Shown piece by piece: positions 1 through 64,000 of a DNA stretch of 64,000 nucleotides. The stretch is from Streptococcus thermophilus (GTDB lineage Bacteria; Bacillota; Bacilli; Lactobacillales; Streptococcaceae). The stretch is from the NCBI RefSeq assembly GCF_010120595.1, contig NZ_CP038020.1, positions 1,116,001-1,180,000 on the forward strand, given 5' to 3'. Position numbers and translations under genes: made by a program. The notes under the pieces were generated by a model. It ran no database searches. It was given only the letters and a program-made list of their open reading frames with translations, and had not been told where the DNA came from. Every line of letters begins with the position of its first letter. Within the stretch, counting starts at the first letter, position 1.

Positions 1-1
1 C

Positions 2-3000
2 GCCAATGGGTTAGATAAAGCAATTGACCAGACTACAAAAGGAGCTGCTCAAGCCGCTCAGTCACTTTGGAAAGGTTTCAGCGACACAGGGGCCGTGAGA
101 GGCATAGCGAACGCATTTAAATATGTTGCCGCTCAAGCAAAAACAGCACTTAAAGCTATAGATTTTAGTAGCATCTTCCAAGGTCTAGGCAGTGTGTTTG
201 GCAACATAGCCAATGGAGTGTCAAGAGCCCTAACAATTGCTACTAAATCGGTTAGGAGTTTTATCGACTCGTTTGCCTCTACTGGGGCGTTCCAAGCGTT
301 CACGTCAGCATTGGGTAATGTCTGGGGAGCAATTAAAAGAATCGGGACATCAATCGGAGATGTATTTAGCAGCTCTGAAGTTCAAACGATTATATCAGCT
401 TTAGGTACAGCGTTTGGAACACTAGCTAAATGGATATCACAAGCTGCATCAGCAATAGCTAACTTTGTAAGCTCAATTCCCAAAGGTGTGCTCAATGGTA
501 TCACCAGTGGGATTTTGGCAATGGTAGCAGGTTTTGCTACTGCCAAGGCTGGTATTTCAGTATTAGGTGTTGCAATGAAAGGGTTGGACTTCATTAGTAG
601 TCTAAACCCATTCAAGAAGTTTGGTAAGGATGCTGCAGAAGGAACAGAACAAGCTGCTAAGAGTGCTAGTCGTTCTAAATCAACCATTACTCAGTTGTTC
701 AGTGGAATATCCAACGTTATCAAGTCGTCTGGTAATGCAATCAAGGGAATCTTGACAGCTATTTTCAAAGGTATTGCAGAAACCTATAAAGGTTTTGGGC
801 AAGGAGTGAAATATGCTTTACAAGGTCTTAAAGGGTTGAACCCCGCAACCTTGCTTTCATTTGGCGCTGCCGTGGCTATTGCCGCAGTCGGAATCGGTAC
901 AGGTATTGCTATTATCGTAGCTTCATTCACTTTGCTAGCCACTCAATCCCAAGGCGTTTCGCAAATTTTAAACGCCGTAGGTTCAGCGTTTGGAACTGTT
1001 GTTGAATCTATTGGCAAGGCAGCGGGAACTATTGTTGAAGCATTCGGGACTGCCTTTGCTACCGTAATTACAGCAGTAGGACAAGCCGCCCCCGGACTTG
1101 CAAAATTATCACCATTGGTTGAAGCTATCGGCACTGCTCTAGGCAATGCATCCCCATTTATTACAGCGTTTGGTAATGCTTGGACTTCTATTTTAGGAAC
1201 GCTTCCAGCTATTATCAGTGCATTTAGTGGATTTGCAACCGCTCTAGGTACTGCAATCAGTGCAGTAGCTACCGCAATAACTCCGATTATTCAAATTATT
1301 GGAAACACAATAACGGCAGTAACTCAAATCATTGCTAATGCTATCGTGGCAATCGCTCCGATAATCGCAAATTGTATCGTCCAAGTCGCTCAAGTTATCG
1401 GACAATTTGGACCACAGATTGCAATGGTAATCAGTGCTATCGCTCAAGCTATATCAGCTTCAGCACCTATTATCATATCCTTGATTCAAGGTATTGTTAC
1501 AGTCGTTCAGATTATGGCTCCAGTCATTAGTCAAGTGATCTCTGCCATCGTTGCGGTCGTTCAAACTCTTGCACCTGTCATCAGTCAAATTATTTCAGCG
1601 ATTGTTACAGCAATCACTCAAATTGTGCCTATTATTACCGCAATTGGTGGTGTGATTAGTGCTGCATTTAGTGGCATTGCATCGGTTGTGTCAGCAGCAG
1701 GGATGGCAATCGCTACCGCCGCTATGGGTATCGGTACGGCTATTAGTACGGCCTTGAGTGGTGTGGCAAGTATCATTAGTGCTACTGGTTCAGCTATCGG
1801 AGCAGCATTACAAGGCATTGCTAGTGTAGTGCAATCAGTCGGAACATCAATCAGTACAGCGGCGCAAGGTATCGGAAACGGTATCAAATCAGCGTTTGAA
1901 GGTATTTCAAGCGTTATCACCTCAGCTGGCAGTGCAATTAGTAGCGTATTGGATAGCCTAGCTAATGTATTCAATTCAATTGGTACAGCTGCTCAGAAAG
2001 CTGGTGCAGGATTCAATCAGCTTGCTAACGGTGTTGTTAAGATTACTAACACTAACCTCGGAGACATGGCTGCATCTCTTGCAGCTGTCGCTAAAGGTAT
2101 TGGGTCAATCAGCAACAATTCAGCAGGTCTCGCCGCAGCTGGTTCTGGCATGGCTCAGCTTGGGACAGGGATGAGAATGATGTCAATGGCAGCAGCTAGC
2201 GCTGTGTCAAGTTTGACATCGTTTTCAACGGCTGCCTCAAGCATTCAAGCATCATTCAGTAGTTTACAGGCTTTGCTCACTACTGCTGCAACTGCATTCA
2301 GTACATTCTCGATACAAGCCATGCAATCACTAGCTGGATTAACCGCTATTACAGCGCCTATTACTGCCTTCCAGATGCAAATCATGATGATAGTGCCTGC
2401 ATTAATGCAAGCAAGTGCAGGGTTGACCATGTTCAGCGCAGTAGCGATGGCGTTGTCTTCTAGCTTGACCTTTATCAGTACGTCCATGACAATGTTGACC
2501 ACTGGCATGACTATGTTAGCCTCTCAGCTTACTATGGTAGCGACTGGCTTTACTACTATGGTTGCAAGCTCGACCTCACTGGGTGCAAGTTTGACCATGA
2601 TGGCGGCTCAATTTATCGCCATCGGTGCTTCAGTAACTATGTTAACTAGTCAATTTACCGCATTCACAGCTGCATTGACTATGGTTAACAGTCAGCTATT
2701 AGTTGCTGCTGTGGGCGTGACAATGTTTGGATCACAATTTGCAATGTTGGGCTCAATCATGTCCATGTTCAGCAGTCAATTAACAATGGTCGGCGCTTCT
2801 ATTCAAATGATGACCGCACAATTCACCGCCGTAGGTTCTACGGTTGCAATGATTTCAAGCCAGTTTACTGTATTGATTGCTAGCATTATGCAGATGACTG
2901 CTTCAATTTCTACAATTCCACCGCAATTTAGCGCGGTGGCAGCAAGCGCTACAACGGCCACAACGGCCATCACACGAATCGGAACATCGGCGCCATTGAT

Positions 3001-3763
3001 TGCTTCAGCAATGAACAGCGCGGCCTCACAGGTGCAATCAGCAATGCAGAATATGGCACAAGCTGTTCAGTCTAATGGCCAACGAATGATTCAAATGGGC
3101 AGACAAGCCGGGCTACAAACAGGGCAAGGAATTGCTCGGGGAATTCAATCAGCAACTGGGGCCGTATCTGCCGCAGCGGGCGCACTGGTTAGCGCAGCAC
3201 AATCACGCGCTATGGCAGGCGCAGGCGCTATGCGTTCCGCAGGGGCAATGATTGGACAAGGTTTGGCCGCTGGTATGATGTCCGCTCTTGGTGCAGTAAC
3301 AGCTGCCGCCAACGCCCTGGTAGCTCAAGCAGAGCGTGCAGCTCAAGCTAAAGCCAAGATTCACTCACCATCAAGGTTATTCCGCGATGAAGTCGGTATT
3401 TTTATCGGCCAAGGTATGGCTGTCGGTATTGACAACAGTGTTAAATACGTCAGAGATTCCATTGAGAACATGGTTGACGTGGCTAGCGGTTACGCGATAG
3501 ACGCTAGAGAGCTCTTTAAAGATAATGACCTGTTTGACGGCTTCGGCGGTGGTTTAATCCGTGGCAGCGTTGACTTAGCTGTTAGAGATGACAGTCGAAT
3601 GGACCGCCTTGAGCAAGCGATGAACGTTATTACTGGATTAATTGAGCGACCTCTATCACTTAACATAGACGGCAGGGAATTTGCATACGCCACAGGGGAC
3701 GACTTGGTATCGTACCAAAACGAAAAGGATTTTAGTTACAAACGTATGAGAGGTATTAAATAA
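2..3763 (+). CDS. Phage tail tape measure protein, 5' end outside window
   Basis: The frame is open from position 2, so the gene is truncated by the window edge; the GTG at 95 is internal. The visible 1253 residues are very rich in Ala, Ser, Ile and Met and form long amphipathic or hydrophobic helical repeats, typical of a tape measure protein that sets tail length and helps DNA cross the membrane. From about 2440 to 2920 a unit of roughly 14-22 residues of the form MxxSQFTxxxAS recurs. Near the C-terminus is the usual AKIHSPSRLFRDEVG motif (about 3350-3395), followed by IGQGMAVGI. The stop overlaps the start of the next gene by one base. The identification is by composition, motif, length and position next to Dit. 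Confidence 0.93.
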   Translation, partial: ANGLDKAIDQTTKGAAQAAQSLWKGFSDTGAVRGIANAFKYVAAQAKTALKAIDFSSIFQGLGSVFGNIANGVSRALTIATKSVRSFIDSFASTGAFQAFTSALGNVWGAIKRIGTSIGDVFSSSEVQTIISALGTAFGTLAKWISQAASAIANFVSSIPKGVLNGITSGILAMVAGFATAKAGISVLGVAMKGLDFISSLNPFKKFGKDAAEGTEQAAKSASRSKSTITQLFSGISNVIKSSGNAIKGILTAIFKGIAETYKGFGQGVKYALQGLKGLNPATLLSFGAAVAIAAVGIGTGIAIIVASFTLLATQSQGVSQILNAVGSAFGTVVESIGKAAGTIVEAFGTAFATVITAVGQAAPGLAKLSPLVEAIGTALGNASPFITAFGNAWTSILGTLPAIISAFSGFATALGTAISAVATAITPIIQIIGNTITAVTQIIANAIVAIAPIIANCIVQVAQVIGQFGPQIAMVISAIAQAISASAPIIISLIQGIVTVVQIMAPVISQVISAIVAVVQTLAPVISQIISAIVTAITQIVPIITAIGGVISAAFSGIASVVSAAGMAIATAAMGIGTAISTALSGVASIISATGSAIGAALQGIASVVQSVGTSISTAAQGIGNGIKSAFEGISSVITSAGSAISSVLDSLANVFNSIGTAAQKAGAGFNQLANGVVKITNTNLGDMAASLAAVAKGIGSISNNSAGLAAAGSGMAQLGTGMRMMSMAAASAVSSLTSFSTAASSIQASFSSLQALLTTAATAFSTFSIQAMQSLAGLTAITAPITAFQMQIMMIVPALMQASAGLTMFSAVAMALSSSLTFISTSMTMLTTGMTMLASQLTMVATGFTTMVASSTSLGASLTMMAAQFIAIGASVTMLTSQFTAFTAALTMVNSQLLVAAVGVTMFGSQFAMLGSIMSMFSSQLTMVGASIQMMTAQFTAVGSTVAMISSQFTVLIASIMQMTASISTIPPQFSAVAASATTATTAITRIGTSAPLIASAMNSAASQVQSAMQNMAQAVQSNGQRMIQMGRQAGLQTGQGIARGIQSATGAVSAAAGALVSAAQSRAMAGAGAMRSAGAMIGQGLAAGMMSALGAVTAAANALVAQAERAAQAKAKIHSPSRLFRDEVGIFIGQGMAVGIDNSVKYVRDSIENMVDVASGYAIDARELFKDNDLFDGFGGGLIRGSVDLAVRDDSRMDRLEQAMNVITGLIERPLSLNIDGREFAYATGDDLVSYQNEKDFSYKRMRGIK

Positions 3764-5298
3764 TGGCCGTGTTTCAATTTAACGGATATGATTTGAATGA
3801 TTACTTCAAATTAATCAAAGTGTCGCACGAAATTGGGAATGAACGCGATATCACTACAGACTCAGCCCCTAAAATTGGGGTTAATGTTCAACAAGTTTCG
3901 TTTGGTGCTAAAAAAATAAAATTAACTGTCAGCTTAGCGACTAGAGAACTTAACGATAATGCTTTCGTAGACCCAAACGAACCAGCTCCAATTGATTACA
4001 ACATGTTTCATCACGTAAGGGAACAAGCGGCTAGAGTGCTACACTCTGATAAACCGGTAGAATTGAAATTACCTGATGAGCCAGATAGGTACTATTTAGC
4101 GATAGTGACAGGAGAAGCTAGTTTGAAAGGTATCTCTGACTGGTATGACCAGGCTGAAATTGAATTCTTAGTACCTGACGGAGTCGCACATTCGACTACC
4201 TATCGCAGTTTTGAAACCCCTAAAATAGAGAACAACAAGATGGTATTTGACCTTGTTAACGATGGATCAGTTAATGCTAACCCAATAATTACAGTGAAGC
4301 ACAATAGTGAGAATGGCTATATTGGATTAGTTAATAGCACAGGTGTCTGCGAGCTTGGGGACAGGTTAGAAGCAAATACAGAAGATTATAGACATTCAGA
4401 GGTACTTTTTGATTACGCTTCGTCAAACGGGGAGCACAGAATCCCTAACGGTTTATCTCAAGGATTGAAAAACATTGGCATCTCAAACGATGTCAACGAC
4501 ACCAAGCCAAACGGAACTCTTTACATCGATAACGCTTGGGGTCGTCCTCACATTGCATTACAGAGTGGTCAAGTAGCATCTGTTACTTTTGACATCCCAA
4601 GAGATTCAACTGGTGAAAAAGGCGCTCTGTATGAATATTTTTGGTGGAGACAAATTTTTTGGCTTGGTTCTGCAAGTCAAATGGGTTATTTTAAAATTTG
4701 TGTCACAGACGCAAGTGGTACATTTTTGTATGGTGTTGAAACTTTTAAACGTTACAATGGTTTAGGCTGTGAATATAATTTTCTAGCTAGTGACGGTAAG
4801 GGAGGTTTCCGTATTGTCGACAGGAAGAATTTTTTAGGAACGCACATCGAGCAGCACAACCCATTTAATGAACCTAGGGGATGGTCAGATATCCTAAGGT
4901 TTGATGATGTCGTACAGTTCTACTGGTGGGGTTCTTATCCTAGATATACAATTCCTGAAATTAAGGGGAAAAAATCAGATAAAATTCATGTCATTTTAGG
5001 TAAGGTAGGCAACGCACCACTTGTTACACACATGTATTTAGATGATTTTATATACCGAAAAGACTATGTTTTTGGTGTCAGGGATATCCCTAATAGATAC
5101 CGCGCTGGTGGGAAAGTGGTAATAGATAGTGAAACTGATACCGTCATTGTAGATAATATCCCGAAAATCGTTGATGTTGTGCAAGGCTCTGACTTTCTCA
5201 CGATTCCACCGGGAAAATCACAATTAGAAGTATACTGTTCAAGTTGGGTTACGAATAAGCCCTCTGTGTCTGTTAAATTTGAAGAAAGGTATTTGTAA
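3763..5298 (+). CDS. Distal tail protein (Dit), long evolved form
   Basis: A 511-residue protein just after the tape measure gene and before Tal, the standard place for Dit, the hub that joins the tail tube to the baseplate. The N-terminus (FQFNGYDLNDYFKLIKV) and the C-terminal part (IPPGKSQLEVYCSS) resemble the Siphovirus_Dit family. A classical Dit is about 250 residues. The extra 250 or so residues in the middle (about 170-420), rich in Trp, Tyr and Gly, are probably an inserted carbohydrate-binding module, as described for evolved Dits of dairy phages. It starts at the ATG overlapping the upstream stop (TAATG), so translation is probably coupled. Confidence 0.9.
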   Translation: MAVFQFNGYDLNDYFKLIKVSHEIGNERDITTDSAPKIGVNVQQVSFGAKKIKLTVSLATRELNDNAFVDPNEPAPIDYNMFHHVREQAARVLHSDKPVELKLPDEPDRYYLAIVTGEASLKGISDWYDQAEIEFLVPDGVAHSTTYRSFETPKIENNKMVFDLVNDGSVNANPIITVKHNSENGYIGLVNSTGVCELGDRLEANTEDYRHSEVLFDYASSNGEHRIPNGLSQGLKNIGISNDVNDTKPNGTLYIDNAWGRPHIALQSGQVASVTFDIPRDSTGEKGALYEYFWWRQIFWLGSASQMGYFKICVTDASGTFLYGVETFKRYNGLGCEYNFLASDGKGGFRIVDRKNFLGTHIEQHNPFNEPRGWSDILRFDDVVQFYWWGSYPRYTIPEIKGKKSDKIHVILGKVGNAPLVTHMYLDDFIYRKDYVFGVRDIPNRYRAGGKVVIDSETDTVIVDNIPKIVDVVQGSDFLTIPPGKSQLEVYCSSWVTNKPSVSVKFEERYL

Positions 5299-8200
5299 TG
5301 CTATTAACAATTCACGATGCCAACTTACAAAAGATTGGTTTTATCGATAACGAAAAGCAAGAAACATTAAACTTCTACGATGACACTTGGACCCGTAACC
5401 TTGAGACAGCATCGAGCACGTTCGAGTTTACCGTTTCTAAGAAACAGTTACTTAGCGATACAGGAAATAAACACCTTTATAACCAACTAAACGAGCGCTC
5501 TTTTGTTTCCTTCAAATATAAAGGCAAGACATATCTTTTTAACATCATGAAGACGGAAGAAAATGAGCGATGGGTGCGATGTTACTGTGAAAACCTGAAT
5601 CTTGAATTGATAAACGAGTACACGAATGCTTACAAGGCTGAAAAAGCTATGTCATTTGCAGAATACCTCAATGCGTTTGATATTCCTCAATTTGCAATGG
5701 TAACGCTCGGTGTCAATGAAGTCTCTGACCAGAAAAAAACACTTGAATGGGAGGGACAAGACACGAAGTTAGCAAGGTTGTTGAGCTTAGCTAATAAATT
5801 TAATGCTGAAGTTGAATTCGTGACTAGACTTAATGACGATAGCTCTATTAAGCAACTCGTCCTGAACGTTTACCATCAAGCGGACGATTCACACACTGGC
5901 GTAGGTCGAATTCGTAGCGATATTCGTTTGACGTTTGAAAAAAATATCAAATCGATGACGAGAAAGGTTGATAAAACCGAGATCTATACAATGATTGTCC
6001 CTTACGGGAAAGCAAAAGAGCAACCCGAAAACGGTCCTGAAGTGAGAGTTTATATTGGTGGTCTTCCAGCTTGGGAAGAGAAGAACGATAGAGGGATTGT
6101 TATCTTCAAACAAGAGGGCAATTGTCTCTATGCACCTCATGCAGCCAACTTGTATCCTTCAACTTTTGGGGCTTCGACTCAAGATAATAAGTGGATTCGA
6201 AAAGACTTAGAGGTTGATAGCGATGATCCAAATGTCATCCGTGCTGCAGGTATTGCAAACTTACGCAAACACGCATATCCAGCTATCACTTACGAGGTTG
6301 ACGGTTTTATTGATGTCGAAATTGGGGATACGATAACAATCCACGACAAAGGATTCACACCAGCGCTTGACGTGAGAGCGCGTGCCGTTGAGCAAAAAAT
6401 TAGCTTCAGCAATCCAACCAACAATAAGACCACTTTCGGAAACTTCAAAGAGCTTGAAAATAGGACATCTGGAGACCTTAGGAGCGTTTTCGAGCAAATG
6501 GTTGAGAACAGTCGACCATACAATATCCTAGTCTCAACTGATAACGGTGTTTTGTTTAAAAACAATACAGGGCAGTCAACACTACGCCCAACATTAAAAC
6601 GAGGGAATCAGGTTATTAATGCAACATATAGATTTGTAATTGATGGTTCTATTGTTAACTCTGGTCTGACCTATACCGTCAAAGCAAGCGATATCTCAAA
6701 ACCAACTGTGATCACGATTTCAGCGTGGGTTGATAACAAAGAAGTAGCTTCAGAAGAAGTTACTTTTTTAAATGTTTCAGACGGTCTTAAAGGCGATAAA
6801 GGAGACCCAGGGCGTGATGGTATCGCTGGTAAGGATGGTGTAGGTCTTCGTTCTACAAATATCACTTACGCCTCGTCAACATCAGGAACAAGCGCCCCTA
6901 GCAATGGCTGGACTAGCTCAGTACCAACGGTACCAGCTGGACAGTATCTGTGGACTAAGACTGTCTGGAATTACACAGACAGTACCTCAGAGACTGGTTA
7001 TTCAGTAGCTAGGATTGGTAAAGACGGCAACACTGGTAGAGATGGCGTACCTGGTAAAGACGGTGTAGGGATAAACTCTACTACGGTAGTTTACGCTGGT
7101 TCTACATCAGGAACTGTCCCACCGTCTAGCGGTTGGTCTGATCAAATCCCTAGCGTATCTCCTGGTCAATATCTCTGGACTAAAACCACATGGAGCTATA
7201 CAGATAATACTAGCGAGACTGGTTTTTCAGTCGCTAAAATGGGAGAGGTAGGACCTAAAGGTGACCGTGGTGAACAAGGTTTGCAAGGACCACGGGGAGA
7301 GCAAGGGATTCCTGGACCTAAAGGAGCAGACGGAAGAAGCCAATATACACATATTGCTTACGCTGATACAATTTCAGGTAGTGGCTTTAGTCAAACAGAT
7401 ACTAACAAGGCTTTCATCGGCATGTATCAAGATTTCAACACCACGGATAGTCAAAACCCTCAAGACTACCGTTGGTCTAAGTGGAAAGGTAGCGATGGAC
7501 GGGATGGTGTTCCTGGTAAGCCAGGAGCTGATGGACGCACGCCTTATGTCCACTTCGCTTACGCAGATAGTCCAGATGGACGTACAGGTTTCAGTGTTAC
7601 ACAGAACGGTAAAAAACGCTATTTAGGTGTGTACACCGATTTCAATCAAGCGGACAGCACTAATCCTTCTGATTACACATGGAATGACACTGCGGGTAGT
7701 ATATCAGTTGGTGGTCGGAACTTGCTTGTAAAAACCAATCAAGGTATTACTAATTGGGATTGGGGGCTTTCCGACGGCGACAAGAGCTTTGAAGAGGTCA
7801 AAGTTGATGGCATTCGTGCTGTAAAACTAATCAAAGGTTCAACAACAGCAAACACTGGTTGGAATTACATTTCATATAACGGTTTACTGCGTGAACTCAT
7901 ACAGCCGAACACTAAGTATGTTCTTTCGTTCGATGTTAAACCAAGCGTTGATGTAACTTTCTATGCAACGCTAACGCAAGGAGACTTTAAAGAGACGTTT
8001 ACTGATACTGGGACTATGACTAAAGCATTAGCAAATCAGTGGAATAAGGTATCGTGCGTTTTGACAAGTAAAGAAACTTTGCCAAATATTACATGGCAGC
8101 TTGTACACTTATCAGGTATGCCGACAACAAATGGTAGTTGGCTAATCGTCAAGAATATCAAACTTGAAGAAGGCAACATACCTACTCAGTGGACTCCCGC

Positions 8201-8732
8201 AATTGAAGACATACAAGATGAAATTGACACTAAGGCTGACAGTGTATTGACGCAAAGTCAGTTAAACCAATTGAATGAGATTAATTCGGTGATGAAAGCA
8301 GAGCTCGAAGCCAAAGCGTCTCTTGATACGCTCAATCAATGGGTCAAGGCTTATCAAGATTTTGTTAATGCAAATAGCGCAGATCGCGCACAAGCTCAAA
8401 AGGCTTTGGCAGATGCTAGTGCACGAGTAGTTAAACTAGAAAATAACTTAAACGATATGTCAGAGCGTTGGAATTTTATCGACAACTACATGGCAGCATC
8501 AAATGATGGTCTTGTCATTGGAAAAAAAGATAACTCCAGCTCTATCATGTTCAATCCAAACGGGCGTATATCAATGTTCTCAGCCGGTAATGAGGTAATG
8601 TATATCTCTCAGGGTGTGATTCACATTGAAAACGGTATTTTTTCTAAAACTGTTCAAATTGGACGATTCCTAGAAGAACAAGATTCCATAAATCCGGATC
8701 GTAACGTCATTCGCTATGTGGGAGGTATTTAA
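5298..8732 (+). CDS. Tail-associated lysin / host-recognition protein (Tal, antireceptor)
   Basis: An 1144-residue protein with a TAATG overlap with dit. The first 380 residues or so resemble the prophage tail endopeptidase domain that closes the baseplate hub. Then comes a modular part: collagen-like Gly-X-Y stretches near 6790-6845, 7018-7068, 7246-7340 and 7492-7545, separating two pairs of duplicated modules (one pair ending QYLWTKTxWxYTD, the other with the motif HxAYADxxxGxGF). A carbohydrate-binding-like domain starts at SVGGRNLL (near 7703), followed by a helical C-terminal part. In S. thermophilus phages the homologous gene determines host range. Spacers 30 and 35 of the array in this window match this gene, and spacer 1 matches its repeated module at the protein level. 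Confidence 0.92.
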   Translation: MLLTIHDANLQKIGFIDNEKQETLNFYDDTWTRNLETASSTFEFTVSKKQLLSDTGNKHLYNQLNERSFVSFKYKGKTYLFNIMKTEENERWVRCYCENLNLELINEYTNAYKAEKAMSFAEYLNAFDIPQFAMVTLGVNEVSDQKKTLEWEGQDTKLARLLSLANKFNAEVEFVTRLNDDSSIKQLVLNVYHQADDSHTGVGRIRSDIRLTFEKNIKSMTRKVDKTEIYTMIVPYGKAKEQPENGPEVRVYIGGLPAWEEKNDRGIVIFKQEGNCLYAPHAANLYPSTFGASTQDNKWIRKDLEVDSDDPNVIRAAGIANLRKHAYPAITYEVDGFIDVEIGDTITIHDKGFTPALDVRARAVEQKISFSNPTNNKTTFGNFKELENRTSGDLRSVFEQMVENSRPYNILVSTDNGVLFKNNTGQSTLRPTLKRGNQVINATYRFVIDGSIVNSGLTYTVKASDISKPTVITISAWVDNKEVASEEVTFLNVSDGLKGDKGDPGRDGIAGKDGVGLRSTNITYASSTSGTSAPSNGWTSSVPTVPAGQYLWTKTVWNYTDSTSETGYSVARIGKDGNTGRDGVPGKDGVGINSTTVVYAGSTSGTVPPSSGWSDQIPSVSPGQYLWTKTTWSYTDNTSETGFSVAKMGEVGPKGDRGEQGLQGPRGEQGIPGPKGADGRSQYTHIAYADTISGSGFSQTDTNKAFIGMYQDFNTTDSQNPQDYRWSKWKGSDGRDGVPGKPGADGRTPYVHFAYADSPDGRTGFSVTQNGKKRYLGVYTDFNQADSTNPSDYTWNDTAGSISVGGRNLLVKTNQGITNWDWGLSDGDKSFEEVKVDGIRAVKLIKGSTTANTGWNYISYNGLLRELIQPNTKYVLSFDVKPSVDVTFYATLTQGDFKETFTDTGTMTKALANQWNKVSCVLTSKETLPNITWQLVHLSGMPTTNGSWLIVKNIKLEEGNIPTQWTPAIEDIQDEIDTKADSVLTQSQLNQLNEINSVMKAELEAKASLDTLNQWVKAYQDFVNANSADRAQAQKALADASARVVKLENNLNDMSERWNFIDNYMAASNDGLVIGKKDNSSSIMFNPNGRISMFSAGNEVMYISQGVIHIENGIFSKTVQIGRFLEEQDSINPDRNVIRYVGGI

Positions 8733-8734
8733 TA

Positions 8735-10744
8735 ATGGTAGAATTTTGGTCAAATAATGACCGTGGGTATCGCATTAGATTGTGGATTGACCAAGTTGGG
8801 CAGAATGTTCAAAATAATACGAGCGATGTCCGTATTCGCTTGGCATTGCTTAATCAATGGTGGACGTTCGCAAGTTATCAATGTTATGGCTATGTCGATG
8901 GGTTTGGTCAACGGCTTGAATATTCAGGAAGTCCTTCAATGCTGTCCACAAATTCAGAAATACAGCTTATTGATCGCACGATTACCGTTAGCCATGCAGA
9001 TGACGGAACTGGTGTTTTTGGCGTAACCGCTCACTTCAATGGTTCGGGTGGATACAGTCCAGGGAATCTAGATATTGGTAACCAAAGTATAACACTGACG
9101 ACGATTCCAAGAGGGAGCACAGTAAGTGTTACGGATGGGGTTATTGGAAATCAAGTAGATATCACTATTAACCGAAAACTAGGCGGAGCTACGCACACAT
9201 TACGTTATTCTTGGTACAACAAACAAGGTGAAATTGCTAACAACGTAGGGACATCTTACAAATGGACAATCCCAGCAGATTTTGCTGATGACATACCAAG
9301 ATCTACCTCTGGCCGAGGTACTATATACGTTGATACCTACATTGGTGGCAGGTTAATTCAGACACAATCGACCACGTTAACGGCAAGCGTTAACGCAGAC
9401 AGTCTGAAACCGTACTTCACAGGATTTACTTTAACGGACGCAAATGCAACGACTCAAAGGATAATTCCAGAGCCAACACATTTCGTGTCCATAATGTCGC
9501 TTGTGAAAGTTACATTCAACGGAGCGCAGCCCCGAAACGGGGCTACAATAGATGGGTACTATGCTGAAATCGTTAGGGCAAATAATTCTATTACAGAAAA
9601 CGGCGGGGTGTTGCGTGAGGTATCTGTCAATAAAGACACTCAAATGACATTAAGAGGGAGAGTTCAAGACTCTCGTGGGATTTGGTCTGATTGGAAAGAG
9701 GTTAAAATAACTTTTCTATTTTATTTCAGCCCAAATCTAAGCTTTGAAGTTACCAGAAGTGGCTCAAAGTCGGACACACTAACGATTAAGAGATACGCTA
9801 AAATAGCCCCGCTAGTTGTCAATGGTTCTCAAAGGAATATCATGAAACTTACTTTTTCAACTGTTAAAGTTGGAATGGATAACTTTGTTGTTGACAACGG
9901 GCAGGCAGGCGGTGTATGGTCAAGTATTTCAGAGTTTAACGCATCTAGTGCTAATCTAGGAAACACATACCCAGCCGATACTTCTTACATAGTCAAAGGA
10001 AAACTAGAAGATAGTTTTTCAAGCACAGAGTTTCAGGACACAGTACCAACTGATAGGGTTGTTATGACCTATGATAAAAGCGGTGTCGGCATTGGGAAAT
10101 ATAGAGAGAATGGAGCGCTTGACGTCAACGGTGACATTTATGCTAATAATAGCCCAATCCAGCAGTACCAGCTAACTAGTAATAATGGATCTGCGAAATG
10201 GGTAACCAATGCAAATACCATACAAGACGCTGGACAATATTACCTATTCCCAGATGCCCCAGGAAACCCCAACAAACAGTGGGGTCATCTATTCCATCAC
10301 AGCAACTATGGAAAAGGTAGCATGTATAAAGAAGCTATTCAGATTTTTTGGGGGAACAACGGCCAACTATTCTTCAGGCATCACCGATGGTCGATGATAA
10401 TTGACGATTGGGAGCCGTGGAAGGAATTTGCAAGAAACGATAATCAAAATCTAATTAACACGGGCTGGCAACCAGCAGGATATGAAGGCAGCTTTTACAA
10501 GCGCGTTGGAGATGTTCTGACAGTTAAATATAATTTTACGGGGGATGGGGGTAGTATTGCCTTTGCAACGATACCGAAAGAAATCTTTACAGCCCCACAA
10601 GATTACATGTTTACCATTTCTGGTTGGTCTATCTTTAACGATACTGACACTCACGCTCAAATTAACGATGGAAATAGCTCTATTTGGGCAGTTGGTGCTA
10701 AAAACGGTGTTATATATCGAGGTCAACTAACAATTATGCTATAG
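8735..10744 (+). CDS. Distal tail protein of the DUF859 family
   Basis: A 669-residue protein two bases after the tal stop. Length, position and opening sequence (VEFWSNNDRGYRIRLWIDQV) fit the DUF859 family found in S. thermophilus and other streptococcal siphophages, thought to be a baseplate or receptor-binding component. The body looks like repeated beta-rich domains with Gly, Asn and aromatic residues. The C-terminal third contains a GVGIGKYRENGALDVNGDIY segment, common in tail fibre and baseplate tips. Spacer 10 of the array matches 10499-10528 with only synonymous differences. The precise structural role is inferred. Confidence 0.85.
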   Translation: MVEFWSNNDRGYRIRLWIDQVGQNVQNNTSDVRIRLALLNQWWTFASYQCYGYVDGFGQRLEYSGSPSMLSTNSEIQLIDRTITVSHADDGTGVFGVTAHFNGSGGYSPGNLDIGNQSITLTTIPRGSTVSVTDGVIGNQVDITINRKLGGATHTLRYSWYNKQGEIANNVGTSYKWTIPADFADDIPRSTSGRGTIYVDTYIGGRLIQTQSTTLTASVNADSLKPYFTGFTLTDANATTQRIIPEPTHFVSIMSLVKVTFNGAQPRNGATIDGYYAEIVRANNSITENGGVLREVSVNKDTQMTLRGRVQDSRGIWSDWKEVKITFLFYFSPNLSFEVTRSGSKSDTLTIKRYAKIAPLVVNGSQRNIMKLTFSTVKVGMDNFVVDNGQAGGVWSSISEFNASSANLGNTYPADTSYIVKGKLEDSFSSTEFQDTVPTDRVVMTYDKSGVGIGKYRENGALDVNGDIYANNSPIQQYQLTSNNGSAKWVTNANTIQDAGQYYLFPDAPGNPNKQWGHLFHHSNYGKGSMYKEAIQIFWGNNGQLFFRHHRWSMIIDDWEPWKEFARNDNQNLINTGWQPAGYEGSFYKRVGDVLTVKYNFTGDGGSIAFATIPKEIFTAPQDYMFTISGWSIFNDTDTHAQINDGNSSIWAVGAKNGVIYRGQLTIML

Positions 10745-10759
10745 AGAGAAGGAAAATTC

Positions 10760-11182
10760 ATGAAATTTGAATACGAATCAAAGTCGAAAGAATACGATGC
10801 TAGTGGTGCAGCGTTCGCCACCAAAGTGGTTTTGAGAAACCGAGATGGCGCTTACGTACCCGTCTTTTTGCCCGCCGAAAAAATTGACTTATCAAATACC
10901 GAGCTACTTGAGTTAGCTCTGGAAGTCATTTATCAGGAAAATTTCCCTCAACGTGCGGAAAATGAAAAATTTAATGAACTTGATGAAAAAATCAAAGAGT
11001 ACGAAGCATTAAGTAAAAAAGCTACAGAAACCATCGCTAAGATGGAGGAGCAAATGACGAAACAGAAAGAAGAATCAAGCACCGCGCAAGCAACGTTGAT
11101 GAGTATTGTTGAAAAATTATACGATAAAAATGTATTGAGTGATGAAGACTTAACTGAAACGCCTGCTCCTGAAACCAAATAA
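10760..11182 (+). CDS. Phage protein, DUF1366-like
   Basis: A 140-residue protein with a good ribosome binding site (AGAGAAGGAAA) before ATG. The N-terminal 70 residues look globular (KFEYESKSKEYDASG, then VYQENFPQRAENEKF). The C-terminal half is a charged coiled coil (about 75-125) ending in a Pro/Thr/Glu tail. It resembles DUF1366 proteins, which sit between tail and lysis genes in S. thermophilus phages. Function is unknown. It may be a minor tail or chaperone-like protein. Confidence 0.75.
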   Translation: MKFEYESKSKEYDASGAAFATKVVLRNRDGAYVPVFLPAEKIDLSNTELLELALEVIYQENFPQRAENEKFNELDEKIKEYEALSKKATETIAKMEEQMTKQKEESSTAQATLMSIVEKLYDKNVLSDEDLTETPAPETK

Positions 11183-11205
11183 TAAATAGAAAGAAGGAAA
11201 AAAAT

Positions 11206-11352
11206 ATGATAGCAAAATTATTCGCTATTAACGTAGCTAATGGGAACTATCCATTTAAACGAGTCCCTAAAGTTTTGAAGCCAAAAGTTAAAGAGAAAAT
11301 CGCTACCATGGTAAATGACGATGAACTCTTAGCAAAACTTACACAAGAATAG
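11206..11352 (+). CDS. Small phage protein of 48 residues
   Basis: An ATG at 11206 follows a strong Shine-Dalgarno (AGAAGGAAAAAA). The predicted 48-residue protein starts MIAKLFAINVANG and carries KVLKPKVKEKIATMV. It is basic, probably helical, with no membrane segment. Very small proteins at this place, between the last tail gene and the holin genes, are common in streptococcal phages (compare XkdX-like proteins), but no function is known. Its own ribosome binding site and tight spacing to both neighbours support it as a real gene. Confidence 0.7.
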   Translation: MIAKLFAINVANGNYPFKRVPKVLKPKVKEKIATMVNDDELLAKLTQE

Positions 11353-11365
11353 TTAGGAGTGCGGT

Positions 11366-11689
11366 ATGGTAAATCAAACCGAGCCAGATTTGATAAAATG
11401 GATTTTAACGGTATTTATCCCTCTCTCCATTTCAAGTGCGAGTTTCTATTTTACTAGTCAATCACGCGCCTCTCGATTAGAACACAGAATCACTAAATTG
11501 GAGGTCGTCGACCATGAAATCGAGAAAATAATTGAAACCCACAACAAACGGCTTGATAAATATCAAGAAGAGCAGAAAATAACTCTAGCTCTGGTCCAAA
11601 GAATGGACCATCTTAATGAGAATATCGGGGAGCTAAAAGGAAATATCGAAGAAGTTAAAAAATTAGTAGATCGAAACTTGAGAGGATGA
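11366..11689 (+). CDS. Phage membrane protein with coiled coil, probable lysis-module component
   Basis: A 107-residue protein with TTAGGAGT before the ATG. One membrane segment lies near residues 10-29 (IKWILTVFIPLSISSASFYF), followed by a charged coiled coil to the C-terminus. The shape resembles XhlA-type or first holin proteins encoded just before the phage holin. The stop overlaps the next start (ATGA), so the two are probably translated together. It may be a holin, anti-holin or holin accessory protein; the sequence does not separate these. Confidence 0.75.
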   Translation: MVNQTEPDLIKWILTVFIPLSISSASFYFTSQSRASRLEHRITKLEVVDHEIEKIIETHNKRLDKYQEEQKITLALVQRMDHLNENIGELKGNIEEVKKLVDRNLRG

Positions 11690-11940
11690 CTAATAAAATG
11701 ATTAATTTTAAATTACGTTTGCAAAACAAAGCTACATTAGTAGCTCTTGTCTCGGCAATATTTCTTATGTTGCAACAATTTGGGCTTCACATTCCGACCA
11801 ACATTCAAGAGGGAGTAAATACCTTTGTTGGAATTTTGGTTATTCTTGGAATCGTGACAGACCCCACCACTAAGGGGATCGCAGACAGTGGACGAGCATT
11901 GAATTACATCAAACCACTAGACGATAAGGAAGAAAAATAA
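11686..11940 (+). CDS. Phage holin, phi LC3 family
   Basis: An 84-residue protein that fits the phi LC3 holin family: INFKLRLQNKATLVALVSA, a hydrophobic hairpin (about residues 16-34 and 43-58) and the C-terminal motif VTDPTTKGIADSGRALNY. It would form the membrane holes that let the endolysin reach the cell wall. The annotated ATG overlaps the upstream stop; a second in-frame ATG four codons later is also possible and would give the more usual MINFKLRL start. Confidence 0.92.
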   Translation: MTNKMINFKLRLQNKATLVALVSAIFLMLQQFGLHIPTNIQEGVNTFVGILVILGIVTDPTTKGIADSGRALNYIKPLDDKEEK

Positions 11941-11941
11941 T

Positions 11942-12787
11942 ATGAGCGTACAACAATCTATTGTAAACTGGTTTGTTAACCATAGAGGTAAATTGACCTA
12001 TTCAATGTATGGCAGTCGAAACGGTTCAGACGGTACAGCTGACTGTTCTGGTTCGATTTCACAAGCATTAAAAGAAGCAGGTGTCGGTATTCAAGGACTA
12101 CCATCAACAGTAACTCTAGGACAACAACTAGCAAACAACGGTTTCTATCGTGTAAGTCGCAATCAAGATTGGGATGCCTTGGCAGGAGACATAATCTTAA
12201 TGTCATGGGGTGTTGATATGTCACAATCTGGCGGAGCTGGTGGTCACGTTGGTGTCATGATGGATAGTGTAAACTTCATTAGTTGTGATTATTCAACACA
12301 AGGAGCAGTGGGTCAAGCTATCAATACGTATCCTTGGAACGACTACTATGCCTCAAACAAGCCTGCATATATCGAGGTTTGGCGTTATGCTGACTCTGCA
12401 CCGCAAACCAACAACCAAGCTAATACAGCAGTATCACCACAACAGAAGGCTTACTATCAAGCAAACGAGGTTAAATACGTTAACGGTATTTGGCAAATTA
12501 AGTGCGACTATTTGGTCCCAGTTGGATTTGACTGGACTGAGAACGGAATCCCTGTTGCAATGGTTAACTGGGTAGATGCTGACGGCAACGACCTCGCAGA
12601 CGGTGCTGACCAAGATTTCAAAGCAGGCATGTTCTTTAGTTTTGAGGGTGATGAAACTAACATAACAGATACCGGAAATGGTGGTTACTATGGTGGGTAC
12701 TATTGGCGCCAGTTCGAATTTGGTCAGTTTGGTACGGTTTGGTTATCTTGTTGGAATAAAGATGATTTGGTAAACTACTACCAATAG
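11942..12787 (+). CDS. Phage endolysin, Amidase_5 / NlpC-P60-like
   Basis: A 281-residue lysin directly after the holin (AATAATATG). The first 145 residues look like an Amidase_5 domain: catalytic Cys in TADCSGSIS (about residue 36) and a His in GGHVGVMMD (about residue 100), as in the Cys/His amidases of streptococcal phages. After a Gln/Asn-rich linker (about 152-172) comes a C-terminal domain rich in Trp, Tyr and Gly (KYVNGIWQIKCDYL to YYWRQFEFGQFG), probably for cell-wall binding. No signal peptide, consistent with holin-dependent release. Confidence 0.9.
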   Translation: MSVQQSIVNWFVNHRGKLTYSMYGSRNGSDGTADCSGSISQALKEAGVGIQGLPSTVTLGQQLANNGFYRVSRNQDWDALAGDIILMSWGVDMSQSGGAGGHVGVMMDSVNFISCDYSTQGAVGQAINTYPWNDYYASNKPAYIEVWRYADSAPQTNNQANTAVSPQQKAYYQANEVKYVNGIWQIKCDYLVPVGFDWTENGIPVAMVNWVDADGNDLADGADQDFKAGMFFSFEGDETNITDTGNGGYYGGYYWRQFEFGQFGTVWLSCWNKDDLVNYYQ

Positions 12788-12870
12788 ACCACGCAAACTA
12801 AAAAATAAAAAAGGAGTATATAACCTCCCATCACACTGCAGTAGGGATACCATGGCAGTAGTGGTTGAAG

Positions 12871-12899
12871 CCTCAGCATTTTGCTGGGGCTTTTTTTGT
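12871..12899 (+). terminator. Rho-independent terminator after the lysin gene
   Basis: GCCTCAGCATTTTGCTGGGGC folds into a GC-rich hairpin followed by a run of T. It lies about 85 bases after the lysin stop and ends the late transcript. The segment in between (12800-12865) contains further short imperfect inverted repeats but no gene. Confidence 0.85.
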
Positions 12900-12975
12900 T
12901 TGCTTCGTTTTGATATAAATGCTACTACATTAATGGATACAGTTAAATGTTATAGTCTTCGATAAACTCTCTCTC

Positions 12976-13010
12976 GCCCTGGCTTGAATTAGTCAGGGTT
13001 TTCTTTTTAA
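12976..13010 (+). terminator. Second hairpin terminator in the lysis-accessory gap
   Basis: CCCTG and CAGGG flank a 12-base loop, followed by TTTTCTTTTT. It separates the late transcript from the small peptide gene at 13077. Confidence 0.65.
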
Positions 13011-13076
13011 TTGTAGGCTCATTAGCATTTATGTTTCTTTGGATTATTTCAAAATAGAAAATTGAGGATTAGAGAA

Positions 13077-13145
13077 ATGATTGGATTTGTTATTTGGATT
13101 TTATCTATATTATTGTTGATATTGATTGGAGCGCTTATATTTTAG
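13077..13145 (+). CDS. 22-residue hydrophobic peptide
   Basis: ATG at 13077 is preceded by GAGGA at a good distance. The predicted product is 22 residues, almost all Ile, Leu, Val, Phe, Trp and Gly, so it would be a single membrane helix. A hairpin terminator follows directly. It has terminators on both sides, so it may be its own transcript. Tiny membrane peptides like this include type I toxins and phage membrane peptides. No antisense RNA can be established from sequence alone. It could also be a chance frame. Confidence 0.45.
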   Translation: MIGFVIWILSILLLILIGALIF

Positions 13146-13150
13146 GAAGA

Positions 13151-13176
13151 AGAGGGCAATCGCTCTCTTTTTTTAT
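13151..13176 (+). terminator. Terminator before the acr operon
   Basis: AGAGGGC pairs with GCTCTCT across a four-base loop, followed by a T run. It insulates the acr operon promoter from upstream transcription. Confidence 0.8.
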
Positions 13177-13209
13177 TTTGCAAAAAACTAAATTTCTTTA
13201 TCGTAAGTG

Positions 13210-13238
13210 TTGACAAACTATCTTATATGATATATACT
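13210..13238 (+). promoter_or_regulatory. Strong sigma-A promoter of the acr operon
   Basis: TTGACA (13210-13215) and TATACT (13233-13238) are separated by 17 bases, near-consensus spacing and sequence. It lies about 30 bases upstream of the first gene's leader and is the only evident promoter for the block 13272-15152. Confidence 0.85.
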
Positions 13239-13252
13239 ATACATATAAGATA
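13219..13252 (+). promoter_or_regulatory. Inverted-repeat operator over the acr promoter
   Basis: TATCTTATATG (13219-13229) and CATATAAGATA (13242-13252) are perfect 11-base inverted repeats. The left arm lies in the spacer between -35 and -10, and the right arm just after the -10, so a bound dimer would block RNA polymerase. The best local candidate to bind it is the HTH protein encoded at 14730-15152. The structure is seen directly; the binding partner is inferred. Confidence 0.75.
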
Positions 13253-13271
13253 AAGAGAGGGAATAAAAGAT

Positions 13272-13616
13272 ATGAAATCACAAGTAATGAGCCTAGCATG
13301 GAAAATCTTCAAAAACGAAAAAAACGATGTAACTTTTTCTGAAGCGTTGAAATTTGCTTGGAAAGCCGTTAAACGTCAAAACATGGCGGATGATTTCTAC
13401 TTCTTCCGTTCTTCAAACGTTAAATTCCAAGGTGTTAAGAAATGGTTTGCTGAAAAAGAATTTCGTGGACGCAACAAGAAAGACTTGGCGTTTATGTCAG
13501 TAACTGCAATCAGCATTAAAGGGTTGGTTGAAGAAACTGATAAAGCGGTTAAGCTTGAAATCGTGACACCTTATGGAATTTCTACTAAATGGTATCCAAA
13601 GAGTGTAATTGCTTAA
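13272..13616 (+). CDS. Hypothetical accessory protein, first gene of the acr operon
   Basis: A 114-residue basic protein preceded by AGAGAGGGAA. The N-terminus MKSQVMSLAWKIFKN and then FSEALKFAWKAVKRQ have the paired AW helices that I recall from small accessory proteins of streptococcal and enterococcal phages and conjugative elements. The rest looks like a small alpha/beta domain (KKWFAEKEFRGRNKKDLAFMS). Function unknown. As the first gene under a strong, operator-controlled promoter and directly upstream of the AcrIIA6 homologue, it is a candidate anti-defence protein. That is inference only. Confidence 0.8.
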   Translation: MKSQVMSLAWKIFKNEKNDVTFSEALKFAWKAVKRQNMADDFYFFRSSNVKFQGVKKWFAEKEFRGRNKKDLAFMSVTAISIKGLVEETDKAVKLEIVTPYGISTKWYPKSVIA

Positions 13617-13637
13617 TTAAAAGAAGGAGAAATAAAA

Positions 13638-14189
13638 ATGGAAATCAACAACGATATTAAACAACTGATCTTGGAATACGCTAAACGTTATTTCAAGTTT
13701 GAGAACGACTTTTATAAACTGCCAGGCATCAAGTTCACTGATGCAAATTGGCAGAAGTTCAAAAATGGAGGCACTGCCATTGAGAAGATGGGGGCAGCAC
13801 GAGTAAACGCCATGCTCGACTGCCTATTCGAAGATTTCGAGCTTGCAATGATTGGCAAGGCTCAACAAGAATACTATTCGGATAATTCCTTGAAAGTAAA
13901 TATGGCATTCTATGCTTATTACGATCAATTCAAAAAACAACAGCTTATGAAATGGCTTAAAGATAATCACGATGACATCATAGGAGGGACTGGTAGAATG
14001 TACACGTCAAGCGGTAGTTACATTGCTAACGCTTATTTAGAAATTGCGTTAGAATCTAGCCGTCTGGGTGGTGGTTCTTACATGATCCAAATGAGGTTTA
14101 AAGACTATTCAAAAGGTCAAGAACCTATTCCGTCTGGTCGTCAGAATCGACTTGAATGGATTGAGAGCAACTTGGAAAACATTCGATAA
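13638..14189 (+). CDS. acrIIA6: Anti-CRISPR protein AcrIIA6 homologue
   Basis: A 183-residue protein, the same length as AcrIIA6 of S. thermophilus phage D1811, and very similar along its whole length as I remember that sequence: FKFENDFYKLPGIKFTDANW near residues 19-39, KMGAARVNAMLDCLF near 50-65, IGGTGRMYT near 114-122 and SGRQNRLEWIE near 167-177. AcrIIA6 is a homodimer that binds St1Cas9 allosterically and lowers its affinity for DNA. The gene has a good ribosome binding site (AAGAAGGAGAAA) and lies second in an operon under a strong promoter. A St1Cas9-type enzyme is encoded in this window at 44279, so the natural target is present. Differences from D1811 lie mainly in the N-terminal 15 residues and around 90-140. 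The match is from memory and has not been aligned. Confidence 0.93.
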   Translation: MEINNDIKQLILEYAKRYFKFENDFYKLPGIKFTDANWQKFKNGGTAIEKMGAARVNAMLDCLFEDFELAMIGKAQQEYYSDNSLKVNMAFYAYYDQFKKQQLMKWLKDNHDDIIGGTGRMYTSSGSYIANAYLEIALESSRLGGGSYMIQMRFKDYSKGQEPIPSGRQNRLEWIESNLENIR

Positions 14190-14214
14190 AAAATAAAAAA
14201 ACGAGGTAAAAACA

Positions 14215-14466
14215 ATGGATACATACAAAGAACAATTTCAAGAATTACAAGAATACGCTTTTAACGTTTTAAGAGAATACCCTCTAGATAAGACAGCAGT
14301 TAATGTACTTTCTGCACTCGTTAACTCAAAAAAGAAAGATCGCATCGAGTTTTTTAAACTAAACAAAGGCGAAGACGCCATGAAAGTTTATTATAATCTA
14401 GCAGATAGCGGAACGATTGAAAAATATTTAGAAACATCTGCATTCTTAGAATACATCAATGAATAA
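14215..14466 (+). CDS. Hypothetical acidic protein in the acr operon
   Basis: An 83-residue acidic, probably all-helical protein (MDTYKEQFQELQEYAFNVLR, later FFKLNKGEDAMKVYYNLADSG). GAGGTAAAAACA precedes the ATG. It is cotranscribed with the AcrIIA6 homologue, 25 bases downstream. I do not recognise the family. Small acidic proteins are common among anti-CRISPRs and other DNA-mimic inhibitors, but that is only a reason to test it. Confidence 0.75.
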   Translation: MDTYKEQFQELQEYAFNVLREYPLDKTAVNVLSALVNSKKKDRIEFFKLNKGEDAMKVYYNLADSGTIEKYLETSAFLEYINE

Positions 14467-14491
14467 TCTGATATAGAAAGGTTTAACTGAT

Positions 14492-14671
14492 ATGAAGAAA
14501 TTTTGGCGTAGTGGCATGATTGACAAGAAGGTTATTGAAAAACGTAAACAAGATGATTATATGAATAAATTACACAGGACTATTCTTGAGTTGAGTATAA
14601 AACCACCTGAACCCGAACCTTGGTACAGACATCCAGAAATGAGAGCATTGTTGGATAGGATTGATGATTAG
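14492..14671 (+). CDS. Small basic hypothetical protein, 59 residues
   Basis: ATG at 14492 is preceded by AGAAAGGTTT. The 59-residue product is charged (MKKFWRSGMIDKKVIEKRKQ) and ends with a Pro-rich segment and RHPEMRALLDRIDD. It fits tightly between the 83-residue gene and the HTH gene on the same strand. No family recognised. Confidence 0.6.
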   Translation: MKKFWRSGMIDKKVIEKRKQDDYMNKLHRTILELSIKPPEPEPWYRHPEMRALLDRIDD

Positions 14672-14678
14672 AGAAGCA

Positions 14679-14708
14679 ATTGAAAGTAACTTGGAAAATA
14701 TTCGATAA
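14679..14708 (+). repeat. Duplicated 3' end of the acrIIA6 gene
   Basis: These 30 bases match the last 30 bases of the acrIIA6 homologue (14160-14189) at 27 positions, including the stop codon, and encode the same IESNLENIR end. They follow the 59-residue gene directly. This is a remnant of a second acr copy or a recombination junction. Confidence 0.85.
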
Positions 14709-14729
14709 TGAAGAGAGGAAATAAATGAA

Positions 14730-15152
14730 ATGAAAATCAATACGACAAGAGTTAAAATGGTCTTGAAGAATGAGGTTATACCTGCTATTTATTTAGAGAA
14801 TGAGCTTGGTATCAGTCGTTCTGTTATTGAAAAAGTGAGAGATGGCGAGCGAAAAATAGAGAATCTAACTCTTGAAACGATTATAAAAATTCAAAAGTGG
14901 ATCGATGATGGAAACTACACTTTCAGCTACGACTATAGCGACCTAATCGAAGAACTGGAGGAAGATATTGCAGAAGGCTTGGTAGATGAGTATATCTACG
15001 TAGTCAGAGGTCCGTATAATGAACTTTTAGAGAAATGCCCAATCATTGACTACTACTATACTTCTGAAGAAATTGAAGAAGGGGATCTTGCAGAGAAGAC
15101 CTTGATAACTTCTGTCTTAGCTGAAATGAAGTCAGACAACAAAATCTTTTAA
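14730..15152 (+). CDS. HTH-domain protein, candidate Aca-type regulator of the acr operon
   Basis: A 140-residue acidic protein. Residues about 17-55 look like an XRE-type helix-turn-helix (IYLENELGISRSVIEKVRDG, then LTLETIIKIQKWID). The C-terminal two thirds are very acidic (DLIEELEEDIAEGLVDEY, later YYTSEEIEEGDLAEK) with no family I recognise. It is the last gene of the operon that carries the AcrIIA6 homologue. Anti-CRISPR genes are often followed by an HTH repressor (Aca) that binds an inverted repeat in the shared promoter, and such a repeat is present at 13219-13252. It is 140 residues like AcrIIA5, but the sequence is unrelated to AcrIIA5 as I remember it. Confidence 0.75.
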   Translation: MKINTTRVKMVLKNEVIPAIYLENELGISRSVIEKVRDGERKIENLTLETIIKIQKWIDDGNYTFSYDYSDLIEELEEDIAEGLVDEYIYVVRGPYNELLEKCPIIDYYYTSEEIEEGDLAEKTLITSVLAEMKSDNKIF

Positions 15153-15175
15153 CCGTTCAAATGAGCGGTTTTTTG
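15151..15175 (+). terminator. Terminator of the acr operon
   Basis: AACCG and CGGTT flank a 10-base loop and are followed by a T run, right at the stop codon of the HTH gene. Confidence 0.85.
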
Positions 15176-15578
15176 TACGCTTATTAGTATGACGGTGTCC
15201 ACGATTCTGTCCACCTTTTTCAGAAATCCATAGGAATAAATACAAGTAAAATAATGCAACTTATGCTACCAAGTTTTTTTATATCAAAAGGGGGCAAATA
15301 AGGGGCAATAAGTGTAAACTTTAGTAACTTCATGTAAGTTTTACTGTCTATGTTTTACACGCATATACCTTTATTTGATAGGTTTTCTTCCTATTATATA
15401 CACATTTAAAACGACACTAGTAGAATACCGTGGTTTGAAATCATTCTACAACTTGAAAAAATAATTCTATTGTAATATAGAATGGAAAGAGGTTCCTTGG
15501 GGAATCTCTTTTTTGTCTTCTCACAAATAAAATATCACACTATAATATTTCTGAGTCTAAATTAGTCATCTGAATAAA
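15176..15578. other. Gene-free prophage/chromosome junction region
   Basis: No gene is seen here. Two GGGGCAA direct repeats (near 15290-15312, about 10 bp apart), several AT-rich direct repeats and a hairpin (AGAGGTTCCTTGGGGAATCTCT followed by T, near 15489-15515) are present. No tRNA 3' end is recognisable, so this is not the tRNA-Arg site used by several S. thermophilus phages. The right attachment site probably lies here, but the core cannot be fixed without the left end. Confidence 0.5.
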
Positions 15579-15613
15579 AAAATTCCCTCAATCCTATTGA
15601 TTGGGGGAATTTA
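15579..15613 (-). terminator. Terminator of the 61-residue protein gene
   Basis: AAATTCCCTCAATC and GATTGGGGGAATTT form a long stem, followed on the minus strand by a T run. It lies just past the stop codon of the minus-strand gene at 15617. Confidence 0.85.
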
Positions 15614-15616
15614 GGC

Positions 15617-15802
15617 TTAGAATAGGCCTTTAATCTTGTCTAAAGCTCCATTTACCATTTCGTTGCCTGAAACGAGAGATTTAGCTTGGTTGAAGTACTC
15701 ACCTAGATCATCTTTGTTTTCCTCGACAAACTTTTTAGCTACTTCAAAATCTTTTTTTTCGATCATTTCTTTCACTTGGTTAAATAATTCCATTGGATTC
15801 AT
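15617..15802 (-). CDS. Conserved streptococcal hypothetical protein, 61 residues
   Basis: A 61-residue, charged, helical protein (MNPMELFNQVKEMIEKKDFE to MVNGALDKIKGLF) with a terminator right after it and an AGGAGAT ribosome binding site. It appears to be cytoplasmic. I know small proteins of this type in streptococcal genomes but no function. It is the first chromosomal gene right of the prophage. Confidence 0.75.
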   Translation of the reverse strand: MNPMELFNQVKEMIEKKDFEVAKKFVEENKDDLGEYFNQAKSLVSGNEMVNGALDKIKGLF

Positions 15803-15927
15803 ATCAGATCTCCTATATATGTTTTGTTATGATTCTTATTTAATCATGGTTGGAGAAAACTAGCAAGAAATATGTCCGAGCCAGATCGTTGAAGAGTTGA
15901 TTATGTAGAGATATGGTTGATTTAATC

Positions 15928-15961
15928 TAAAAAGACAGCCCGATTAGAACAGTCTTTTTAG
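15928..15961 (-). terminator. Terminator of the LTA synthase gene
   Basis: AAAAAGAC and GTCTTTTT flank a 13-base loop just after the stop codon of the minus-strand gene at 15964. Confidence 0.8.
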
Positions 15962-15963
15962 GA

Positions 15964-18150
15964 TTATTCTTGTGCAGCTGTAGTTTCTTGACTAGATGAG
16001 CTTTCTTCTGTTGAGTTTGAGCTTGATTCAGGTTCAACAGGATGTAGTTCCTTGTAAGATGGTGTCTTGAATAGGTCAGCTGTTGATTTATTGCCTTTTT
16101 GTTTGTAGAGACTTGTTGATTTATCTTTCAGCTTTTTATTGATTTTTTTCAGTTGATCCATCTGTTTAGTGTAGGAAATTGTGCTAGAATCAAGAGGATT
16201 TAAACCATCTGGCGTGTAGAATCGAAGGAGGTCACCTGTTTGGACTGCATCACTCATTGACAACTGGGTTGCAACCGCATTACGAATAGCCTCATTTTCC
16301 TTTTTAGTAGTCTCATCAGGGTTAGTAATTTCTTCTCCTGTTTGAGTGTTATAGAGTCTACCAGAGTAGCTTGTGTATTGAGGTGTAACATATTGACCTG
16401 AGGTTCTAAATGCGACAGTTTGCTTATTATCAGGAGATAGGAGGTCTTGTCCCATCTGGATATAAGAGCTAGTGTCAACACCAAGAATGTGAAGGAGGGT
16501 TGGGAGGGCATCAACTTCACCACCAAATGTGTTAGAGATGCCACCTCCAGTATATCCTGGGATGTGAATCATGTAAGGGACACGTTGAAGCATGGCTTTA
16601 TCATAATTTGACCAAGTCTCAGAGTTCTTCCCGAGCAGTTCCGCTAGATTACTGCTTCGCATATCAGAGATACCGTAGTGGTCACCATACATAACAATAA
16701 TCGAATTATCATAAAGGCCAGTTTCCTTAAGGTAATCAAAGAAGTCTTTGATTGCAGAGTCAAGATAGTTGGCTGTTGCAAAATACCCGTTAACTGTTTC
16801 GTCTTTTGTGTCAGCGAGTGGGAAACCTTGTTCGTTTTTGTCGCCTGACAGGGAAGTGTATGGGTAGTGGTTAGATACGGTTAGGTATTTAACATAGAAA
16901 GGCTGTTGCATTTGTTCCAGATATTTGATGGAATCTGAAAACATGTACTTATCATTAAGACCGTATTGGAAGGAGTTTTCATCGGTTTTCTCAGTGAAAG
17001 CTGATGAGTCAAAGAAGTAGTTATAACCCCAATGTTTATAGGTATTATTGCGGTTCCAGAAGGATCCAGTGTTTCCGTGGAAAACAGCTGAAGTATAGCC
17101 ACTCGTTTGAGCTAGGATAGATGGTGCAGCGTAAGCTGTATTGGTACCACCGTAGTTTACCATATATGACCCTGTACTTAGTCCGAAGAGTGATGTTTCC
17201 ATCAAGGTTTCAGCATCAGAAGTTTTTCCTGATTTAACTTGGTGGAAGAAGTTTGAAAAGGCTAGGGTTTCATTTGAGTGGTAAATGGAATTAAGGAATG
17301 GTGTTACTTCATAAGACTGACCATCTACTTGGAGCTTGTAATCAATAAGAAACTGTTGGAAACTCTCCAAGTGAATAACGATAACGTTTCTTCCTTTAGC
17401 AATTCCGTAGTACTTAGGATCAGGTGCTGCATAGTGCTCCTTAACATAAGCTTCAACCTTTTTCATGTCGTCTGCTGTTGCGGATGAACGAGCTTGTGAA
17501 GTTTGATACGTTAAGTTACCGGAATAAGCTGTAAAGAAAGGAATCCCCATAGCACGAACAATATAGTTGTTGGAGAAACCACGTGTCAGTAACTCACCAC
17601 GGTTAACTTCCGCTAGAAATAGGTTGGCTGAGAGAAGGAGTGTCGATAGTGCGGTGATAGCAAAACTAGCTCGTTTATTAAATGGCTTACTATCCGTTTT
17701 TAGTTTTTTCCTAAAAACACCATAAATGAAGAAAGGAATATCAATCAAATAAAAGATATAACTTGGTTCAAGAAGGTTCTTAGCTGAGTCTCCCAGCCCG
17801 GCTGCTGAACTAGAACTTGCCAGGATGGTATTTACAGTTATGAAGTCTGTAAACTCTCCAAAGTAAATGACATTAGCAATAAGCAGGAGATTAAGGATGA
17901 CATAAATAGCAATTGTTGTGCCATAAAAAAAACGGCTTTTCTTGAAGTAAAGTCCTAAACCTAGCAGCATTAATCCCAGTGGAATAGGGTTAATCAGCGA
18001 AAGCATAACCTGATATCTGCTTTCCCACTCAAGATTAATGTTGACGAAATAAGCGAATATGTTTTTTAGCCAGTAAAAGAAGAGTAACAAGAAGACGAAT
18101 CCGAGTCTTGATGAAACTCCTTTCCAAAAAGCTTCGTTTATTTTTTTCAA
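15964..18150 (-). CDS. ltaS: Lipoteichoic acid synthase-type sulfatase-fold enzyme
   Basis: A 728-residue membrane enzyme that polymerises glycerol phosphate from phosphatidylglycerol onto the LTA anchor outside the cell. Five membrane helices fill about the first 200 residues. The extracellular sulfatase-like domain follows: metal site near VIVIHLESFQ (about 255), catalytic Thr in GKTSDAETLMET (about 307), and further metal ligands in MYGDHYG (about 485-492). The C-terminal 60 residues are a Ser/Glu-rich low-complexity tail. The gene is monocistronic with its own terminator, and diverges from the methyltransferase gene at 18312. Streptococcal LTA may carry other polymers, so the exact product is not certain. 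Confidence 0.9.
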   Translation of the reverse strand: MKKINEAFWKGVSSRLGFVFLLLFFYWLKNIFAYFVNINLEWESRYQVMLSLINPIPLGLMLLGLGLYFKKSRFFYGTTIAIYVILNLLLIANVIYFGEFTDFITVNTILASSSSAAGLGDSAKNLLEPSYIFYLIDIPFFIYGVFRKKLKTDSKPFNKRASFAITALSTLLLSANLFLAEVNRGELLTRGFSNNYIVRAMGIPFFTAYSGNLTYQTSQARSSATADDMKKVEAYVKEHYAAPDPKYYGIAKGRNVIVIHLESFQQFLIDYKLQVDGQSYEVTPFLNSIYHSNETLAFSNFFHQVKSGKTSDAETLMETSLFGLSTGSYMVNYGGTNTAYAAPSILAQTSGYTSAVFHGNTGSFWNRNNTYKHWGYNYFFDSSAFTEKTDENSFQYGLNDKYMFSDSIKYLEQMQQPFYVKYLTVSNHYPYTSLSGDKNEQGFPLADTKDETVNGYFATANYLDSAIKDFFDYLKETGLYDNSIIVMYGDHYGISDMRSSNLAELLGKNSETWSNYDKAMLQRVPYMIHIPGYTGGGISNTFGGEVDALPTLLHILGVDTSSYIQMGQDLLSPDNKQTVAFRTSGQYVTPQYTSYSGRLYNTQTGEEITNPDETTKKENEAIRNAVATQLSMSDAVQTGDLLRFYTPDGLNPLDSSTISYTKQMDQLKKINKKLKDKSTSLYKQKGNKSTADLFKTPSYKELHPVEPESSSNSTEESSSSQETTAAQE

Positions 18151-18296
18151 AGTAATACTTCCTTTGATTTTATATTATCTTAGCTATTATACCAAATAAC
18201 AAAATGACTCTCAAAAATTTACTGTCATAGAGTGTCATATTCCTTGACATATAATTGACAAATTCTAGTTACGAAACAGAAATTATAACATTTTTT

Positions 18297-18305
18297 TGAT
18301 ATAAT
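18297..18305 (+). promoter_or_regulatory. Extended -10 promoter, apparently leaderless
   Basis: TGATATAAT is an extended -10 box (TGnTATAAT). Only six bases separate it from the ATG at 18312, so transcription should begin at or next to the start codon. There is no Shine-Dalgarno in between. The TTGACA copies at 18244 and 18255 are not at a normal distance from it. Confidence 0.65.
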
Positions 18306-18311
18306 AGTAGC

Positions 18312-19475
18312 ATGAATATATTGACGGTAAGTCCCTTTGCGGAGAAAAAAATCAAACAAGGGAAACAGCTTCTTTTAGCTGAAGATTTTCCAAATATAGC
18401 TGAAAATAATCAGTTGATTTATCTTTATAGTCAATCCAAAGAATTTTTAGGAACAGGCTATTTGTCGAGTCAAAATAAGGGGATAGGTTGGTTTTTGTCC
18501 CCTAAAAAGCAACAATTGACAGTGACTTATTTTCAGGGGCTTTTTGAGAAGGCAAAAGCCAGACGTCAATCCTATTATGCTAATGATTTAACGACGGCTT
18601 TTCGTCTTTTTAACCAAGATGGTGATGATTTTGGTGGTCTAACGATTGATTTGTATGGAGACTATGCCCTCTTTTCATGGTACAATGTCTTTATTTATTC
18701 CTTGAAGGATATTATTGTAGAGGCTTTCCAAACGGTCTTTCCTGAGGTTTTGGGGGGCTATGAAAAAATTCGCTTCAAGGGCCTTGATTTTGAGTCAGAC
18801 CATCTTTATGGACAAGAGGCCGCTGATACCTTCACTATCTTGGAGAATGGGGTAACTTATGAAGTTTTTCTAAATGATGGGCTAATGACAGGGATTTTTC
18901 TTGACCAGCATGAGGTGCGTGATGGTTTGGTTAATGGTTTGGCCTTGGGCAAATCAGTTTTGAATATGTTCTCCTATACGGCAGCTTTTTCAGTTGCTGC
19001 AGCTATGGGGGGAGCGGTTGAAACGACATCGGTGGATTTGGCAAAACGTTCACGTGAGTTATCCACGGCTCATTTTGAAGCTAATGGCTTCAGTATGGAA
19101 AATCATCGTTTAGTTGTGATGGATGTTTTTGATTATTTTAAATATGCCAAGAAAAAGGGATTATTTTATGACCTTATCGTTATAGATCCGCCGAGCTTTG
19201 CTCGAAATAAGAAACGAACTTTCTCAGCAAATAAGGATTACCACAAGTTGATTGCGCAGAGTCTTGATATTCTATCAGAGTATGGGACAATTATTGCAAG
19301 TACCAATACAGCTAATATGACAGTGCAACAGTTTAAAAAGCAACTGCGTAAGGGATTGGGAGATGTTTCAGCGGACTTTGTTAACTTGCAACAATTACCA
19401 GTGGATTTTGCCGTCAATCCTAATGATCCAACATCAAATTATTTGAAAGTATACACAATAAAGGTAAATAAATGA
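18312..19475 (+). CDS. Class I SAM-dependent rRNA methyltransferase, RlmI-like
   Basis: A 387-residue protein with an N-terminal PUA-like part and a C-terminal Rossmann methyltransferase domain. Visible motifs are [20 protein letters not shown] (about 217-236, SAM binding) and [14 protein letters not shown] (about 291-304, the catalytic DPPSF of this family). RlmI methylates a cytosine of 23S rRNA in E. coli; streptococcal members are less studied, so the target is inferred. The start codon is fixed by the promoter 6 bases upstream. Its stop overlaps aroD (ATGA), so it is the first gene of the aromatic operon. Confidence 0.85.
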
Positions 19476-20149
19476 AAATTGTAGTTCCGATTATGCCGAC
19501 TAGTTTAGAGGAAGCACAAGCGCTTGAGCTGTCTCGTTTTGAGGGGGCAGACATTATTGAATGGCGTGCAGATTTTTTAGATAAGCATAGTATCTTAACA
19601 GTTGCTCCAGCTATTTTTGAGAAATTCGCAGGCTTTGAAATTGTTTTTACCATTCGTACGACACGTGAAGGTGGTAAGATTGAGTTAACTGATGGGGAAT
19701 ATGTCACACTGATTAAGGATGTAGCTGCTATCTATTCACCAGATTATATTGATTTTGAGTATTTCACACGCAAGGAAGTCTTTGACCAGATGCTTGAATT
19801 TTCAAACTTGGTTTTGTCTTATCATAACTTTGAGGAGACACCTGAAAACCTTATGGAACTTTTATCTGAGATGACCAACTTGACGCCAAGAGTTGTTAAA
19901 GTAGCCGTTATGCCTAAGAATGAACAAGATGTCCTTGATCTTATGAATTTCACACGCGGCTTTAAGGCCTTTAACCCTGAACAAGAGTTTGTAACTATGT
20001 CAATGGGTAAGTTAGGTCGTTTGTCACGTTTGGCGGGAGACTTGGTGGGGTCATCATGGACTTTTGCTAGTCTTGACAATACCAGCGCACCGGGTCAAGT
20101 TGCTCTTGCGGACATGTGTAGGATTAGGGAGGTTTTGGATGCGGATTGA
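19472..20149 (+). CDS. aroD: 3-dehydroquinate dehydratase, type I
   Basis: A 225-residue class I enzyme that converts 3-dehydroquinate to 3-dehydroshikimate through a Schiff-base lysine. Motifs: [10 protein letters not shown] (about 28-37), [10 protein letters not shown] (about 58-67), [11 protein letters not shown] with the His (about 112-122) and [10 protein letters not shown] with the Schiff-base Lys (about 142-151). It overlaps the methyltransferase stop by four bases and overlaps aroE, so the genes are cotranscribed and probably coupled. Confidence 0.96.
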
Positions 20150-20996
20150 TGGACACACACGCTTAGCAGCTGTTGTTGCCAGTCCTATCAAGCATTCAAT
20201 TTCTCCTTTCATTCATAATTTAGCTTTCGAAAAAACACATGTTAATGGGGTTTATGTAGCTTGGGAAATTCCAGAGTCAGACCTGGCTGAGACATTTGAA
20301 AATATTAGACGTTACAATATGTTCGGTATCAACTTGTCTATGCCATATAAGGAAAAGGTAATTCCATTTTTGGATGGTCTTAGTCCTGAAGCTCAACTGA
20401 TTGGTGCAGTCAATACGGTTGTCAATTGTGATGGTCGTTTGATCGGCCATAATACAGATGGCTTTGGCTTTTTTGCTAGTTTAAAGAATTTTAATCCTAA
20501 GGATACTCATATTATGATTTTGGGGGCTGGTGGTGCGGCTAAATCTATTGTGACACAGGCAATTCTTGATGGTGCAAAAAAAGTTAGTATCTATGTTCGG
20601 CCCCAATCCTTGGTCAAGGCAAAAAAAAACTTTAGAACCTTGCTTGATCAAACCGATTGCTATTTAGAATTTCATGATTTAACTGATGCTGACCACTTCC
20701 AAAAGGAATTAAGGCAAACCGATTTATTGGTCAATGCGACTAGTGTGGGTATGGATGGTGAGTCATTGCCCATTTCTATAGATACAAGATTCCCTAAGGA
20801 ACTCTTAGTTGCGGATATCATTTACCAGCCTTTTGAAACACCTTTCTTGGCCTTGGCAAGGAAACAAGAGATAGAGGCTGTGAATGGACTAGGCATGTTA
20901 CTTTATCAAGCAGCAGGTGCCTTTAAATTATGGACAGGCGAGAATATGCCAACAGGTGCTATTTGGCAGGAATTAGAAAACATATACAATAGCTAG
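20139..20996 (+). CDS. aroE: Shikimate dehydrogenase
   Basis: The true start is the ATG at 20139, preceded by AGGGAGG at 6 bases; an upstream in-frame ATG at 20064 lies inside aroD and has no ribosome binding site. The 285-residue enzyme reduces 3-dehydroshikimate with NADPH. Motifs: [16 protein letters not shown] (about 15-30), [10 protein letters not shown] with the catalytic Lys (about 65-74), [20 protein letters not shown] (about 91-110), and the nucleotide loop LGAGGAAKS (about 127-135). It overlaps aroD by 11 bases. Confidence 0.96.
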
Positions 20997-21008
20997 GAGG
21001 GGTCGACG

Positions 21009-22076
21009 ATGAAACTAGAGGTAAATTTAAAACAAAACCCTTATGACATTATCATTGAAAAGGGAGCTCTTAAAGGGGTAGGACAATGGGTCAAGTCACT
21101 TTGGGAACCACAAAAGATCGCGCTTATTACGGACAATCATGTGGGAGGCCTATATGCAGAAAAAGTTAAGCTTAGCTTGGAACACGAAGGTTTTGAGGTT
21201 GTCGTTTTTGATTTTCTAGAAGGTGAAGCGAGTAAAAATCTTAAGACTGTTAATAAGGCTTATGAGTTTTTGATTAAGAATGGCATGACTCGTAGTGATG
21301 GTATTGTCGCTCTTGGTGGTGGCGTTGTTGGAGACTTAGCAGGATTTGTCGCTTCAACCTATATGCGTGGAATTCATTTCGTTCAAGTTCCAACCAGTCT
21401 AACTGCCCAAGTAGATTCATCTATTGGTGGAAAGACAGGTGTGAATACTCCTTTTGCCAAAAATATCGTAGGAACTTTTGCTCAGCCTGATGGGGTTTTA
21501 ATTGATCCTAATGTCCTTGAGACACTTGGTAAACGTGAATTGATTGAAGGCATGGGTGAGGTTGTCAAATATGGTTTGATTGACGATCCTGAACTTTGGC
21601 AGCTCCTTGATAACATTGATGGTTCGGTTCATAGTATTTTGGAAAACTCAGAGACCATTATTTACCGTTCATGTAACGTTAAGCGTAAAATTGTGGTTGA
21701 AGATGAGTTTGAAGGTGGCGTCCGTATGTACCTAAACTTTGGTCATACGATTGGGCATGCCGTCGAACAAACAGCTGGTTATGGTAAAGTTATGCATGGT
21801 GAAGCTGTGGCTATTGGAATGGTTCAGATTTCTCGTGTTGCTGAGAAAAAAAACCTAATGCCTCAGGGAATCACACGTCAAATTGCTGAGATGTGTGTGA
21901 AATTTGGTTTGCCAGTAGACTATGAACCATGGCGTGTTGAGGAGCTCTATACAGCCCTCACACATGACAAGAAAGCCCGTGGTAATAGTATTAAGACAGT
22001 TATCGTTCCAGAGATTGGTAAGGCAGCTATCAATCAGATTCCTTTAGTTGAAATGAAAGAGTACTTGGAGAAATAA
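21009..22076 (+). CDS. aroB: 3-dehydroquinate synthase
   Basis: A 355-residue NAD- and zinc-dependent enzyme that cyclises DAHP to 3-dehydroquinate. Motifs: [18 protein letters not shown] (about 100-117), [19 protein letters not shown] (about 128-146), and the metal ligand region [11 protein letters not shown] (about 246-256) and [18 protein letters not shown] ribosome binding site lies before the ATG. The next gene starts directly at the stop codon. Confidence 0.97.
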
Positions 22077-23243
22077 ATGAGATATTTAACAGCAGGTGAG
22101 TCTCACGGCCCACGTTTAACGGCAATTATCGAAGGTGTACCAGCTGGTCTTCCCTTGACCGCTGAAGATATCAATGGCGATTTGAAACGCCGCCAAGGTG
22201 GTTATGGTCGTGGTGGCCGCATGAAAATTGAGTCTGATAAGGTTGAAATCACTTCTGGTGTTCGTCATGGGAAAACAACAGGGGCTCCAATCACCCTCCA
22301 TGTCATCAATAAGGACCATCAAAAATGGTTGGACATTATGGCTGTTGAAGATATTGAGGATCGTTTAAAAACTAAACGCAAAATCACCCATCCACGTCCA
22401 GGACATGCTGACTTGGTTGGTGGTATGAAATACCGTTTTGATGATTTGCGTAATTCGTTGGAGCGTTCCAGTGCGCGTGAAACAACTATGCGTGTGGCAG
22501 TGGGTGCTGTCGCTAAACGAATCTTGGCTGAGCTTGATATTGAAATTGCTAATCATGTGGTTGTCTTTGGTGGTAAGGAAATTGATGTGCCAGAGAATTT
22601 GACAGTTGCTCAAATCAAGGAATTGGCCCAACAGTCAGAAATTTCAGTTGTTAACCAAGAGCGTGAGCAAGAAATTAAAGATTACATTGACCAAATCAAA
22701 AAAGAGGGTGACACCATCGGTGGTGTCGTTGAAACGGTTGTTGGTGGTGTACCTGTAGGACTTGGTTCTTATGTGCAATGGGATACCAAGTTGGATGCCA
22801 AGATTGCTCAAGCAGTTGTTTCCATCAATGCCTTCAAGGGGGTCGAGTTTGGTCTTGGATTCAAAGATGGCTATCTCAGGGGCTCTCAAGTGATGGATGA
22901 GATCCTTTGGAATGAAGAGGATGGCTATACGCGTAGAACCAATAATCTCGGTGGTTTTGAAGGTGGAATGACAAATGGTCAACCAATTGTAGTCCGTGGG
23001 GTTATGAAGCCAATTCCAACTCTTTATAAACCACTAATGTCAGTAGATATTGAGACCCATGAGCCATACAAGGCAACGGTTGAGCGTTCAGATCCAACGG
23101 CCTTGCCTGCAGCAGGTGTCGTTATGGAATCAGTAGTCGCTACTGTCGTAGCTAATGAAATCTTGGATAAATTCTCTTCTGATAATTTGGAAGAGTTGAA
23201 AGAAGCGGTAGCACATCACCGTGACTATGTGAAAAACTTTTAA
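22077..23243 (+). CDS. aroC: Chorismate synthase
   Basis: A 388-residue FMN-dependent enzyme that makes chorismate from EPSP. Motifs: [19 protein letters not shown] (about 2-20), the [12 protein letters not shown] loop (about 38-49), [18 protein letters not shown] (about 131-148) and the C-terminal [17 protein letters not shown]. It begins at the aroB stop (TAAATGAG). The aro genes here are not in pathway order, which is usual for streptococcal clusters. Confidence 0.97.
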
Positions 23244-23272
23244 GCAGCATCAGTGAAAAGACGGGAGTAGGA

Positions 23273-24379
23273 ATGAGTAAAAAAACTATTTATATTGTAG
23301 GATTGGGTCTGATTGGTGGCTCCCTGGCCTTAGGGATTAAAAGGGATCACCCTGATTATGATATTCTTGGATATAATCGCTCTGACTATTCTCGAAATAT
23401 TGCACTAGAACGTGGGATTGTTGACCGAGCAACAGGTGATTTTAAAGAGTTTGCTCCCCTTGCGGACGTCATTATCTTAGCAGTGCCAATCAAGCAAACG
23501 ATGGCCTACTTGAAGGAGTTGGCTGATCTGGACCTTAAAGATAATGTCATCATAACAGATGCGGGCTCAACCAAGCGTGAAATCGTTGAGGCAGCGGAGC
23601 GTTATCTAACAGGCAAAAATGTTCAGTTTGTAGGTTCTCACCCGATGGCTGGTTCTCATAAATCAGGGGCTATTGCGGCTGACGTGACACTTTTTGAAAA
23701 TGCCTATTATATTTTCACACCGACAAGTCTGACAAAAGAGACAACGATCCCTGAGCTTAAGGATATCTTGTCTGGCCTTAAGTCACGTTATGTTGAGATT
23801 GATGCAGCTGAACACGACCGGGTAACGAGTCAAATCAGTCATTTTCCACATCTTTTGGCTTCTGGTCTTATGGAGCAGGCAGCTGATTATGCTCAGGCTC
23901 ACGAGATGACCAATCACTTTGCGGCTGGGGGGTTCCGAGATATGACCCGTATTGCTGAGAGTGAACCTGGGATGTGGGCTTCCATTCTCATGACTAATGG
24001 TCCTGCTGTTTTGGATCGTATTGAAGATTTCAAAAAACGTTTGGACCATGTGGCTGATTTGATTAAGGCTGAGGATGAGAGTGCTATTTGGGAGTTCTTT
24101 GACAACGGTCGTAAGAAGCGTAAAGAGATGGAAATTCATAAAAAGGGTGGCGTGGAAAGTGCCTTCGATATTTTTGTGGATGTACCTGACCGTGAGGACG
24201 TTATCCTTAGCATTATGGAATTGTTGCGAGGAACGTCTTTGGTTAACCTTCGTATCAATGAAGAAAATCGTGAGGATATTCATGGTATCCTTCAAATTAC
24301 TTTTAAAAATGAAAAAGATCGTAAACATGCTAAGACTGTTATTGAAGCCAATACAGACTATCATGTGGTGATCGCATAG
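23273..24379 (+). CDS. tyrA: Prephenate dehydrogenase
   Basis: A 368-residue enzyme that oxidises prephenate to 4-hydroxyphenylpyruvate for tyrosine. The N-terminal Rossmann motif is IVGLGLIGGSLALGIK (about 7-22), followed by SHPMAGSHKSG (about 125-135) and a helical dimerisation domain. The C-terminal 70 residues or so (VDVPDREDVILSIMELL and on) look like an ACT domain, so tyrosine feedback control is likely. Translation starts behind GGGAGTAGGA. It competes with PheA (27572) for prephenate. Confidence 0.95.
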   Translation: MSKKTIYIVGLGLIGGSLALGIKRDHPDYDILGYNRSDYSRNIALERGIVDRATGDFKEFAPLADVIILAVPIKQTMAYLKELADLDLKDNVIITDAGSTKREIVEAAERYLTGKNVQFVGSHPMAGSHKSGAIAADVTLFENAYYIFTPTSLTKETTIPELKDILSGLKSRYVEIDAAEHDRVTSQISHFPHLLASGLMEQAADYAQAHEMTNHFAAGGFRDMTRIAESEPGMWASILMTNGPAVLDRIEDFKKRLDHVADLIKAEDESAIWEFFDNGRKKRKEMEIHKKGGVESAFDIFVDVPDREDVILSIMELLRGTSLVNLRINEENREDIHGILQITFKNEKDRKHAKTVIEANTDYHVVIA

Positions 24380-24388
24380 GAGAATAAA

Positions 24389-24727
24389 ATGAGAAATATT
24401 TATGATTTAGCAAATGAGTTGGAACGTGGCATCCGTGCCCTTCCTGAGTACAAAAACTTGGTAGAGAAAAAAGAAGCGATTGCAACTGATGCTGAGGCTA
24501 GCGCTCTTTTCAAAGAGTTTACGGATTTCCAAGAGGATTTCTATGCTAAAATGCAGGCTGGTACAATGCCAACAGCAGAAGAACAAGCAGCTGTTCAAGA
24601 ATTGGGTCAAAAGGTAGAAGCTAACGCCCTTTTGAAAGAATACTTGACTGCGCAACAAAGTCTGTCTGTTTATTTGAATGATATTGAACGTATCATCTTC
24701 AAACCTTTGCAAGAATTGAATAACTAA
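24389..24727 (+). CDS. YlbF/YmcA family protein
   Basis: A 112-residue helical protein ([21 protein letters not shown] at the start, [20 protein letters not shown] in the middle). It fits the YlbF/YmcA (Com_YlbF) family. In Bacillus, YlbF, YmcA and YaaT form a complex that affects RNase Y and competence/sporulation. In streptococci this paralogue commonly lies between tyrA and aroA, with no established role. Confidence 0.88.
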
Positions 24728-24782
24728 TAAGGGAGGCCTTTGTCAATTGGCAGGACTTTTTCTGTATTAAAGGAGGTAAATT

Positions 24783-25733
24783 ATGGCTCGTAAAATTGGA
24801 ATTATTGGAATGGGAAATGTTGGTGCAGCGGTAGCTCATGGGGCTATTGCTCAGGGCTTAGCCGATAGTTATGTTTTTATTGATATTAATGAGAGGAAAG
24901 CTGAAGCAGATGCCCAGGATTTTAAGGATGCCATGGCCAATCTGGCCAACTATGCAAACATCGTGGTTAATGATTATGAAGCACTTAAAGATGCTGATGT
25001 TATCATCTCAGCTCTTGGAAATATTCAGCTACAGCACAATGCTGGTGAGGACCGTTTTGCTGAATTCCCATTTACCCGAGAGGCTGTTTATCAGGTTGCT
25101 CAGGAGTTAAAACAGTTGGATTTTAAAGGTATACTCTTGGTCATCTCAAATCCTGTAGATGCGGTGACAGCTCTCTATCAAGAATTCACAGGTTGGCCAA
25201 AGGAACGCGTGATTGGGACAGGGACTTTACTTGATACGGCTAGAATGAAGACAGCAGTGGGAGAGGTTCTGGAAGTTAATCCCAAATCAGTATCAGGCTA
25301 CAATCTTGGGGAACATGGCAACTCTCAATTTACAGCATGGAGTCAGGTTAAGGTGAAAGGTCAAGATATTACAGCTTTAACGAGTGAAGAGGAGCGTCAA
25401 AATCTCTTTATGGCTTCCATGAAGGGGGGGCACAAGGTTTTTTATGGTAAGGGCTATACTTCATACGGTATTGCCAGTGCTGCCCTTCGTTTGGTGGCAA
25501 TTATCCTCTCTGACGCTCAAGAAGAGGTGACAGTATCTAGCTATCAAGAAATCTATCAGACTTATCTTGGCTATCCAGTTATTTTAGGACGTCAAGGTGT
25601 GGAAGCTCCTGTCCACTTGACTTTGTCGGCTGAGGAAAAACATCTTTTGCAGGGCTCTGCTGACTTAATTCGGAACCGTGTTCAAGAGGCAGTTGCCTTT
25701 TTGAAAGAAAAGTATGGCAATACAATCGAGTGA
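24783..25733 (+). CDS. L-2-hydroxyisocaproate-type dehydrogenase (LDH/MDH superfamily)
   Basis: A 316-residue NAD-dependent 2-hydroxyacid dehydrogenase. It begins MARKIGIIGMGNVGAAVAHG, almost the N-terminus of L-HicDH from Weissella confusa as I remember it, and keeps VISNPVDAVTALY, GTGTLLDTARM (substrate Arg) and NLGEHGNSQF with the catalytic His (about 180). HicDH reduces branched-chain and aromatic 2-keto acids such as phenylpyruvate. It has a strong Shine-Dalgarno (AAAGGAGGT). Its place inside the aromatic operon suggests it acts on the keto acids made from prephenate. Confidence 0.88.
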   Translation: MARKIGIIGMGNVGAAVAHGAIAQGLADSYVFIDINERKAEADAQDFKDAMANLANYANIVVNDYEALKDADVIISALGNIQLQHNAGEDRFAEFPFTREAVYQVAQELKQLDFKGILLVISNPVDAVTALYQEFTGWPKERVIGTGTLLDTARMKTAVGEVLEVNPKSVSGYNLGEHGNSQFTAWSQVKVKGQDITALTSEEERQNLFMASMKGGHKVFYGKGYTSYGIASAALRLVAIILSDAQEEVTVSSYQEIYQTYLGYPVILGRQGVEAPVHLTLSAEEKHLLQGSADLIRNRVQEAVAFLKEKYGNTIE

Positions 25734-25772
25734 ATATTTTGACAATTCAGTATATGGTTGGGCTTTCAAATA

Positions 25773-25781
25773 TGGTATAAT
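25773..25781 (+). promoter_or_regulatory. Internal extended -10 promoter before aroA
   Basis: TGGTATAAT is an extended -10 box, 32 bases upstream of the aroA ATG. The 80-base gap between the dehydrogenase gene and aroA contains no terminator, so aroA-aroK-pheA can be read both from the operon and from this site. Confidence 0.6.
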
Positions 25782-25810
25782 GAGGATAACAATAAAATTT
25801 TTAGGAGTAA

Positions 25811-27571
<1,761 letters not shown>

Positions 27572-27581
<10 letters not shown>

Positions 27582-28396
27582 GTTATTTGGGCCCCAGTGG
27601 GTCGTTTACGCACAATGCAGCCTTAAAGGCATTTCCTGAGGCAAGCTTGGTTTCTCTAGGTACCATTACTGAAGTTATCAAGTCATATGAAGAGGGACGT
27701 GTGGATTACGCAGTTATTCCTGTGGAAAATTCCATTGAGGGATCCGTTCATGAGAGTTTAGACTATCTCTTCCACCAGGCAGACATTCGTGCTGTGGCCG
27801 AGATTGTTCAACCCATCAAGCAACAGTTAATGGCTAGCAAACACCATGCAAAGATTGAAAAAATTTTCTCACATCCACAAGCGATTGCTCAAGGGAAAAA
27901 GTATATTAAAGATCATTTTCCACATGCTAAAATTGAGACAACAGCCAGTACAGCCTTTGCGGCTCGCTATGTCGCAGATAATCCTGACCAGCCTTATGCT
28001 GCAATCGCTCCGCATGCAGCTGCCAAGGAATACGGTCTCGAAATTTTAGCTAAGGATATTCAGGAAATTGAGAAGAATTATACCCGTTTCTGGTTATTAG
28101 GGAGCACTGTTCCTGAAATTCCGCTCAATCAGATTAATTGTAAATTAACGCTTGCCTTAACTCTACCTGACAATATGCCAGGTGCACTTTACAAGGCTTT
28201 ATCGACCTTTGCCTGGCGAGGCATTGACTTGACCAAGATTGAAAGCCGTCCTTTAAAGACGGTACTTGGCGAGTACTTCTTCATTATTGATTGTGATTAT
28301 ACAAAGAAAAAGTTGGCTCATTTCGCTCTTGAAGAGCTAACTGCAGTTGGAATTGGATATAAAATCTTGGGAGCTTACCAAGTCTATCAAATTTAA
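27572..28396 (+). CDS. pheA: Prephenate dehydratase
   Basis: A 274-residue monofunctional enzyme that turns prephenate into phenylpyruvate. The catalytic domain holds GYLGPSGSFTHNAA (about 3-16), VIPVENSIEGSVHE (about 48-61) and the active-site motif NYTRFWLLG (about 168-176). The C-terminal ACT domain (GALYKALSTFAWRGIDLTKI, then ESRP near 225-228) binds phenylalanine for feedback inhibition. It overlaps the aroK stop by 10 bases. Confidence 0.96.
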
Positions 28397-28407
28397 AGGG
28401 AAATCTT

Positions 28408-29838
28408 ATGACCAAATCTAACGATGTGCCATTTACGTATTATGAACGGTTACGTTACAGCTATCTTTTAAAAAATCTTGCCCGCCTTAATGGACAGCAG
28501 GCTTCGGAATTCAATTATCTACAAGGAAAGTTGGATGCCTATGAAGCTGAACGTTCCTACGAGAGGTATCAAGGTCAAAGAGCTGACTATCAAGAAGCAT
28601 GGCGCCAACCTTATGATAATCGTTCAAATTATTATCAGGAGCCTGATTATGAGGATGTCAACCAGCTAACAGAGGAAGGTCTGCCTGTCTATCGAGAGGA
28701 AGCGCCTCAACTAAAACCTAAGCGAAAAAAGGTTCAAAGACGAGTGCCCCCTTCAGTAATATCGGAACCAAAGTCCAATCCGCATTCAACAAAGAAAACG
28801 CGACATAAGAAAAAAAGAAAACTCAAGAAGGTTGTTAAACTGGTATTCAGATGCTTGAGTCTTGGGATTGTGTTCTTAGTGCTAGCAATGGCCTATCAAT
28901 TTTACAAAGGAACTGACCTTTCTGCTGCTGGTAACAATGGTAAAGCCTATCGACCGGCCTTAGTCGAAACCTTTAACGGTAAAGACACTAAGGATGGGGT
29001 GAATATCCTTATTTTGGGTTCTGACCAACGAGTCAGCCAAAAATCTACCGATGCCAGAACAGACTCTATTATAGTTGTCAATGTGGGCAATAAGGAAGGC
29101 AAAATCAAGATGGTAAGCTTTATGCGTGACACCTTGGTTAATATTAAGGGCGCTTCAGAGACAGACTATTCTCAGGATCTGAAACTCAATACTGCCTTCA
29201 ATATTGGTGAGCAAAACAATCATCAAGGAGCAGAGCTTATGCGACAGACGCTCAAACGAAATTTTGACATTGATATCAAGTACTATGCCATGGTCGACTT
29301 TGAGACCTTTGCGACAGGTATTGATACCCTGTTCCCAGATGGCGTGAAAATCAATGCCAAATTCTCCACTATTGATGGTAAAAAAGTATCTTCGGTCCAA
29401 GTTCCAGATGATTTGAGGATGGACAAGGATGGGAATGTTCCGAATCAAACCATTAAAGTCGGTAAGCAACAGATGGATGGACGAACTCTTCTTAATTACG
29501 CTCGTTTCCGTAAGGACGATGAAGGGGATTATGGGCGTACCAAGCGTCAACAACAAGTGATGCAAGCTATTATGAAGCAAGTTAAAAATCCTATTAGTCT
29601 TTTCAAGGGTCCTGAGGCTTTAGGAAAAGTATACTCACTGACTTCAACCAATATGAGCATGACGGAAATGTTGGATTTGGGTCTTTCAAATGCTGGTAGT
29701 TTTAAACATGGGATCAATTCTCAAACCATTCCTTCAGATGGTGATTGGATTGACAGCTATGATTTATATGGTGGTCAAGGGATTGAAATTGATTTTGATA
29801 ACTATCAGTCAAAATTAAAAGAACTAGGATTTAGATAA
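28408..29838 (+). CDS. LytR-CpsA-Psr (LCP) family cell-wall polymer ligase
   Basis: A 476-residue membrane protein at the end of the aromatic operon. A long charged, Lys/Arg- and Tyr-rich cytoplasmic N-terminus (about 1-145) is followed by one membrane helix (about 147-167) and an extracellular LCP domain: LILGSDQR (about 200), DARTDSIIVV (about 215-224), SFMRDTLV with conserved Arg (about 238-245) and RKDDEGDYGRTKRQQQV (about 370-386). LCP enzymes transfer wall polymers from lipid carriers to peptidoglycan. LytR-like proteins follow the aro genes in several streptococci. Confidence 0.9.
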   Translation: MTKSNDVPFTYYERLRYSYLLKNLARLNGQQASEFNYLQGKLDAYEAERSYERYQGQRADYQEAWRQPYDNRSNYYQEPDYEDVNQLTEEGLPVYREEAPQLKPKRKKVQRRVPPSVISEPKSNPHSTKKTRHKKKRKLKKVVKLVFRCLSLGIVFLVLAMAYQFYKGTDLSAAGNNGKAYRPALVETFNGKDTKDGVNILILGSDQRVSQKSTDARTDSIIVVNVGNKEGKIKMVSFMRDTLVNIKGASETDYSQDLKLNTAFNIGEQNNHQGAELMRQTLKRNFDIDIKYYAMVDFETFATGIDTLFPDGVKINAKFSTIDGKKVSSVQVPDDLRMDKDGNVPNQTIKVGKQQMDGRTLLNYARFRKDDEGDYGRTKRQQQVMQAIMKQVKNPISLFKGPEALGKVYSLTSTNMSMTEMLDLGLSNAGSFKHGINSQTIPSDGDWIDSYDLYGGQGIEIDFDNYQSKLKELGFR

Positions 29839-29877
29839 GAAAACAAAGCAGGTTCACACCGAACCTGCTTGTTTTTT
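29839..29877. terminator. Bidirectional terminator between the LCP gene and the TDT gene
   Basis: AAGCAGGTTC and GAACCTGCTT form a strong hairpin flanked by A and T runs. It covers the last codons of the convergent gene at 29854. Confidence 0.9.
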
Positions 29878-30792
29878 GGTATTAAGAGCTTGTATAAGCG
29901 CCTTGTATAAGAGTTTTAGAAAATGATAGAGCAAATAGGTCATGATGACAAGAACGAAGACGAACTCTACCTTATAAACCAATTGGGTAGCTGGATTGAC
30001 TAGTCCAAGACTAGTAGTGGCTGCCCTAAAAGCATTGACACTATTGACCAAGGGAAAGCTGAAAGCTGCAAAAAGTGGCATAAAGCCTTTTTTAACCAGT
30101 CTTACGAAGAGATTAAGAGCATAGAAAAAGAATGCTTGCGAGAATAAGAGTAGGGCAAGTAAAATAATAGTTGCAGGTCTTTGATTACTCTTGATTGAGC
30201 TGGTAATGAGAAGGGCCAGAGGTGCTGCTAAAATGGCAAGTATAGGTCGATAGAGGTGAGGGATGGCTATCTGTCTCATTCTCCACAAAACAAGTGGAAA
30301 GAGGGCTAGTGTCGCCAGTCCCGTTAGTCCCAGAATAAGTCCCTTGATGCTAGTTGGAACACTAGCTGGTACTGTCACAAGACTGATAGCAGGTCCAACG
30401 TAGATCACGAACCAGCTTGGAAAGACTTGGTTCAAAGATAGTGGGTGCATAAAACGCAGACTGAAAAAAATAATATAGGCAATATAAAGTCCAAGGAGCC
30501 CAACCCAAGTCACACTTAAGCCTATTTGAGCTAGTGGAAGGCGGCTGGCAAAGAGAAAGGCAGCCATAAAGTAGCTAGCAAAGGCCGAAGCAATGACTGG
30601 ATTGTGCAAATCTTCCCTTACTTTTTCAAAGCCAAGAATCAAGCGTCCTAGTATAAGCATAAAACCTATACTTGCCAGAAACCAAATGCCCTGAGCAATC
30701 AGGGCATAGTGGTTTATTTGATTGGATAAACTAAAGAGGGCAAGAACTAGACTAGATAGGACCAAGGGAATTTTCTTAAAAAATACCTTCAT
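29854..30792 (-). CDS. TDT-family membrane transporter (TehA/SLAC1-like)
   Basis: The start chosen is the ATG at 30792, giving 312 residues (MKVFFKKIPLVLSS); the frame extends to 30879 but that would run into the dehydrogenase gene. About ten hydrophobic helices, with IPLVLSSLVLALFSLSNQ near the N-terminus, fit the tellurite-resistance/dicarboxylate transporter family. The substrate is unknown. It lies 16 bases downstream of the acyl-CoA dehydrogenase gene and is probably cotranscribed with it. The ribosome binding site is weak. Confidence 0.85.
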   Translation of the reverse strand: MKVFFKKIPLVLSSLVLALFSLSNQINHYALIAQGIWFLASIGFMLILGRLILGFEKVREDLHNPVIASAFASYFMAAFLFASRLPLAQIGLSVTWVGLLGLYIAYIIFFSLRFMHPLSLNQVFPSWFVIYVGPAISLVTVPASVPTSIKGLILGLTGLATLALFPLVLWRMRQIAIPHLYRPILAILAAPLALLITSSIKSNQRPATIILLALLLFSQAFFFYALNLFVRLVKKGFMPLFAAFSFPLVNSVNAFRAATTSLGLVNPATQLVYKVEFVFVLVIMTYLLYHFLKLLYKALIQALNTKKQAGSV

Positions 30793-30808
30793 TGTTCTAC
30801 CGGCCTGT

Positions 30809-31873
30809 CTAGCTAGCTGCAAGAATGTGACGAAGCTGTACCGCACTCGGAGATACAATTGGAAGGAAGACGCCTTCATTCCAACGACGGATAAAGCTTG
30901 ACTCTGATTCTTTCAAATAGCCACGACCACCACTAGCCTGAAGTTCGAGGAGCAGGCTGTTGGCTACGACGTCGACAATATCGATACGCAATTGGAAAAG
31001 TTCACGTGGTTTTTCAATGAAATAATTAGCATCATTAAGACCCGCAAAGAGTTGGTCTTGAATAGCAAGAAGATTTCCACGTGTTGCTTCAAATTCCTCA
31101 CGAAGAACGCTACGGTTACTGTTTAGACTAGCTTCAACCTCATCAAGAGAACGTTGTGCCAAACCAAAGGCAAGACCAAATTGGAAACCAAGGAAGTTCG
31201 GACGTGTTTTGGCAATATAGTCTGCACCTTCTTTTGAAAGGACCCAATTAGGATCTAACTTAACGTGATCAAAAGTAAGAGAGGCAGTGTTAGCACCTTG
31301 AAGGGAAACAAATTCCAAATCTTCAGAACGGCTGAGGCCTTCAGCTTCAGATGGAATGGTGATAATCCAAGGTTGGCTACCGTCTTTAAAGTCAGCAGCA
31401 AAGAGAGCAGCGAATTTATCAGAACGAAGGTTAGTTACCCAAGGCAAACGACCATAGAGATAGTAGCCATCACCTTCTTGGCTGATAGTAACATTCAATT
31501 CTTCAATATCAGATAAGAATTTGACGGCGTTAGACAAACCGGTACCACCAGCACGCTCACCGGTATATAATTCTTTCAACCATGTTTCACGAGGGTAAGC
31601 ATTGTCGCTAGCTAAGATATACTCGATGAAAGTACGGTGTCCCCAAGAAATAAAGGAAGCTGTCAAAGAGTGTTGTGCCAATTCATTAAGCACATCAACA
31701 ACGTGAGTAGGACCACCACCTAGGCCATTAAACTCAGCAGGTACGCCGATCTTAAAGACGTCGTTTTCAGCAATTTTTTCAAGAAGTTGGTCCGCAATTG
31801 GTCCAGACTCTTGGTCAATATGGTCAGCGTTGGTGTCCAACCAAGTAAGGAATTCTTTTGAAAAACGTGACAT
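30809..31873 (-). CDS. Acyl-CoA dehydrogenase family protein
   Basis: A 354-residue protein with the acyl-CoA dehydrogenase fold: an N-terminal helical part with GVPAEFNGLGGGPTHVVDVL (about 38-57), a central beta part with GRLPWVTNLRSDKFAALFA, and a C-terminal four-helix part ending with GGRGYLKESESSFIRRW. It resembles the SfnB/DszC-like members that use reduced flavin as well as true dehydrogenases. Fatty acid beta-oxidation is not expected in S. thermophilus, so the substrate is open. A strong GAGGAGG precedes the ATG. The AhpD-like gene lies just upstream. Confidence 0.85.
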   Translation of the reverse strand: MSRFSKEFLTWLDTNADHIDQESGPIADQLLEKIAENDVFKIGVPAEFNGLGGGPTHVVDVLNELAQHSLTASFISWGHRTFIEYILASDNAYPRETWLKELYTGERAGGTGLSNAVKFLSDIEELNVTISQEGDGYYLYGRLPWVTNLRSDKFAALFAADFKDGSQPWIITIPSEAEGLSRSEDLEFVSLQGANTASLTFDHVKLDPNWVLSKEGADYIAKTRPNFLGFQFGLAFGLAQRSLDEVEASLNSNRSVLREEFEATRGNLLAIQDQLFAGLNDANYFIEKPRELFQLRIDIVDVVANSLLLELQASGGRGYLKESESSFIRRWNEGVFLPIVSPSAVQLRHILAAS

Positions 31874-31912
31874 AGGCTTAGATCCTCCTCTAGTTTATCG
31901 TTTGGTTTTGAA

Positions 31913-32461
31913 TTAAGCGAATTCTTGAAGTTCAGGGTTAATCAGTGTTTGTGCGAGATTGTTAGCGTAGTTACACAAGCTAGCAAGGCTGACACCCAAG
32001 ATAACGTCAAGGGCATTTTGAGCAGTGTAGCCAGCTTCCAAGAAGTCATTGTAGGCTTCGTCACCAACAGCACCTTTAGTATTGATTACGGCAATAGTGA
32101 ATTTAGCAAGGGTATCAAGTTTTGGATCGTCTTCGATTGGTGTACGGTTACGAAGGGCTTCCAAAAGTTGAGGTGCCATTTGGATTTGCTTGATTGAAAA
32201 GGCTGTGTGACCTGCCACACAGAAGGCACATCCGTTAGTAACAGCAGCTGTAATTTGAACAACCTCACGTTCAGTTGGTGTCAATGAATTGCGACGGTTG
32301 ATTTCACCGACAGTACGGTAAGCTTCAAGCGCAGTTGGCGCATTAGCAAGGAGACCAATCAAGTTTGGAATGAATCCCCCATTGGCATCTTTGACTGTTT
32401 GAAGGACGTCTTTAACTTCTTCTGGTGCAGTTTCGATTGTATGAATGGTAATATCTGGCAT
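31913..32461 (-). CDS. Carboxymuconolactone decarboxylase / AhpD-like protein
   Basis: A 182-residue helical protein with the AhpD redox motif CAFCVAGHTAF (about 76-86): two Cys and a His in the CxxC-x3-H arrangement of alkylhydroperoxidase D-like proteins. It probably acts as a thiol peroxidase or disulfide reductase. It is followed by the acyl-CoA dehydrogenase and TDT genes with short gaps, so the three form an operon of unknown joint role. Confidence 0.9.
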   Translation of the reverse strand: MPDITIHTIETAPEEVKDVLQTVKDANGGFIPNLIGLLANAPTALEAYRTVGEINRRNSLTPTEREVVQITAAVTNGCAFCVAGHTAFSIKQIQMAPQLLEALRNRTPIEDDPKLDTLAKFTIAVINTKGAVGDEAYNDFLEAGYTAQNALDVILGVSLASLCNYANNLAQTLINPELQEFA

Positions 32462-32604
32462 GATTTCTATTCTCCTTTAGATAGAAACGACATCTAGCAA
32501 GTTGCTGAGTCGTTTAATTTTTTGTCATGGACCTATGATAGCACGGTATGACTTTTCTGTAAAATTTATATTATTTATGGCTAGTCATAAATTTGATTTA
32601 TATG

Positions 32605-32613
32605 TGCTATAAT
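32605..32613 (+). promoter_or_regulatory. Extended -10 promoter of the rRNA methyltransferase gene
   Basis: TGCTATAAT, 63 bases before the ATG at 32677. The divergent AhpD-like gene starts at 32461, so the 215-base gap holds promoters for both directions. Confidence 0.65.
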
Positions 32614-32673
32614 GGAGGGTAGTAAAAGGCCTTTGAAGGTATATTTAGGCCCCCTAAAAGTAAAGAAAGTTGA

Positions 32674-34160
<1,487 letters not shown>

Positions 34161-34187
34161 CTCAAAAGGTTCTCCGAACCTTTTGAG
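34161..34187. repeat. Perfect 12-bp hairpin after the rlmD repeat
   Basis: CTCAAAAGGTTC and GAACCTTTTGAG flank a three-base loop. No T run follows, so a terminator role is doubtful. It may belong to a small palindromic repeat element. Confidence 0.7.
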
Positions 34188-34194
34188 TCCCACG

Positions 34195-34267
34195 GACGCA
34201 TCATGTTGAATGCGTAACACTGCTTGTACGAGCTACGAAGTAGCATAGTAGAAACGGAAGGCCCACC
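34195..34267 (+). repeat. rlmD 3'-end repeat, copy B (degenerate)
   Basis: Starts CGCATCATGTTGAATGCG and continues with CACTGCTTGTACGAGCTACG, matching the gene end at 33992-34030, and ends in GGCCCACCAT, like GCCCATGC in copy A. Confidence 0.65.
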
Positions 34268-34329
34268 ATATTGAACTAATATAAGTATTAAAAATCCTGT
34301 GACCAATGCAAATTTTGGAGGTGTAGATT

Positions 34330-34561
34330 ATGGCTTCAAGCAAAGAATATTTAGATTTCATTATTGTGAATTTATGATGATAGATTTTTAGTGAAGCCTT
34401 TTAAATCTGCAATAGCATATATGCCAAATGCAAAGTACGAGTCACCATATGATGGAGCAAATGAAATGCTGTTGGTAGATGATGTTGACAACAAAAATTA
34501 TTTAACTGGCTTATTCAATGCAATGTATGATGAATTACCTGCACCTAAACCAAAGAAATGA
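34330..34561 (+). pseudogene. TfoX-like protein gene with internal deletion
   Basis: The frame begins GGAGGTGTAGATT-ATG and MASSKEYLDFII, the usual start of small TfoX N-terminal-domain proteins, then hits TGA after 15 codons. A second frame resumes with DDRFLVKP, AIAYMPNAKYESPYDGAN and MLLVDDVDN, ending ELPAPKPKK. About 30-40 residues between the two parts are missing relative to the roughly 105-residue family. The gene is not functional. Confidence 0.8.
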
Positions 34562-34586
34562 TCAGAGTGGAATTTAAGGAGAAAAA

Positions 34587-35137
34587 ACGATTTTAGAAAC
34601 GGAAAGGTTGATTCTTCGCCCATGGGAAGAAAGAGATGCCAATGATTTATTCCAATATGCCAGTAATCCAGAGGTTCAGAGGTTGGTCCGATTGCAGGTT
34701 GGCCAGTACATACTAGTGTTGAAAACAGTAGGGAAATTATAAAAAGTTATTTTTCCGCACCTGAGACATACGCTATAGTTTTAAAAGAAACAATGCAGCC
34801 AGTGGGTAGCATAGGTTTGATGATTGGCTCTGCAAGTGATATAGGTATTCCTGATGCTGAGGCGGAGGTTGGTTACTGGATAGGAGTTCTGTATTGGGGT
34901 CAGGGGCTTATACCAGAAGCAGTTCGTGAGATAATGAGACATGGATTTGATGACTTGAATTTGGAGAAAATGTGGTTCGGTTATTTTGACGGCAATACAA
35001 AGTCAAAGAGAGTTCAGGAAAAATGTGGGTTCCGTTATCATCATATAAAAGAGAAGGTTCCATGTGCATTGGAAGGTGTTTTTAGCACAGAACACATCGC
35101 CTGTCTCTCAAAGGCAGAGTGGATTTCAATTAAGTAA
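34587..35137 (+). pseudogene. GNAT (RimJ/RimL-type) acetyltransferase gene, frameshifted
   Basis: The frame reads LETERLILRPWEERDANDLF, the classical RimJ/RimL-type N-terminus, and later GYWIGVLYWGQGLIPEAVRE with the acetyl-CoA loop. Two lesions are visible. The start position after AAGGAG is ACG instead of ATG (34587). An 8-bp tandem duplication CAGAGGTT (34669-34676 and 34677-34684) shifts the frame. The C-terminal part from 34793 is still open but lacks the N-terminal domain. Confidence 0.85.
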
Positions 35138-35229
35138 ATCTTAGTTTGTTGAGGTCATACCTTTAAATGATAACCTTATGCGATCGTTAAAAGCTCTATA
35201 GACCTGTTTCTACATACAGATAGGTTCAC

Positions 35230-35300
35230 TCGTTTCATGTTGATGTAGTATCACTGCTTGTAAGATTTGAAAAATAAATTTGCGTAGCGTCGTAAAGGTT
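35230..35300 (+). repeat. rlmD 3'-end repeat, copy C (degenerate)
   Basis: TTCATGTTGATGTAGTATCACTGCTTGTAAG matches the end of rlmD (CATGTTGAGGCGGTATCACTACTTGTACG) and continues into GTAGCGTCGTAAAGG. It lies right before the gene at 35317. Confidence 0.6.
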
Positions 35301-35316
35301 AAATGGAGGGTTATCG

Positions 35317-35883
35317 ATGGTTATATTGGAATTGTATCAAGGTGATTATCAAAAGGATTTAGTCGCGTTTGATTCTTTAGAAGAGGGGAGAGCGTTTGTA
35401 GCTCAAATCCCGGGGTATACTTTAGAAACAGAAGATGGGTTTGGGGTGGAGTTTGTGAACCCAAAATACTTGCCGGATTATATGGAAATTGTCTTTAACG
35501 GAAATATTGTCCCTCTATCTAGATTTTCGTTTAATTCTGAAGAAAATGTGGATATTATTTGGAAAGAAATTTCGAATCTATCCGTTAAAAACGATAAAGT
35601 GATTGAAGGATATTCAAAAATCGACGCGTATGTCGTTAACAACGATGAAGTGAAAGCCTATGTCGAAGCAAGAGAAGCGAACTATCGCAAGGCAAAAGAC
35701 TTTCTAGAACGCTGTGGATATGAGGCCGACAGAAGCTTTTTCGGAAGTGAAGACGGCGAAGCGATTCTCTATAGAAAAAAAGGTACCGAAGATTGGAAAT
35801 TCTTATGCCACTTAGACCCACTATTTGTAGAGATTGAAGATGTAGAAGGATATGTCAAAGAAGAGATTCAATTGTTAAACTAA
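35317..35883 (+). CDS. Hypothetical acidic protein, 188 residues, lone intact gene among rlmD repeats
   Basis: ATG at 35317 follows AATGGAGGG. The 188-residue product is acidic and soluble (MVILELYQGDYQKDLVAFDS, then EEGRAFVAQIPGYTLETEDG, C-terminal HLDPLFVEIEDVEGYVKEE). I do not recognise the family. Size, acidity and isolated position in a decayed accessory patch resemble immunity proteins of polymorphic toxins or bacteriocins, but no toxin is next to it. It is the only complete frame between copies C and D of the rlmD repeat, so it may be cargo of a lost element. Confidence 0.7.
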   Translation: MVILELYQGDYQKDLVAFDSLEEGRAFVAQIPGYTLETEDGFGVEFVNPKYLPDYMEIVFNGNIVPLSRFSFNSEENVDIIWKEISNLSVKNDKVIEGYSKIDAYVVNNDEVKAYVEAREANYRKAKDFLERCGYEADRSFFGSEDGEAILYRKKGTEDWKFLCHLDPLFVEIEDVEGYVKEEIQLLN

Positions 35884-35962
35884 AGAATGTTGCGAAGGCG
35901 TGGCGTGAGTTATATTTAAAAAGGCTTCTATTTTGCCAGATGGTGGAATTAAGGAGAAATTT

Positions 35963-36244
35963 ATGACCTTAAAACAAATTAAATTTAATCCTTTTAAACA
36001 CTGGGGAATCATCAGCGACTTGTATAAGCAGTCCTTTCCAAAGGAGGAGCGAATTCCCTTCTTTGGACTTGGCTCTTATTATTGAGAAAAATGGATTTAC
36101 ACTGTGTCCCTGTCTCATTCGTGAATTAGGCGTTGACTTTGCTCTTATGAGCCAGACAGGGCAACTAATTCCATTCGACTATCAGGATATCTTTGACAAT
36201 TTCTCTTTTGGACTTGGAGATGTATCAATTTGTTCGATAAATTA
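35963..36244 (+). pseudogene. Remnant: N-terminus of a GNAT-like protein joined to an unknown fragment
   Basis: GGAGAAATTT precedes an ATG at 35963 and a frame MTLKQIKFNPFKHWG then LYKQSFPKEERIPFF, which looks like the beginning of a small GNAT acetyltransferase; it stops at 36082. A different frame then runs to 36244 (LIIEKNGFTLCPCLIRELGVD and on), of no recognised family. It looks like a deletion junction. Confidence 0.5.
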
Positions 36245-36337
36245 ATAAAACGTACCTTACCAAAATTGTACTGAACTAAAAAATTATCTAATTGAGAAAA
36301 GAACAAAAGTTTTGGTCTATAATATAGATATTTTCTA

Positions 36338-36545
36338 GCATCACATGTGGAGGCAGTCTCACTGCTTTTACGAGCTGAGACCTCAGCGAAGTAGAAGCAG
36401 ATGTTCCGCCCATGCGACAAGGTGAGACCGAAGGTCGAGAAGGTGCCCTGGGGTATAGGACTCGTAGAATGAGGAGGTACACCGACGAGATGATACGGTA
36501 AGTCCGAACCGCTTAGTGTGAGTTTATTGGTAAAACGCAGCTAAA
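36338..36545 (+). repeat. rlmD 3'-end repeat, copy D (long, with internal insertion)
   Basis: Homologous to 33991-34160 over its whole length, including the segment GACCTCAGCGAAGTAGAAGC and the GATACGGTAA and CGCAGCTAA segments beyond the gene stop, but with an extra 45-50 bases in the middle. It lies 2.3 kb from copy A. Between the two are only fragments and one intact small gene. Confidence 0.75.
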
Positions 36546-36667
36546 CGTCTCGAATATTTCATTCACGGTGAGATGCTGTAGCTAAGAATGAGCTAATTGA
36601 GGATTTCAATTTTATAGGAATTGGCTTTAGTAACCTTAAAAAATAGATATTCATCATTATAAATATC

Positions 36668-36708
36668 AAAAAAGAAAGGACAACATTGGTACTGATCCTT
36701 TCTTTTTT
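36668..36708. terminator. Bidirectional terminator
   Basis: AAAAAAGAAAGG and CCTTTCTTTTTT flank a 17-base loop. It faces the end of the Rgg-like remnant on the minus strand. The rest of 36546-36726 holds no gene. Confidence 0.75.
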
Positions 36709-36991
36709 CGATTATCGTTTTAAAATCTAATTAACAATTTTAGAGTAATGTTCGGTGTATTGCTCTTTTAACTCATTTTCTCCTAAAAGTTCGAAAACTT
36801 GTATAGCCTGTTTCATTTTGGTCATATCATTATTTGAACCTTTCTTAAATTCAAAATATCCAGTAGCATAAAGAAATACGGTTTCTTCGTAGAAATTGAA
36901 TTTATTAGTTAATAGTTTTTTTATTTCAGTGATTAAAAAACTGGATACTGTCAATAATTATGTGTAAACACTCAAGTAGAGTTGAAGAATG

Positions 36992-38215
36992 TTAATCAAA
37001 TAAGCTTTCAAGTGTGTCAGCACAATGGCCAAACCCTTTATGGATGCGTTGATTTTGCTTGAAATTATAATCTTCAAACAGGGTAACTAAATAACGTTCC
37101 AGAGCCTCCTCGTTAGGAAAAAGGACCTTCTTTTTCGTTTGACGTTTGATTTCTTTGTTAAGAGACTCAATGAGGTTTGTCGAATAAATACTATGCCAAA
37201 TCTGGTAGGGAAACTGATAAAAAGTTAAAAGATTATCCGTATTCTCCAGACTTTCCATGACTTTCCTATACTTTGGTTTCCATTCGGCGATAAAGTTCTC
37301 TAAAGCTTGCACTGCCATTTCTAAATTTTCAGCACGATAAATCGTTTTAAATTGCTCCAGAATAACCGCTCTATCTGCTCGTTTCACTTTACTAGCTAGA
37401 TTTCGACTAATATGAATTAAGCAACGTTGTTGTTTAGCTAATGGGTAAGCCTGATTGATAATCTCTTCAAGCCCCTTGAAGCCATCGGTCACTACAAGAG
37501 AAACCTGTTGGATTCCTTGGTTTTGAAGCTTGTCTAACAGGGTGGACCAAGAAGCATTGTTTTCATTTGGGGCGATTTCATATCTAAGAACAGCCTTCTG
37601 TCCTTCTGGTGTAATGCCAAGTGCGATATGAATACATTCTTTACTAACGGTTCCAAGTCTTAAGGGGAGATAGGTTCCGTCAAGAAATAAAACAGAGTAA
37701 TTGGCTTCTAAGCTTCGCTCATGAAAAGTAGCGACATTCTCCTGAGTTGCTTTTGAGATATTAGAAATTGTGGCAGGACTATAGTGATGACCATACATTC
37801 GCTCGATGATATCACTAATTTCTCGAGTCGTTACACCGGTTTGATAGAGTTTGATAACCATCTCTTCCAAGTGGTCATCTCGACGTCCATAAGCGGGAAG
37901 CAAAGCTGGACTAAAGTTCCCATTACGATCTCTAGGAATACTCAACTGAACAGTCCCATATTTGGTTTCGAATTTCCGTGCATAGCTTCCGTTACGACTA
38001 TTCCCAGAATTATAGCCTAATTTTCCGTGCATAGCTTCCGTTACGACTATTCCCAGAATTATAGCCTAATTTATCGTAAGGTTCATACCCTAAAAAGGCT
38101 GATAACTCTGCTTGAAGCAGATCATTCATTGCTGTTTCAAGAGAAGTACGGAAAAATTCATCAATATCTTGCTTTTGGGCTAGGAAGTTAAGTAGTTCTG
38201 TGGTAACTGAGTCAT
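36992..38215 (-). pseudogene. IS256-family transposase, frameshifted
   Basis: From the expected ATG at 38215 the frame closes after 11 codons, apparently through a one-base deletion. A 49-bp tandem duplication (37974-38022 and 38023-38071) adds a second shift. The longest remaining frame (38032-36992) gives 346 residues with the DDE residues of the family (LFLDGTYLPLR, VVTDGFKGLE, and STNLIESLNKEIKRQ). The total span corresponds to a 391-residue transposase plus 48 bases, as expected from a loss of 1 and a gain of 49. The N-terminal DNA-binding part is out of frame, so it is probably inactive. Confidence 0.85.
37974..38071. repeat. 49-bp perfect tandem duplication inside the transposase gene
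   Basis: Two identical 49-base units, each starting TTCCGTGCATAGCTTCCG. 49 is not a multiple of three, so it breaks the frame. Confidence 0.97.
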
Positions 38216-38519
38216 AGGAATAAATCTCTTTCTAGTAATGTTTTGCAACTCTACTATAACGGATTTATTCCTTTTTGTGTTTACACAACTTATTTTACAC
38301 TACCTAGATATGGTTCTTCACCATTTCTTTTGTTAATAGAAAAAATGAATTGTATTCAATAGTTCTTGCACAATTTCCTAGTAAGATAATTTCATAATAC
38401 CCCCATTGGTCAACTTTAAAAAGGTAGTCTGTTAATTGAAGTATTTCGTTATCTGTAGGTTTGATGTTATCCTTAAATCTTAGAGTCACTATTGTATAAT
38501 TTAGACAAAGGACAAAAAC

Positions 38520-38780
38520 ATGAAAAAACGCTATTCAAAAGAATTTAAAGAAACCCTTATCGCCTTCTATCATTCTGGTCAATCCGTCACCCAGCTGTCT
38601 AAAGAATACGACGTGGCCCCTGCAACAATTTATAAATGGATAGACCTCTGCTCTAAATCTAATGAAAGCTCCGTCTCTAAAGCTGATTTTCTAGAATTAA
38701 AAAGACAACTGGCTAAAGTTAAGGAAGAACGAGACATCTTAAAAAAAGTATTGACCATATTCGCCGAGAAAAAGAAGTGA
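38520..38780 (+). CDS. IS3-family transposase OrfA
   Basis: An 86-residue protein with a helix-turn-helix ([20 protein letters not shown], then [16 protein letters not shown]) and a leucine-zipper-like C-terminus ([19 protein letters not shown]). A run AAAAAAAG (38741-38748) within the zipper lies in the register needed for -1 frameshifting, and the -1 frame is open from there into orfB. Confidence 0.92.
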
Positions 38781-39631
38781 GTGCTGCGGATATGGCTCAA
38801 ACCATACAAACTTTAGCACTCAATGTCAGACTAAGCTGTCAACTCCTTGATGTTCCTGAATCAAGTTATTATGAACGGATTAACCGACATCCATCTAAAA
38901 CTCAATTAAGGAGACAATACCTGTCACTCAAAATTTCTCAACTCTTCAATGCTAACCGAGGAATCTATGGTGCTCCTAAAATTCATCATCCTCTACTTAA
39001 ACAAGGGGAAAAAGTCGGGTTAAAACTCGTACAGAAGCTAATGAAGCAACTTCAACTCAAGTCTGTAGTCATTAAGAAATTTAAGCCTGGATACTCACTA
39101 AGTGATCACATCAATCGAAAAAATCTCATACAGACTGAACCTACAAAGAAAAATAAGGTTTGGTCAACCGACATTACTTATATTCCTACTCAACAAGGAT
39201 GGGCTTATCTCTCAACCATTATGGATCGTTATACTAAAAAAGTCATTGCTTGGGATTTGGGCAAGCGAATGACTGTAGAATTAGTGCAAAGAACTTTAAA
39301 TAAGGCCATTAAATCACAAGACTATCCAGAAGCTGTTATTCTTCATTCTGACCAAGGAAGCCAGTATACGAGTCTAGAGTATGAAGAGTTGCTTAAGTAT
39401 TATGGGATGACTCACTCTTTCAGTCGAAGGGGACACCCTTATCATAATGCCAGTCTTGAATTTTGGCATGGACATTTAAAAAGAGAGTGGGTGTATCAAT
39501 TTAAATATAAGAACTTTGAAGAAGCCTATCAGAGTATTTTCTGGTACATCGAAGCCTTTTATAATTCAAAACGAATCCATCAAAGTTCAGGGTATCTTAC
39601 ACCTAATCAATTTGAAAAGGTAAGTGCTTAA
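38777..39631 (+). CDS. IS3-family transposase OrfB, DDE integrase core
   Basis: A 284-residue rve-type catalytic domain. An N-terminal HTH_21-like part contains RGIYGAPKIHHPLL. Catalytic residues: Asp in WSTDITYIP, Asp in HSDQGSQYTS and Glu in NASLEFWHGHLK, spaced as in DD(35)E enzymes. The C-terminal YNSKRIHQSSGYLTPNQFE is typical. OrfB is in the -1 frame relative to OrfA; the fusion is probably made at the A7 run at 38741, with the GTG at 38777 as an alternative start. The element looks intact. Confidence 0.93.
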   Translation: MSAADMAQTIQTLALNVRLSCQLLDVPESSYYERINRHPSKTQLRRQYLSLKISQLFNANRGIYGAPKIHHPLLKQGEKVGLKLVQKLMKQLQLKSVVIKKFKPGYSLSDHINRKNLIQTEPTKKNKVWSTDITYIPTQQGWAYLSTIMDRYTKKVIAWDLGKRMTVELVQRTLNKAIKSQDYPEAVILHSDQGSQYTSLEYEELLKYYGMTHSFSRRGHPYHNASLEFWHGHLKREWVYQFKYKNFEEAYQSIFWYIEAFYNSKRIHQSSGYLTPNQFEKVSA

Positions 39632-39675
39632 AATAAATAGATTAAAATTCTACGTTTGTTACTCTAAAAACTTGA

Positions 39676-39753
39676 CTTAACGTCAGTCAAGAGTTACGTA
39701 AGATTATGACAGCCATCTTTGAAGAAAAGATGAACAAACACAAGATTAAATAA
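39676..39753 (+). pseudogene. 3' remnant of an unrecognised gene next to the IS3 element
   Basis: After the IS end a frame runs to a TAA and encodes a short charged C-terminus (ELRKIMTAIFEEKMNKHKIK), directly followed by a strong terminator, so it is likely the end of a gene whose body was lost. Family unknown. Confidence 0.5.
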
Positions 39754-39762
39754 TGTTGTATC

Positions 39763-39798
39763 AAAAGAGGTATAAGTCTACAAACTTATACCTCTTTC
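39763..39798. terminator. Bidirectional terminator
   Basis: AAGAGGTATAAGT and ACTTATACCTCTT flank a six-base loop, with A and T runs on either side. It serves the remnant on the left and the minus-strand gene on the right. Confidence 0.9.
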
Positions 39799-39804
39799 TT
39801 ATCT

Positions 39805-40008
39805 TTACTTCTTATTTGATTTGGATAGGCTGATGACGACCATTGTCGCACACAGGAAAAATGAAGCTAATAAACCTTTGGTAGTGGTAGTCATAAAAGG
39901 TTTATCGAAGACATAGTAGTTATAGACAGAAAATCCCAAACCAATAAGAGTTACAATAATCGACATAACAAATAGCATCACCCATAATCTTCTTTGAGTC
40001 ATCGTCAA
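39805..40008 (-). CDS. Small membrane protein of unknown function
   Basis: A 67-residue protein with two membrane helices (about 8-30 and 44-61) and a positively charged C-terminus (SLSKSNKK). A GAGGAGGTTGAC ribosome binding site precedes the start. No domain recognised. Confidence 0.7.
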   Translation of the reverse strand: MTMTQRRLWVMLFVMSIIVTLIGLGFSVYNYYVFDKPFMTTTTKGLLASFFLCATMVVISLSKSNKK

Positions 40009-40101
40009 CCTCCTCTTTGTATCCGTTTTCTTTCTACCTATAGTATAACATAAAAAACCTTAGCTAAATTCCATAGAGTGGTTTGGCTAAGGTTTTTCAT
40101 C

Positions 40102-40522
40102 TTATTTCGTCAAGACAACCATATCATTTGGATTATGGTCACCATCTTCGATAGTCAACTGATTACCGTCGAGTTTATAGTATTTGGTGTCGTCACCCAT
40201 TGTCAGACTTTGATTGTCAGAGTTAACAGTTACAGGCTTGCTTTCCTTCTCTCCATCTGCCTCATCCTCTTCTCAAGTTCCAGTATTTCCAGAGATGGTA
40301 AGAGTAATGCGATCATTTTCATCAGTTCCTTTATAGGTGCCGTCTAGTCCTTCAGTCTGTTTAGAGGCTTCAGAACTTTGTGAAGATAAAACCTTACTTG
40401 AACTTTGTTGGGTGCTAGCAGAGCTTTCAGGTGTTTGAGCTTTTTGGTTTGAGCAGGCTGCTAATAGACCAAGAACTGCCACAGAGGCAAGAGAAAGTGT
40501 GAGTTTTTTTGGACAATGTCAT
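40102..40522 (-). pseudogene. Lipoprotein gene with frameshift and stop codon
   Basis: A lipoprotein signal (KKLTLSLASVAVLGLLAACSN, lipobox LAAC) is out of frame with the ATG that follows AAGGAG. The cause is a run of seven A where six would keep the frame. Later an in-frame TGA follows ISGNTGT, but the frame continues with DEADGEKESKPVTVNSDN and ends MVVLTK at 40102. The span of 421 bases is one more than a multiple of three. The mature part is Ser-rich, then a small beta domain. Confidence 0.85.
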
Positions 40523-40697
40523 AGGCTCATCTCCTTTCTTTGATGCCTTAAATATGGAAAACGCTTACATAGAGGGCAAGCGAAACCTCTTTTCTGAAAA
40601 TATTTGAAAATTAATCGTCGGATTCTCAAAGGCATAATCTGTTATCTCTATTTAAACTATGCTATACTGATAAAAAAAGCAAGAAGGAAGGTCCCTA

Positions 40698-41090
40698 ATG
40701 ACAACAACTAATCCACGTCACCAGTGCGAGCGACTTTGGGCAGCCAATAAGTACCTGGTACTCAGCCATTCAAACAAGATTTACTTAGAAATCCGTAACT
40801 ATCTCAAGAATGATAAGGTTCGTTTGGATCAGGTTCAAGCCTACATTGATCAAGCCCTAGCCCTTCCTGAAAATCCTGGTCAGGTCGTCAATACCTTCCA
40901 ACATATTTGGGGGTATTTTAAGAAAAAGGCGACTGCTAACGAGAAGGAAATGTTCATGGCCCAATTGGATAGCTATGCGACAGGCCAAATTCCTCAGACC
41001 CGTTTGGTGGAATCCGTCAAAGAGCTCCTCATCACGTATCCTAATCGCTATCTGGAGGAGTCAACCTTAATTAATGGGGGTTCAAAATGA
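40698..41090 (+). CDS. YbgA family (DUF1722) protein
   Basis: A 130-residue helical protein with RHQCERLWAANKYLVLSHSN near the start and VNTFQHIWGYFKKKA in the middle, the hallmarks of DUF1722/YbgA. In other bacteria the domain occurs beside DUF523 or photolyase genes, hinting at DNA repair. A good AGAAGGAAGG precedes the ATG. The next gene overlaps its stop by 4 bases and is a predicted pyrimidine-dimer glycosylase-like protein, which strengthens the repair link. Confidence 0.85.
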   Translation: MTTTNPRHQCERLWAANKYLVLSHSNKIYLEIRNYLKNDKVRLDQVQAYIDQALALPENPGQVVNTFQHIWGYFKKKATANEKEMFMAQLDSYATGQIPQTRLVESVKELLITYPNRYLEESTLINGGSK

Positions 41091-41449
41091 GACTGTGGCA
41101 TCAAGAGTTGATTGCAAAACTACCTCGTCAGCAATTATTAGGGCAGCACCGAGAATGTTGTGCCCTTCGTGGCAAGGGATGGCAACGAAAACATGCGACG
41201 GTTAACTATGTTTTTGATTATTCTCCATATCGCCTGTTTAAATACCATGAGCTTATTATGCAAGAAATGACGAAACGTGGCTATCGTGTTAGCCCTGAGT
41301 GGCTAGACAAGGAGTATCGAGGCAAGCAAATGCCAGCCTACGACAAGCTTGAAGTGGAGAAACTACCAGCCATTATTTATCCAGAGCATGATGCCACCTA
41401 TTTACAGGAATGTCTGGACAATCTCAAGCAAAAAGGAATCATCATCTAA
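41087..41449 (+). CDS. Pyrimidine dimer DNA glycosylase-like protein (TIGR02328 type)
   Basis: A 120-residue protein beginning MRLWHQELIAKLPRQQLLGQ followed by HRECCALRGKGW and KHATVNYVFDYSPYRLF. This is the conserved N-terminus of the TIGR02328 / Pyr_excise family, related to T4 endonuclease V, which nicks DNA at UV dimers. Overlap with the YbgA gene (ATGA) implies an operon. Enzymatic activity in this subfamily is not established as far as I know. Confidence 0.82.
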   Translation: MRLWHQELIAKLPRQQLLGQHRECCALRGKGWQRKHATVNYVFDYSPYRLFKYHELIMQEMTKRGYRVSPEWLDKEYRGKQMPAYDKLEVEKLPAIIYPEHDATYLQECLDNLKQKGIII

Positions 41450-41461
41450 AGGAGGAAAACG

Positions 41462-41839
41462 ATGAGTTTGTTTAAGTGGCTTGCACCTAAAAAGAAAGTA
41501 GCAGAAGGCTTTGTCATACGTATATCGACAGCGGATCAGGTAGACTAAGCGACGATTACAAACCCAAGTGACAGTGACATCTGGGATGCCTTGGTACAAC
41601 TTCCAGTATCCTACGATAGTCTCTATCTCACTTATAGCGAAAAAGGGTCAACGAGTTTTATCTTTGTTGAATCCGAGGATGACAAGTATCGTTTGGAACA
41701 CGACACACCTGAGCTAGGATTAGAATTGACAAATGTCGCACGTGTATCCCAACAAGTTGCCAGAGATATCCGTATTCGCTTTTCAAAAGAGCACTCAGTG
41801 ATTTTGGACGATTATTGGAAACAAGAGAAAGTCAGGTAG
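41462..41839 (+). pseudogene. Small hypothetical protein gene with one in-frame stop
   Basis: AGGAGGAAAACG precedes ATG at 41462. The frame MSLFKWLAPKKKVAEGFVIR runs 28 codons to a TAA (41546), then continues in the same frame to 41839 (DIWDALVQLPVSYDSLYLTY and on). A single nonsense change therefore breaks a 125-residue protein. The family is not recognised. It is the third gene of the ybgA-led operon. Confidence 0.7.
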
Positions 41840-41840
41840 T

Positions 41841-42206
41841 CCTATTGCCTACCTCACCCCAGAAACCAGACGTAAGAGACTAAAAGGCTTTTGCTTAATC
41901 ATTGAAATCATTTGTCTGGTTCATTTTGCTATTATCATCCCTCGTGATAGGGTATTTACTCCTGAAAAATGGGCTCATACACCTGATTACATGCGCCATA
42001 AACTCATGTGGAGTTTTCATCGGCAGTATCAGCTTGAGGGCATGACGAGAGAAGAAGTAGAGAAACTCTTGGGCAAGGGCGATGACCTTCAAGGAAGTGT
42101 TGAGTACAAGCTGGCCGACGATTGGATTGGTGGCTGGCGTGTTTACCATATTGACTATAAGCAAGACCGGGTGATTCGTGCCAAAGAAACCTGGCAAGAC
42201 TGGTGA
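41841..42206 (+). pseudogene. Membrane-anchored protein gene fragment without a start
   Basis: A frame open from about 41799 to 42206 contains a membrane helix (FCLIIEIICLVHFAIII), then MTREEVEKLLGKGDDL, which looks like the SmpA/OmlA-type turn, and WRVYHIDYKQDRVIRAKETW at the end. No in-frame start codon is seen before the membrane segment, so the 5' end is probably damaged. Family uncertain. Confidence 0.5.
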
Positions 42207-42310
42207 AAATGAGCTTTTTCTTCCCCTAAAAAGTAGTATAATCAAGGTGTAAAGGTAATCGTTTTCAAAAGAACGAAGCTGTCTTTTGATTAGAAATGGA
42301 GGACAAACTC

Positions 42311-42922
42311 ATGACCCTATTTATGTCTAAACTGATGAGCGGTATTATGGAACTGCTCATAGTCTCTGTCATTCCTTTTATCACTTGGTTAATTAGGAGC
42401 AGGAAAAAGGTCGGTTTCTTTGACTGGATTGGGTTGAAGAAAGTTGAGAGTCAGAAGAAGAGACAATTAGTACTGACCATTTTGGGTATTAGTCTACTTT
42501 TTCTTATTTTCTCGATTGTGGTCTTTAGTTAGTTCGCCTCTAGCAAAACGGCCACAGCAGATTTTTCTGGGAAGGGAATTGGAGCACTTCCTGCCATTCT
42601 AGCCTTCGCTATCTTAGGGACTGCCTTGCCAGAAGAAATCTTCTTTAGAGGTTTTCTTTTGAAAATGGTGCAGGGAAAACTGGGATTTCTAGGAGCTAAT
42701 CTCGTTCAGTCTCTCTTATTTGGGCTCATCCATGCGCTTATGTTTATCCAACTAACTGGCTACCTTAGGGCTTTTGCCATCTTGGTCTTTATCAGTCTCA
42801 TAGCTTACGTTTTGGGTGCTATCAATGAGAAGAAAGCAGATGGCTCCATTCTTCCAAGTGTCTTTATCCACGCCTTGGCCAATACGGTTGTAGGGTTGCT
42901 CTTTGCCTTCTCCCTCATTTAG
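42311..42922 (+). pseudogene. CPBP-family intramembrane protease gene with one in-frame stop
   Basis: The ATG at 42311 follows GGAGG. The frame has a TAG at 42530 and then continues without a shift to 42922. The second half has the CAAX protease/bacteriocin-processing motifs: EEIFFRGFLL (two Glu and an Arg), FGLIHALMF (first His) and SVFIHALANTVVG (second His). CPBP proteins are often bacteriocin self-immunity proteins in lactic acid bacteria. Readthrough apart, the protein is lost. Confidence 0.85.
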
Positions 42923-42948
42923 ATAAAATTATATAGAAGAAAGTTAAC

Positions 42949-43316
42949 ATGGATGAATTAAAAGAAATCAAACTTAAAAACTATCAGTATCTAAATAAGG
43001 TTGCTATCAAGGGGGAGACACTCTTCACGGGCTCCTCTCTCATGGAGATTTTTACCCAGCTAATCTTCATCTGCCTTGGCAGACCAAGGCCTCAATTCAG
43101 TGGATGAAACTGCGGACACCTGAAAATCTTGACCGTTGCAACCAGGCTCTTGAGGAAATCGCCAAAACCTATGGTTACCACTTCATTAATTGTAATGCTG
43201 AGCTGTTCGACGATATAAAAGAGCAGAAAGCAGAGCATAACTATGACGGCGTTCACCTATATGCCAATGCCTACTTAAAGGTCTATGAATCTCTTGAACC
43301 CTACCTATTGGATTAA
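42949..43316 (+). pseudogene. SGNH/GDSL hydrolase gene with internal deletion
   Basis: The start MDELKEIKLKNYQYLNKVAI and then LFTGSSLME give the SGNH block I Ser. The frame soon fails, and another frame resumes with MKLRTPENLDRCNQALEEIA and the block V motif YDGVHLYANAYLKVY (Asp and His). About 100 residues are missing between the two parts. Platelet-activating-factor acetylhydrolase-like proteins of this type are widespread in streptococci. Confidence 0.78.
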
Positions 43317-43411
43317 AAAAATATGAGAGAATTTCCAGTTCTTACTCGCTTTTTTCCCTTGATTACAGTACAATAGACGTCAAAAGTGAAAAATTGAAAT
43401 GAGGTATCCCT

Positions 43412-44023
43412 ATGTGGAAATGGTTTAAGCGACTCCTTATCCTCGTCATTGTGCTCTTTTTGGCAGTGGTGGCTCTACTTATTCCGGACAATATCGATAG
43501 TCAAGACCAATTAAAAAATGTATCAACACAAACATCTCTTGTTGATTTAGCCCAGGCTGGTATCGGTGGGGCATCCCTCTCATCAGGTGGCCTTTCAACC
43601 GAGATTAATCTTGATAGTAATCAGTTTCGTCAAGTCCTAAAAGCAAGCATAGCTGAATCTAATGATGAGACCTTGCAAAACAGTACCGTAGAGTTGAATG
43701 ATTCCTATCTAACAGCTAAGGTTCCCGTATCTCTTGGCCCTATCGAATCAACATTTAGCCTTGATTTTACGGTCAGCACTAACAAGGAAGTCATCCTACT
43801 AGATTTGGTAGGTGCCCACTTGGGTCGTCTTCCAGTTCCAAAATCACTGGTTCTGCCTTATCTCAAGAAGAGCATTGCCCAGTCTAGTAGTGGTGTTCGC
43901 ATGGTTAACAACCAGATCCAGATCAAGCTTCCTGAAATAGGATACGAGATTGACCAAGCCACAGTTACCAACGGTAAGATGAAGGTGAAGCTTAATATTC
44001 CGATTTCCTTGCCAACAAGTTAG
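43412..44023 (+). CDS. YpmS family protein (DUF2140)
   Basis: A 203-residue protein with one N-terminal membrane helix (about 5-24, WFKRLLILVIVLFLAVVALL) and an extracellular beta-rich domain (LVDLAQAGIGGASLSSGGLS, then NQIQIKLPEIGYEID). It fits DUF2140/YpmS. Members are membrane-anchored and of unknown function. It is followed by a terminator and is the last gene before the CRISPR locus. Confidence 0.85.
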   Translation: MWKWFKRLLILVIVLFLAVVALLIPDNIDSQDQLKNVSTQTSLVDLAQAGIGGASLSSGGLSTEINLDSNQFRQVLKASIAESNDETLQNSTVELNDSYLTAKVPVSLGPIESTFSLDFTVSTNKEVILLDLVGAHLGRLPVPKSLVLPYLKKSIAQSSSGVRMVNNQIQIKLPEIGYEIDQATVTNGKMKVKLNIPISLPTS

Positions 44024-44053
44024 TAGTTTAAAATCATTTGTTAAAAAATAAAA

Positions 44054-44086
44054 TCCAAAACCAAGTCTAAGCTGACTTGGTTTTTT
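44054..44086 (+). terminator. Terminator after the YpmS gene
   Basis: AAAACCAAGT and ACTTGGTTTT flank an 8-base loop. It separates ypmS from the cas operon. Confidence 0.9.
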
Positions 44087-44220
44087 ACATGAGCAAAGTC
44101 GTTAGAGGGAGGACTACTTATATTTTTTCTAGGTTTCGGAATGAAGTGAATAACGTTGTTTAGATAAAAATGATATTAAATTGATTTTTTAAAACATAGA
44201 TTATAGCGTTTACAAAAAAG

Positions 44221-44249
44221 TTGCGAATTTTCAGATACTAGTTTATAAT
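44221..44249 (+). promoter_or_regulatory. cas operon promoter
   Basis: TTGCGA (44221-44226) and TATAAT (44244-44249) with a 17-base spacer. The ATG of cas9 lies 30 bases downstream of the -10, with AAGGGG as ribosome binding site. Confidence 0.75.
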
Positions 44250-44278
44250 ATTAGAAAAAAGCATAAGGGGATTATTAA

Positions 44279-47200
44279 ATGAGTGACTTAGTTTTAGGAC
44301 TTGATATCGGTATAGGTTCTGTTGGTGTAGGTATCCTTAACAAAGTGACAGGAGAAATTATCCATAAAAACTCACGCATCTTCCCAGCAGCTCAAGCGGA
44401 AAATAACCTAGTACGTAGAACGAATCGTCAAGGAAGACGCTTGACACGACGTAAAAAACATCGTATAGTTCGTTTAAATCGTCTATTTGAGGAAAGTGGA
44501 TTAATCACCGATTTTACGAAGATTTCAATTAATCTTAACCCATATCAATTACGAGTTAAGGGCTTGACCGATGAATTGTCTAATGAAGAACTGTTTATCG
44601 CTCTTAAAAATATGGTGAAACACCGTGGGATTAGTTACCTCGATGATGCTAGTGATGACGGAAATTCATCAGTAGGAGACTATGCACAAATTGTTAAGGA
44701 AAATAGTAAACAATTAGAAACTAAGACACCGGGACAGATACAGTTGGAACGCTACCAAACATATGGTCAATTACGTGGTGATTTTACTGTTGAGAAAGAT
44801 GGCAAAAAACATCGCTTGATTAATGTCTTTCCAACATCAGCTTATCGTTCAGAAGCCTTAAGGATACTGCAAACTCAACAAGAATTTAATCCACAGATTA
44901 CAGATGAATTTGTTAATCGTTATCTCGAAATTTTAACTGGAAAACGGAAATATTATCATGGACCCGGAAATGAAAAGTCACGGACTGATTATGGTCGTTA
45001 CAGAACGAATGGAGAAACTTTAGACAATATTTTTGGAATTCTAATTGGGAAATGTACATTTTATCCAGAAGAGTTTAGAGCAGCAAAAGCTTCCTACATG
45101 GCTCAAGAATTCAATTTGCTAAATGATTTGAACAACCTAACAGTTCCTACTGAAACCAAAAAGTTGAGCAAAGAACAGAAGAATCAAATCATTAATTATG
45201 TCAAAAATGAAAAGGCAATGGGGCCAGCGAAACTTTTTAAATATATCGCTAAGTTACTTTCTTGTGATGTTGCAGATATCAAGGGATACCGTATCGACAA
45301 ATCAGGTAAGGCTGAGATTCATACTTTCGAAGCCTATCGAAAAATGAAAACGCTTGAAACCTTAGATATTGAGCAAATGGATAGAGAAACGCTTGATAAA
45401 TTAGCCTATGTCTTAACATTAAACACTGAGAGGGAAGGTATTCAAGAAGCCTTAGAACATGAATTTGCTGATGGTAGCTTTAGCCAGAAGCAAGTTGACG
45501 AATTGGTTCAATTCCGCAAAGCAAATAGTTCCATTTTTGGAAAAGGATGGCATAATTTTTCTGTCAAACTGATGATGGAGTTAATTCCAGAATTGTATGA
45601 GACGTCAGAAGAGCAAATGACTATCCTGACACGACTTGGAAAACAAAAAACGACCTCGTCTTCAAATAAAACAAAATATATAGATGAGAAACTATTAACT
45701 GAAGAAATCTATAATCCTGTTGTTGCTAAGTCTATTCGCCAGGCTATAAAAATCGTAAATGCGGCGATTAAAGAATACGGAGACTTTGACAATATTGTCA
45801 TCGAAATGGCTCGTGAAACAAATGAAGATGATGAAAAGAAAGCTATTCAAAAGATTCAAAAAGCCAACAAAGATGAAAAAGATGCAGCAATGCTTAAGGC
45901 TGCTAACCAATATAATGGAAAGGCTGAATTACCACATAGTGTTTTCCACGGTCATAAGCAATTAGCGACTAAAATCCGCCTTTGGCATCAGCAAGGAGAA
46001 CGTTGCCTTTATACTGGTAAGACAATCTCAATCCATGATTTGATAAATAATCCTAATCAGTTTGAAGTAGATCATATTTTACCTCTTTCTATCACATTCG
46101 ATGATAGCCTTGCAAATAAGGTTTTGGTTTATGCAACTGCTAACCAAGAAAAAGGACAACGAACACCTTATCAGGCTTTAGATAGTATGGATGATGCGTG
46201 GTCTTTCCGTGAATTAAAAGCTTTTGTACGTGAGTCAAAAACACTTTCGAACAAGAAAAAAGAATACCTCCTCACAGAAGAAGATATTTCAAAGTTTGAT
46301 GTTCGAAAGAAATTTATTGAACGAAATCTTGTAGATACAAGATACGCTTCAAGAGTTGTCCTCAATGCCCTTCAAGAACACTTTAGAGCTCACAAGATTG
46401 ATACAAAAGTTTCCGTGGTTCGTGGCCAATTTACATCTCAATTGAGACGCCATTGGGGAATTGAGAAGACTCGTGATACTTATCATCACCATGCTGTCGA
46501 TGCATTGATTATTGCCGCCTCAAGTCAGTTGAATTTGTGGAAAAAACAAAAGAATACCTTTGTAAGTTATTCAGAAGATCAACTCCTTGATATTGAAACA
46601 GGTGAACTTATTAGTGATGATGAGTACAAGGAATCTGTGTTCAAAGCCCCTTATCAACATTTTGTTGATACATTGAAGAGTAAAGAATTTGAAGACAGTA
46701 TCTTATTCTCATATCAAGTGGATTCTAAGTTTAATCGTAAAATATCAGATGCCACTATTTATGCGACAAGACAGGCTAAAGTAGGAAAAGATAAGGCGGA
46801 TGAAACTTATGTCTTAGGGAAAATCAAAGATATTTATACTCAGGATGGTTATGATGCCTTTATGAAGATTTATAAGAAGGATAAGTCAAAATTCCTCATG
46901 TATCGTCACGACCCACAAACCTTTGAGAAAGTTATCGAGCCAATTTTAGAGAACTATCCTAATAAGCAAATGAATGAAAAAGGGAAAGAGGTACCATGTA
47001 ATCCTTTCCTAAAATATAAAGAAGAACATGGCTATATTCGTAAATATAGTAAAAAAGGCAATGGTCCTGAAATCAAGAGTCTTAAATACTATGATAGTAA
47101 GCTAGGCAATCATATTGATATTACTCCGAAGGATAGTAACAATAAAGTTGTCTTACAGTCATTAAAACCTTGGAGAACAGATGTCTATTTCAATAAAAAT

Positions 47201-47641
47201 ACTGGTAAATATGAAATTTTAGGACTGAAATATTCTGATATGCAGTTCGAGAAAGGTACTGGGAAGTACTCTATTTCAAAAGAACAATATGAAAATATTA
47301 AGGTTAGAGAGGGTGTAGATGAAAATTCTGAATTTAAGTTTACACTTTATAAAAACGATTTATTACTGCTTAAGGATTCCGAAAATGGCGAGCAAATCCT
47401 ATTGAGGTTCACTTCTCGAAATGATACTTCTAAACATTATGTGGAATTAAAACCTTATAATAGACAGAAATTTGAAGGAAGTGAATATCTGATTAAATCA
47501 TTAGGGACTGTTGCCAAAGGAGGTCAATGCATAAAAGGGCTAGGAAAATCAAATATTTCTATTTATAAAGTAAGAACGGATGTTCTAGGAAATCAGCATA
47601 TCATCAAAAATGAGGGTGATAAGCCTAAGCTAGATTTTTAA
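44279..47641 (+). CDS. cas9: Cas9 nuclease, St1Cas9 type (CRISPR1, type II-A)
   Basis: A 1120-residue Cas9 that is nearly identical, over about the first 950 residues, to St1Cas9 of strain LMD-9 as I remember it. The RuvC Asp is residue 9 (VLGLDIGIGSVG), the HNH His is residue 599 (VDHILPLS), and the other RuvC residues lie in IVIEMARE and YHHHAVDALIIA. All catalytic residues are intact. From about residue 955 on, the PAM-interacting domain differs clearly from LMD-9 (QSLKPWRTDVYFNKNTGK, NDTSKHYVELKPYN, VAKGGQCIKG), so PAM preference may differ from NNAGAAW. Cas9 is guided by tracrRNA and crRNA to cut phage DNA, and is the target of AcrIIA6-type proteins. Confidence 0.98.
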   Translation: MSDLVLGLDIGIGSVGVGILNKVTGEIIHKNSRIFPAAQAENNLVRRTNRQGRRLTRRKKHRIVRLNRLFEESGLITDFTKISINLNPYQLRVKGLTDELSNEELFIALKNMVKHRGISYLDDASDDGNSSVGDYAQIVKENSKQLETKTPGQIQLERYQTYGQLRGDFTVEKDGKKHRLINVFPTSAYRSEALRILQTQQEFNPQITDEFVNRYLEILTGKRKYYHGPGNEKSRTDYGRYRTNGETLDNIFGILIGKCTFYPEEFRAAKASYMAQEFNLLNDLNNLTVPTETKKLSKEQKNQIINYVKNEKAMGPAKLFKYIAKLLSCDVADIKGYRIDKSGKAEIHTFEAYRKMKTLETLDIEQMDRETLDKLAYVLTLNTEREGIQEALEHEFADGSFSQKQVDELVQFRKANSSIFGKGWHNFSVKLMMELIPELYETSEEQMTILTRLGKQKTTSSSNKTKYIDEKLLTEEIYNPVVAKSIRQAIKIVNAAIKEYGDFDNIVIEMARETNEDDEKKAIQKIQKANKDEKDAAMLKAANQYNGKAELPHSVFHGHKQLATKIRLWHQQGERCLYTGKTISIHDLINNPNQFEVDHILPLSITFDDSLANKVLVYATANQEKGQRTPYQALDSMDDAWSFRELKAFVRESKTLSNKKKEYLLTEEDISKFDVRKKFIERNLVDTRYASRVVLNALQEHFRAHKIDTKVSVVRGQFTSQLRRHWGIEKTRDTYHHHAVDALIIAASSQLNLWKKQKNTFVSYSEDQLLDIETGELISDDEYKESVFKAPYQHFVDTLKSKEFEDSILFSYQVDSKFNRKISDATIYATRQAKVGKDKADETYVLGKIKDIYTQDGYDAFMKIYKKDKSKFLMYRHDPQTFEKVIEPILENYPNKQMNEKGKEVPCNPFLKYKEEHGYIRKYSKKGNGPEIKSLKYYDSKLGNHIDITPKDSNNKVVLQSLKPWRTDVYFNKNTGKYEILGLKYSDMQFEKGTGKYSISKEQYENIKVREGVDENSEFKFTLYKNDLLLLKDSENGEQILLRFTSRNDTSKHYVELKPYNRQKFEGSEYLIKSLGTVAKGGQCIKGLGKSNISIYKVRTDVLGNQHIIKNEGDKPKLDF

Positions 47642-47661
47642 TATTAATTGTTAAAAAAGTG

Positions 47662-47690
47662 TTGCAATTATAGTTATCATATACTATAAT
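47662..47690 (+). promoter_or_regulatory. tracrRNA promoter
   Basis: TTGCAA (47662-47667) and TATAAT (47685-47690) with a 17-base spacer, directly upstream of the tracrRNA. Confidence 0.8.
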
Positions 47691-47694
47691 AATA

Positions 47695-47800
47695 GTGTAA
47701 GGGACGCCTTACACAGTTACTTAAATCTTGCAGAAGCTACAAAGATAAGGCTTCATGCCGAAATCAACACCCTGTCATTTTATGGCAGGGTGTTTTCGTT
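47695..47800 (+). ncRNA. tracrRNA of the CRISPR1 system
   Basis: The anti-repeat (47713-47744) contains ACAGTTACTTAAATCTTG, the exact reverse complement of the repeat's CAAGATTTAAGTAACTGT, with small bulges further on. It is followed by the nexus region (AAGGCTTCATGCCG) and the final hairpin ACACCCTG / CAGGGTGT with a T run, which is also the terminator. At the 5' end a perfect hairpin GTGTAAGG-GACG-CCTTACAC (47695-47714) overlaps the beginning of the anti-repeat. The RNA pairs with pre-crRNA for RNase III cleavage and binds Cas9. Confidence 0.95.
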
Positions 47801-47818
47801 ATTTAAAGAGGAGAAGAA

Positions 47819-48730
47819 ATGACTTGGAGAGTTGTACATGTCAGTCAAAGCGAGAAGATGCGCTTAAAGCTTGATAACTTATTAGTGCAAAAGATGGGAC
47901 AAGAGTTTACGGTGCCACTAAGTGATATTTCGATAATCGTTGCAGAAGGTGGGGATACAGTTGTTACCCTTCGTCTATTAAGTGCCTTAAGTAAATATAA
48001 TATTGCCTTGGTCGTTTGTGATAATGAACATTTACCAACAGGAATTTATCACTCACAAAATGGGCACTTTAGAGCGTACAAGCGCTTGAAAGAACAGCTG
48101 GATTGGTCTCAGAAACAAAAGGACAAGGCATGGCAGATTGTAACTTATTATAAAATCAATAACCAAGAGGATGTCCTAGCCATGTTTGAAAAAAGTCTGG
48201 ACAACATTAGATTACTTTCAGACTATAAAGAGCAGATAGAACCTGGTGATAGAACGAATAGAGAGGGACATGCTGCCAAGGTCTACTTTAATGAGCTCTT
48301 TGGTAAACAATTTGTCAGAGTAACTCAGCAAGAAGCTGATGTCATCAATGCTGGTTTAAACTATGGCTATGCTATCATGAGGGCTCAGATGGCTAGAATA
48401 GTGGCGGGTTATGGTTTAAATGGCCTATTAGGAATCTTCCATAAAAATGAATACAATCAGTTTAATTTGGTTGACGACTTGATGGAGCCATTTAGACAGA
48501 TTGTAGATGTTTGGGTATATGATAATCTACGAGATCAGGAATTCCTTAAGTATGAGTATAGGTTGGGATTGACAGATTTACTCAATGCTAAAATCAAATA
48601 TGGCAAAGAGACCTGTTCAGTGACAGTTGCTATGGATAAGTATGTTAAAGGCTTTATCAAATATATTTCGGAAAAAGATAGCAGTAAATTCCACTGCCCA
48701 GTGGTATCAAGTTTAGAGTGGAGAAAATAA
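47819..48730 (+). CDS. cas1: Cas1 integrase, type II-A
   Basis: A 303-residue Cas1, the metal-dependent integrase that inserts new spacers at the leader end with Cas2. Expected acidic/His residues lie in NREGHAAKVYF (about 143-153), GLLGIFHKNEYNQFN (about 200-214) and DLMEPFRQIVD (about 219-229). The ATG follows AGAGGAGAAGAA. The cas2 gene starts one base after its stop. Confidence 0.97.
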   Translation: MTWRVVHVSQSEKMRLKLDNLLVQKMGQEFTVPLSDISIIVAEGGDTVVTLRLLSALSKYNIALVVCDNEHLPTGIYHSQNGHFRAYKRLKEQLDWSQKQKDKAWQIVTYYKINNQEDVLAMFEKSLDNIRLLSDYKEQIEPGDRTNREGHAAKVYFNELFGKQFVRVTQQEADVINAGLNYGYAIMRAQMARIVAGYGLNGLLGIFHKNEYNQFNLVDDLMEPFRQIVDVWVYDNLRDQEFLKYEYRLGLTDLLNAKIKYGKETCSVTVAMDKYVKGFIKYISEKDSSKFHCPVVSSLEWRK

Positions 48731-48731
48731 G

Positions 48732-49055
48732 ATGAGGTATGAAGCGTTGAGATTATTATGTTTTTTTGATTTACCAATGGAATCCAAGGATGAAAAAAGA
48801 ATTTATCGTAATTTTCGTAAAGAATTAATTTCAAATGGGTTTGAAATGTTACAATTTTCGGTCTATTATCGCACTTGTCCTAATAGAAGCTTTGCAAATA
48901 AATTTTATAAGAAGCTAAAGATGAGCAATCTGCCTGCTGGAAATGTGAGACTTTTGGCGGTTACTGAAAAGCAATTTTCAGAGATGACATTAATTATAGG
49001 TGGCAAAACTAAGCAAGAGGAAATCGTCAGTGATAATAAGTTGGTGGCCATATGA
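48732..49055 (+). CDS. cas2: Cas2, type II-A
   Basis: A 107-residue Cas2 that forms the integration complex with Cas1. The ferredoxin-like fold begins with LLCFFDLPMESKDEKRIYRN (Asp at the end of strand 1), followed by FRKELISNGFEMLQFSVYYR. It overlaps csn2 by four bases (ATGA). Confidence 0.96.
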   Translation: MRYEALRLLCFFDLPMESKDEKRIYRNFRKELISNGFEMLQFSVYYRTCPNRSFANKFYKKLKMSNLPAGNVRLLAVTEKQFSEMTLIIGGKTKQEEIVSDNKLVAI

Positions 49056-50104
49056 AATTTTTTGTACGACATCCTTACAAAGATCGTATTGAATTGAATA
49101 TCGGTGCAATCACACAAATTGTTGGTCAAAATAATGAACTCAAATATTATATTTTGCAGATTTTGAGCTGGTATTTTGGTGGAAAAAAATACTCGAGAGA
49201 GGACTTAAGTATTTTTGATTATGAGGAGCCTACCATACTTGATGAGGCCAGAGAAATAGTGAAACGAAGTAGCTATCACTATATCGACATTTCAAGTTTT
49301 AAGGATTTACTGGAGCAGATGGAATACAAGAAAGGAACACTTGCTCACGGTTACCTTCGTAAAATTGTCAATCAAGTTGATATTGTAGGCCATTTGGAGA
49401 AAATTAATGAACAAGTAGAGCTTATTGAAGAAGCTATGAATCGGCATATAAACTTAAACTGTGGACAGGTGGAATACCATTTGGAGAATCTCCCTCTAAC
49501 ACTAGACCAACTACTCACAAAAAATTTTAGCCCATTTTTTACCATTGAGAACAAGAATCTATCTTTTGAATGGGTTTCTAATATTGATAAACTATCCCTC
49601 TTTTTAGAAATGTTAGACCATCTTCTTTTACAAACAACAGAGAAGTATCTCATTGTGCTAAAAAATATTGATGGCTTTATCTCAGAAGAATCTTATACTA
49701 TTTTTTATAGGCAAATCTGTCATCTGGTCAAGAAGTATCCAAATCTAACCTTTATTTTGTTTCCTAGTGACCAAGGCTATTTAAAAATTGATGAAGAAAA
49801 TAGTAGGTTCGTCAATATTTTATCTGACCAGGTGGAGCATTTGTATGATGTTGAGTTTATGTATGAAAGGGTAATGAAATATTATCCAAGTAATGATTTT
49901 CCGACGAGAGAAGGCTTTAGGATGTCTTTAGAAACTGTGACACCTTATTTATTGACAAAAATGCTGAGACAACCTAGTCTCTCACTTGTTGATTCAGTAA
50001 TATTGAATATCCTAAATCAGTTGTTTCATTTTAGTTACCGTATAAGATATTTACAAAAATCTGATGAAAAACTTTTACAGAAATTTTTAGAAAGTAAGGA
50101 TTGA
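49052..50104 (+). CDS. csn2: Csn2, long form
   Basis: A 350-residue Csn2 of the long (St-type) class; the short class has about 220. Csn2 is a ring-forming DNA-end-binding protein needed for spacer acquisition. The N-terminus MKFFVRHPYKDRIELNIGAI and the central helical part (HGYLRKIVNQVDIVGHLEKI) fit. Its stop codon lies inside the array promoter. Confidence 0.95.
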   Translation: MKFFVRHPYKDRIELNIGAITQIVGQNNELKYYILQILSWYFGGKKYSREDLSIFDYEEPTILDEAREIVKRSSYHYIDISSFKDLLEQMEYKKGTLAHGYLRKIVNQVDIVGHLEKINEQVELIEEAMNRHINLNCGQVEYHLENLPLTLDQLLTKNFSPFFTIENKNLSFEWVSNIDKLSLFLEMLDHLLLQTTEKYLIVLKNIDGFISEESYTIFYRQICHLVKKYPNLTFILFPSDQGYLKIDEENSRFVNILSDQVEHLYDVEFMYERVMKYYPSNDFPTREGFRMSLETVTPYLLTKMLRQPSLSLVDSVILNILNQLFHFSYRIRYLQKSDEKLLQKFLESKD

Positions 50105-50129
50105 CAAGAACAGTTATTGATTTTATAAT
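50101..50129 (+). promoter_or_regulatory. pre-crRNA promoter overlapping the csn2 stop
   Basis: TTGACA (50101-50106) and TATAAT (50124-50129) with a 17-base spacer: a perfect consensus promoter. The csn2 TGA (50102-50104) is part of the -35 box. Confidence 0.9.
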
Positions 50130-50166
50130 CACTATGTGGGTATGAAAATCTCAAAAATCATTTGAG
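50105..50166 (+). other. CRISPR leader
   Basis: A 62-base AT-rich stretch between csn2 and the first repeat, ending ATTTGAG at the repeat junction, the expected leader-anchoring motif for type II-A adaptation. Confidence 0.85.
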
Positions 50167-52509
50167 GTTTTTGTACTCTCAAGATTTAAGTAACTGTACA
50201 ACATATACGGACTCATCTAGTGAAACTGGGTAGTTTTTGTACTCTCAAGATTTAAGTAACTGTACAACGAATCTGTTAAAACATTGATTTTTTATATTGT
50301 TTTTGTACTCTCAAGATTTAAGTAACTGTACAACTGTGCCAGCGTCATTCAAAGCAATTGCTGAGTTTTTGTACTCTCAAGATTTAAGTAACTGTACAAC
50401 CAAAGCTATCGAATATATCGCAGAGGCAAGGTTTTTGTACTCTCAAGATTTAAGTAACTGTACAACTCTTTGTGATATAAATGAAAAAAAAGACTAGTTT
50501 TTGTACTCTCAAGATTTAAGTAACTGTACAACCAAGCGTAAGTTTTACCGTTAGAACGTTCAGTTTTTGTACTCTCAAGATTTAAGTAACTGTACAACGA
50601 TAGCGCCTTTGAATATTAATGGTGTTCGTTTTTGTACTCTCAAGATTTAAGTAACTGTACAACTAGACTTTACTAATTCTCAAGTAAATATATGTTTTTG
50701 TACTCTCAAGATTTAAGTAACTGTACAACTTCTTTCAGGTATGAAATTAGAAACACTTGGTTTTTGTACTCTCAAGATTTAAGTAACTGTACAACTTTCA
50801 CAGTCAACACATCTCCGACACGCTTGTTTTTGTACTCTCAAGATTTAAGTAACTGTACAACATGAGTTGGTAGATGTTAAAGCATCAACTGGTTTTTGTA
50901 CTCTCAAGATTTAAGTAACTGTACAACGTATATACAGAACTTGGAGTTTTAACGCCTGTTTTTGTACTCTCAAGATTTAAGTAACTGTACAACCATACAC
51001 CACCAGCAAAGTCTTTACCAATGGTTTTTGTACTCTCAAGATTTAAGTAACTGTACAACGATGATTTTGAGTTTAAGGTTTTTAAACAAGTTTTTGTACT
51101 CTCAAGATTTAAGTAACTGTACAACAGACCATGAAGGAAGGCGTTGACAAATTCGTTTTTGTACTCTCAAGATTTAAGTAACTGTACAACAGAAATTCAT
51201 GATAAGTGGTCTGAAACTTGGTTTTTGTACTCTCAAGATTTAAGTAACTGTACAACAGTCAACTTACTATGTTAAAATAAGACAGGGTTTTTGTACTCTC
51301 AAGATTTAAGTAACTGTACAACGACTTGAACCTGAATTAATCAAGGTAGCCAGTTTTTGTACTCTCAAGATTTAAGTAACTGTACAACTGTACTCTATTG
51401 ATTGCTTCATCTTTATTAGTTTTTGTACTCTCAAGATTTAAGTAACTGTACAACCTTTCAAGATACTCATCAACCATTGATGTCAGTTTTTGTACTCTCA
51501 AGATTTAAGTAACTGTACAACAAAAGGTGCGTATGAAACTCATCCCAGCGGGTTTTTGTACTCTCAAGATTTAAGTAACTGTACAACCTATGTCTTTACT
51601 GTTCTTCCAAAACCACCGTTTTTGTACTCTCAAGATTTAAGTAACTGTACAACTTTGTTTGCGTTCACTTAGTTTATACTGAGGTTTTTGTACTCTCAAG
51701 ATTTAAGTAACTGTACAACAATTTGTCATTGACATTTACCACCGTCCTGGTTTTTGTACTCTCAAGATTTAAGTAACTGTACAACTGGCGCAATGGTTTT
51801 AAATCATATGCCTTGTTTTTGTACTCTCAAGATTTAAGTAACTGTACAACCATGGCCTTGTATTTTCGAAAGAGCATAAGGTTTTTGTACTCTCAAGATT
51901 TAAGTAACTGTACAACTATCCTCTCGTTGATAATATGCTTAATTCTGTTTTTGTACTCTCAAGATTTAAGTAACTGTACAACTTGATAGACCAAAACACT
52001 TCTGTGAGCAGCGTTTTTGTACTCTCAAGATTTAAGTAACTGTACAACTGCCTTTCTTCAAAGAAGCTATGCTTGTTAGTTTTTGTACTCTCAAGATTTA
52101 AGTAACTGTACAACCTGCATCAAACGATGGCTTTGTCATCGGTGTTTTTGTACTCTCAAGATTTAAGTAACTGTACAACAATATAATCGACGAGTAAGAG
52201 CGAGAGACGGTTTTTGTACTCTCAAGATTTAAGTAACTGTACAACCGCGCACCGTTGACAAGTGTCAAGTTATCGGTTTTTGTACTCTCAAGATTTAAGT
52301 AACTGTACAACGATGATTTTGAGTTTAAGGTTTTTAAACAAGTTTTTGTACTCTCAAGATTTAAGTAACTGTACAACTCATACTAAAACTGGATAAACAA
52401 TATTACAGTTTTTGTACTCTCAAGATTTAAGTAACTGTACAACTGACACGGCTGGCAGTGTTTCGGTTGGTGGGTTTTTGTACTCTCAAGATTTAAGTAA
52501 CTGTACAGT
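50167..52509 (+). CRISPR. CRISPR1 array, 36 repeats and 35 spacers
   Basis: A 36-base repeat (starts GTTTTTGTACTCTCAAG, ends GTAACTGTACAAC) occurs 36 times. The last copy (52474-52509) is degenerate at its 3' end (TACAGT), which marks the old, trailer end. Most spacers are 30 bases; spacers 7, 15, 25 and 30 are 29 and spacer 20 is 31. Spacers 14 (51060-51089) and 33 (52312-52341) are identical. Spacers 10 (50796-50825), 30 (52115-52143) and 35 (52444-52473) resemble tail genes of the prophage in this window. The array is read from the promoter in csn2 and has grown at the leader side. Confidence 0.99.
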
Positions 52510-52521
52510 TTGATTCAACAT

Positions 52522-52552
52522 AAAAAGCCGGTTCAATTGAACTTGGCTTTTT
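52522..52552. terminator. Bidirectional terminator after the array
   Basis: AAAAAGCC and GGCTTTTT flank a further palindromic GTTCAATTGAAC. It ends both the pre-crRNA and the minus-strand operon at 52551. Confidence 0.9.
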
Positions 52553-53366
52553 AAAATACACGATAAACATAAGGATTGTCAGGCTGACTAACCTCTTTAA
52601 TCTCAGTCAAATTAAGGATAGGGAGGCTCTGTTTAAGGTTTTGATAATAATTCACAGTGATGGTACCAGTGACTGTTACCCAGGTATTATCCTTAAAGGT
52701 TTGGTCGCTTCCTGTCGTTGCCAGTCCGTAAACACCTGAATCGGCGATACAGTGGATAATACCGAAACGGAAGATGAACTGATATCCCTTGGTCTGTGGG
52801 TCATTGTAAACAAAGCCGGTATAGGTGACCTTCTTACCCACGAAATCGTTTGGATAGAGATAGATGAGCTCCATGACTTCCATGTAATTTTCCGTGGTAA
52901 TCTGGATGGTCTCACGTCCCTTGTACCTGCCTAGCTCCTTGGTCATTTCCTTCTCATAAGCTGAGGAGGTGAAGTAGGAGCTGGTGTCTGGCTTCAAATA
53001 CTGGATAGTCGTTCCCTCTTGGTCGGCCTGGTTAGGATCGCTCCCTGCAGCCAGTGGAAAATGATAACCCTTAGCTGATACAGTATTGGCATCCAGGGTC
53101 ACCGTTGGCACTAAGAGCCCAGTGAGAACTGGAAATGCCAAGAGAACGATGCTGGCTCCCTTGGCCACTCGACCTGACAAATGCGAGTGAACCTTTATTT
53201 TCTTCATCCAAACGATGAGTTGAACCAAAACGAGGATGAAGGAAAGCGCCATGGAAATGTAAGCCAGGTAGGAGTAGTGGATATTAATGTACTGGTTGAG
53301 CTTGCCAGAAACTTGCAAGTACATGACGAGCTCAAAATACCCAGATAAGATGAGAAAACGTAACAT
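52551..53366 (-). CDS. YcgQ-like protein (TIGR03943 / DUF1980)
   Basis: A 271-residue protein with three N-terminal membrane helices (to about residue 106) and an extracytoplasmic beta-rich domain with VGKKVTYTGFVYNDP and FGIIHCIADSGVYGLAT, typical of TIGR03943. It begins at the stop of the permease gene. YcgQ/YcgR pairs are widespread in Firmicutes and probably act together in transport; the substrate is not settled (metal or metalloid has been proposed). Confidence 0.88.
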   Translation of the reverse strand: MLRFLILSGYFELVMYLQVSGKLNQYINIHYSYLAYISMALSFILVLVQLIVWMKKIKVHSHLSGRVAKGASIVLLAFPVLTGLLVPTVTLDANTVSAKGYHFPLAAGSDPNQADQEGTTIQYLKPDTSSYFTSSAYEKEMTKELGRYKGRETIQITTENYMEVMELIYLYPNDFVGKKVTYTGFVYNDPQTKGYQFIFRFGIIHCIADSGVYGLATTGSDQTFKDNTWVTVTGTITVNYYQNLKQSLPILNLTEIKEVSQPDNPYVYRVF

Positions 53367-54268
53367 TAAATCACCCCCAATACTAGACAGTAAATGACTG
53401 TTACCAGACTTGCGGTTCCCACAAAGAGCCCGACAAAGCGTGTCTTAAACTGGTGTTTCATCATGGTCAAGTTCTTGATATCAACCATAGGACCGATGAT
53501 GAGGAAGGCCACTGTTGGTGCCACTCCAAAACTAGAGAGTAGTGAAGCTCCGATAAAGGCATCTGCCTCAGAACAAAGTGAGAGGATAAAGGCCAGGAGC
53601 ATCATGATGAGGACGGCTGTCACCGAATTGTGCCCGATTGTCGTAAAAATACGGGTAGGTAGGTAGGTCTGCATACTTGCGGCCACCAGGCTCCCGAAAA
53701 TCAGGTAACGCCCAGTGTCGAAAAATTCATCTACCGCATGAATCAAGGCTTGAAAAACTTTCTTACCAGCTGACAAACCACTATAGTCGTGCACATGACT
53801 GACCTTTCGATTTTCCTTAAGAATCTGGTCATCCACCACAAAGCCCAGCAAGATTCCCAAAATCATGGCAATCAAGAAAGCCCCGAGGAAACGTAAAAAC
53901 ACGTAGTACCAAGAGTTCCCAAAGGCCGTATAGGTCGCAAAGAGAACGACTGGATTAATAATAGGGGCAGTTGCCATGAAAGGAATAGCCGTGTAGCTAG
54001 GCACTTTTTTCTCTAAAAAGCGCGTGATAATGGGAACAATCCCACACTCACAAGAAGGGAAAATAAAACCAATTAGAGTTCCAAAGAGAATAGCCAGGAC
54101 CTTGTTTTTCGGCAGGAAGTTTTGGACCTTTTCAGGAGTCAAGAAGACTTCGATAAAGCCAGACACGATACTTCCCAGTAAAACAAAGGGCAGGGCTTCG
54201 ATAATAATAGATAGAAAAACTGCCAGAAGCTGAAAAACGCTATCTGGTAGTTGATGAAAAATAGCCAT
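53366..54268 (-). CDS. YcgR-like permease (UPF0718, ArsP_1 family)
   Basis: A 300-residue permease with eight or more membrane helices. The ArsP_1-family motif FPSCECGIVPIITRFLEKKV (about 71-90) contains the paired Cys residues, and the second half has CSEADAFIGASLLSSF (about 232-247). The family moves metalloids or other ions out of the cell. Overlaps the ycgQ-like gene by one base. Confidence 0.88.
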   Translation of the reverse strand: MAIFHQLPDSVFQLLAVFLSIIIEALPFVLLGSIVSGFIEVFLTPEKVQNFLPKNKVLAILFGTLIGFIFPSCECGIVPIITRFLEKKVPSYTAIPFMATAPIINPVVLFATYTAFGNSWYYVFLRFLGAFLIAMILGILLGFVVDDQILKENRKVSHVHDYSGLSAGKKVFQALIHAVDEFFDTGRYLIFGSLVAASMQTYLPTRIFTTIGHNSVTAVLIMMLLAFILSLCSEADAFIGASLLSSFGVAPTVAFLIIGPMVDIKNLTMMKHQFKTRFVGLFVGTASLVTVIYCLVLGVI

Positions 54269-54273
54269 AACTT

Positions 54274-54405
54274 TTATTTCTTCTTATCTTCTTGAAGACG
54301 TTTGTCCTTCTTAGGATCAGTTCCCGCCTTTTCAAAATCAGGGATAACTGCAAAAGATGCCATCATGCTTTCAAGTTCATTTGTTTTTTTCTGAATAACC
54401 GCCAT
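54274..54405 (-). CDS. Small charged protein, 43 residues (SPJ_0845-like)
   Basis: Minus-strand ATG at 54405 behind GGAGGC. The product MAVIQKKTNELESMMASFAV plus a Lys/Asp-rich tail (DPKKDKRLQEDKKK) resembles the small SPJ_0845 family of streptococci as I remember it. It lies 5 bases before the permease start, so it is the first gene of that operon. Function unknown. Confidence 0.7.
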   Translation of the reverse strand: MAVIQKKTNELESMMASFAVIPDFEKAGTDPKKDKRLQEDKKK

Positions 54406-54615
54406 AAAAAGCCTCCGAGTTAATTAAGATACTAAGGGCGTCATTTCTGACAGAAAATTAGGTAATCAGCAGAAGAAGCTTTGCTTCAAGGAAGATGCAT
54501 CTATTTTCCGAAAGAAATAGCCTTAAGAATAGGTTTACTCTCTTATTATACTACCTCTTGCTCAAAAAATCTCGCTTCATCTACAAGGTTTTCTGCCCAA
54601 GCATACCTCCTATCG

Positions 54616-54624
54616 TGGTATAAT
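54616..54624 (+). promoter_or_regulatory. Extended -10 promoter of tex, apparently leaderless
   Basis: TGGTATAAT is an extended -10 box that ends 7 bases before the ATG at 54632, and no Shine-Dalgarno lies between them. The 226-base gap before tex otherwise holds no gene. Confidence 0.65.
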
Positions 54625-54631
54625 AGAGTTT

Positions 54632-56764
54632 ATGGAAAATCGAAATTTAGAGACATTGGCTCAAGAATTGGGCCTAAAAAAACAACAAGTTGAAACCGTT
54701 TTGGAATTGACCGCAGAAGGTAATACCATTCCCTTCATTGCCCGTTACCGTAAGGAAAAAACCGGAAATCTGGATGAAACTCAAATCAAGGCTATCATTG
54801 ATATGGATAAGTCTTTGACAGCCCTCCAAGACCGCAAGGAAACGGTTCTGGCAAAGATTGAGGCTCAGGGCAAATTGACTGACCAACTCAAGGCAGCCAT
54901 CGAAGCGGCTGAAAAGTTGGCAGACGTGGAAGAACTCTACCTTCCCTATAAGGAAAAACGCCGCACTAAAGCGACTATTGCCCGTGAAGCAGGTCTCTTT
55001 CCACTGGCTCGTCTTATCTTGCAAAATAGTTCAAACCTCAAAGATGAAGCTGAAAAGTTGACATCCGAAGCCTTTCCAACAGCTGACAAGGCCCTTGCGG
55101 GTGCTGTGGATATTTTGGTTGAGGCCTTTTCTGAGGACAATAGCTTGCGCTCTTGGACTTACAACGAAATCTGGAACAACAGTGAGATCACTTCGATCCC
55201 AAAGGATCAATCTCTGGATGAAAAGGAAACCTTCAAGATTTACTATGATTTTGCGGATAAGGTGTCTAAACTCCAAGGTTACCGTACTCTGGCCCTTAAC
55301 CGTGGTGAGAAATTAGGCGTTATCAAGGTAAACTTTAAGCACAATCTTGAGAAAATGCATCGTTTTTACAGTGCCCGTTTCAAGCAAAAAAATGATTATA
55401 TTGAGGAAGTCATCAACCAGTCGCTCAAGAAGAAAATCATTCCAGCTATGGAGCGTCGTATCCGTAGTGAGTTGACTGAAGCAGCAGAAGATGGAGCCAT
55501 TAATCTTTTCTCTCAAAATCTTCGAAGCCTTCTCCTAATCTCACCACTTAAAGGAAAGAGGGTACTTGGATTTGACCCAGCCTTTCGTACAGGAGCTAAA
55601 TTGGCCGTCGTTGACCAAATAGGGAAACTGATTACAACTCAGGTCATCTATCCAGTTGCTCCAGCAAGTCAAGCTAAGATTGCTCAAGCTAAGAAAGACT
55701 TGGCTGACCTTATCAAAGAGCATGCTATTGAGATTATTGCTATCGGAAATGGAACAGCCAGCCGTGAAAGTGAAGCCTTTGTGGCAGAAGTCCTCAAAGA
55801 TTTCCCAGAGACCTCTTATGTCATTGTCAATGAAAGTGGTGCCTCAGTCTACTCTGCTTCAGAGTTGGCCCGTCATGAGTTCCCAGACTTGACGGTCGAA
55901 AAGCGCTCTGCTATTTCCATTGCCCGTCGTCTTCAAGACCCTCTGGCGGAATTGGTTAAGATTGACCCCAAATCAATCGGAGTAGGCCAATACCAGCACG
56001 ATGTTAGCCAGAAGAAACTCTCTGAAAATCTTGATTTCGTCGTTGATACCGTGGTTAACCAGGTTGGTGTCAATATCAATACGGCAAGTAGTACTCTCTT
56101 GTCACATGTCTCAGGTCTCAACAAGACTATCTCAGAAAATATTGTTGCCTACCGTGAGGAAAATGGGGAGTTTACATCACGTGATGAAATTAAGAAGGTC
56201 CCACGTCTTGGTGCCAAAGCCTTTGAACAAGCCGCCGGTTTCCTCCGTATTCCAAACGCTAAAAATATCCTGGATAATACGGGAGTCCACCCAGAGTCTT
56301 ATCCAGCGGTGAAGGCTCTCTTCAAGCAGTTAGACATCACAGATTTGGACGACTCTGCTAAGGCAAAATTGAAGGGTCTTAATCTCAAAGACACAGCAGA
56401 AGAGCTAGAGATTGGTCAGGAAACCCTTAAAGATATCATTGCTGACCTTTTAAAACCAGGTCGAGACTTGCGTGATGATTTTAAAGCACCAGTACTTCGC
56501 CAGGATGTTCTTGAGCTCAAAGACTTGTCGGTGGGGCAAAAACTTGAAGGAACAGTCCGTAACGTTGTGGACTTTGGTGCTTTTGTGGATATCGGTGTCC
56601 ATGAGGATGGTCTTATCCATATCTCTGAGATGAGTAAGAGTTTCGTTAACCATCCAAGCCAAGTGGTTTCTGTTGGGGATTTAGTTACCGTATGGGTGTC
56701 AAAAATTGACTTAGAACACGAAAAGCTTAATCTTTCCTTGGTGAATCCACGTGAATCTAACTGA
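54632..56764 (+). CDS. tex: Tex family S1-domain RNA-binding protein
   Basis: A 710-residue protein with the Tex order: N-terminal helical domain ([24 protein letters not shown], [17 protein letters not shown] near 29-45), YqgF-like RNase H fold ([20 protein letters not shown] near 310-329), helix-hairpin-helix repeats ([17 protein letters not shown] near 487-503) and a C-terminal S1 domain ([20 protein letters not shown] near 641-660). Tex binds RNA and influences transcription and translation. It overlaps sprT by 14 bases. Confidence 0.95.
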
Positions 56765-57191
56765 TTATGTTAAGACAGTTTCTATCGAAGATTTCGGTTG
56801 GAAATTTAATCATCAAGCCTTGTGGAACAAGCGCCTGAGGACCACTGGAGGTCGTTTCTTCCCCAAGGATGGACACTTAGATTTCAATCCGAAACTTTAT
56901 GAAGAACACGGCCTCGAGACCTTTCGGAAAATCGTCCGTCATGAACTCTGTCACTACCACCTTTATTTTCAAGGGAAGGGCTGCAAACATGGGGATAGAG
57001 ATTTCAAGGACCTACTAGCTAGGGTGGATGGCCTTAGGTACGCCCCCAAAATGCGAAACCAGGCAGAAAATTACTTCCTTTATCAGTGCCAATCTTGTGG
57101 TCACACTTACCGTCGCAAACGCCGTGTCAATACACAGAAATTTGGATGCGGTTTGTGCCAAGGCAAACTCATTTTTCTAAATCAGTCCTAG
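56751..57191 (+). CDS. SprT family zinc metalloprotease-like protein
   Basis: A 146-residue protein with the metallopeptidase motif HELCH (about 64-68) and a C-terminal zinc ribbon with two CxxC pairs ([13 protein letters not shown] and GCGLCQGKL). It belongs to the SprT-like family (Bacillus YdcK). The function in streptococci is unknown. The SprT domain also occurs in eukaryotic DNA-protein crosslink repair. The stop lies inside a terminator palindrome. Confidence 0.9.
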
Positions 57192-57206
57192 GACTGATTT
57201 TTTTTG
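57181..57206 (+). terminator. Terminator overlapping the sprT stop codon
   Basis: ATCAGTCCTAGGACTGAT is an 18-base perfect palindrome followed by a T run; the TAG stop lies at its centre. Confidence 0.85.
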
Positions 57207-57255
57207 TCTCAAAAAATCATACAATGATATCAACGAATGATAGGAGAAGAAAACC

Positions 57256-57519
57256 ATGCCAAATCGCTTTTATAAGATACGAAAAAATAGACTCGTCGCC
57301 GGTGTTGTTGCAGGTTTGGCAGATAAATTTGGCTGGAACCTCACTTCGGCTCGTGTCTTAGCTATTATTCTCATGGTTTCCACGCAGTTTGGAATCTTCT
57401 TATACTTAGTTTTAGCCCTCCTCCTTCCTTATAAAGAGGATATTTATCCTGAAATAAAACTTAAGGATGGAAGAAAACGCAAAAACGCTGAACCTGTAGA
57501 AGACGAGTGGAAATGGTGA
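57256..57519 (+). CDS. PspC-domain membrane protein
   Basis: An 87-residue PspC protein: basic N-terminus RFYKIRKNRLVAGVVAGLAD, then a helix pair around VLAIILMVSTQFGIFLYLVL, and a charged C-terminal tail. PspC domains sense or support membrane stress. It has its own terminator (57537-57580), so it may be transcribed alone. Confidence 0.92.
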   Translation: MPNRFYKIRKNRLVAGVVAGLADKFGWNLTSARVLAIILMVSTQFGIFLYLVLALLLPYKEDIYPEIKLKDGRKRKNAEPVEDEWKW

Positions 57520-57536
57520 GTAAATGATAACAGAAA

Positions 57537-57580
57537 AGATCTATGATTGACCTTAGTGTTAGTCATAGGTCTTTTTTTGC
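57537..57580 (+). terminator. Terminator after the PspC gene
   Basis: AGATCTATGATTGAC pairs imperfectly with GTTAGTCATAGGTCT across CTTAGT, followed by a T run. Confidence 0.85.
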
Positions 57581-57646
57581 TTTGCGAACCGCATTGAAAA
57601 CCTTTTTATGATACAATGAAACTAGTAAATAATCGGAGGAAATAAC

Positions 57647-58576
57647 ATGACAGTAACTGTTAAAATGTTGGTTGATAAGCTTAAACTTAAGGTTGTCTAT
57701 GGGAATGAGGAGCTTTTGGCAAAAGCGATAACAACGGCTGATATCTCTCGTCCTGGTTTAGAAATGACGGGTTATTTTGACTATTATTCACCAGAACGAC
57801 TTCAGTTGGTTGGGATGAAGGAGTGGTCCTACCTTAAAACCATGACTGCTAATAACCGTTATTCTGTTTTTGCTAATATATTTAGAGAGGAAACTCCAGC
57901 TGTTGTCGTGGCACGTGGTCTTGAGATTCCAGAAGAGATGCTTCAAGCTGCTAAGGAAAATGGTGTAGCAGTTCTTCAAGGACGCAACTCTACATCATCA
58001 CTTTCAGGTGACATGTCTTGGTATCTCAACTCTCAATTAGCTGAACGTACTAGTGTCCATGGTGTTCTGGTAGATATCTACGGGATGGGTGTTCTTATTC
58101 AAGGGGACTCTGGTATCGGTAAGAGTGAGACAGCGCTCGAGTTGGTGAAACGTGGCCACCGTCTAGTTGCTGATGACCGTGTAGATGTCTATGCTAAGGA
58201 TGAGGGAACTCTCTGGGGGGAACCTGCAGAAATTCTTCTCCATCTTCTTGAAATTCGTGGGGTTGGTATCATTGACGTTATGAGTCTTTACGGAGCTAGT
58301 GCTGTCCGTAATTCATCTCAAGTTCAGTTGTGCATATATCTTGAGAATTTTGAAAATGACGAGGTCTTTGACCGTCTTGGAAATAGCAATGAAGAGATTG
58401 AATTACAGGGCGTTAAGATTCCACGTATCCGTATTCCTGTTAAGACAGGACGTAACGTGTCAGTCGTTATAGAAGCTGCAGCAATGAACTATCGTGCTAA
58501 GCAAATGGGATATGATGCAACCAAAACTTTTAAGGACCGTTTGACCGACCTCATTAGTAAGAATGGTGAAGACTAA
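57647..58576 (+). CDS. hprK: HPr kinase/phosphorylase
   Basis: A 309-residue enzyme that phosphorylates HPr on Ser46 and reverses it, the central switch of carbon catabolite control. Walker [15 protein letters not shown] lies near 153-166, the conserved VADDRV is near 176-181, and [12 protein letters not shown] is near 202-213. GGAGG before the ATG. The lgt gene starts at its stop (TAATG), the usual hprK-lgt arrangement in streptococci. Confidence 0.97.
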
Positions 58577-59367
58577 TGTTAGCTACTATTGATCCAATTG
58601 CTCTAAGACTTGGTCCAATCAGTATTCATTGGTATGCTATCTGTATTGTATCTGGTCTTTTGCTTGCAGTTTATCTGGCTCAGCGTTTGGCTCCTGAAAA
58701 GGGAATCAATCCTGAGCATATCTTAGATTTTATTCTCTTAGCCTTTCCTATAGCCATTGTTGGTGCTAGGCTCTACTATGTGATTTTCCAGTGGTCTTAT
58801 TACAGCCAAAATCCATTGGAAATTTTTGCGATTTGGAATGGTGGAATTGCTATCTATGGTGGCTTGATTGCTGGTGCAGCTGTCCTTTATTGGTTCGCCA
58901 AACGTCATGCTATAGCGGTTTTAGATTTTCTAGATATTGCGGCCCCTGGGGTCATGATAGCTCAGAGCATCGGTCGCTGGGGAAATTTTGTCAATCAAGA
59001 GGCCTATGGAAAAGCAGTTAGTCAACTGAATTATCTTCCAGAAATTATCCGTCAGCAGATGTTTATTGATGGAAGCTACCGTGTACCTACCTTCCTTTAT
59101 GAAAGCCTATGGAATTTAGTTGGTTTTAGCATTATTCTGGGACTACGATATTTTAATAAGGGATTGCGACAGGGAGATGTGACTTCATTTTACCTTATCT
59201 GGTATGGACTTGGACGCTTTGTCATTGAAGGCATGCGTACGGATAGTCTTATGTTTGCCGGCTTGCGTGTCTCACAATGGGTCAGCATTTCCATCATTAT
59301 CCTTGGAGCTGTCCTCTTATATTTCCGTAAACAACGTCAAAAAGCAGATTATAAAATGAAAAACTAG
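58576..59367 (+). CDS. lgt: Prolipoprotein diacylglyceryl transferase
   Basis: A 263-residue integral membrane enzyme that adds diacylglycerol from phosphatidylglycerol to the lipobox Cys of prolipoproteins. Motifs: [11 protein letters not shown] (about 14-24), [12 protein letters not shown] (about 94-105) and the Lgt signature [13 protein letters not shown] (about 132-144). It overlaps hprK by one base. The 120-base gap downstream contains the promoter of the next pair. Confidence 0.97.
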
Positions 59368-59384
59368 TCATACTGTTCAGACTT

Positions 59385-59393
59385 TGTTATAAT
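59385..59393 (+). promoter_or_regulatory. Extended -10 promoter of the DUF948/YtxH pair
   Basis: TGTTATAAT, about 95 bases upstream of the DUF948 start, giving a long untranslated leader. Confidence 0.6.
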
Positions 59394-59488
59394 GAAGTGA
59401 AAATTATAATAACAAAGGTCATACGAGGCAGGAGTCAAACATTCAGTTTTTTGTTAACCTTTTAAACAGGTCAAAGGAGTCTAAAACT

Positions 59489-59887
59489 ATGGTAGAAATT
59501 GCATTTCTTATTATCGCAATCGCACTTGCTGCGTTTCTAATTGCATTAATCCCAACTTTACTTCGCACACGTCATGTTGTCAAAGAAGTTGAAGAAACAG
59601 TTGCGGTTCTTCGTACAGATATTAACGTAACACTTCACCAAACAAATGAAATTTTGGCTAAGGCTAATGTCTTGGTTGAAGATGTTAATGAAAAAGTTCA
59701 AACGATTGATCCTCTCTTTGTAGCAGTAGCTGATCTTTCAGAAAGTGTTTCTGACTTGAATACTCGAGCTCGTCACCTCGCTGCTAAGGCAAGTGCAGCA
59801 GGAGCAAGTGTCGGTAAAGCAGGCTCAGCCTTTGCTATCGGCAAGGTTGCTTCAAAACTATTTGGTAAAAAAGACAAGAAAAAATAA
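59489..59887 (+). CDS. DUF948 domain protein
   Basis: A 132-residue protein with an N-terminal membrane helix (IAFLIIAIALAAFLIALIPT) and a long coiled coil, then an Ala/Lys-rich end. It fits DUF948. Together with the YtxH-like protein encoded next it resembles Bacillus general-stress genes (ytxG-ytxH). Role in streptococci unknown. AAAGGAG precedes the ATG. Confidence 0.9.
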   Translation: MVEIAFLIIAIALAAFLIALIPTLLRTRHVVKEVEETVAVLRTDINVTLHQTNEILAKANVLVEDVNEKVQTIDPLFVAVADLSESVSDLNTRARHLAAKASAAGASVGKAGSAFAIGKVASKLFGKKDKKK

Positions 59888-59899
59888 GGAGGTCTTTTC

Positions 59900-60340
59900 A
59901 TGAGTAAATTTCTAAACACCCTAATTATTGGTGCAGCATCTGGAGCTGCAGCAGCGTATTTCTTTACAACTGAAAAAGGTAAAGCAGTTAAAGCACGTAT
60001 TGATGAGGAAATCGCTTCATTCAAAGAAGATCCTAAAGCTTACCAAAATCAAGTAGTGGAAAAAGTTGGCGACTATAAAGAATTGGCAGTCGATACTTTC
60101 CAAGATTATAAAACAAAATTTGAAAATGGCGACATCACTGCAACTGATTTGACAAAAGCCGTTCAAGAAAAAACAGCTCAAGTTGCTGACTTTGCAAAAG
60201 AGAGCTTTGAACTCATCAAGGAAAAAACAGCTCAAGTAACACCTGAGCAAGCCAATGTTAAAGCAGAAACAAAAGCTATCGTTGATGATATCTTCATTGA
60301 TATCAAAGATATCTCTGAAGAAGTAGCAGAATCAAACTAA
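59900..60340 (+). CDS. YtxH-like protein
   Basis: A 146-residue protein starting with a short Ala/Gly-rich membrane helix (LIIGAASGAAAAYFFTTEKG) followed by a long charged helix. The AYFFTTEKGKAVKARIDEEI segment is typical of YtxH. It lies 12 bases after the DUF948 gene, same operon, and is closed by a terminator. Confidence 0.88.
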   Translation: MSKFLNTLIIGAASGAAAAYFFTTEKGKAVKARIDEEIASFKEDPKAYQNQVVEKVGDYKELAVDTFQDYKTKFENGDITATDLTKAVQEKTAQVADFAKESFELIKEKTAQVTPEQANVKAETKAIVDDIFIDIKDISEEVAESN

Positions 60341-60374
60341 AAAGAACGTTGACTCCTTAGTCAACGTTCTTTTG
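60340..60374. terminator. Bidirectional terminator between YtxH and DUF3270 genes
   Basis: AAAAGAACGTTGACT and AGTCAACGTTCTTTT flank a four-base loop: a near-perfect palindrome serving both convergent genes. Confidence 0.92.
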
Positions 60375-60657
60375 CTTTAAGATATTCGATTAGGACATAA
60401 ATGCCTAACTGACCAATGGCGCTAATGGTAATTGCCCAGAAGAAGGCCCAGAAGGTAGCTACCTGTGCTACCAAGAAAAGGAAGGCAACTAGGACTGTTG
60501 AAACACAGAAGCTTGAGACACGTCCAAAGAAAATCATATCTTGTAGTTTAATACTATTACTATTTAGACCTTGATCGTCTTGATAATTGGTCGTTTGACG
60601 ACGTTCAATCTCGAAATCTTCGATGTGATCAAATTGACGGTGTAAGTTGTCAGCCAT
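60361..60657 (-). CDS. DUF3270 family membrane protein
   Basis: A 98-residue protein with a charged N-terminal third (HRQFDHIEDFEIERRQTTNY) and two membrane helices (about 46-66 and 69-90). It fits DUF3270, a streptococcal family of unknown function. AAAGGAGGC precedes its ATG. Confidence 0.8.
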   Translation of the reverse strand: MADNLHRQFDHIEDFEIERRQTTNYQDDQGLNSNSIKLQDMIFFGRVSSFCVSTVLVAFLFLVAQVATFWAFFWAITISAIGQLGIYVLIEYLKAKER

Positions 60658-60869
60658 GTCTGCCTCCTTTCTATATAAAGTACTTAAATCACTATTTTGT
60701 GTAGGCTAAAAGACTGAGTCAGTATTTCACTAGTTACAATCTTTTTAATAATACCATAAAAAGTTTATATTGCAAAGTTTTTTTGAAATTCTAGTATTAT
60801 AAAACAATTTTTAAATATCAAAATACGATTTAACAAAACCTAAAAGTTCTAAAAAAATCAATCAATTTG

Positions 60870-60878
60870 TGCTATAAT
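60870..60878 (+). promoter_or_regulatory. Extended -10 promoter of the U32 pair, apparently leaderless
   Basis: TGCTATAAT is an extended -10 box that ends 7 bases before the ATG at 60886 with no Shine-Dalgarno in between. Confidence 0.65.
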
Positions 60879-60885
60879 ATGAGTT

Positions 60886-61815
60886 ATGAAAAAAATAGTG
60901 ATTACAGCGACAGCTGAGAGCTACGAGCAGGCACGTGATCTCCTAGAACTTGGCGTAGATCGTATTTACATCGGCGAAAAAACTTTTGGCCTTCGTTTGC
61001 CTAAGCCTTTTTCATTCGTAGAAATGCGAAAAATCGCAGAGCTGGTACATGAGTCAGGTAAAGAGTTAACTGTTGCAGTTAATGCCCTCATGCACCAAAG
61101 TATGATGGATGCTCTTCCTGACTACCTTGATTTTCTTGAAGAAATTAAAGCAGATTATATCACGGTTGGTGATGCAGGAGTTTTCTACATCTGTAACCGT
61201 GATAAACGTCCCTTCAAAATGATTTATGATGCTTCAACCATGGTAACCTCTAGCCGTCAGATTAATTTCTGGGGCAAACAGGCAGGAGCATCTGAAGCTG
61301 TTTTGGCCCGTGAGATTCCATCTGCGGAACTCTTCATCATGGCTGAAAATCTTCAAATTCCAGCTGAGGTTTTGGTTTACGGGGCAAGTATCATTCACCA
61401 CTCAAAACGACCACTTCTTCAAAACTACTACAACTTTATCAAAACGGATGAAGCTGTTACCAAAGAACGTGACCTCTTTCTTTCTGAACCTGGAGATCCA
61501 GATTCTCACTACTCAGTCTATGAAGACTTGCATGGAACACATATCTTTGCCAATAATGACCTGGATATGATGACTAAGCTTTCAGAACTCGTTGAGCATG
61601 GTTTTGACCACTGGAAGTTGGACGGTGTTTATTGCCCAGGTGAAAACTTCGTAAAAATTACCGAATATTTTGTGAAGGCTCGTGACCTCATCGAGTCTGG
61701 AGAATTTTTACAGGATCAAGCCTTCCTCTTCGATGAAGCCATTCATAAATTACACCCAGCCAACCGTGGTTTGGACACAGGTTTCTATGATTATGAACCT
61801 GACCGTGTAAAATAA
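60886..61815 (+). CDS. U32 family protein, TrhP1/YrrN-like
   Basis: A 309-residue TIM-barrel U32 protein (LLELGVDRIYIGEKTFGLRL near 20-39, VAVNALMHQSMMDALPDYLD near 63-82). In Bacillus the homologous short protein (YrrN/TrhP1, also 309 residues) acts with YrrO/TrhP2 in prephenate-dependent hydroxylation of wobble uridine in tRNA. Although labelled as peptidases, U32 proteins of this type are RNA-modifying enzymes. The start is fixed by the adjacent promoter. Confidence 0.88.
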   Translation: MKKIVITATAESYEQARDLLELGVDRIYIGEKTFGLRLPKPFSFVEMRKIAELVHESGKELTVAVNALMHQSMMDALPDYLDFLEEIKADYITVGDAGVFYICNRDKRPFKMIYDASTMVTSSRQINFWGKQAGASEAVLAREIPSAELFIMAENLQIPAEVLVYGASIIHHSKRPLLQNYYNFIKTDEAVTKERDLFLSEPGDPDSHYSVYEDLHGTHIFANNDLDMMTKLSELVEHGFDHWKLDGVYCPGENFVKITEYFVKARDLIESGEFLQDQAFLFDEAIHKLHPANRGLDTGFYDYEPDRVK

Positions 61816-61911
61816 AATTACGTCCTCCTTCGGTTGAGAGTTTTCCATTTTCAGGGAACGAAGGATCTATCCTAAAAACTAAAATCGACAATCTTGCAAA
61901 TTGGAGAAATT

Positions 61912-63198
61912 ATGACTACAACTAAAAAACGCCCAGAGGTACTGGTACCTGCTGGGACTTTGGAAAAATTGAGAGTTGCTGTAAATTACGGCGCAGATGC
62001 TGTTTTCGTTGGTGGACAAGCCTATGGTTTGCGTAGCCGTGCTGGAAACTTTACCATGGATGAACTTCGTGAAGGTATCGAATACGCTCACGCTCGTGGC
62101 GTTGACGTGCACGTTGCTTCTAACATGGTTACCCATGAAGGAAATGAAAAAGGTGCAGGTGAGTGGTTCCGTGAATTGCGTGATATGGGACTCGATGCCG
62201 TTATTGCATCTGATCCAGCCTTGATTGAAATCTGTTCAACCTATGCTCCAGGCCTTAACATCCACTTGTCAACGCAAGCATCTGCGACAAACGTTGAAAC
62301 TTTTCATTTTTGGAAACAGTATGGCTTGACTCGTGTTGTTTTAGCACGTGAGGTTACTATGGAAGAATTAGCTGAAATCCGTAAACGTACGGACCTTGAA
62401 ATTGAGGCCTTTGTCCATGGTGCTATGTGTATCTCATACTCAGGTCGCTGTACCCTTTCTAACCACATGTCAGACCGTGATGCCAACCGTGGTGGTTGTT
62501 CACAGTCATGCCGTTGGAAATATGACCTTTACGACATGCCATTCGGCCAAGAGCGAAAGAGTATTCACGGTGAAGTTCCTGAAGAATACTCAATGTCAGC
62601 TGTTGACATGTGTATGATTGAAAACATCCCGGACCTTATCGATAATGGTGTTGATAGCCTGAAAATCGAAGGTCGTATGAAATCTGTCCATTACGTATCA
62701 ACAGTTGCCAACTGTTACAAGGCGGCCTGTGATGCTTACATGGAAAGTGCAGAAGCCTTTTATGCTATTAAAGATGATTTGGTTAATGAGCTTTGGAAAG
62801 TTGCCCAACGTGAATTGGCAACAGGTTTTTATTACAAGACTCCAACAGAAAACGAGCAACTCTTTGGTGCCCGTCGTAAGATTCCACAATACAAATTTGT
62901 TGGTGAAGTAGTAGATTTTGACCCAGTAACTATGACAGCTACGATCCGTCAACGTAATGTTATCCTCGAAGGTGACCACGTTGAATTCTACGGACCAGGC
63001 TTCCGTCATTTCGAGTGTGAGATCAAAGATCTTCACGATGCTAATGGTAATAAGATTGATCGTGCACCAAACCCAATGGAACTTCTTACTATTACCGTGC
63101 CACAAGAAGTTAAACCTGGTGATATGATTCGTTCAACTAAAGAAGGTTTGATTAATCTCTACCAAAAAGACGGTTCAAGTAAGACTGTTCGTGCCTAA
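61912..63198 (+). CDS. U32 family protein, TrhP2/YrrO-like
   Basis: The start is the ATG at 61912 behind TTGGAGAAAT, giving 428 residues; an in-frame TTG at 61894 is less likely. The U32 signature is EAFVHGAMCISYSGRCTLSN (about 164-183), with further Cys residues in RGGCSQSCRWKYDLYD that can bind an iron-sulfur cluster. A C-terminal domain follows from about 330 (FVGEVVDFDPVTMTATIRQR). It is the partner of the gene at 60886, 96 bases upstream. Confidence 0.9.
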   Translation: MTTTKKRPEVLVPAGTLEKLRVAVNYGADAVFVGGQAYGLRSRAGNFTMDELREGIEYAHARGVDVHVASNMVTHEGNEKGAGEWFRELRDMGLDAVIASDPALIEICSTYAPGLNIHLSTQASATNVETFHFWKQYGLTRVVLAREVTMEELAEIRKRTDLEIEAFVHGAMCISYSGRCTLSNHMSDRDANRGGCSQSCRWKYDLYDMPFGQERKSIHGEVPEEYSMSAVDMCMIENIPDLIDNGVDSLKIEGRMKSVHYVSTVANCYKAACDAYMESAEAFYAIKDDLVNELWKVAQRELATGFYYKTPTENEQLFGARRKIPQYKFVGEVVDFDPVTMTATIRQRNVILEGDHVEFYGPGFRHFECEIKDLHDANGNKIDRAPNPMELLTITVPQEVKPGDMIRSTKEGLINLYQKDGSSKTVRA

Positions 63199-63517
63199 TG
63201 ACGAGAAAAATATATGGTCTCTTGGTAGATAATGAGAGCAGGTGCCAGCATTATCACACAGAGCTAGATATTGTTGCCCTAAAATGCTTCGATTGTCTGA
63301 AGTATTATGCTTGTTATCAGTGTCATGATAGCTTGGAGGAACACATAGCTTTCGAGCTTATCCTTGTCATCTCAAGCAGGACAAGGTCCTTATCTGTGGT
63401 GTTTATCAGCATGAGATGGTTATTGAGTAGTATCAAGAGGCAATAGCTTGCCCTAATTGTCACAGTGCTTTCAACCTAGCTTGTTCAAAGCATTATGATA
63501 TTTATTTTGAAAAATAA
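63198..63517 (+). pseudogene. CHY-type zinc finger protein gene, frameshifted
   Basis: The frame starts at the U32 stop (TAATG) and reads MTRKIYGLLVDNESRCQHYH, then ALKCFDCLKYYACYQCHDSL. After EEH, near 63340, the frame is lost; in the other frame FRAYPCHLKQDKVLICGVYQ continues, then an in-frame TAG follows VIE, and ACPNCHSAFNLACSKHY completes the zinc finger. One indel and one nonsense change break a protein of about 105 residues. Confidence 0.82.
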
Positions 63518-63566
63518 AAAGATTGAAGATTCTGTTCACAGGAACAAAGTCTTCAATCTTTTTTTC
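63516..63566. terminator. Bidirectional terminator before bioY
   Basis: AAAAAGATTGAAGA and TCTTCAATCTTTTT form a long stem around TTCTGTTCACAGGAACAAAG, which contains an inner stem. Confidence 0.9.
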
Positions 63567-63567
63567 T

Positions 63568-64000
63568 TTAGTTAAAGTAGCTATGATTTTTTAGAGCTTT
63601 TAATACTGGCTTAGTCACCAAAGTAACAATCAGACCTTTAATGAGGTCGGGAATGATAAAGGGTATCAAACCGACCACCACAGCTGCAGACCAACCCATC
63701 TTTCCAAGAAAGTGCAGGCTAAGGATACCACCGACAAAGACAAGCGCATCTCCCAAAACAAAAGCCAAAAAGCTTTTCCAGATAGGGGTCTTAGCATGGG
63801 TTAGTGCTGATGTGACAAGAGCAAAAAAAGGATAGGCAAGAAGATAGCCAGCTGAAGGACCAAAGAAGGATTGAAGCCCACCGCCACCTCCTGCGAAAAC
63901 GGGTAAACCAATAGCGCCAAGAATAAGATAGAGGATAGCAGAAAGAGTAGCTTCCCTCGGTTTAAAAACAGCAGCCACAAGTCCTACAGCAAAGGTCTGT
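63568..64000 (-). CDS. bioY: BioY-family biotin transporter S component, 5' end outside window
   Basis: The minus-strand frame is still open at the right edge, so the N-terminus is missing. The visible part has the BioY pattern: LYLILGAIGLPVFAGGGGGL and FFGPSAGYLLAYPFFALVTS, then a run of helices to LVTKPVLKALKNHSYF. BioY is the substrate-binding membrane subunit of an energy-coupling-factor transporter for biotin. GTG at 63978 is in frame, but the homologous helix continues upstream of it (QTFAVGLVAAVFKPR), so it is not the start. Confidence 0.92.
   Translation of the reverse strand, partial: QTFAVGLVAAVFKPREATLSAILYLILGAIGLPVFAGGGGGLQSFFGPSAGYLLAYPFFALVTSALTHAKTPIWKSFLAFVLGDALVFVGGILSLHFLGKMGWSAAVVVGLIPFIIPDLIKGLIVTLVTKPVLKALKNHSYFN

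Follow-up and report, generated by a model that had tools for sequence, protein, structure and literature searches.

Several anti-CRISPR (Acr) proteins combine the inhibition of their target with the regulation of their own locus, and AcrIIA1, AcrIIA11, AcrIIA15 and AcrIF24 have been described as such bifunctional Acr-Aca proteins. AcrIIA6 is not named as an autoregulator in the available portions of the literature on self-regulating Acrs. It is a helix-turn-helix (HTH) dimer that resembles, and superposes on, the restriction-modification controller protein C.Esp1396I, and it binds double-stranded DNA in vitro, as well as single-stranded DNA and DNA-RNA duplexes (Hynes 2018; PMC6060171). In the accessible sections of that paper, the HTH and the DNA binding are reported without an explained role, and the binding of double-stranded DNA without a demonstration of sequence specificity.

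Of 12 temperate Streptococcus thermophilus phages, 9 carry acrIIA6, as do 81 of 242 virulent ones (Hynes 2018; PMC6060171), and in one survey of 191 genomes AcrIIA6 was the most frequent known anti-CRISPR of these phages (69 genomes). A first-pass annotation of the DNA studied here described the family as one known from virulent phages, which omits the nine temperate carriers in the same paper. Loops 119-133, 142-148 and 156-171 of AcrIIA6 contact Cas9, and the PAM-interacting domain is the main interface on the Cas9 side (review PMC9953297). The AcrIIA6 proteins of the virulent phages D1811, D1024 and DT1 have the same length, 183 residues, as the protein described below and belong to the same family.

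AcrIIA6 resembles the Acr-Aca proteins in having both an HTH, which is published, and an inverted repeat in its own promoter; it differs from them in that operator binding and repression are predicted from sequence. Both AcrIIA6 and C.Esp1396I would act on their own promoters; unlike C.Esp1396I, AcrIIA6 also has a Cas9-binding part. The identity of the present gene as AcrIIA6 and its prophage carriage were already known (RefSeq; Hynes 2018; PMC6060171). What is new is a palindrome-like core in the acr promoter that goes with acrIIA6.

Prophage 20617 and its acr operon

The window, the whole stretch of 64,000 nucleotides of S. thermophilus DNA that was analysed, opens with the right part of integrated prophage 20617 (1..15464, + strand). 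This part ends at attR (15422..15464), a 43-bp sequence with an identical copy at chromosome position 1090457; the direct repeat bounds the prophage, as is likewise reported in a paper on strain DSM 20617T (PMC6237837). Window positions 1-15900 are 100% identical to the phage 20617 record, and the chromosome differs from that record by two mismatches and one gap over 44,474 aligned columns. The host is therefore probably DSM 20617T itself or a strain almost identical to it. Carriage of the gene by a resident prophage, as first annotated, is thus well founded.

The acrIIA6 gene (13638..14189, + strand) is an intact open reading frame (ORF) of 183 codons. Its annotation as an AcrIIA6 homologue is upheld by alignment with the PDB AcrIIA6 of D1811 (6eyy/6eyx), in which 158 of 183 residues are identical over the full length, 1-183 (86%; phmmer E 1.9e-108); the carrier here is an integrated temperate phage. 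Streptococcus phage 20617 has the same gene, without any difference (183/183), as e28; RefSeq NC_023503 labels it 'anti-CRISPR protein AcrIIA6'. Relatives are encoded by 138 of 50,697 records in the phage collection, 121 of them covering at least 80% of the length, with phage 20617 as the best match (100%). The AcrIIA6 of temperate phage TP-J34 is 89% identical; relatives of e29, e30 and e31 also lie downstream of it, and TP-J34 has a Gp111-family gene where the window has e27.

The contact loops are nearly conserved between the window protein and those of D1811 and DT1. Loops 119-133, 142-148 and 156-171 carry two, two and no differences from D1811, respectively; each of these differences recurs in other alleles, and the locus of phage CHPC873 (L200) has the same three loops as the window protein. 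Residue 81 is variable across alleles, and its candidacy as an activity switch was rejected because DT1, which carries I81, has an AcrIIA6 that was active in published tests (Hynes 2018; PMC6060171). Across 24 alleles, 47 of the N-terminal 75 residues are invariant, against 45 of the 108 residues at 76-183, so that conservation is stronger in the N-terminal part; dimerisation may be an alternative cause of this. A structure model of the window protein was weak (mean pLDDT 61.9), and a Foldseek structure search returned AcrIIA6 itself as the sole match at E <0.001.

The acr cluster lies between the lysin gene and attR in the order e27, acrIIA6, e29, e30 and e31, all on the + strand. The first gene, e27 (13272..13616), e29 (14215..14466), e30 (14492..14671, positioned from the phage record) and e31 (14730..15152, 140 aa) have no assigned function. 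Relatives of e27 are near five of 25 acrIIA6 genes, those of e31 near eight, and a Gp111-family gene near 14. The N-terminus of e31 looks HTH-like by eye only; a Pfam search of e31 found no HTH, and homology to the AcrIIA6 N-terminus was rejected, since 1192 of 2000 shuffles reached the local alignment score. Just before e31 lies a second acrIIA6 3' end (14679..14708, + strand; IESNLENIR-stop; 27/30 nt identical), a remnant that is probably the scar of a duplication or recombination.

Two terminator-like hairpins (12867-12893 and 12976-12999, + strand) separate the lysis genes from the acr operon; a hairpin scan found seven in the region, compared with 1.2 expected from shuffles. Lysin, holin and tail-gene transcripts were seen in growing and stationary lysogens (PMC6237837). 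The acr gene is absent from the transcript table given in the available text of that paper, as is the word CRISPR from that text; a cured derivative of the lysogen, A33, is described there.

The acr promoter and its predicted operator

A sigma-70-type promoter for the acr operon is predicted at 13210..13238 (+ strand; TTGACA-17-TATACT), with 11 of 12 consensus positions. It is the best of 13 promoter consensus matches in the region; this total is no more than chance, since shuffles give 11.3. An inverted-repeat search revealed a predicted operator that overlaps this promoter (13219..13252), an 11-bp perfect inverted repeat of the form TATCTTATATG-N12-CATATAAGATA. Comparison of acrIIA6 loci narrowed it to a shared core, TATCTTATATGATA (13219-13232). 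The palindrome-like core, TATCWT..ATGATA, sits between the -35 and -10 elements. The acr promoter holds the only mismatch-free occurrence of TATCWTRTATGATA in the 2.1-Mb host chromosome; a second chromosomal site, at 1324901, fits the wider core pattern.

Distribution of the core among phages

After removal of duplicate loci and of fragments (L029 and L030, which hold only a piece of acrIIA6), 25 distinct acrIIA6 loci encoding 24 distinct proteins were compared. The promoter cassette, with at most two mismatches in 29 nt, lies upstream of acrIIA6 in all 25, at a distance of 61 to 741 bases and with 0, 1 or 2 intervening genes depending on the phage. Even before the most divergent AcrIIA6 relative (71% protein identity), TATCATATATGATATATAAT is unchanged. 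The 11-bp repeat of the window is whole in only two other loci (L208 and L200) and reaches 10 bp in L189. TATC-N6-GATA is common to 24 of the 25; DT1 has TATT, with the outer arm changed. Nine of the 25 loci have the core as a perfect 14-bp palindrome; in the others the palindrome is imperfect.

The core pattern TATC[AT]T[ACG]T[AG]TGATA occurs at one site in each of eight full AcrIIA6 phage genomes and in none of five full phage genomes without AcrIIA6, one of which has a degraded copy; a mean of 0.05 sites was expected by chance in these 13 genomes overall (20 shuffles). The 13 are not a random sample: 11 were selected through searches with the window CRISPR1 (CR1) array or Acr, 20617 is the window prophage and CHPC1148 was picked for its cassette. 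In the compared DNA the pattern matches 39 strand-sites, of which 22 are on the same strand as acrIIA6 and precede it by no more than 1 kb. The remaining 17 comprise the reverse strand of nine of those 22 operators, both strands of second copies in L252, L254 and L023 (six), an operator in a locus that is cut before acr, and the chromosomal site 1324901.

The DNA upstream of the cluster is similar, down to an identical hairpin sequence, in three phages that carry AcrIIA5 (D4276, CHPC877 and CHPC1062), and two of them, D4276 and CHPC877, also have a Gp111-family relative as the first gene of the cluster. In the promoters of all three, GTTGACN4GTCAAC replaces the AcrIIA6 core (L202:23147, L204:23398 and L253:1861). 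These represent two independent sequences, since D4276 and CHPC877 are identical there. The same palindrome is also found in an AcrIIA6 phage, CHPC873 (L200:25523), before another gene, and in P4761, another AcrIIA5 carrier, neither the AcrIIA6-type core nor the AcrIIA5-type palindrome was found.

The cassette is also met apart from acr. In CHPC1148, where tblastn found neither AcrIIA6 nor AcrIIA5, a cassette with three mismatches precedes a 105-aa gene, and the AcrIIA6 carriers CHPC663, P7631 and L023 have a second cassette copy before such a gene. Copies of the 105-aa gene behind an AcrIIA6-type cassette of their own lie at L252:2566-2883, L254:2562-2879 and L251:2566-2883. A Pfam search of this gene gave no match, and it is a candidate for a new counter-defence gene. 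The motif is therefore not exclusively an acr promoter: either AcrIIA6 has a regulon to which the 105-aa gene also belongs, or the motif is used more widely. With the 3-mismatch cassette of CHPC1148 as the exception, the predicted operator, an inverted repeat within the operon's own promoter, goes with acrIIA6.

Conservation of this kind could arise merely by common descent or from the demands of a strong promoter, with no repressor involved. The phages are closely related and swap modules, the promoter hexamers are near consensus, and only nine of the 25 loci have the perfect palindrome. The stretch between -35 and -10 elements is, however, normally little constrained, and here its 17 nt have a mean pairwise identity of 0.931. 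The 40 preceding nucleotides reach 0.685, a 30-nt stretch that follows 0.649 and the third codon positions of acr 0.660 (0.824 for the whole acr gene). These 17 nt are kept with 0, 1 or 2 genes before acr, and in the three AcrIIA5 operons another inverted repeat takes their place. We therefore regard descent or promoter strength as an improbable explanation of the palindrome.

It is somewhat less improbable, although still unlikely, that another regulator binds the palindrome, whether e31, a Cro-like phage repressor or a host factor, with AcrIIA6 as a passenger. The e31 gene belongs to the same module, has an N-terminus that looks HTH-like by eye, and could be the regulator wherever it is present, in eight of the 25 loci; the cassette copies before the 105-aa gene in some phages also fit such a regulator. 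Yet e31 is near only eight of 25 acrIIA6 genes and has no HTH according to Pfam. Cro-like genes are annotated also in phages that lack both AcrIIA6 and the core (for example CHPC879 and CHPC1062), and a host factor alone would leave the association of the motif with acrIIA6 unaccounted for. Six other operon genes were tested, and none is near all 25 acr genes; as the commonest reaches 14 of 25, none of the six is the common partner of the core. With an HTH whose role is unexplained and a core that goes with acrIIA6, AcrIIA6 itself is the likely repressor of its operon.

Host Cas9 variant and its inferred PAM

The complete St1Cas9-type locus annotated 30 kb from acrIIA6 is indeed present, with cas9, cas1, cas2 and csn2 and an array of 36 repeats. 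All its elements are on the + strand: cas9 (44279..47641; 1120 aa), an 18-nt anti-repeat of a probable tracrRNA between cas9 and cas1 (47713..47730), cas1, cas2 and csn2 (47819..50104) and the CR1 array (50167..52509) with 35 spacers, 34 of them distinct. The first-pass annotation regarded this Cas9 as the matching St1Cas9, and over residues 1-956 (10 differences) it is. Compared with St1Cas9 (PDB 6rj9), 890 of the first 900 residues are identical, as are all of 901-956 and the final 26. The match fails in the PAM-interacting domain (957-1094), where 37 of 139 columns differ and 102 are identical. Thus the window AcrIIA6, known here by its sequence, faces another PAM-interacting domain than do the AcrIIA6 proteins of D1811, D1024 and DT1.

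The PAM was examined by comparing the 35 CR1 spacers, and the 22 spacers of the CR3 locus, with 197 of 209 loci, 12 pieces of host chromosome being excluded. Protospacers at no more than three mismatches were found for 21 of the 35 CR1 spacers and for none of the other 14. NNDAAA stands 3' of the protospacer for 18 of the 19 distinct CR1 spacers with a target at no more than two mismatches (background 2.9%; one of the 19 protospacers is in the resident prophage), and by the commonest flank NNAGAAW was found for 0 of these 19. The CR3 spacers served as a control, and the 11 with targets at no more than two mismatches gave NGGNG (G in 11/11 at position 3, 10/11 at position 5 and 8/11 at position 2). 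We infer from these flanks that the PAM of the host Cas9 is the A-rich NNDAAA rather than NNAGAAW. St1Cas9 is reported to have strain variants whose PAMs are A-rich; as these are described, the present enzyme is like them, with a near-identical body and an exchanged PAM-interacting domain.

The exception to NNDAAA is spacer 35, which is farthest from the leader and whose targets have NNATAAT in four loci and NNAGAAT in one. This spacer (52444-52473) has an exact target with the canonical NNAGAAT in CHPC873. It may have been acquired before the PAM-interacting domain was exchanged. Spacers 14 and 33 (51060-51089 and 52312-52341) are identical, with an exact target in CHPC877; their neighbours are different, so that this protospacer was probably acquired twice.

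Inhibition of this Cas9 variant by AcrIIA6 cannot be assumed, because the PAM-interacting domain is divergent and the inferred PAM A-rich. The variant may have escaped the resident Acr, its PAM-interacting domain no longer being bound and both proteins remaining active. The 37 differing columns fall in the main AcrIIA6 interface domain, and a natural St1Cas9 is said to be resistant to AcrIIA6. This domain variant is common, however (the 120 proteins listed of 595 matches are all at least 98% identical there), and yet AcrIIA6 is still frequent among the phages (69 of 191). We consider an escaped Cas9 possible but unlikely, and inhibition of the host variant by AcrIIA6 reasonably probable from the sequences.

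Coexistence of the prophage and CRISPR

The annotated relationship between the spacers and the prophage is real but inexact. Six of the 34 distinct CR1 spacers, and none of 510 shuffled ones, come within seven mismatches of the prophage, as do seven of the 22 CR3 spacers. No spacer, among 34 distinct CR1 and 22 CR3 spacers, matches the prophage exactly. For this reason self-targeting was rejected as proof of an active Acr.

The closest CR1 spacer is number 12 (50928..50957, + strand), which matches the resident prophage at 28 of 30 positions; counted from the PAM, its two mismatches are 18 and 4 nt away. The target flank, AGAAAATT, fits the NNDAAA consensus. NNAGAAW was rejected as the standard for this spacer, as the derived PAM makes the target PAM a good one. 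Acquisition of spacer 12 from the window prophage is unlikely, because each of the 25 phage records listed highest has one mismatch to it and the prophage two. The best CR3 spacer has a near-match flanked by TGGTG in the lysin gene (12661..12690, + strand; flank TGGTGGGT); its three mismatches lie at 27, 12 and 3 nt, again counted from the PAM.

A family search returned only CR1 and so raised the loss of the CR3 Cas9; this was rejected, as the CR3 locus has an intact Cas9 ORF of 1409 aa and 23 repeats. Three AcrIIA6 alleles that were tested did not inhibit St3Cas9, the CR3 type, and phages are stated to infect freely after single protospacer mutations (Hynes 2018, introduction; PMC6060171). 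Since the CR3 Cas9 is intact and of a kind reported as insensitive to AcrIIA6, mismatch alone must explain the coexistence of the prophage with CR3; if mismatch suffices for CR3, it would also be sufficient for CR1.

These observations bear on the reading in the first-pass annotation, by which AcrIIA6 could silence CR1 in the lysogen and may be what lets prophage and CRISPR1 live together. The Acr is full-length with a promoter match of its own, and spacer 12 reaches 28/30 beside the consensus PAM of the array. There is, however, no exact target, the mismatch of spacer 12 only 4 nt from the PAM falls in a setting where single protospacer mutations are enough for free infection (PMC6060171), and the intact CR3 Cas9, reported as AcrIIA6-insensitive in kind, coexists with the prophage nonetheless. 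CR1 is possibly silenced in the lysogen, but the combined reading is doubtful, and the sequence does not require the Acr as enabler of coexistence. Coexistence of prophage and CRISPR would rest first on the lack of exact spacers and not on the Acr.

Phage-borne CR1 mini-arrays and other observations

Seven S. thermophilus phages carry one or two CR1 repeat-spacer units each, the last repeat being degenerate, and in six of the seven the site is between terS and terL. The arrays are at L209:1501-1602, at L243:247-348 and in the terS-terL gap of L240, L241, L242, L244 and L245. Several of the spacers have exact targets in the terminase alleles of other phages, beside AAAGAATT or CAAGAAAT. Phages 128 and CHPC982 have spacers against the terL allele of P9903, which in turn has one against theirs; the terL copy of P9903 itself has AAAGAGTT. 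For two mini-array spacers no target was found in the DNA compared. The mini-arrays look like instruments of inter-phage competition.

The mini-array spacer of SW18 (L243:283-312) matches the superinfection-exclusion gene of prophage 20617 (L002:4469-4498) with two mismatches and the flank TTGAAAAA, the PAM type of the window host, and matches SW18's own copy of that gene exactly. SW11 (L209) encodes AcrIIA6 alongside a CR1 mini-array, even though its Acr would be expected to inhibit the Cas9 on which the array would depend. Elsewhere in the window, a perfect 49-bp tandem duplication (37973-38070) overlaps the start of a 346-aa ORF (36992-38032, - strand).

Proposed role of AcrIIA6

On balance we favour the reading in which AcrIIA6 both represses its own operon through the promoter operator and inhibits the CRISPR1 Cas9 of the host; the autoregulatory half, taken by itself, is also somewhat favoured. 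The acr operon would be on in the lysogen, and an AcrIIA6 dimer would bind the operator via its N-terminal HTH, blocking RNA polymerase and keeping the dose of free Acr low. AcrIIA6 would also bind the PAM-interacting side of the host Cas9 variant and lower target binding. On entry into a cell free of AcrIIA6, the promoter would be unrepressed and a burst of Acr would follow, while in the lysogen CR1 would be dampened and not abolished. As self-repression is likely, there would be a limit on how far AcrIIA6 disarms host immunity; what the promoter palindrome points to is an Acr dose kept small by self-repression, and not complete silencing.

In a more elaborate form, which we hold to be rather unlikely, AcrIIA6 would be a Cas9-sensing, self-limiting inhibitor that matches the dose of Acr to that of Cas9. 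By way of the TATCWT..ATGATA operator, free AcrIIA6 would close the promoter of its own gene. Cas9-guide complexes would sequester AcrIIA6 and thereby open the promoter again, and the lysogen would make inhibitor in just the amount needed for its Cas9. Were this so, AcrIIA6 would be an immune suppressor, a thermostat and a repressor of the acr genes of incoming phages, and superinfecting AcrIIA6 phages with the same operator would be left exposed to CR1.

The Cas9 variant, with its inferred A-rich PAM, means that CRISPR1 target predictions for the host strain should not rely on NNAGAAW. A predicted operator core tied to acrIIA6 gives the HTH domain a concrete and cheaply testable function. If the prediction is true, AcrIIA6 joins the autorepressing Acrs, and its autorepression would bear on the loss of CRISPR immunity in lysogens and on the repression of incoming phages' acr genes by a resident prophage.
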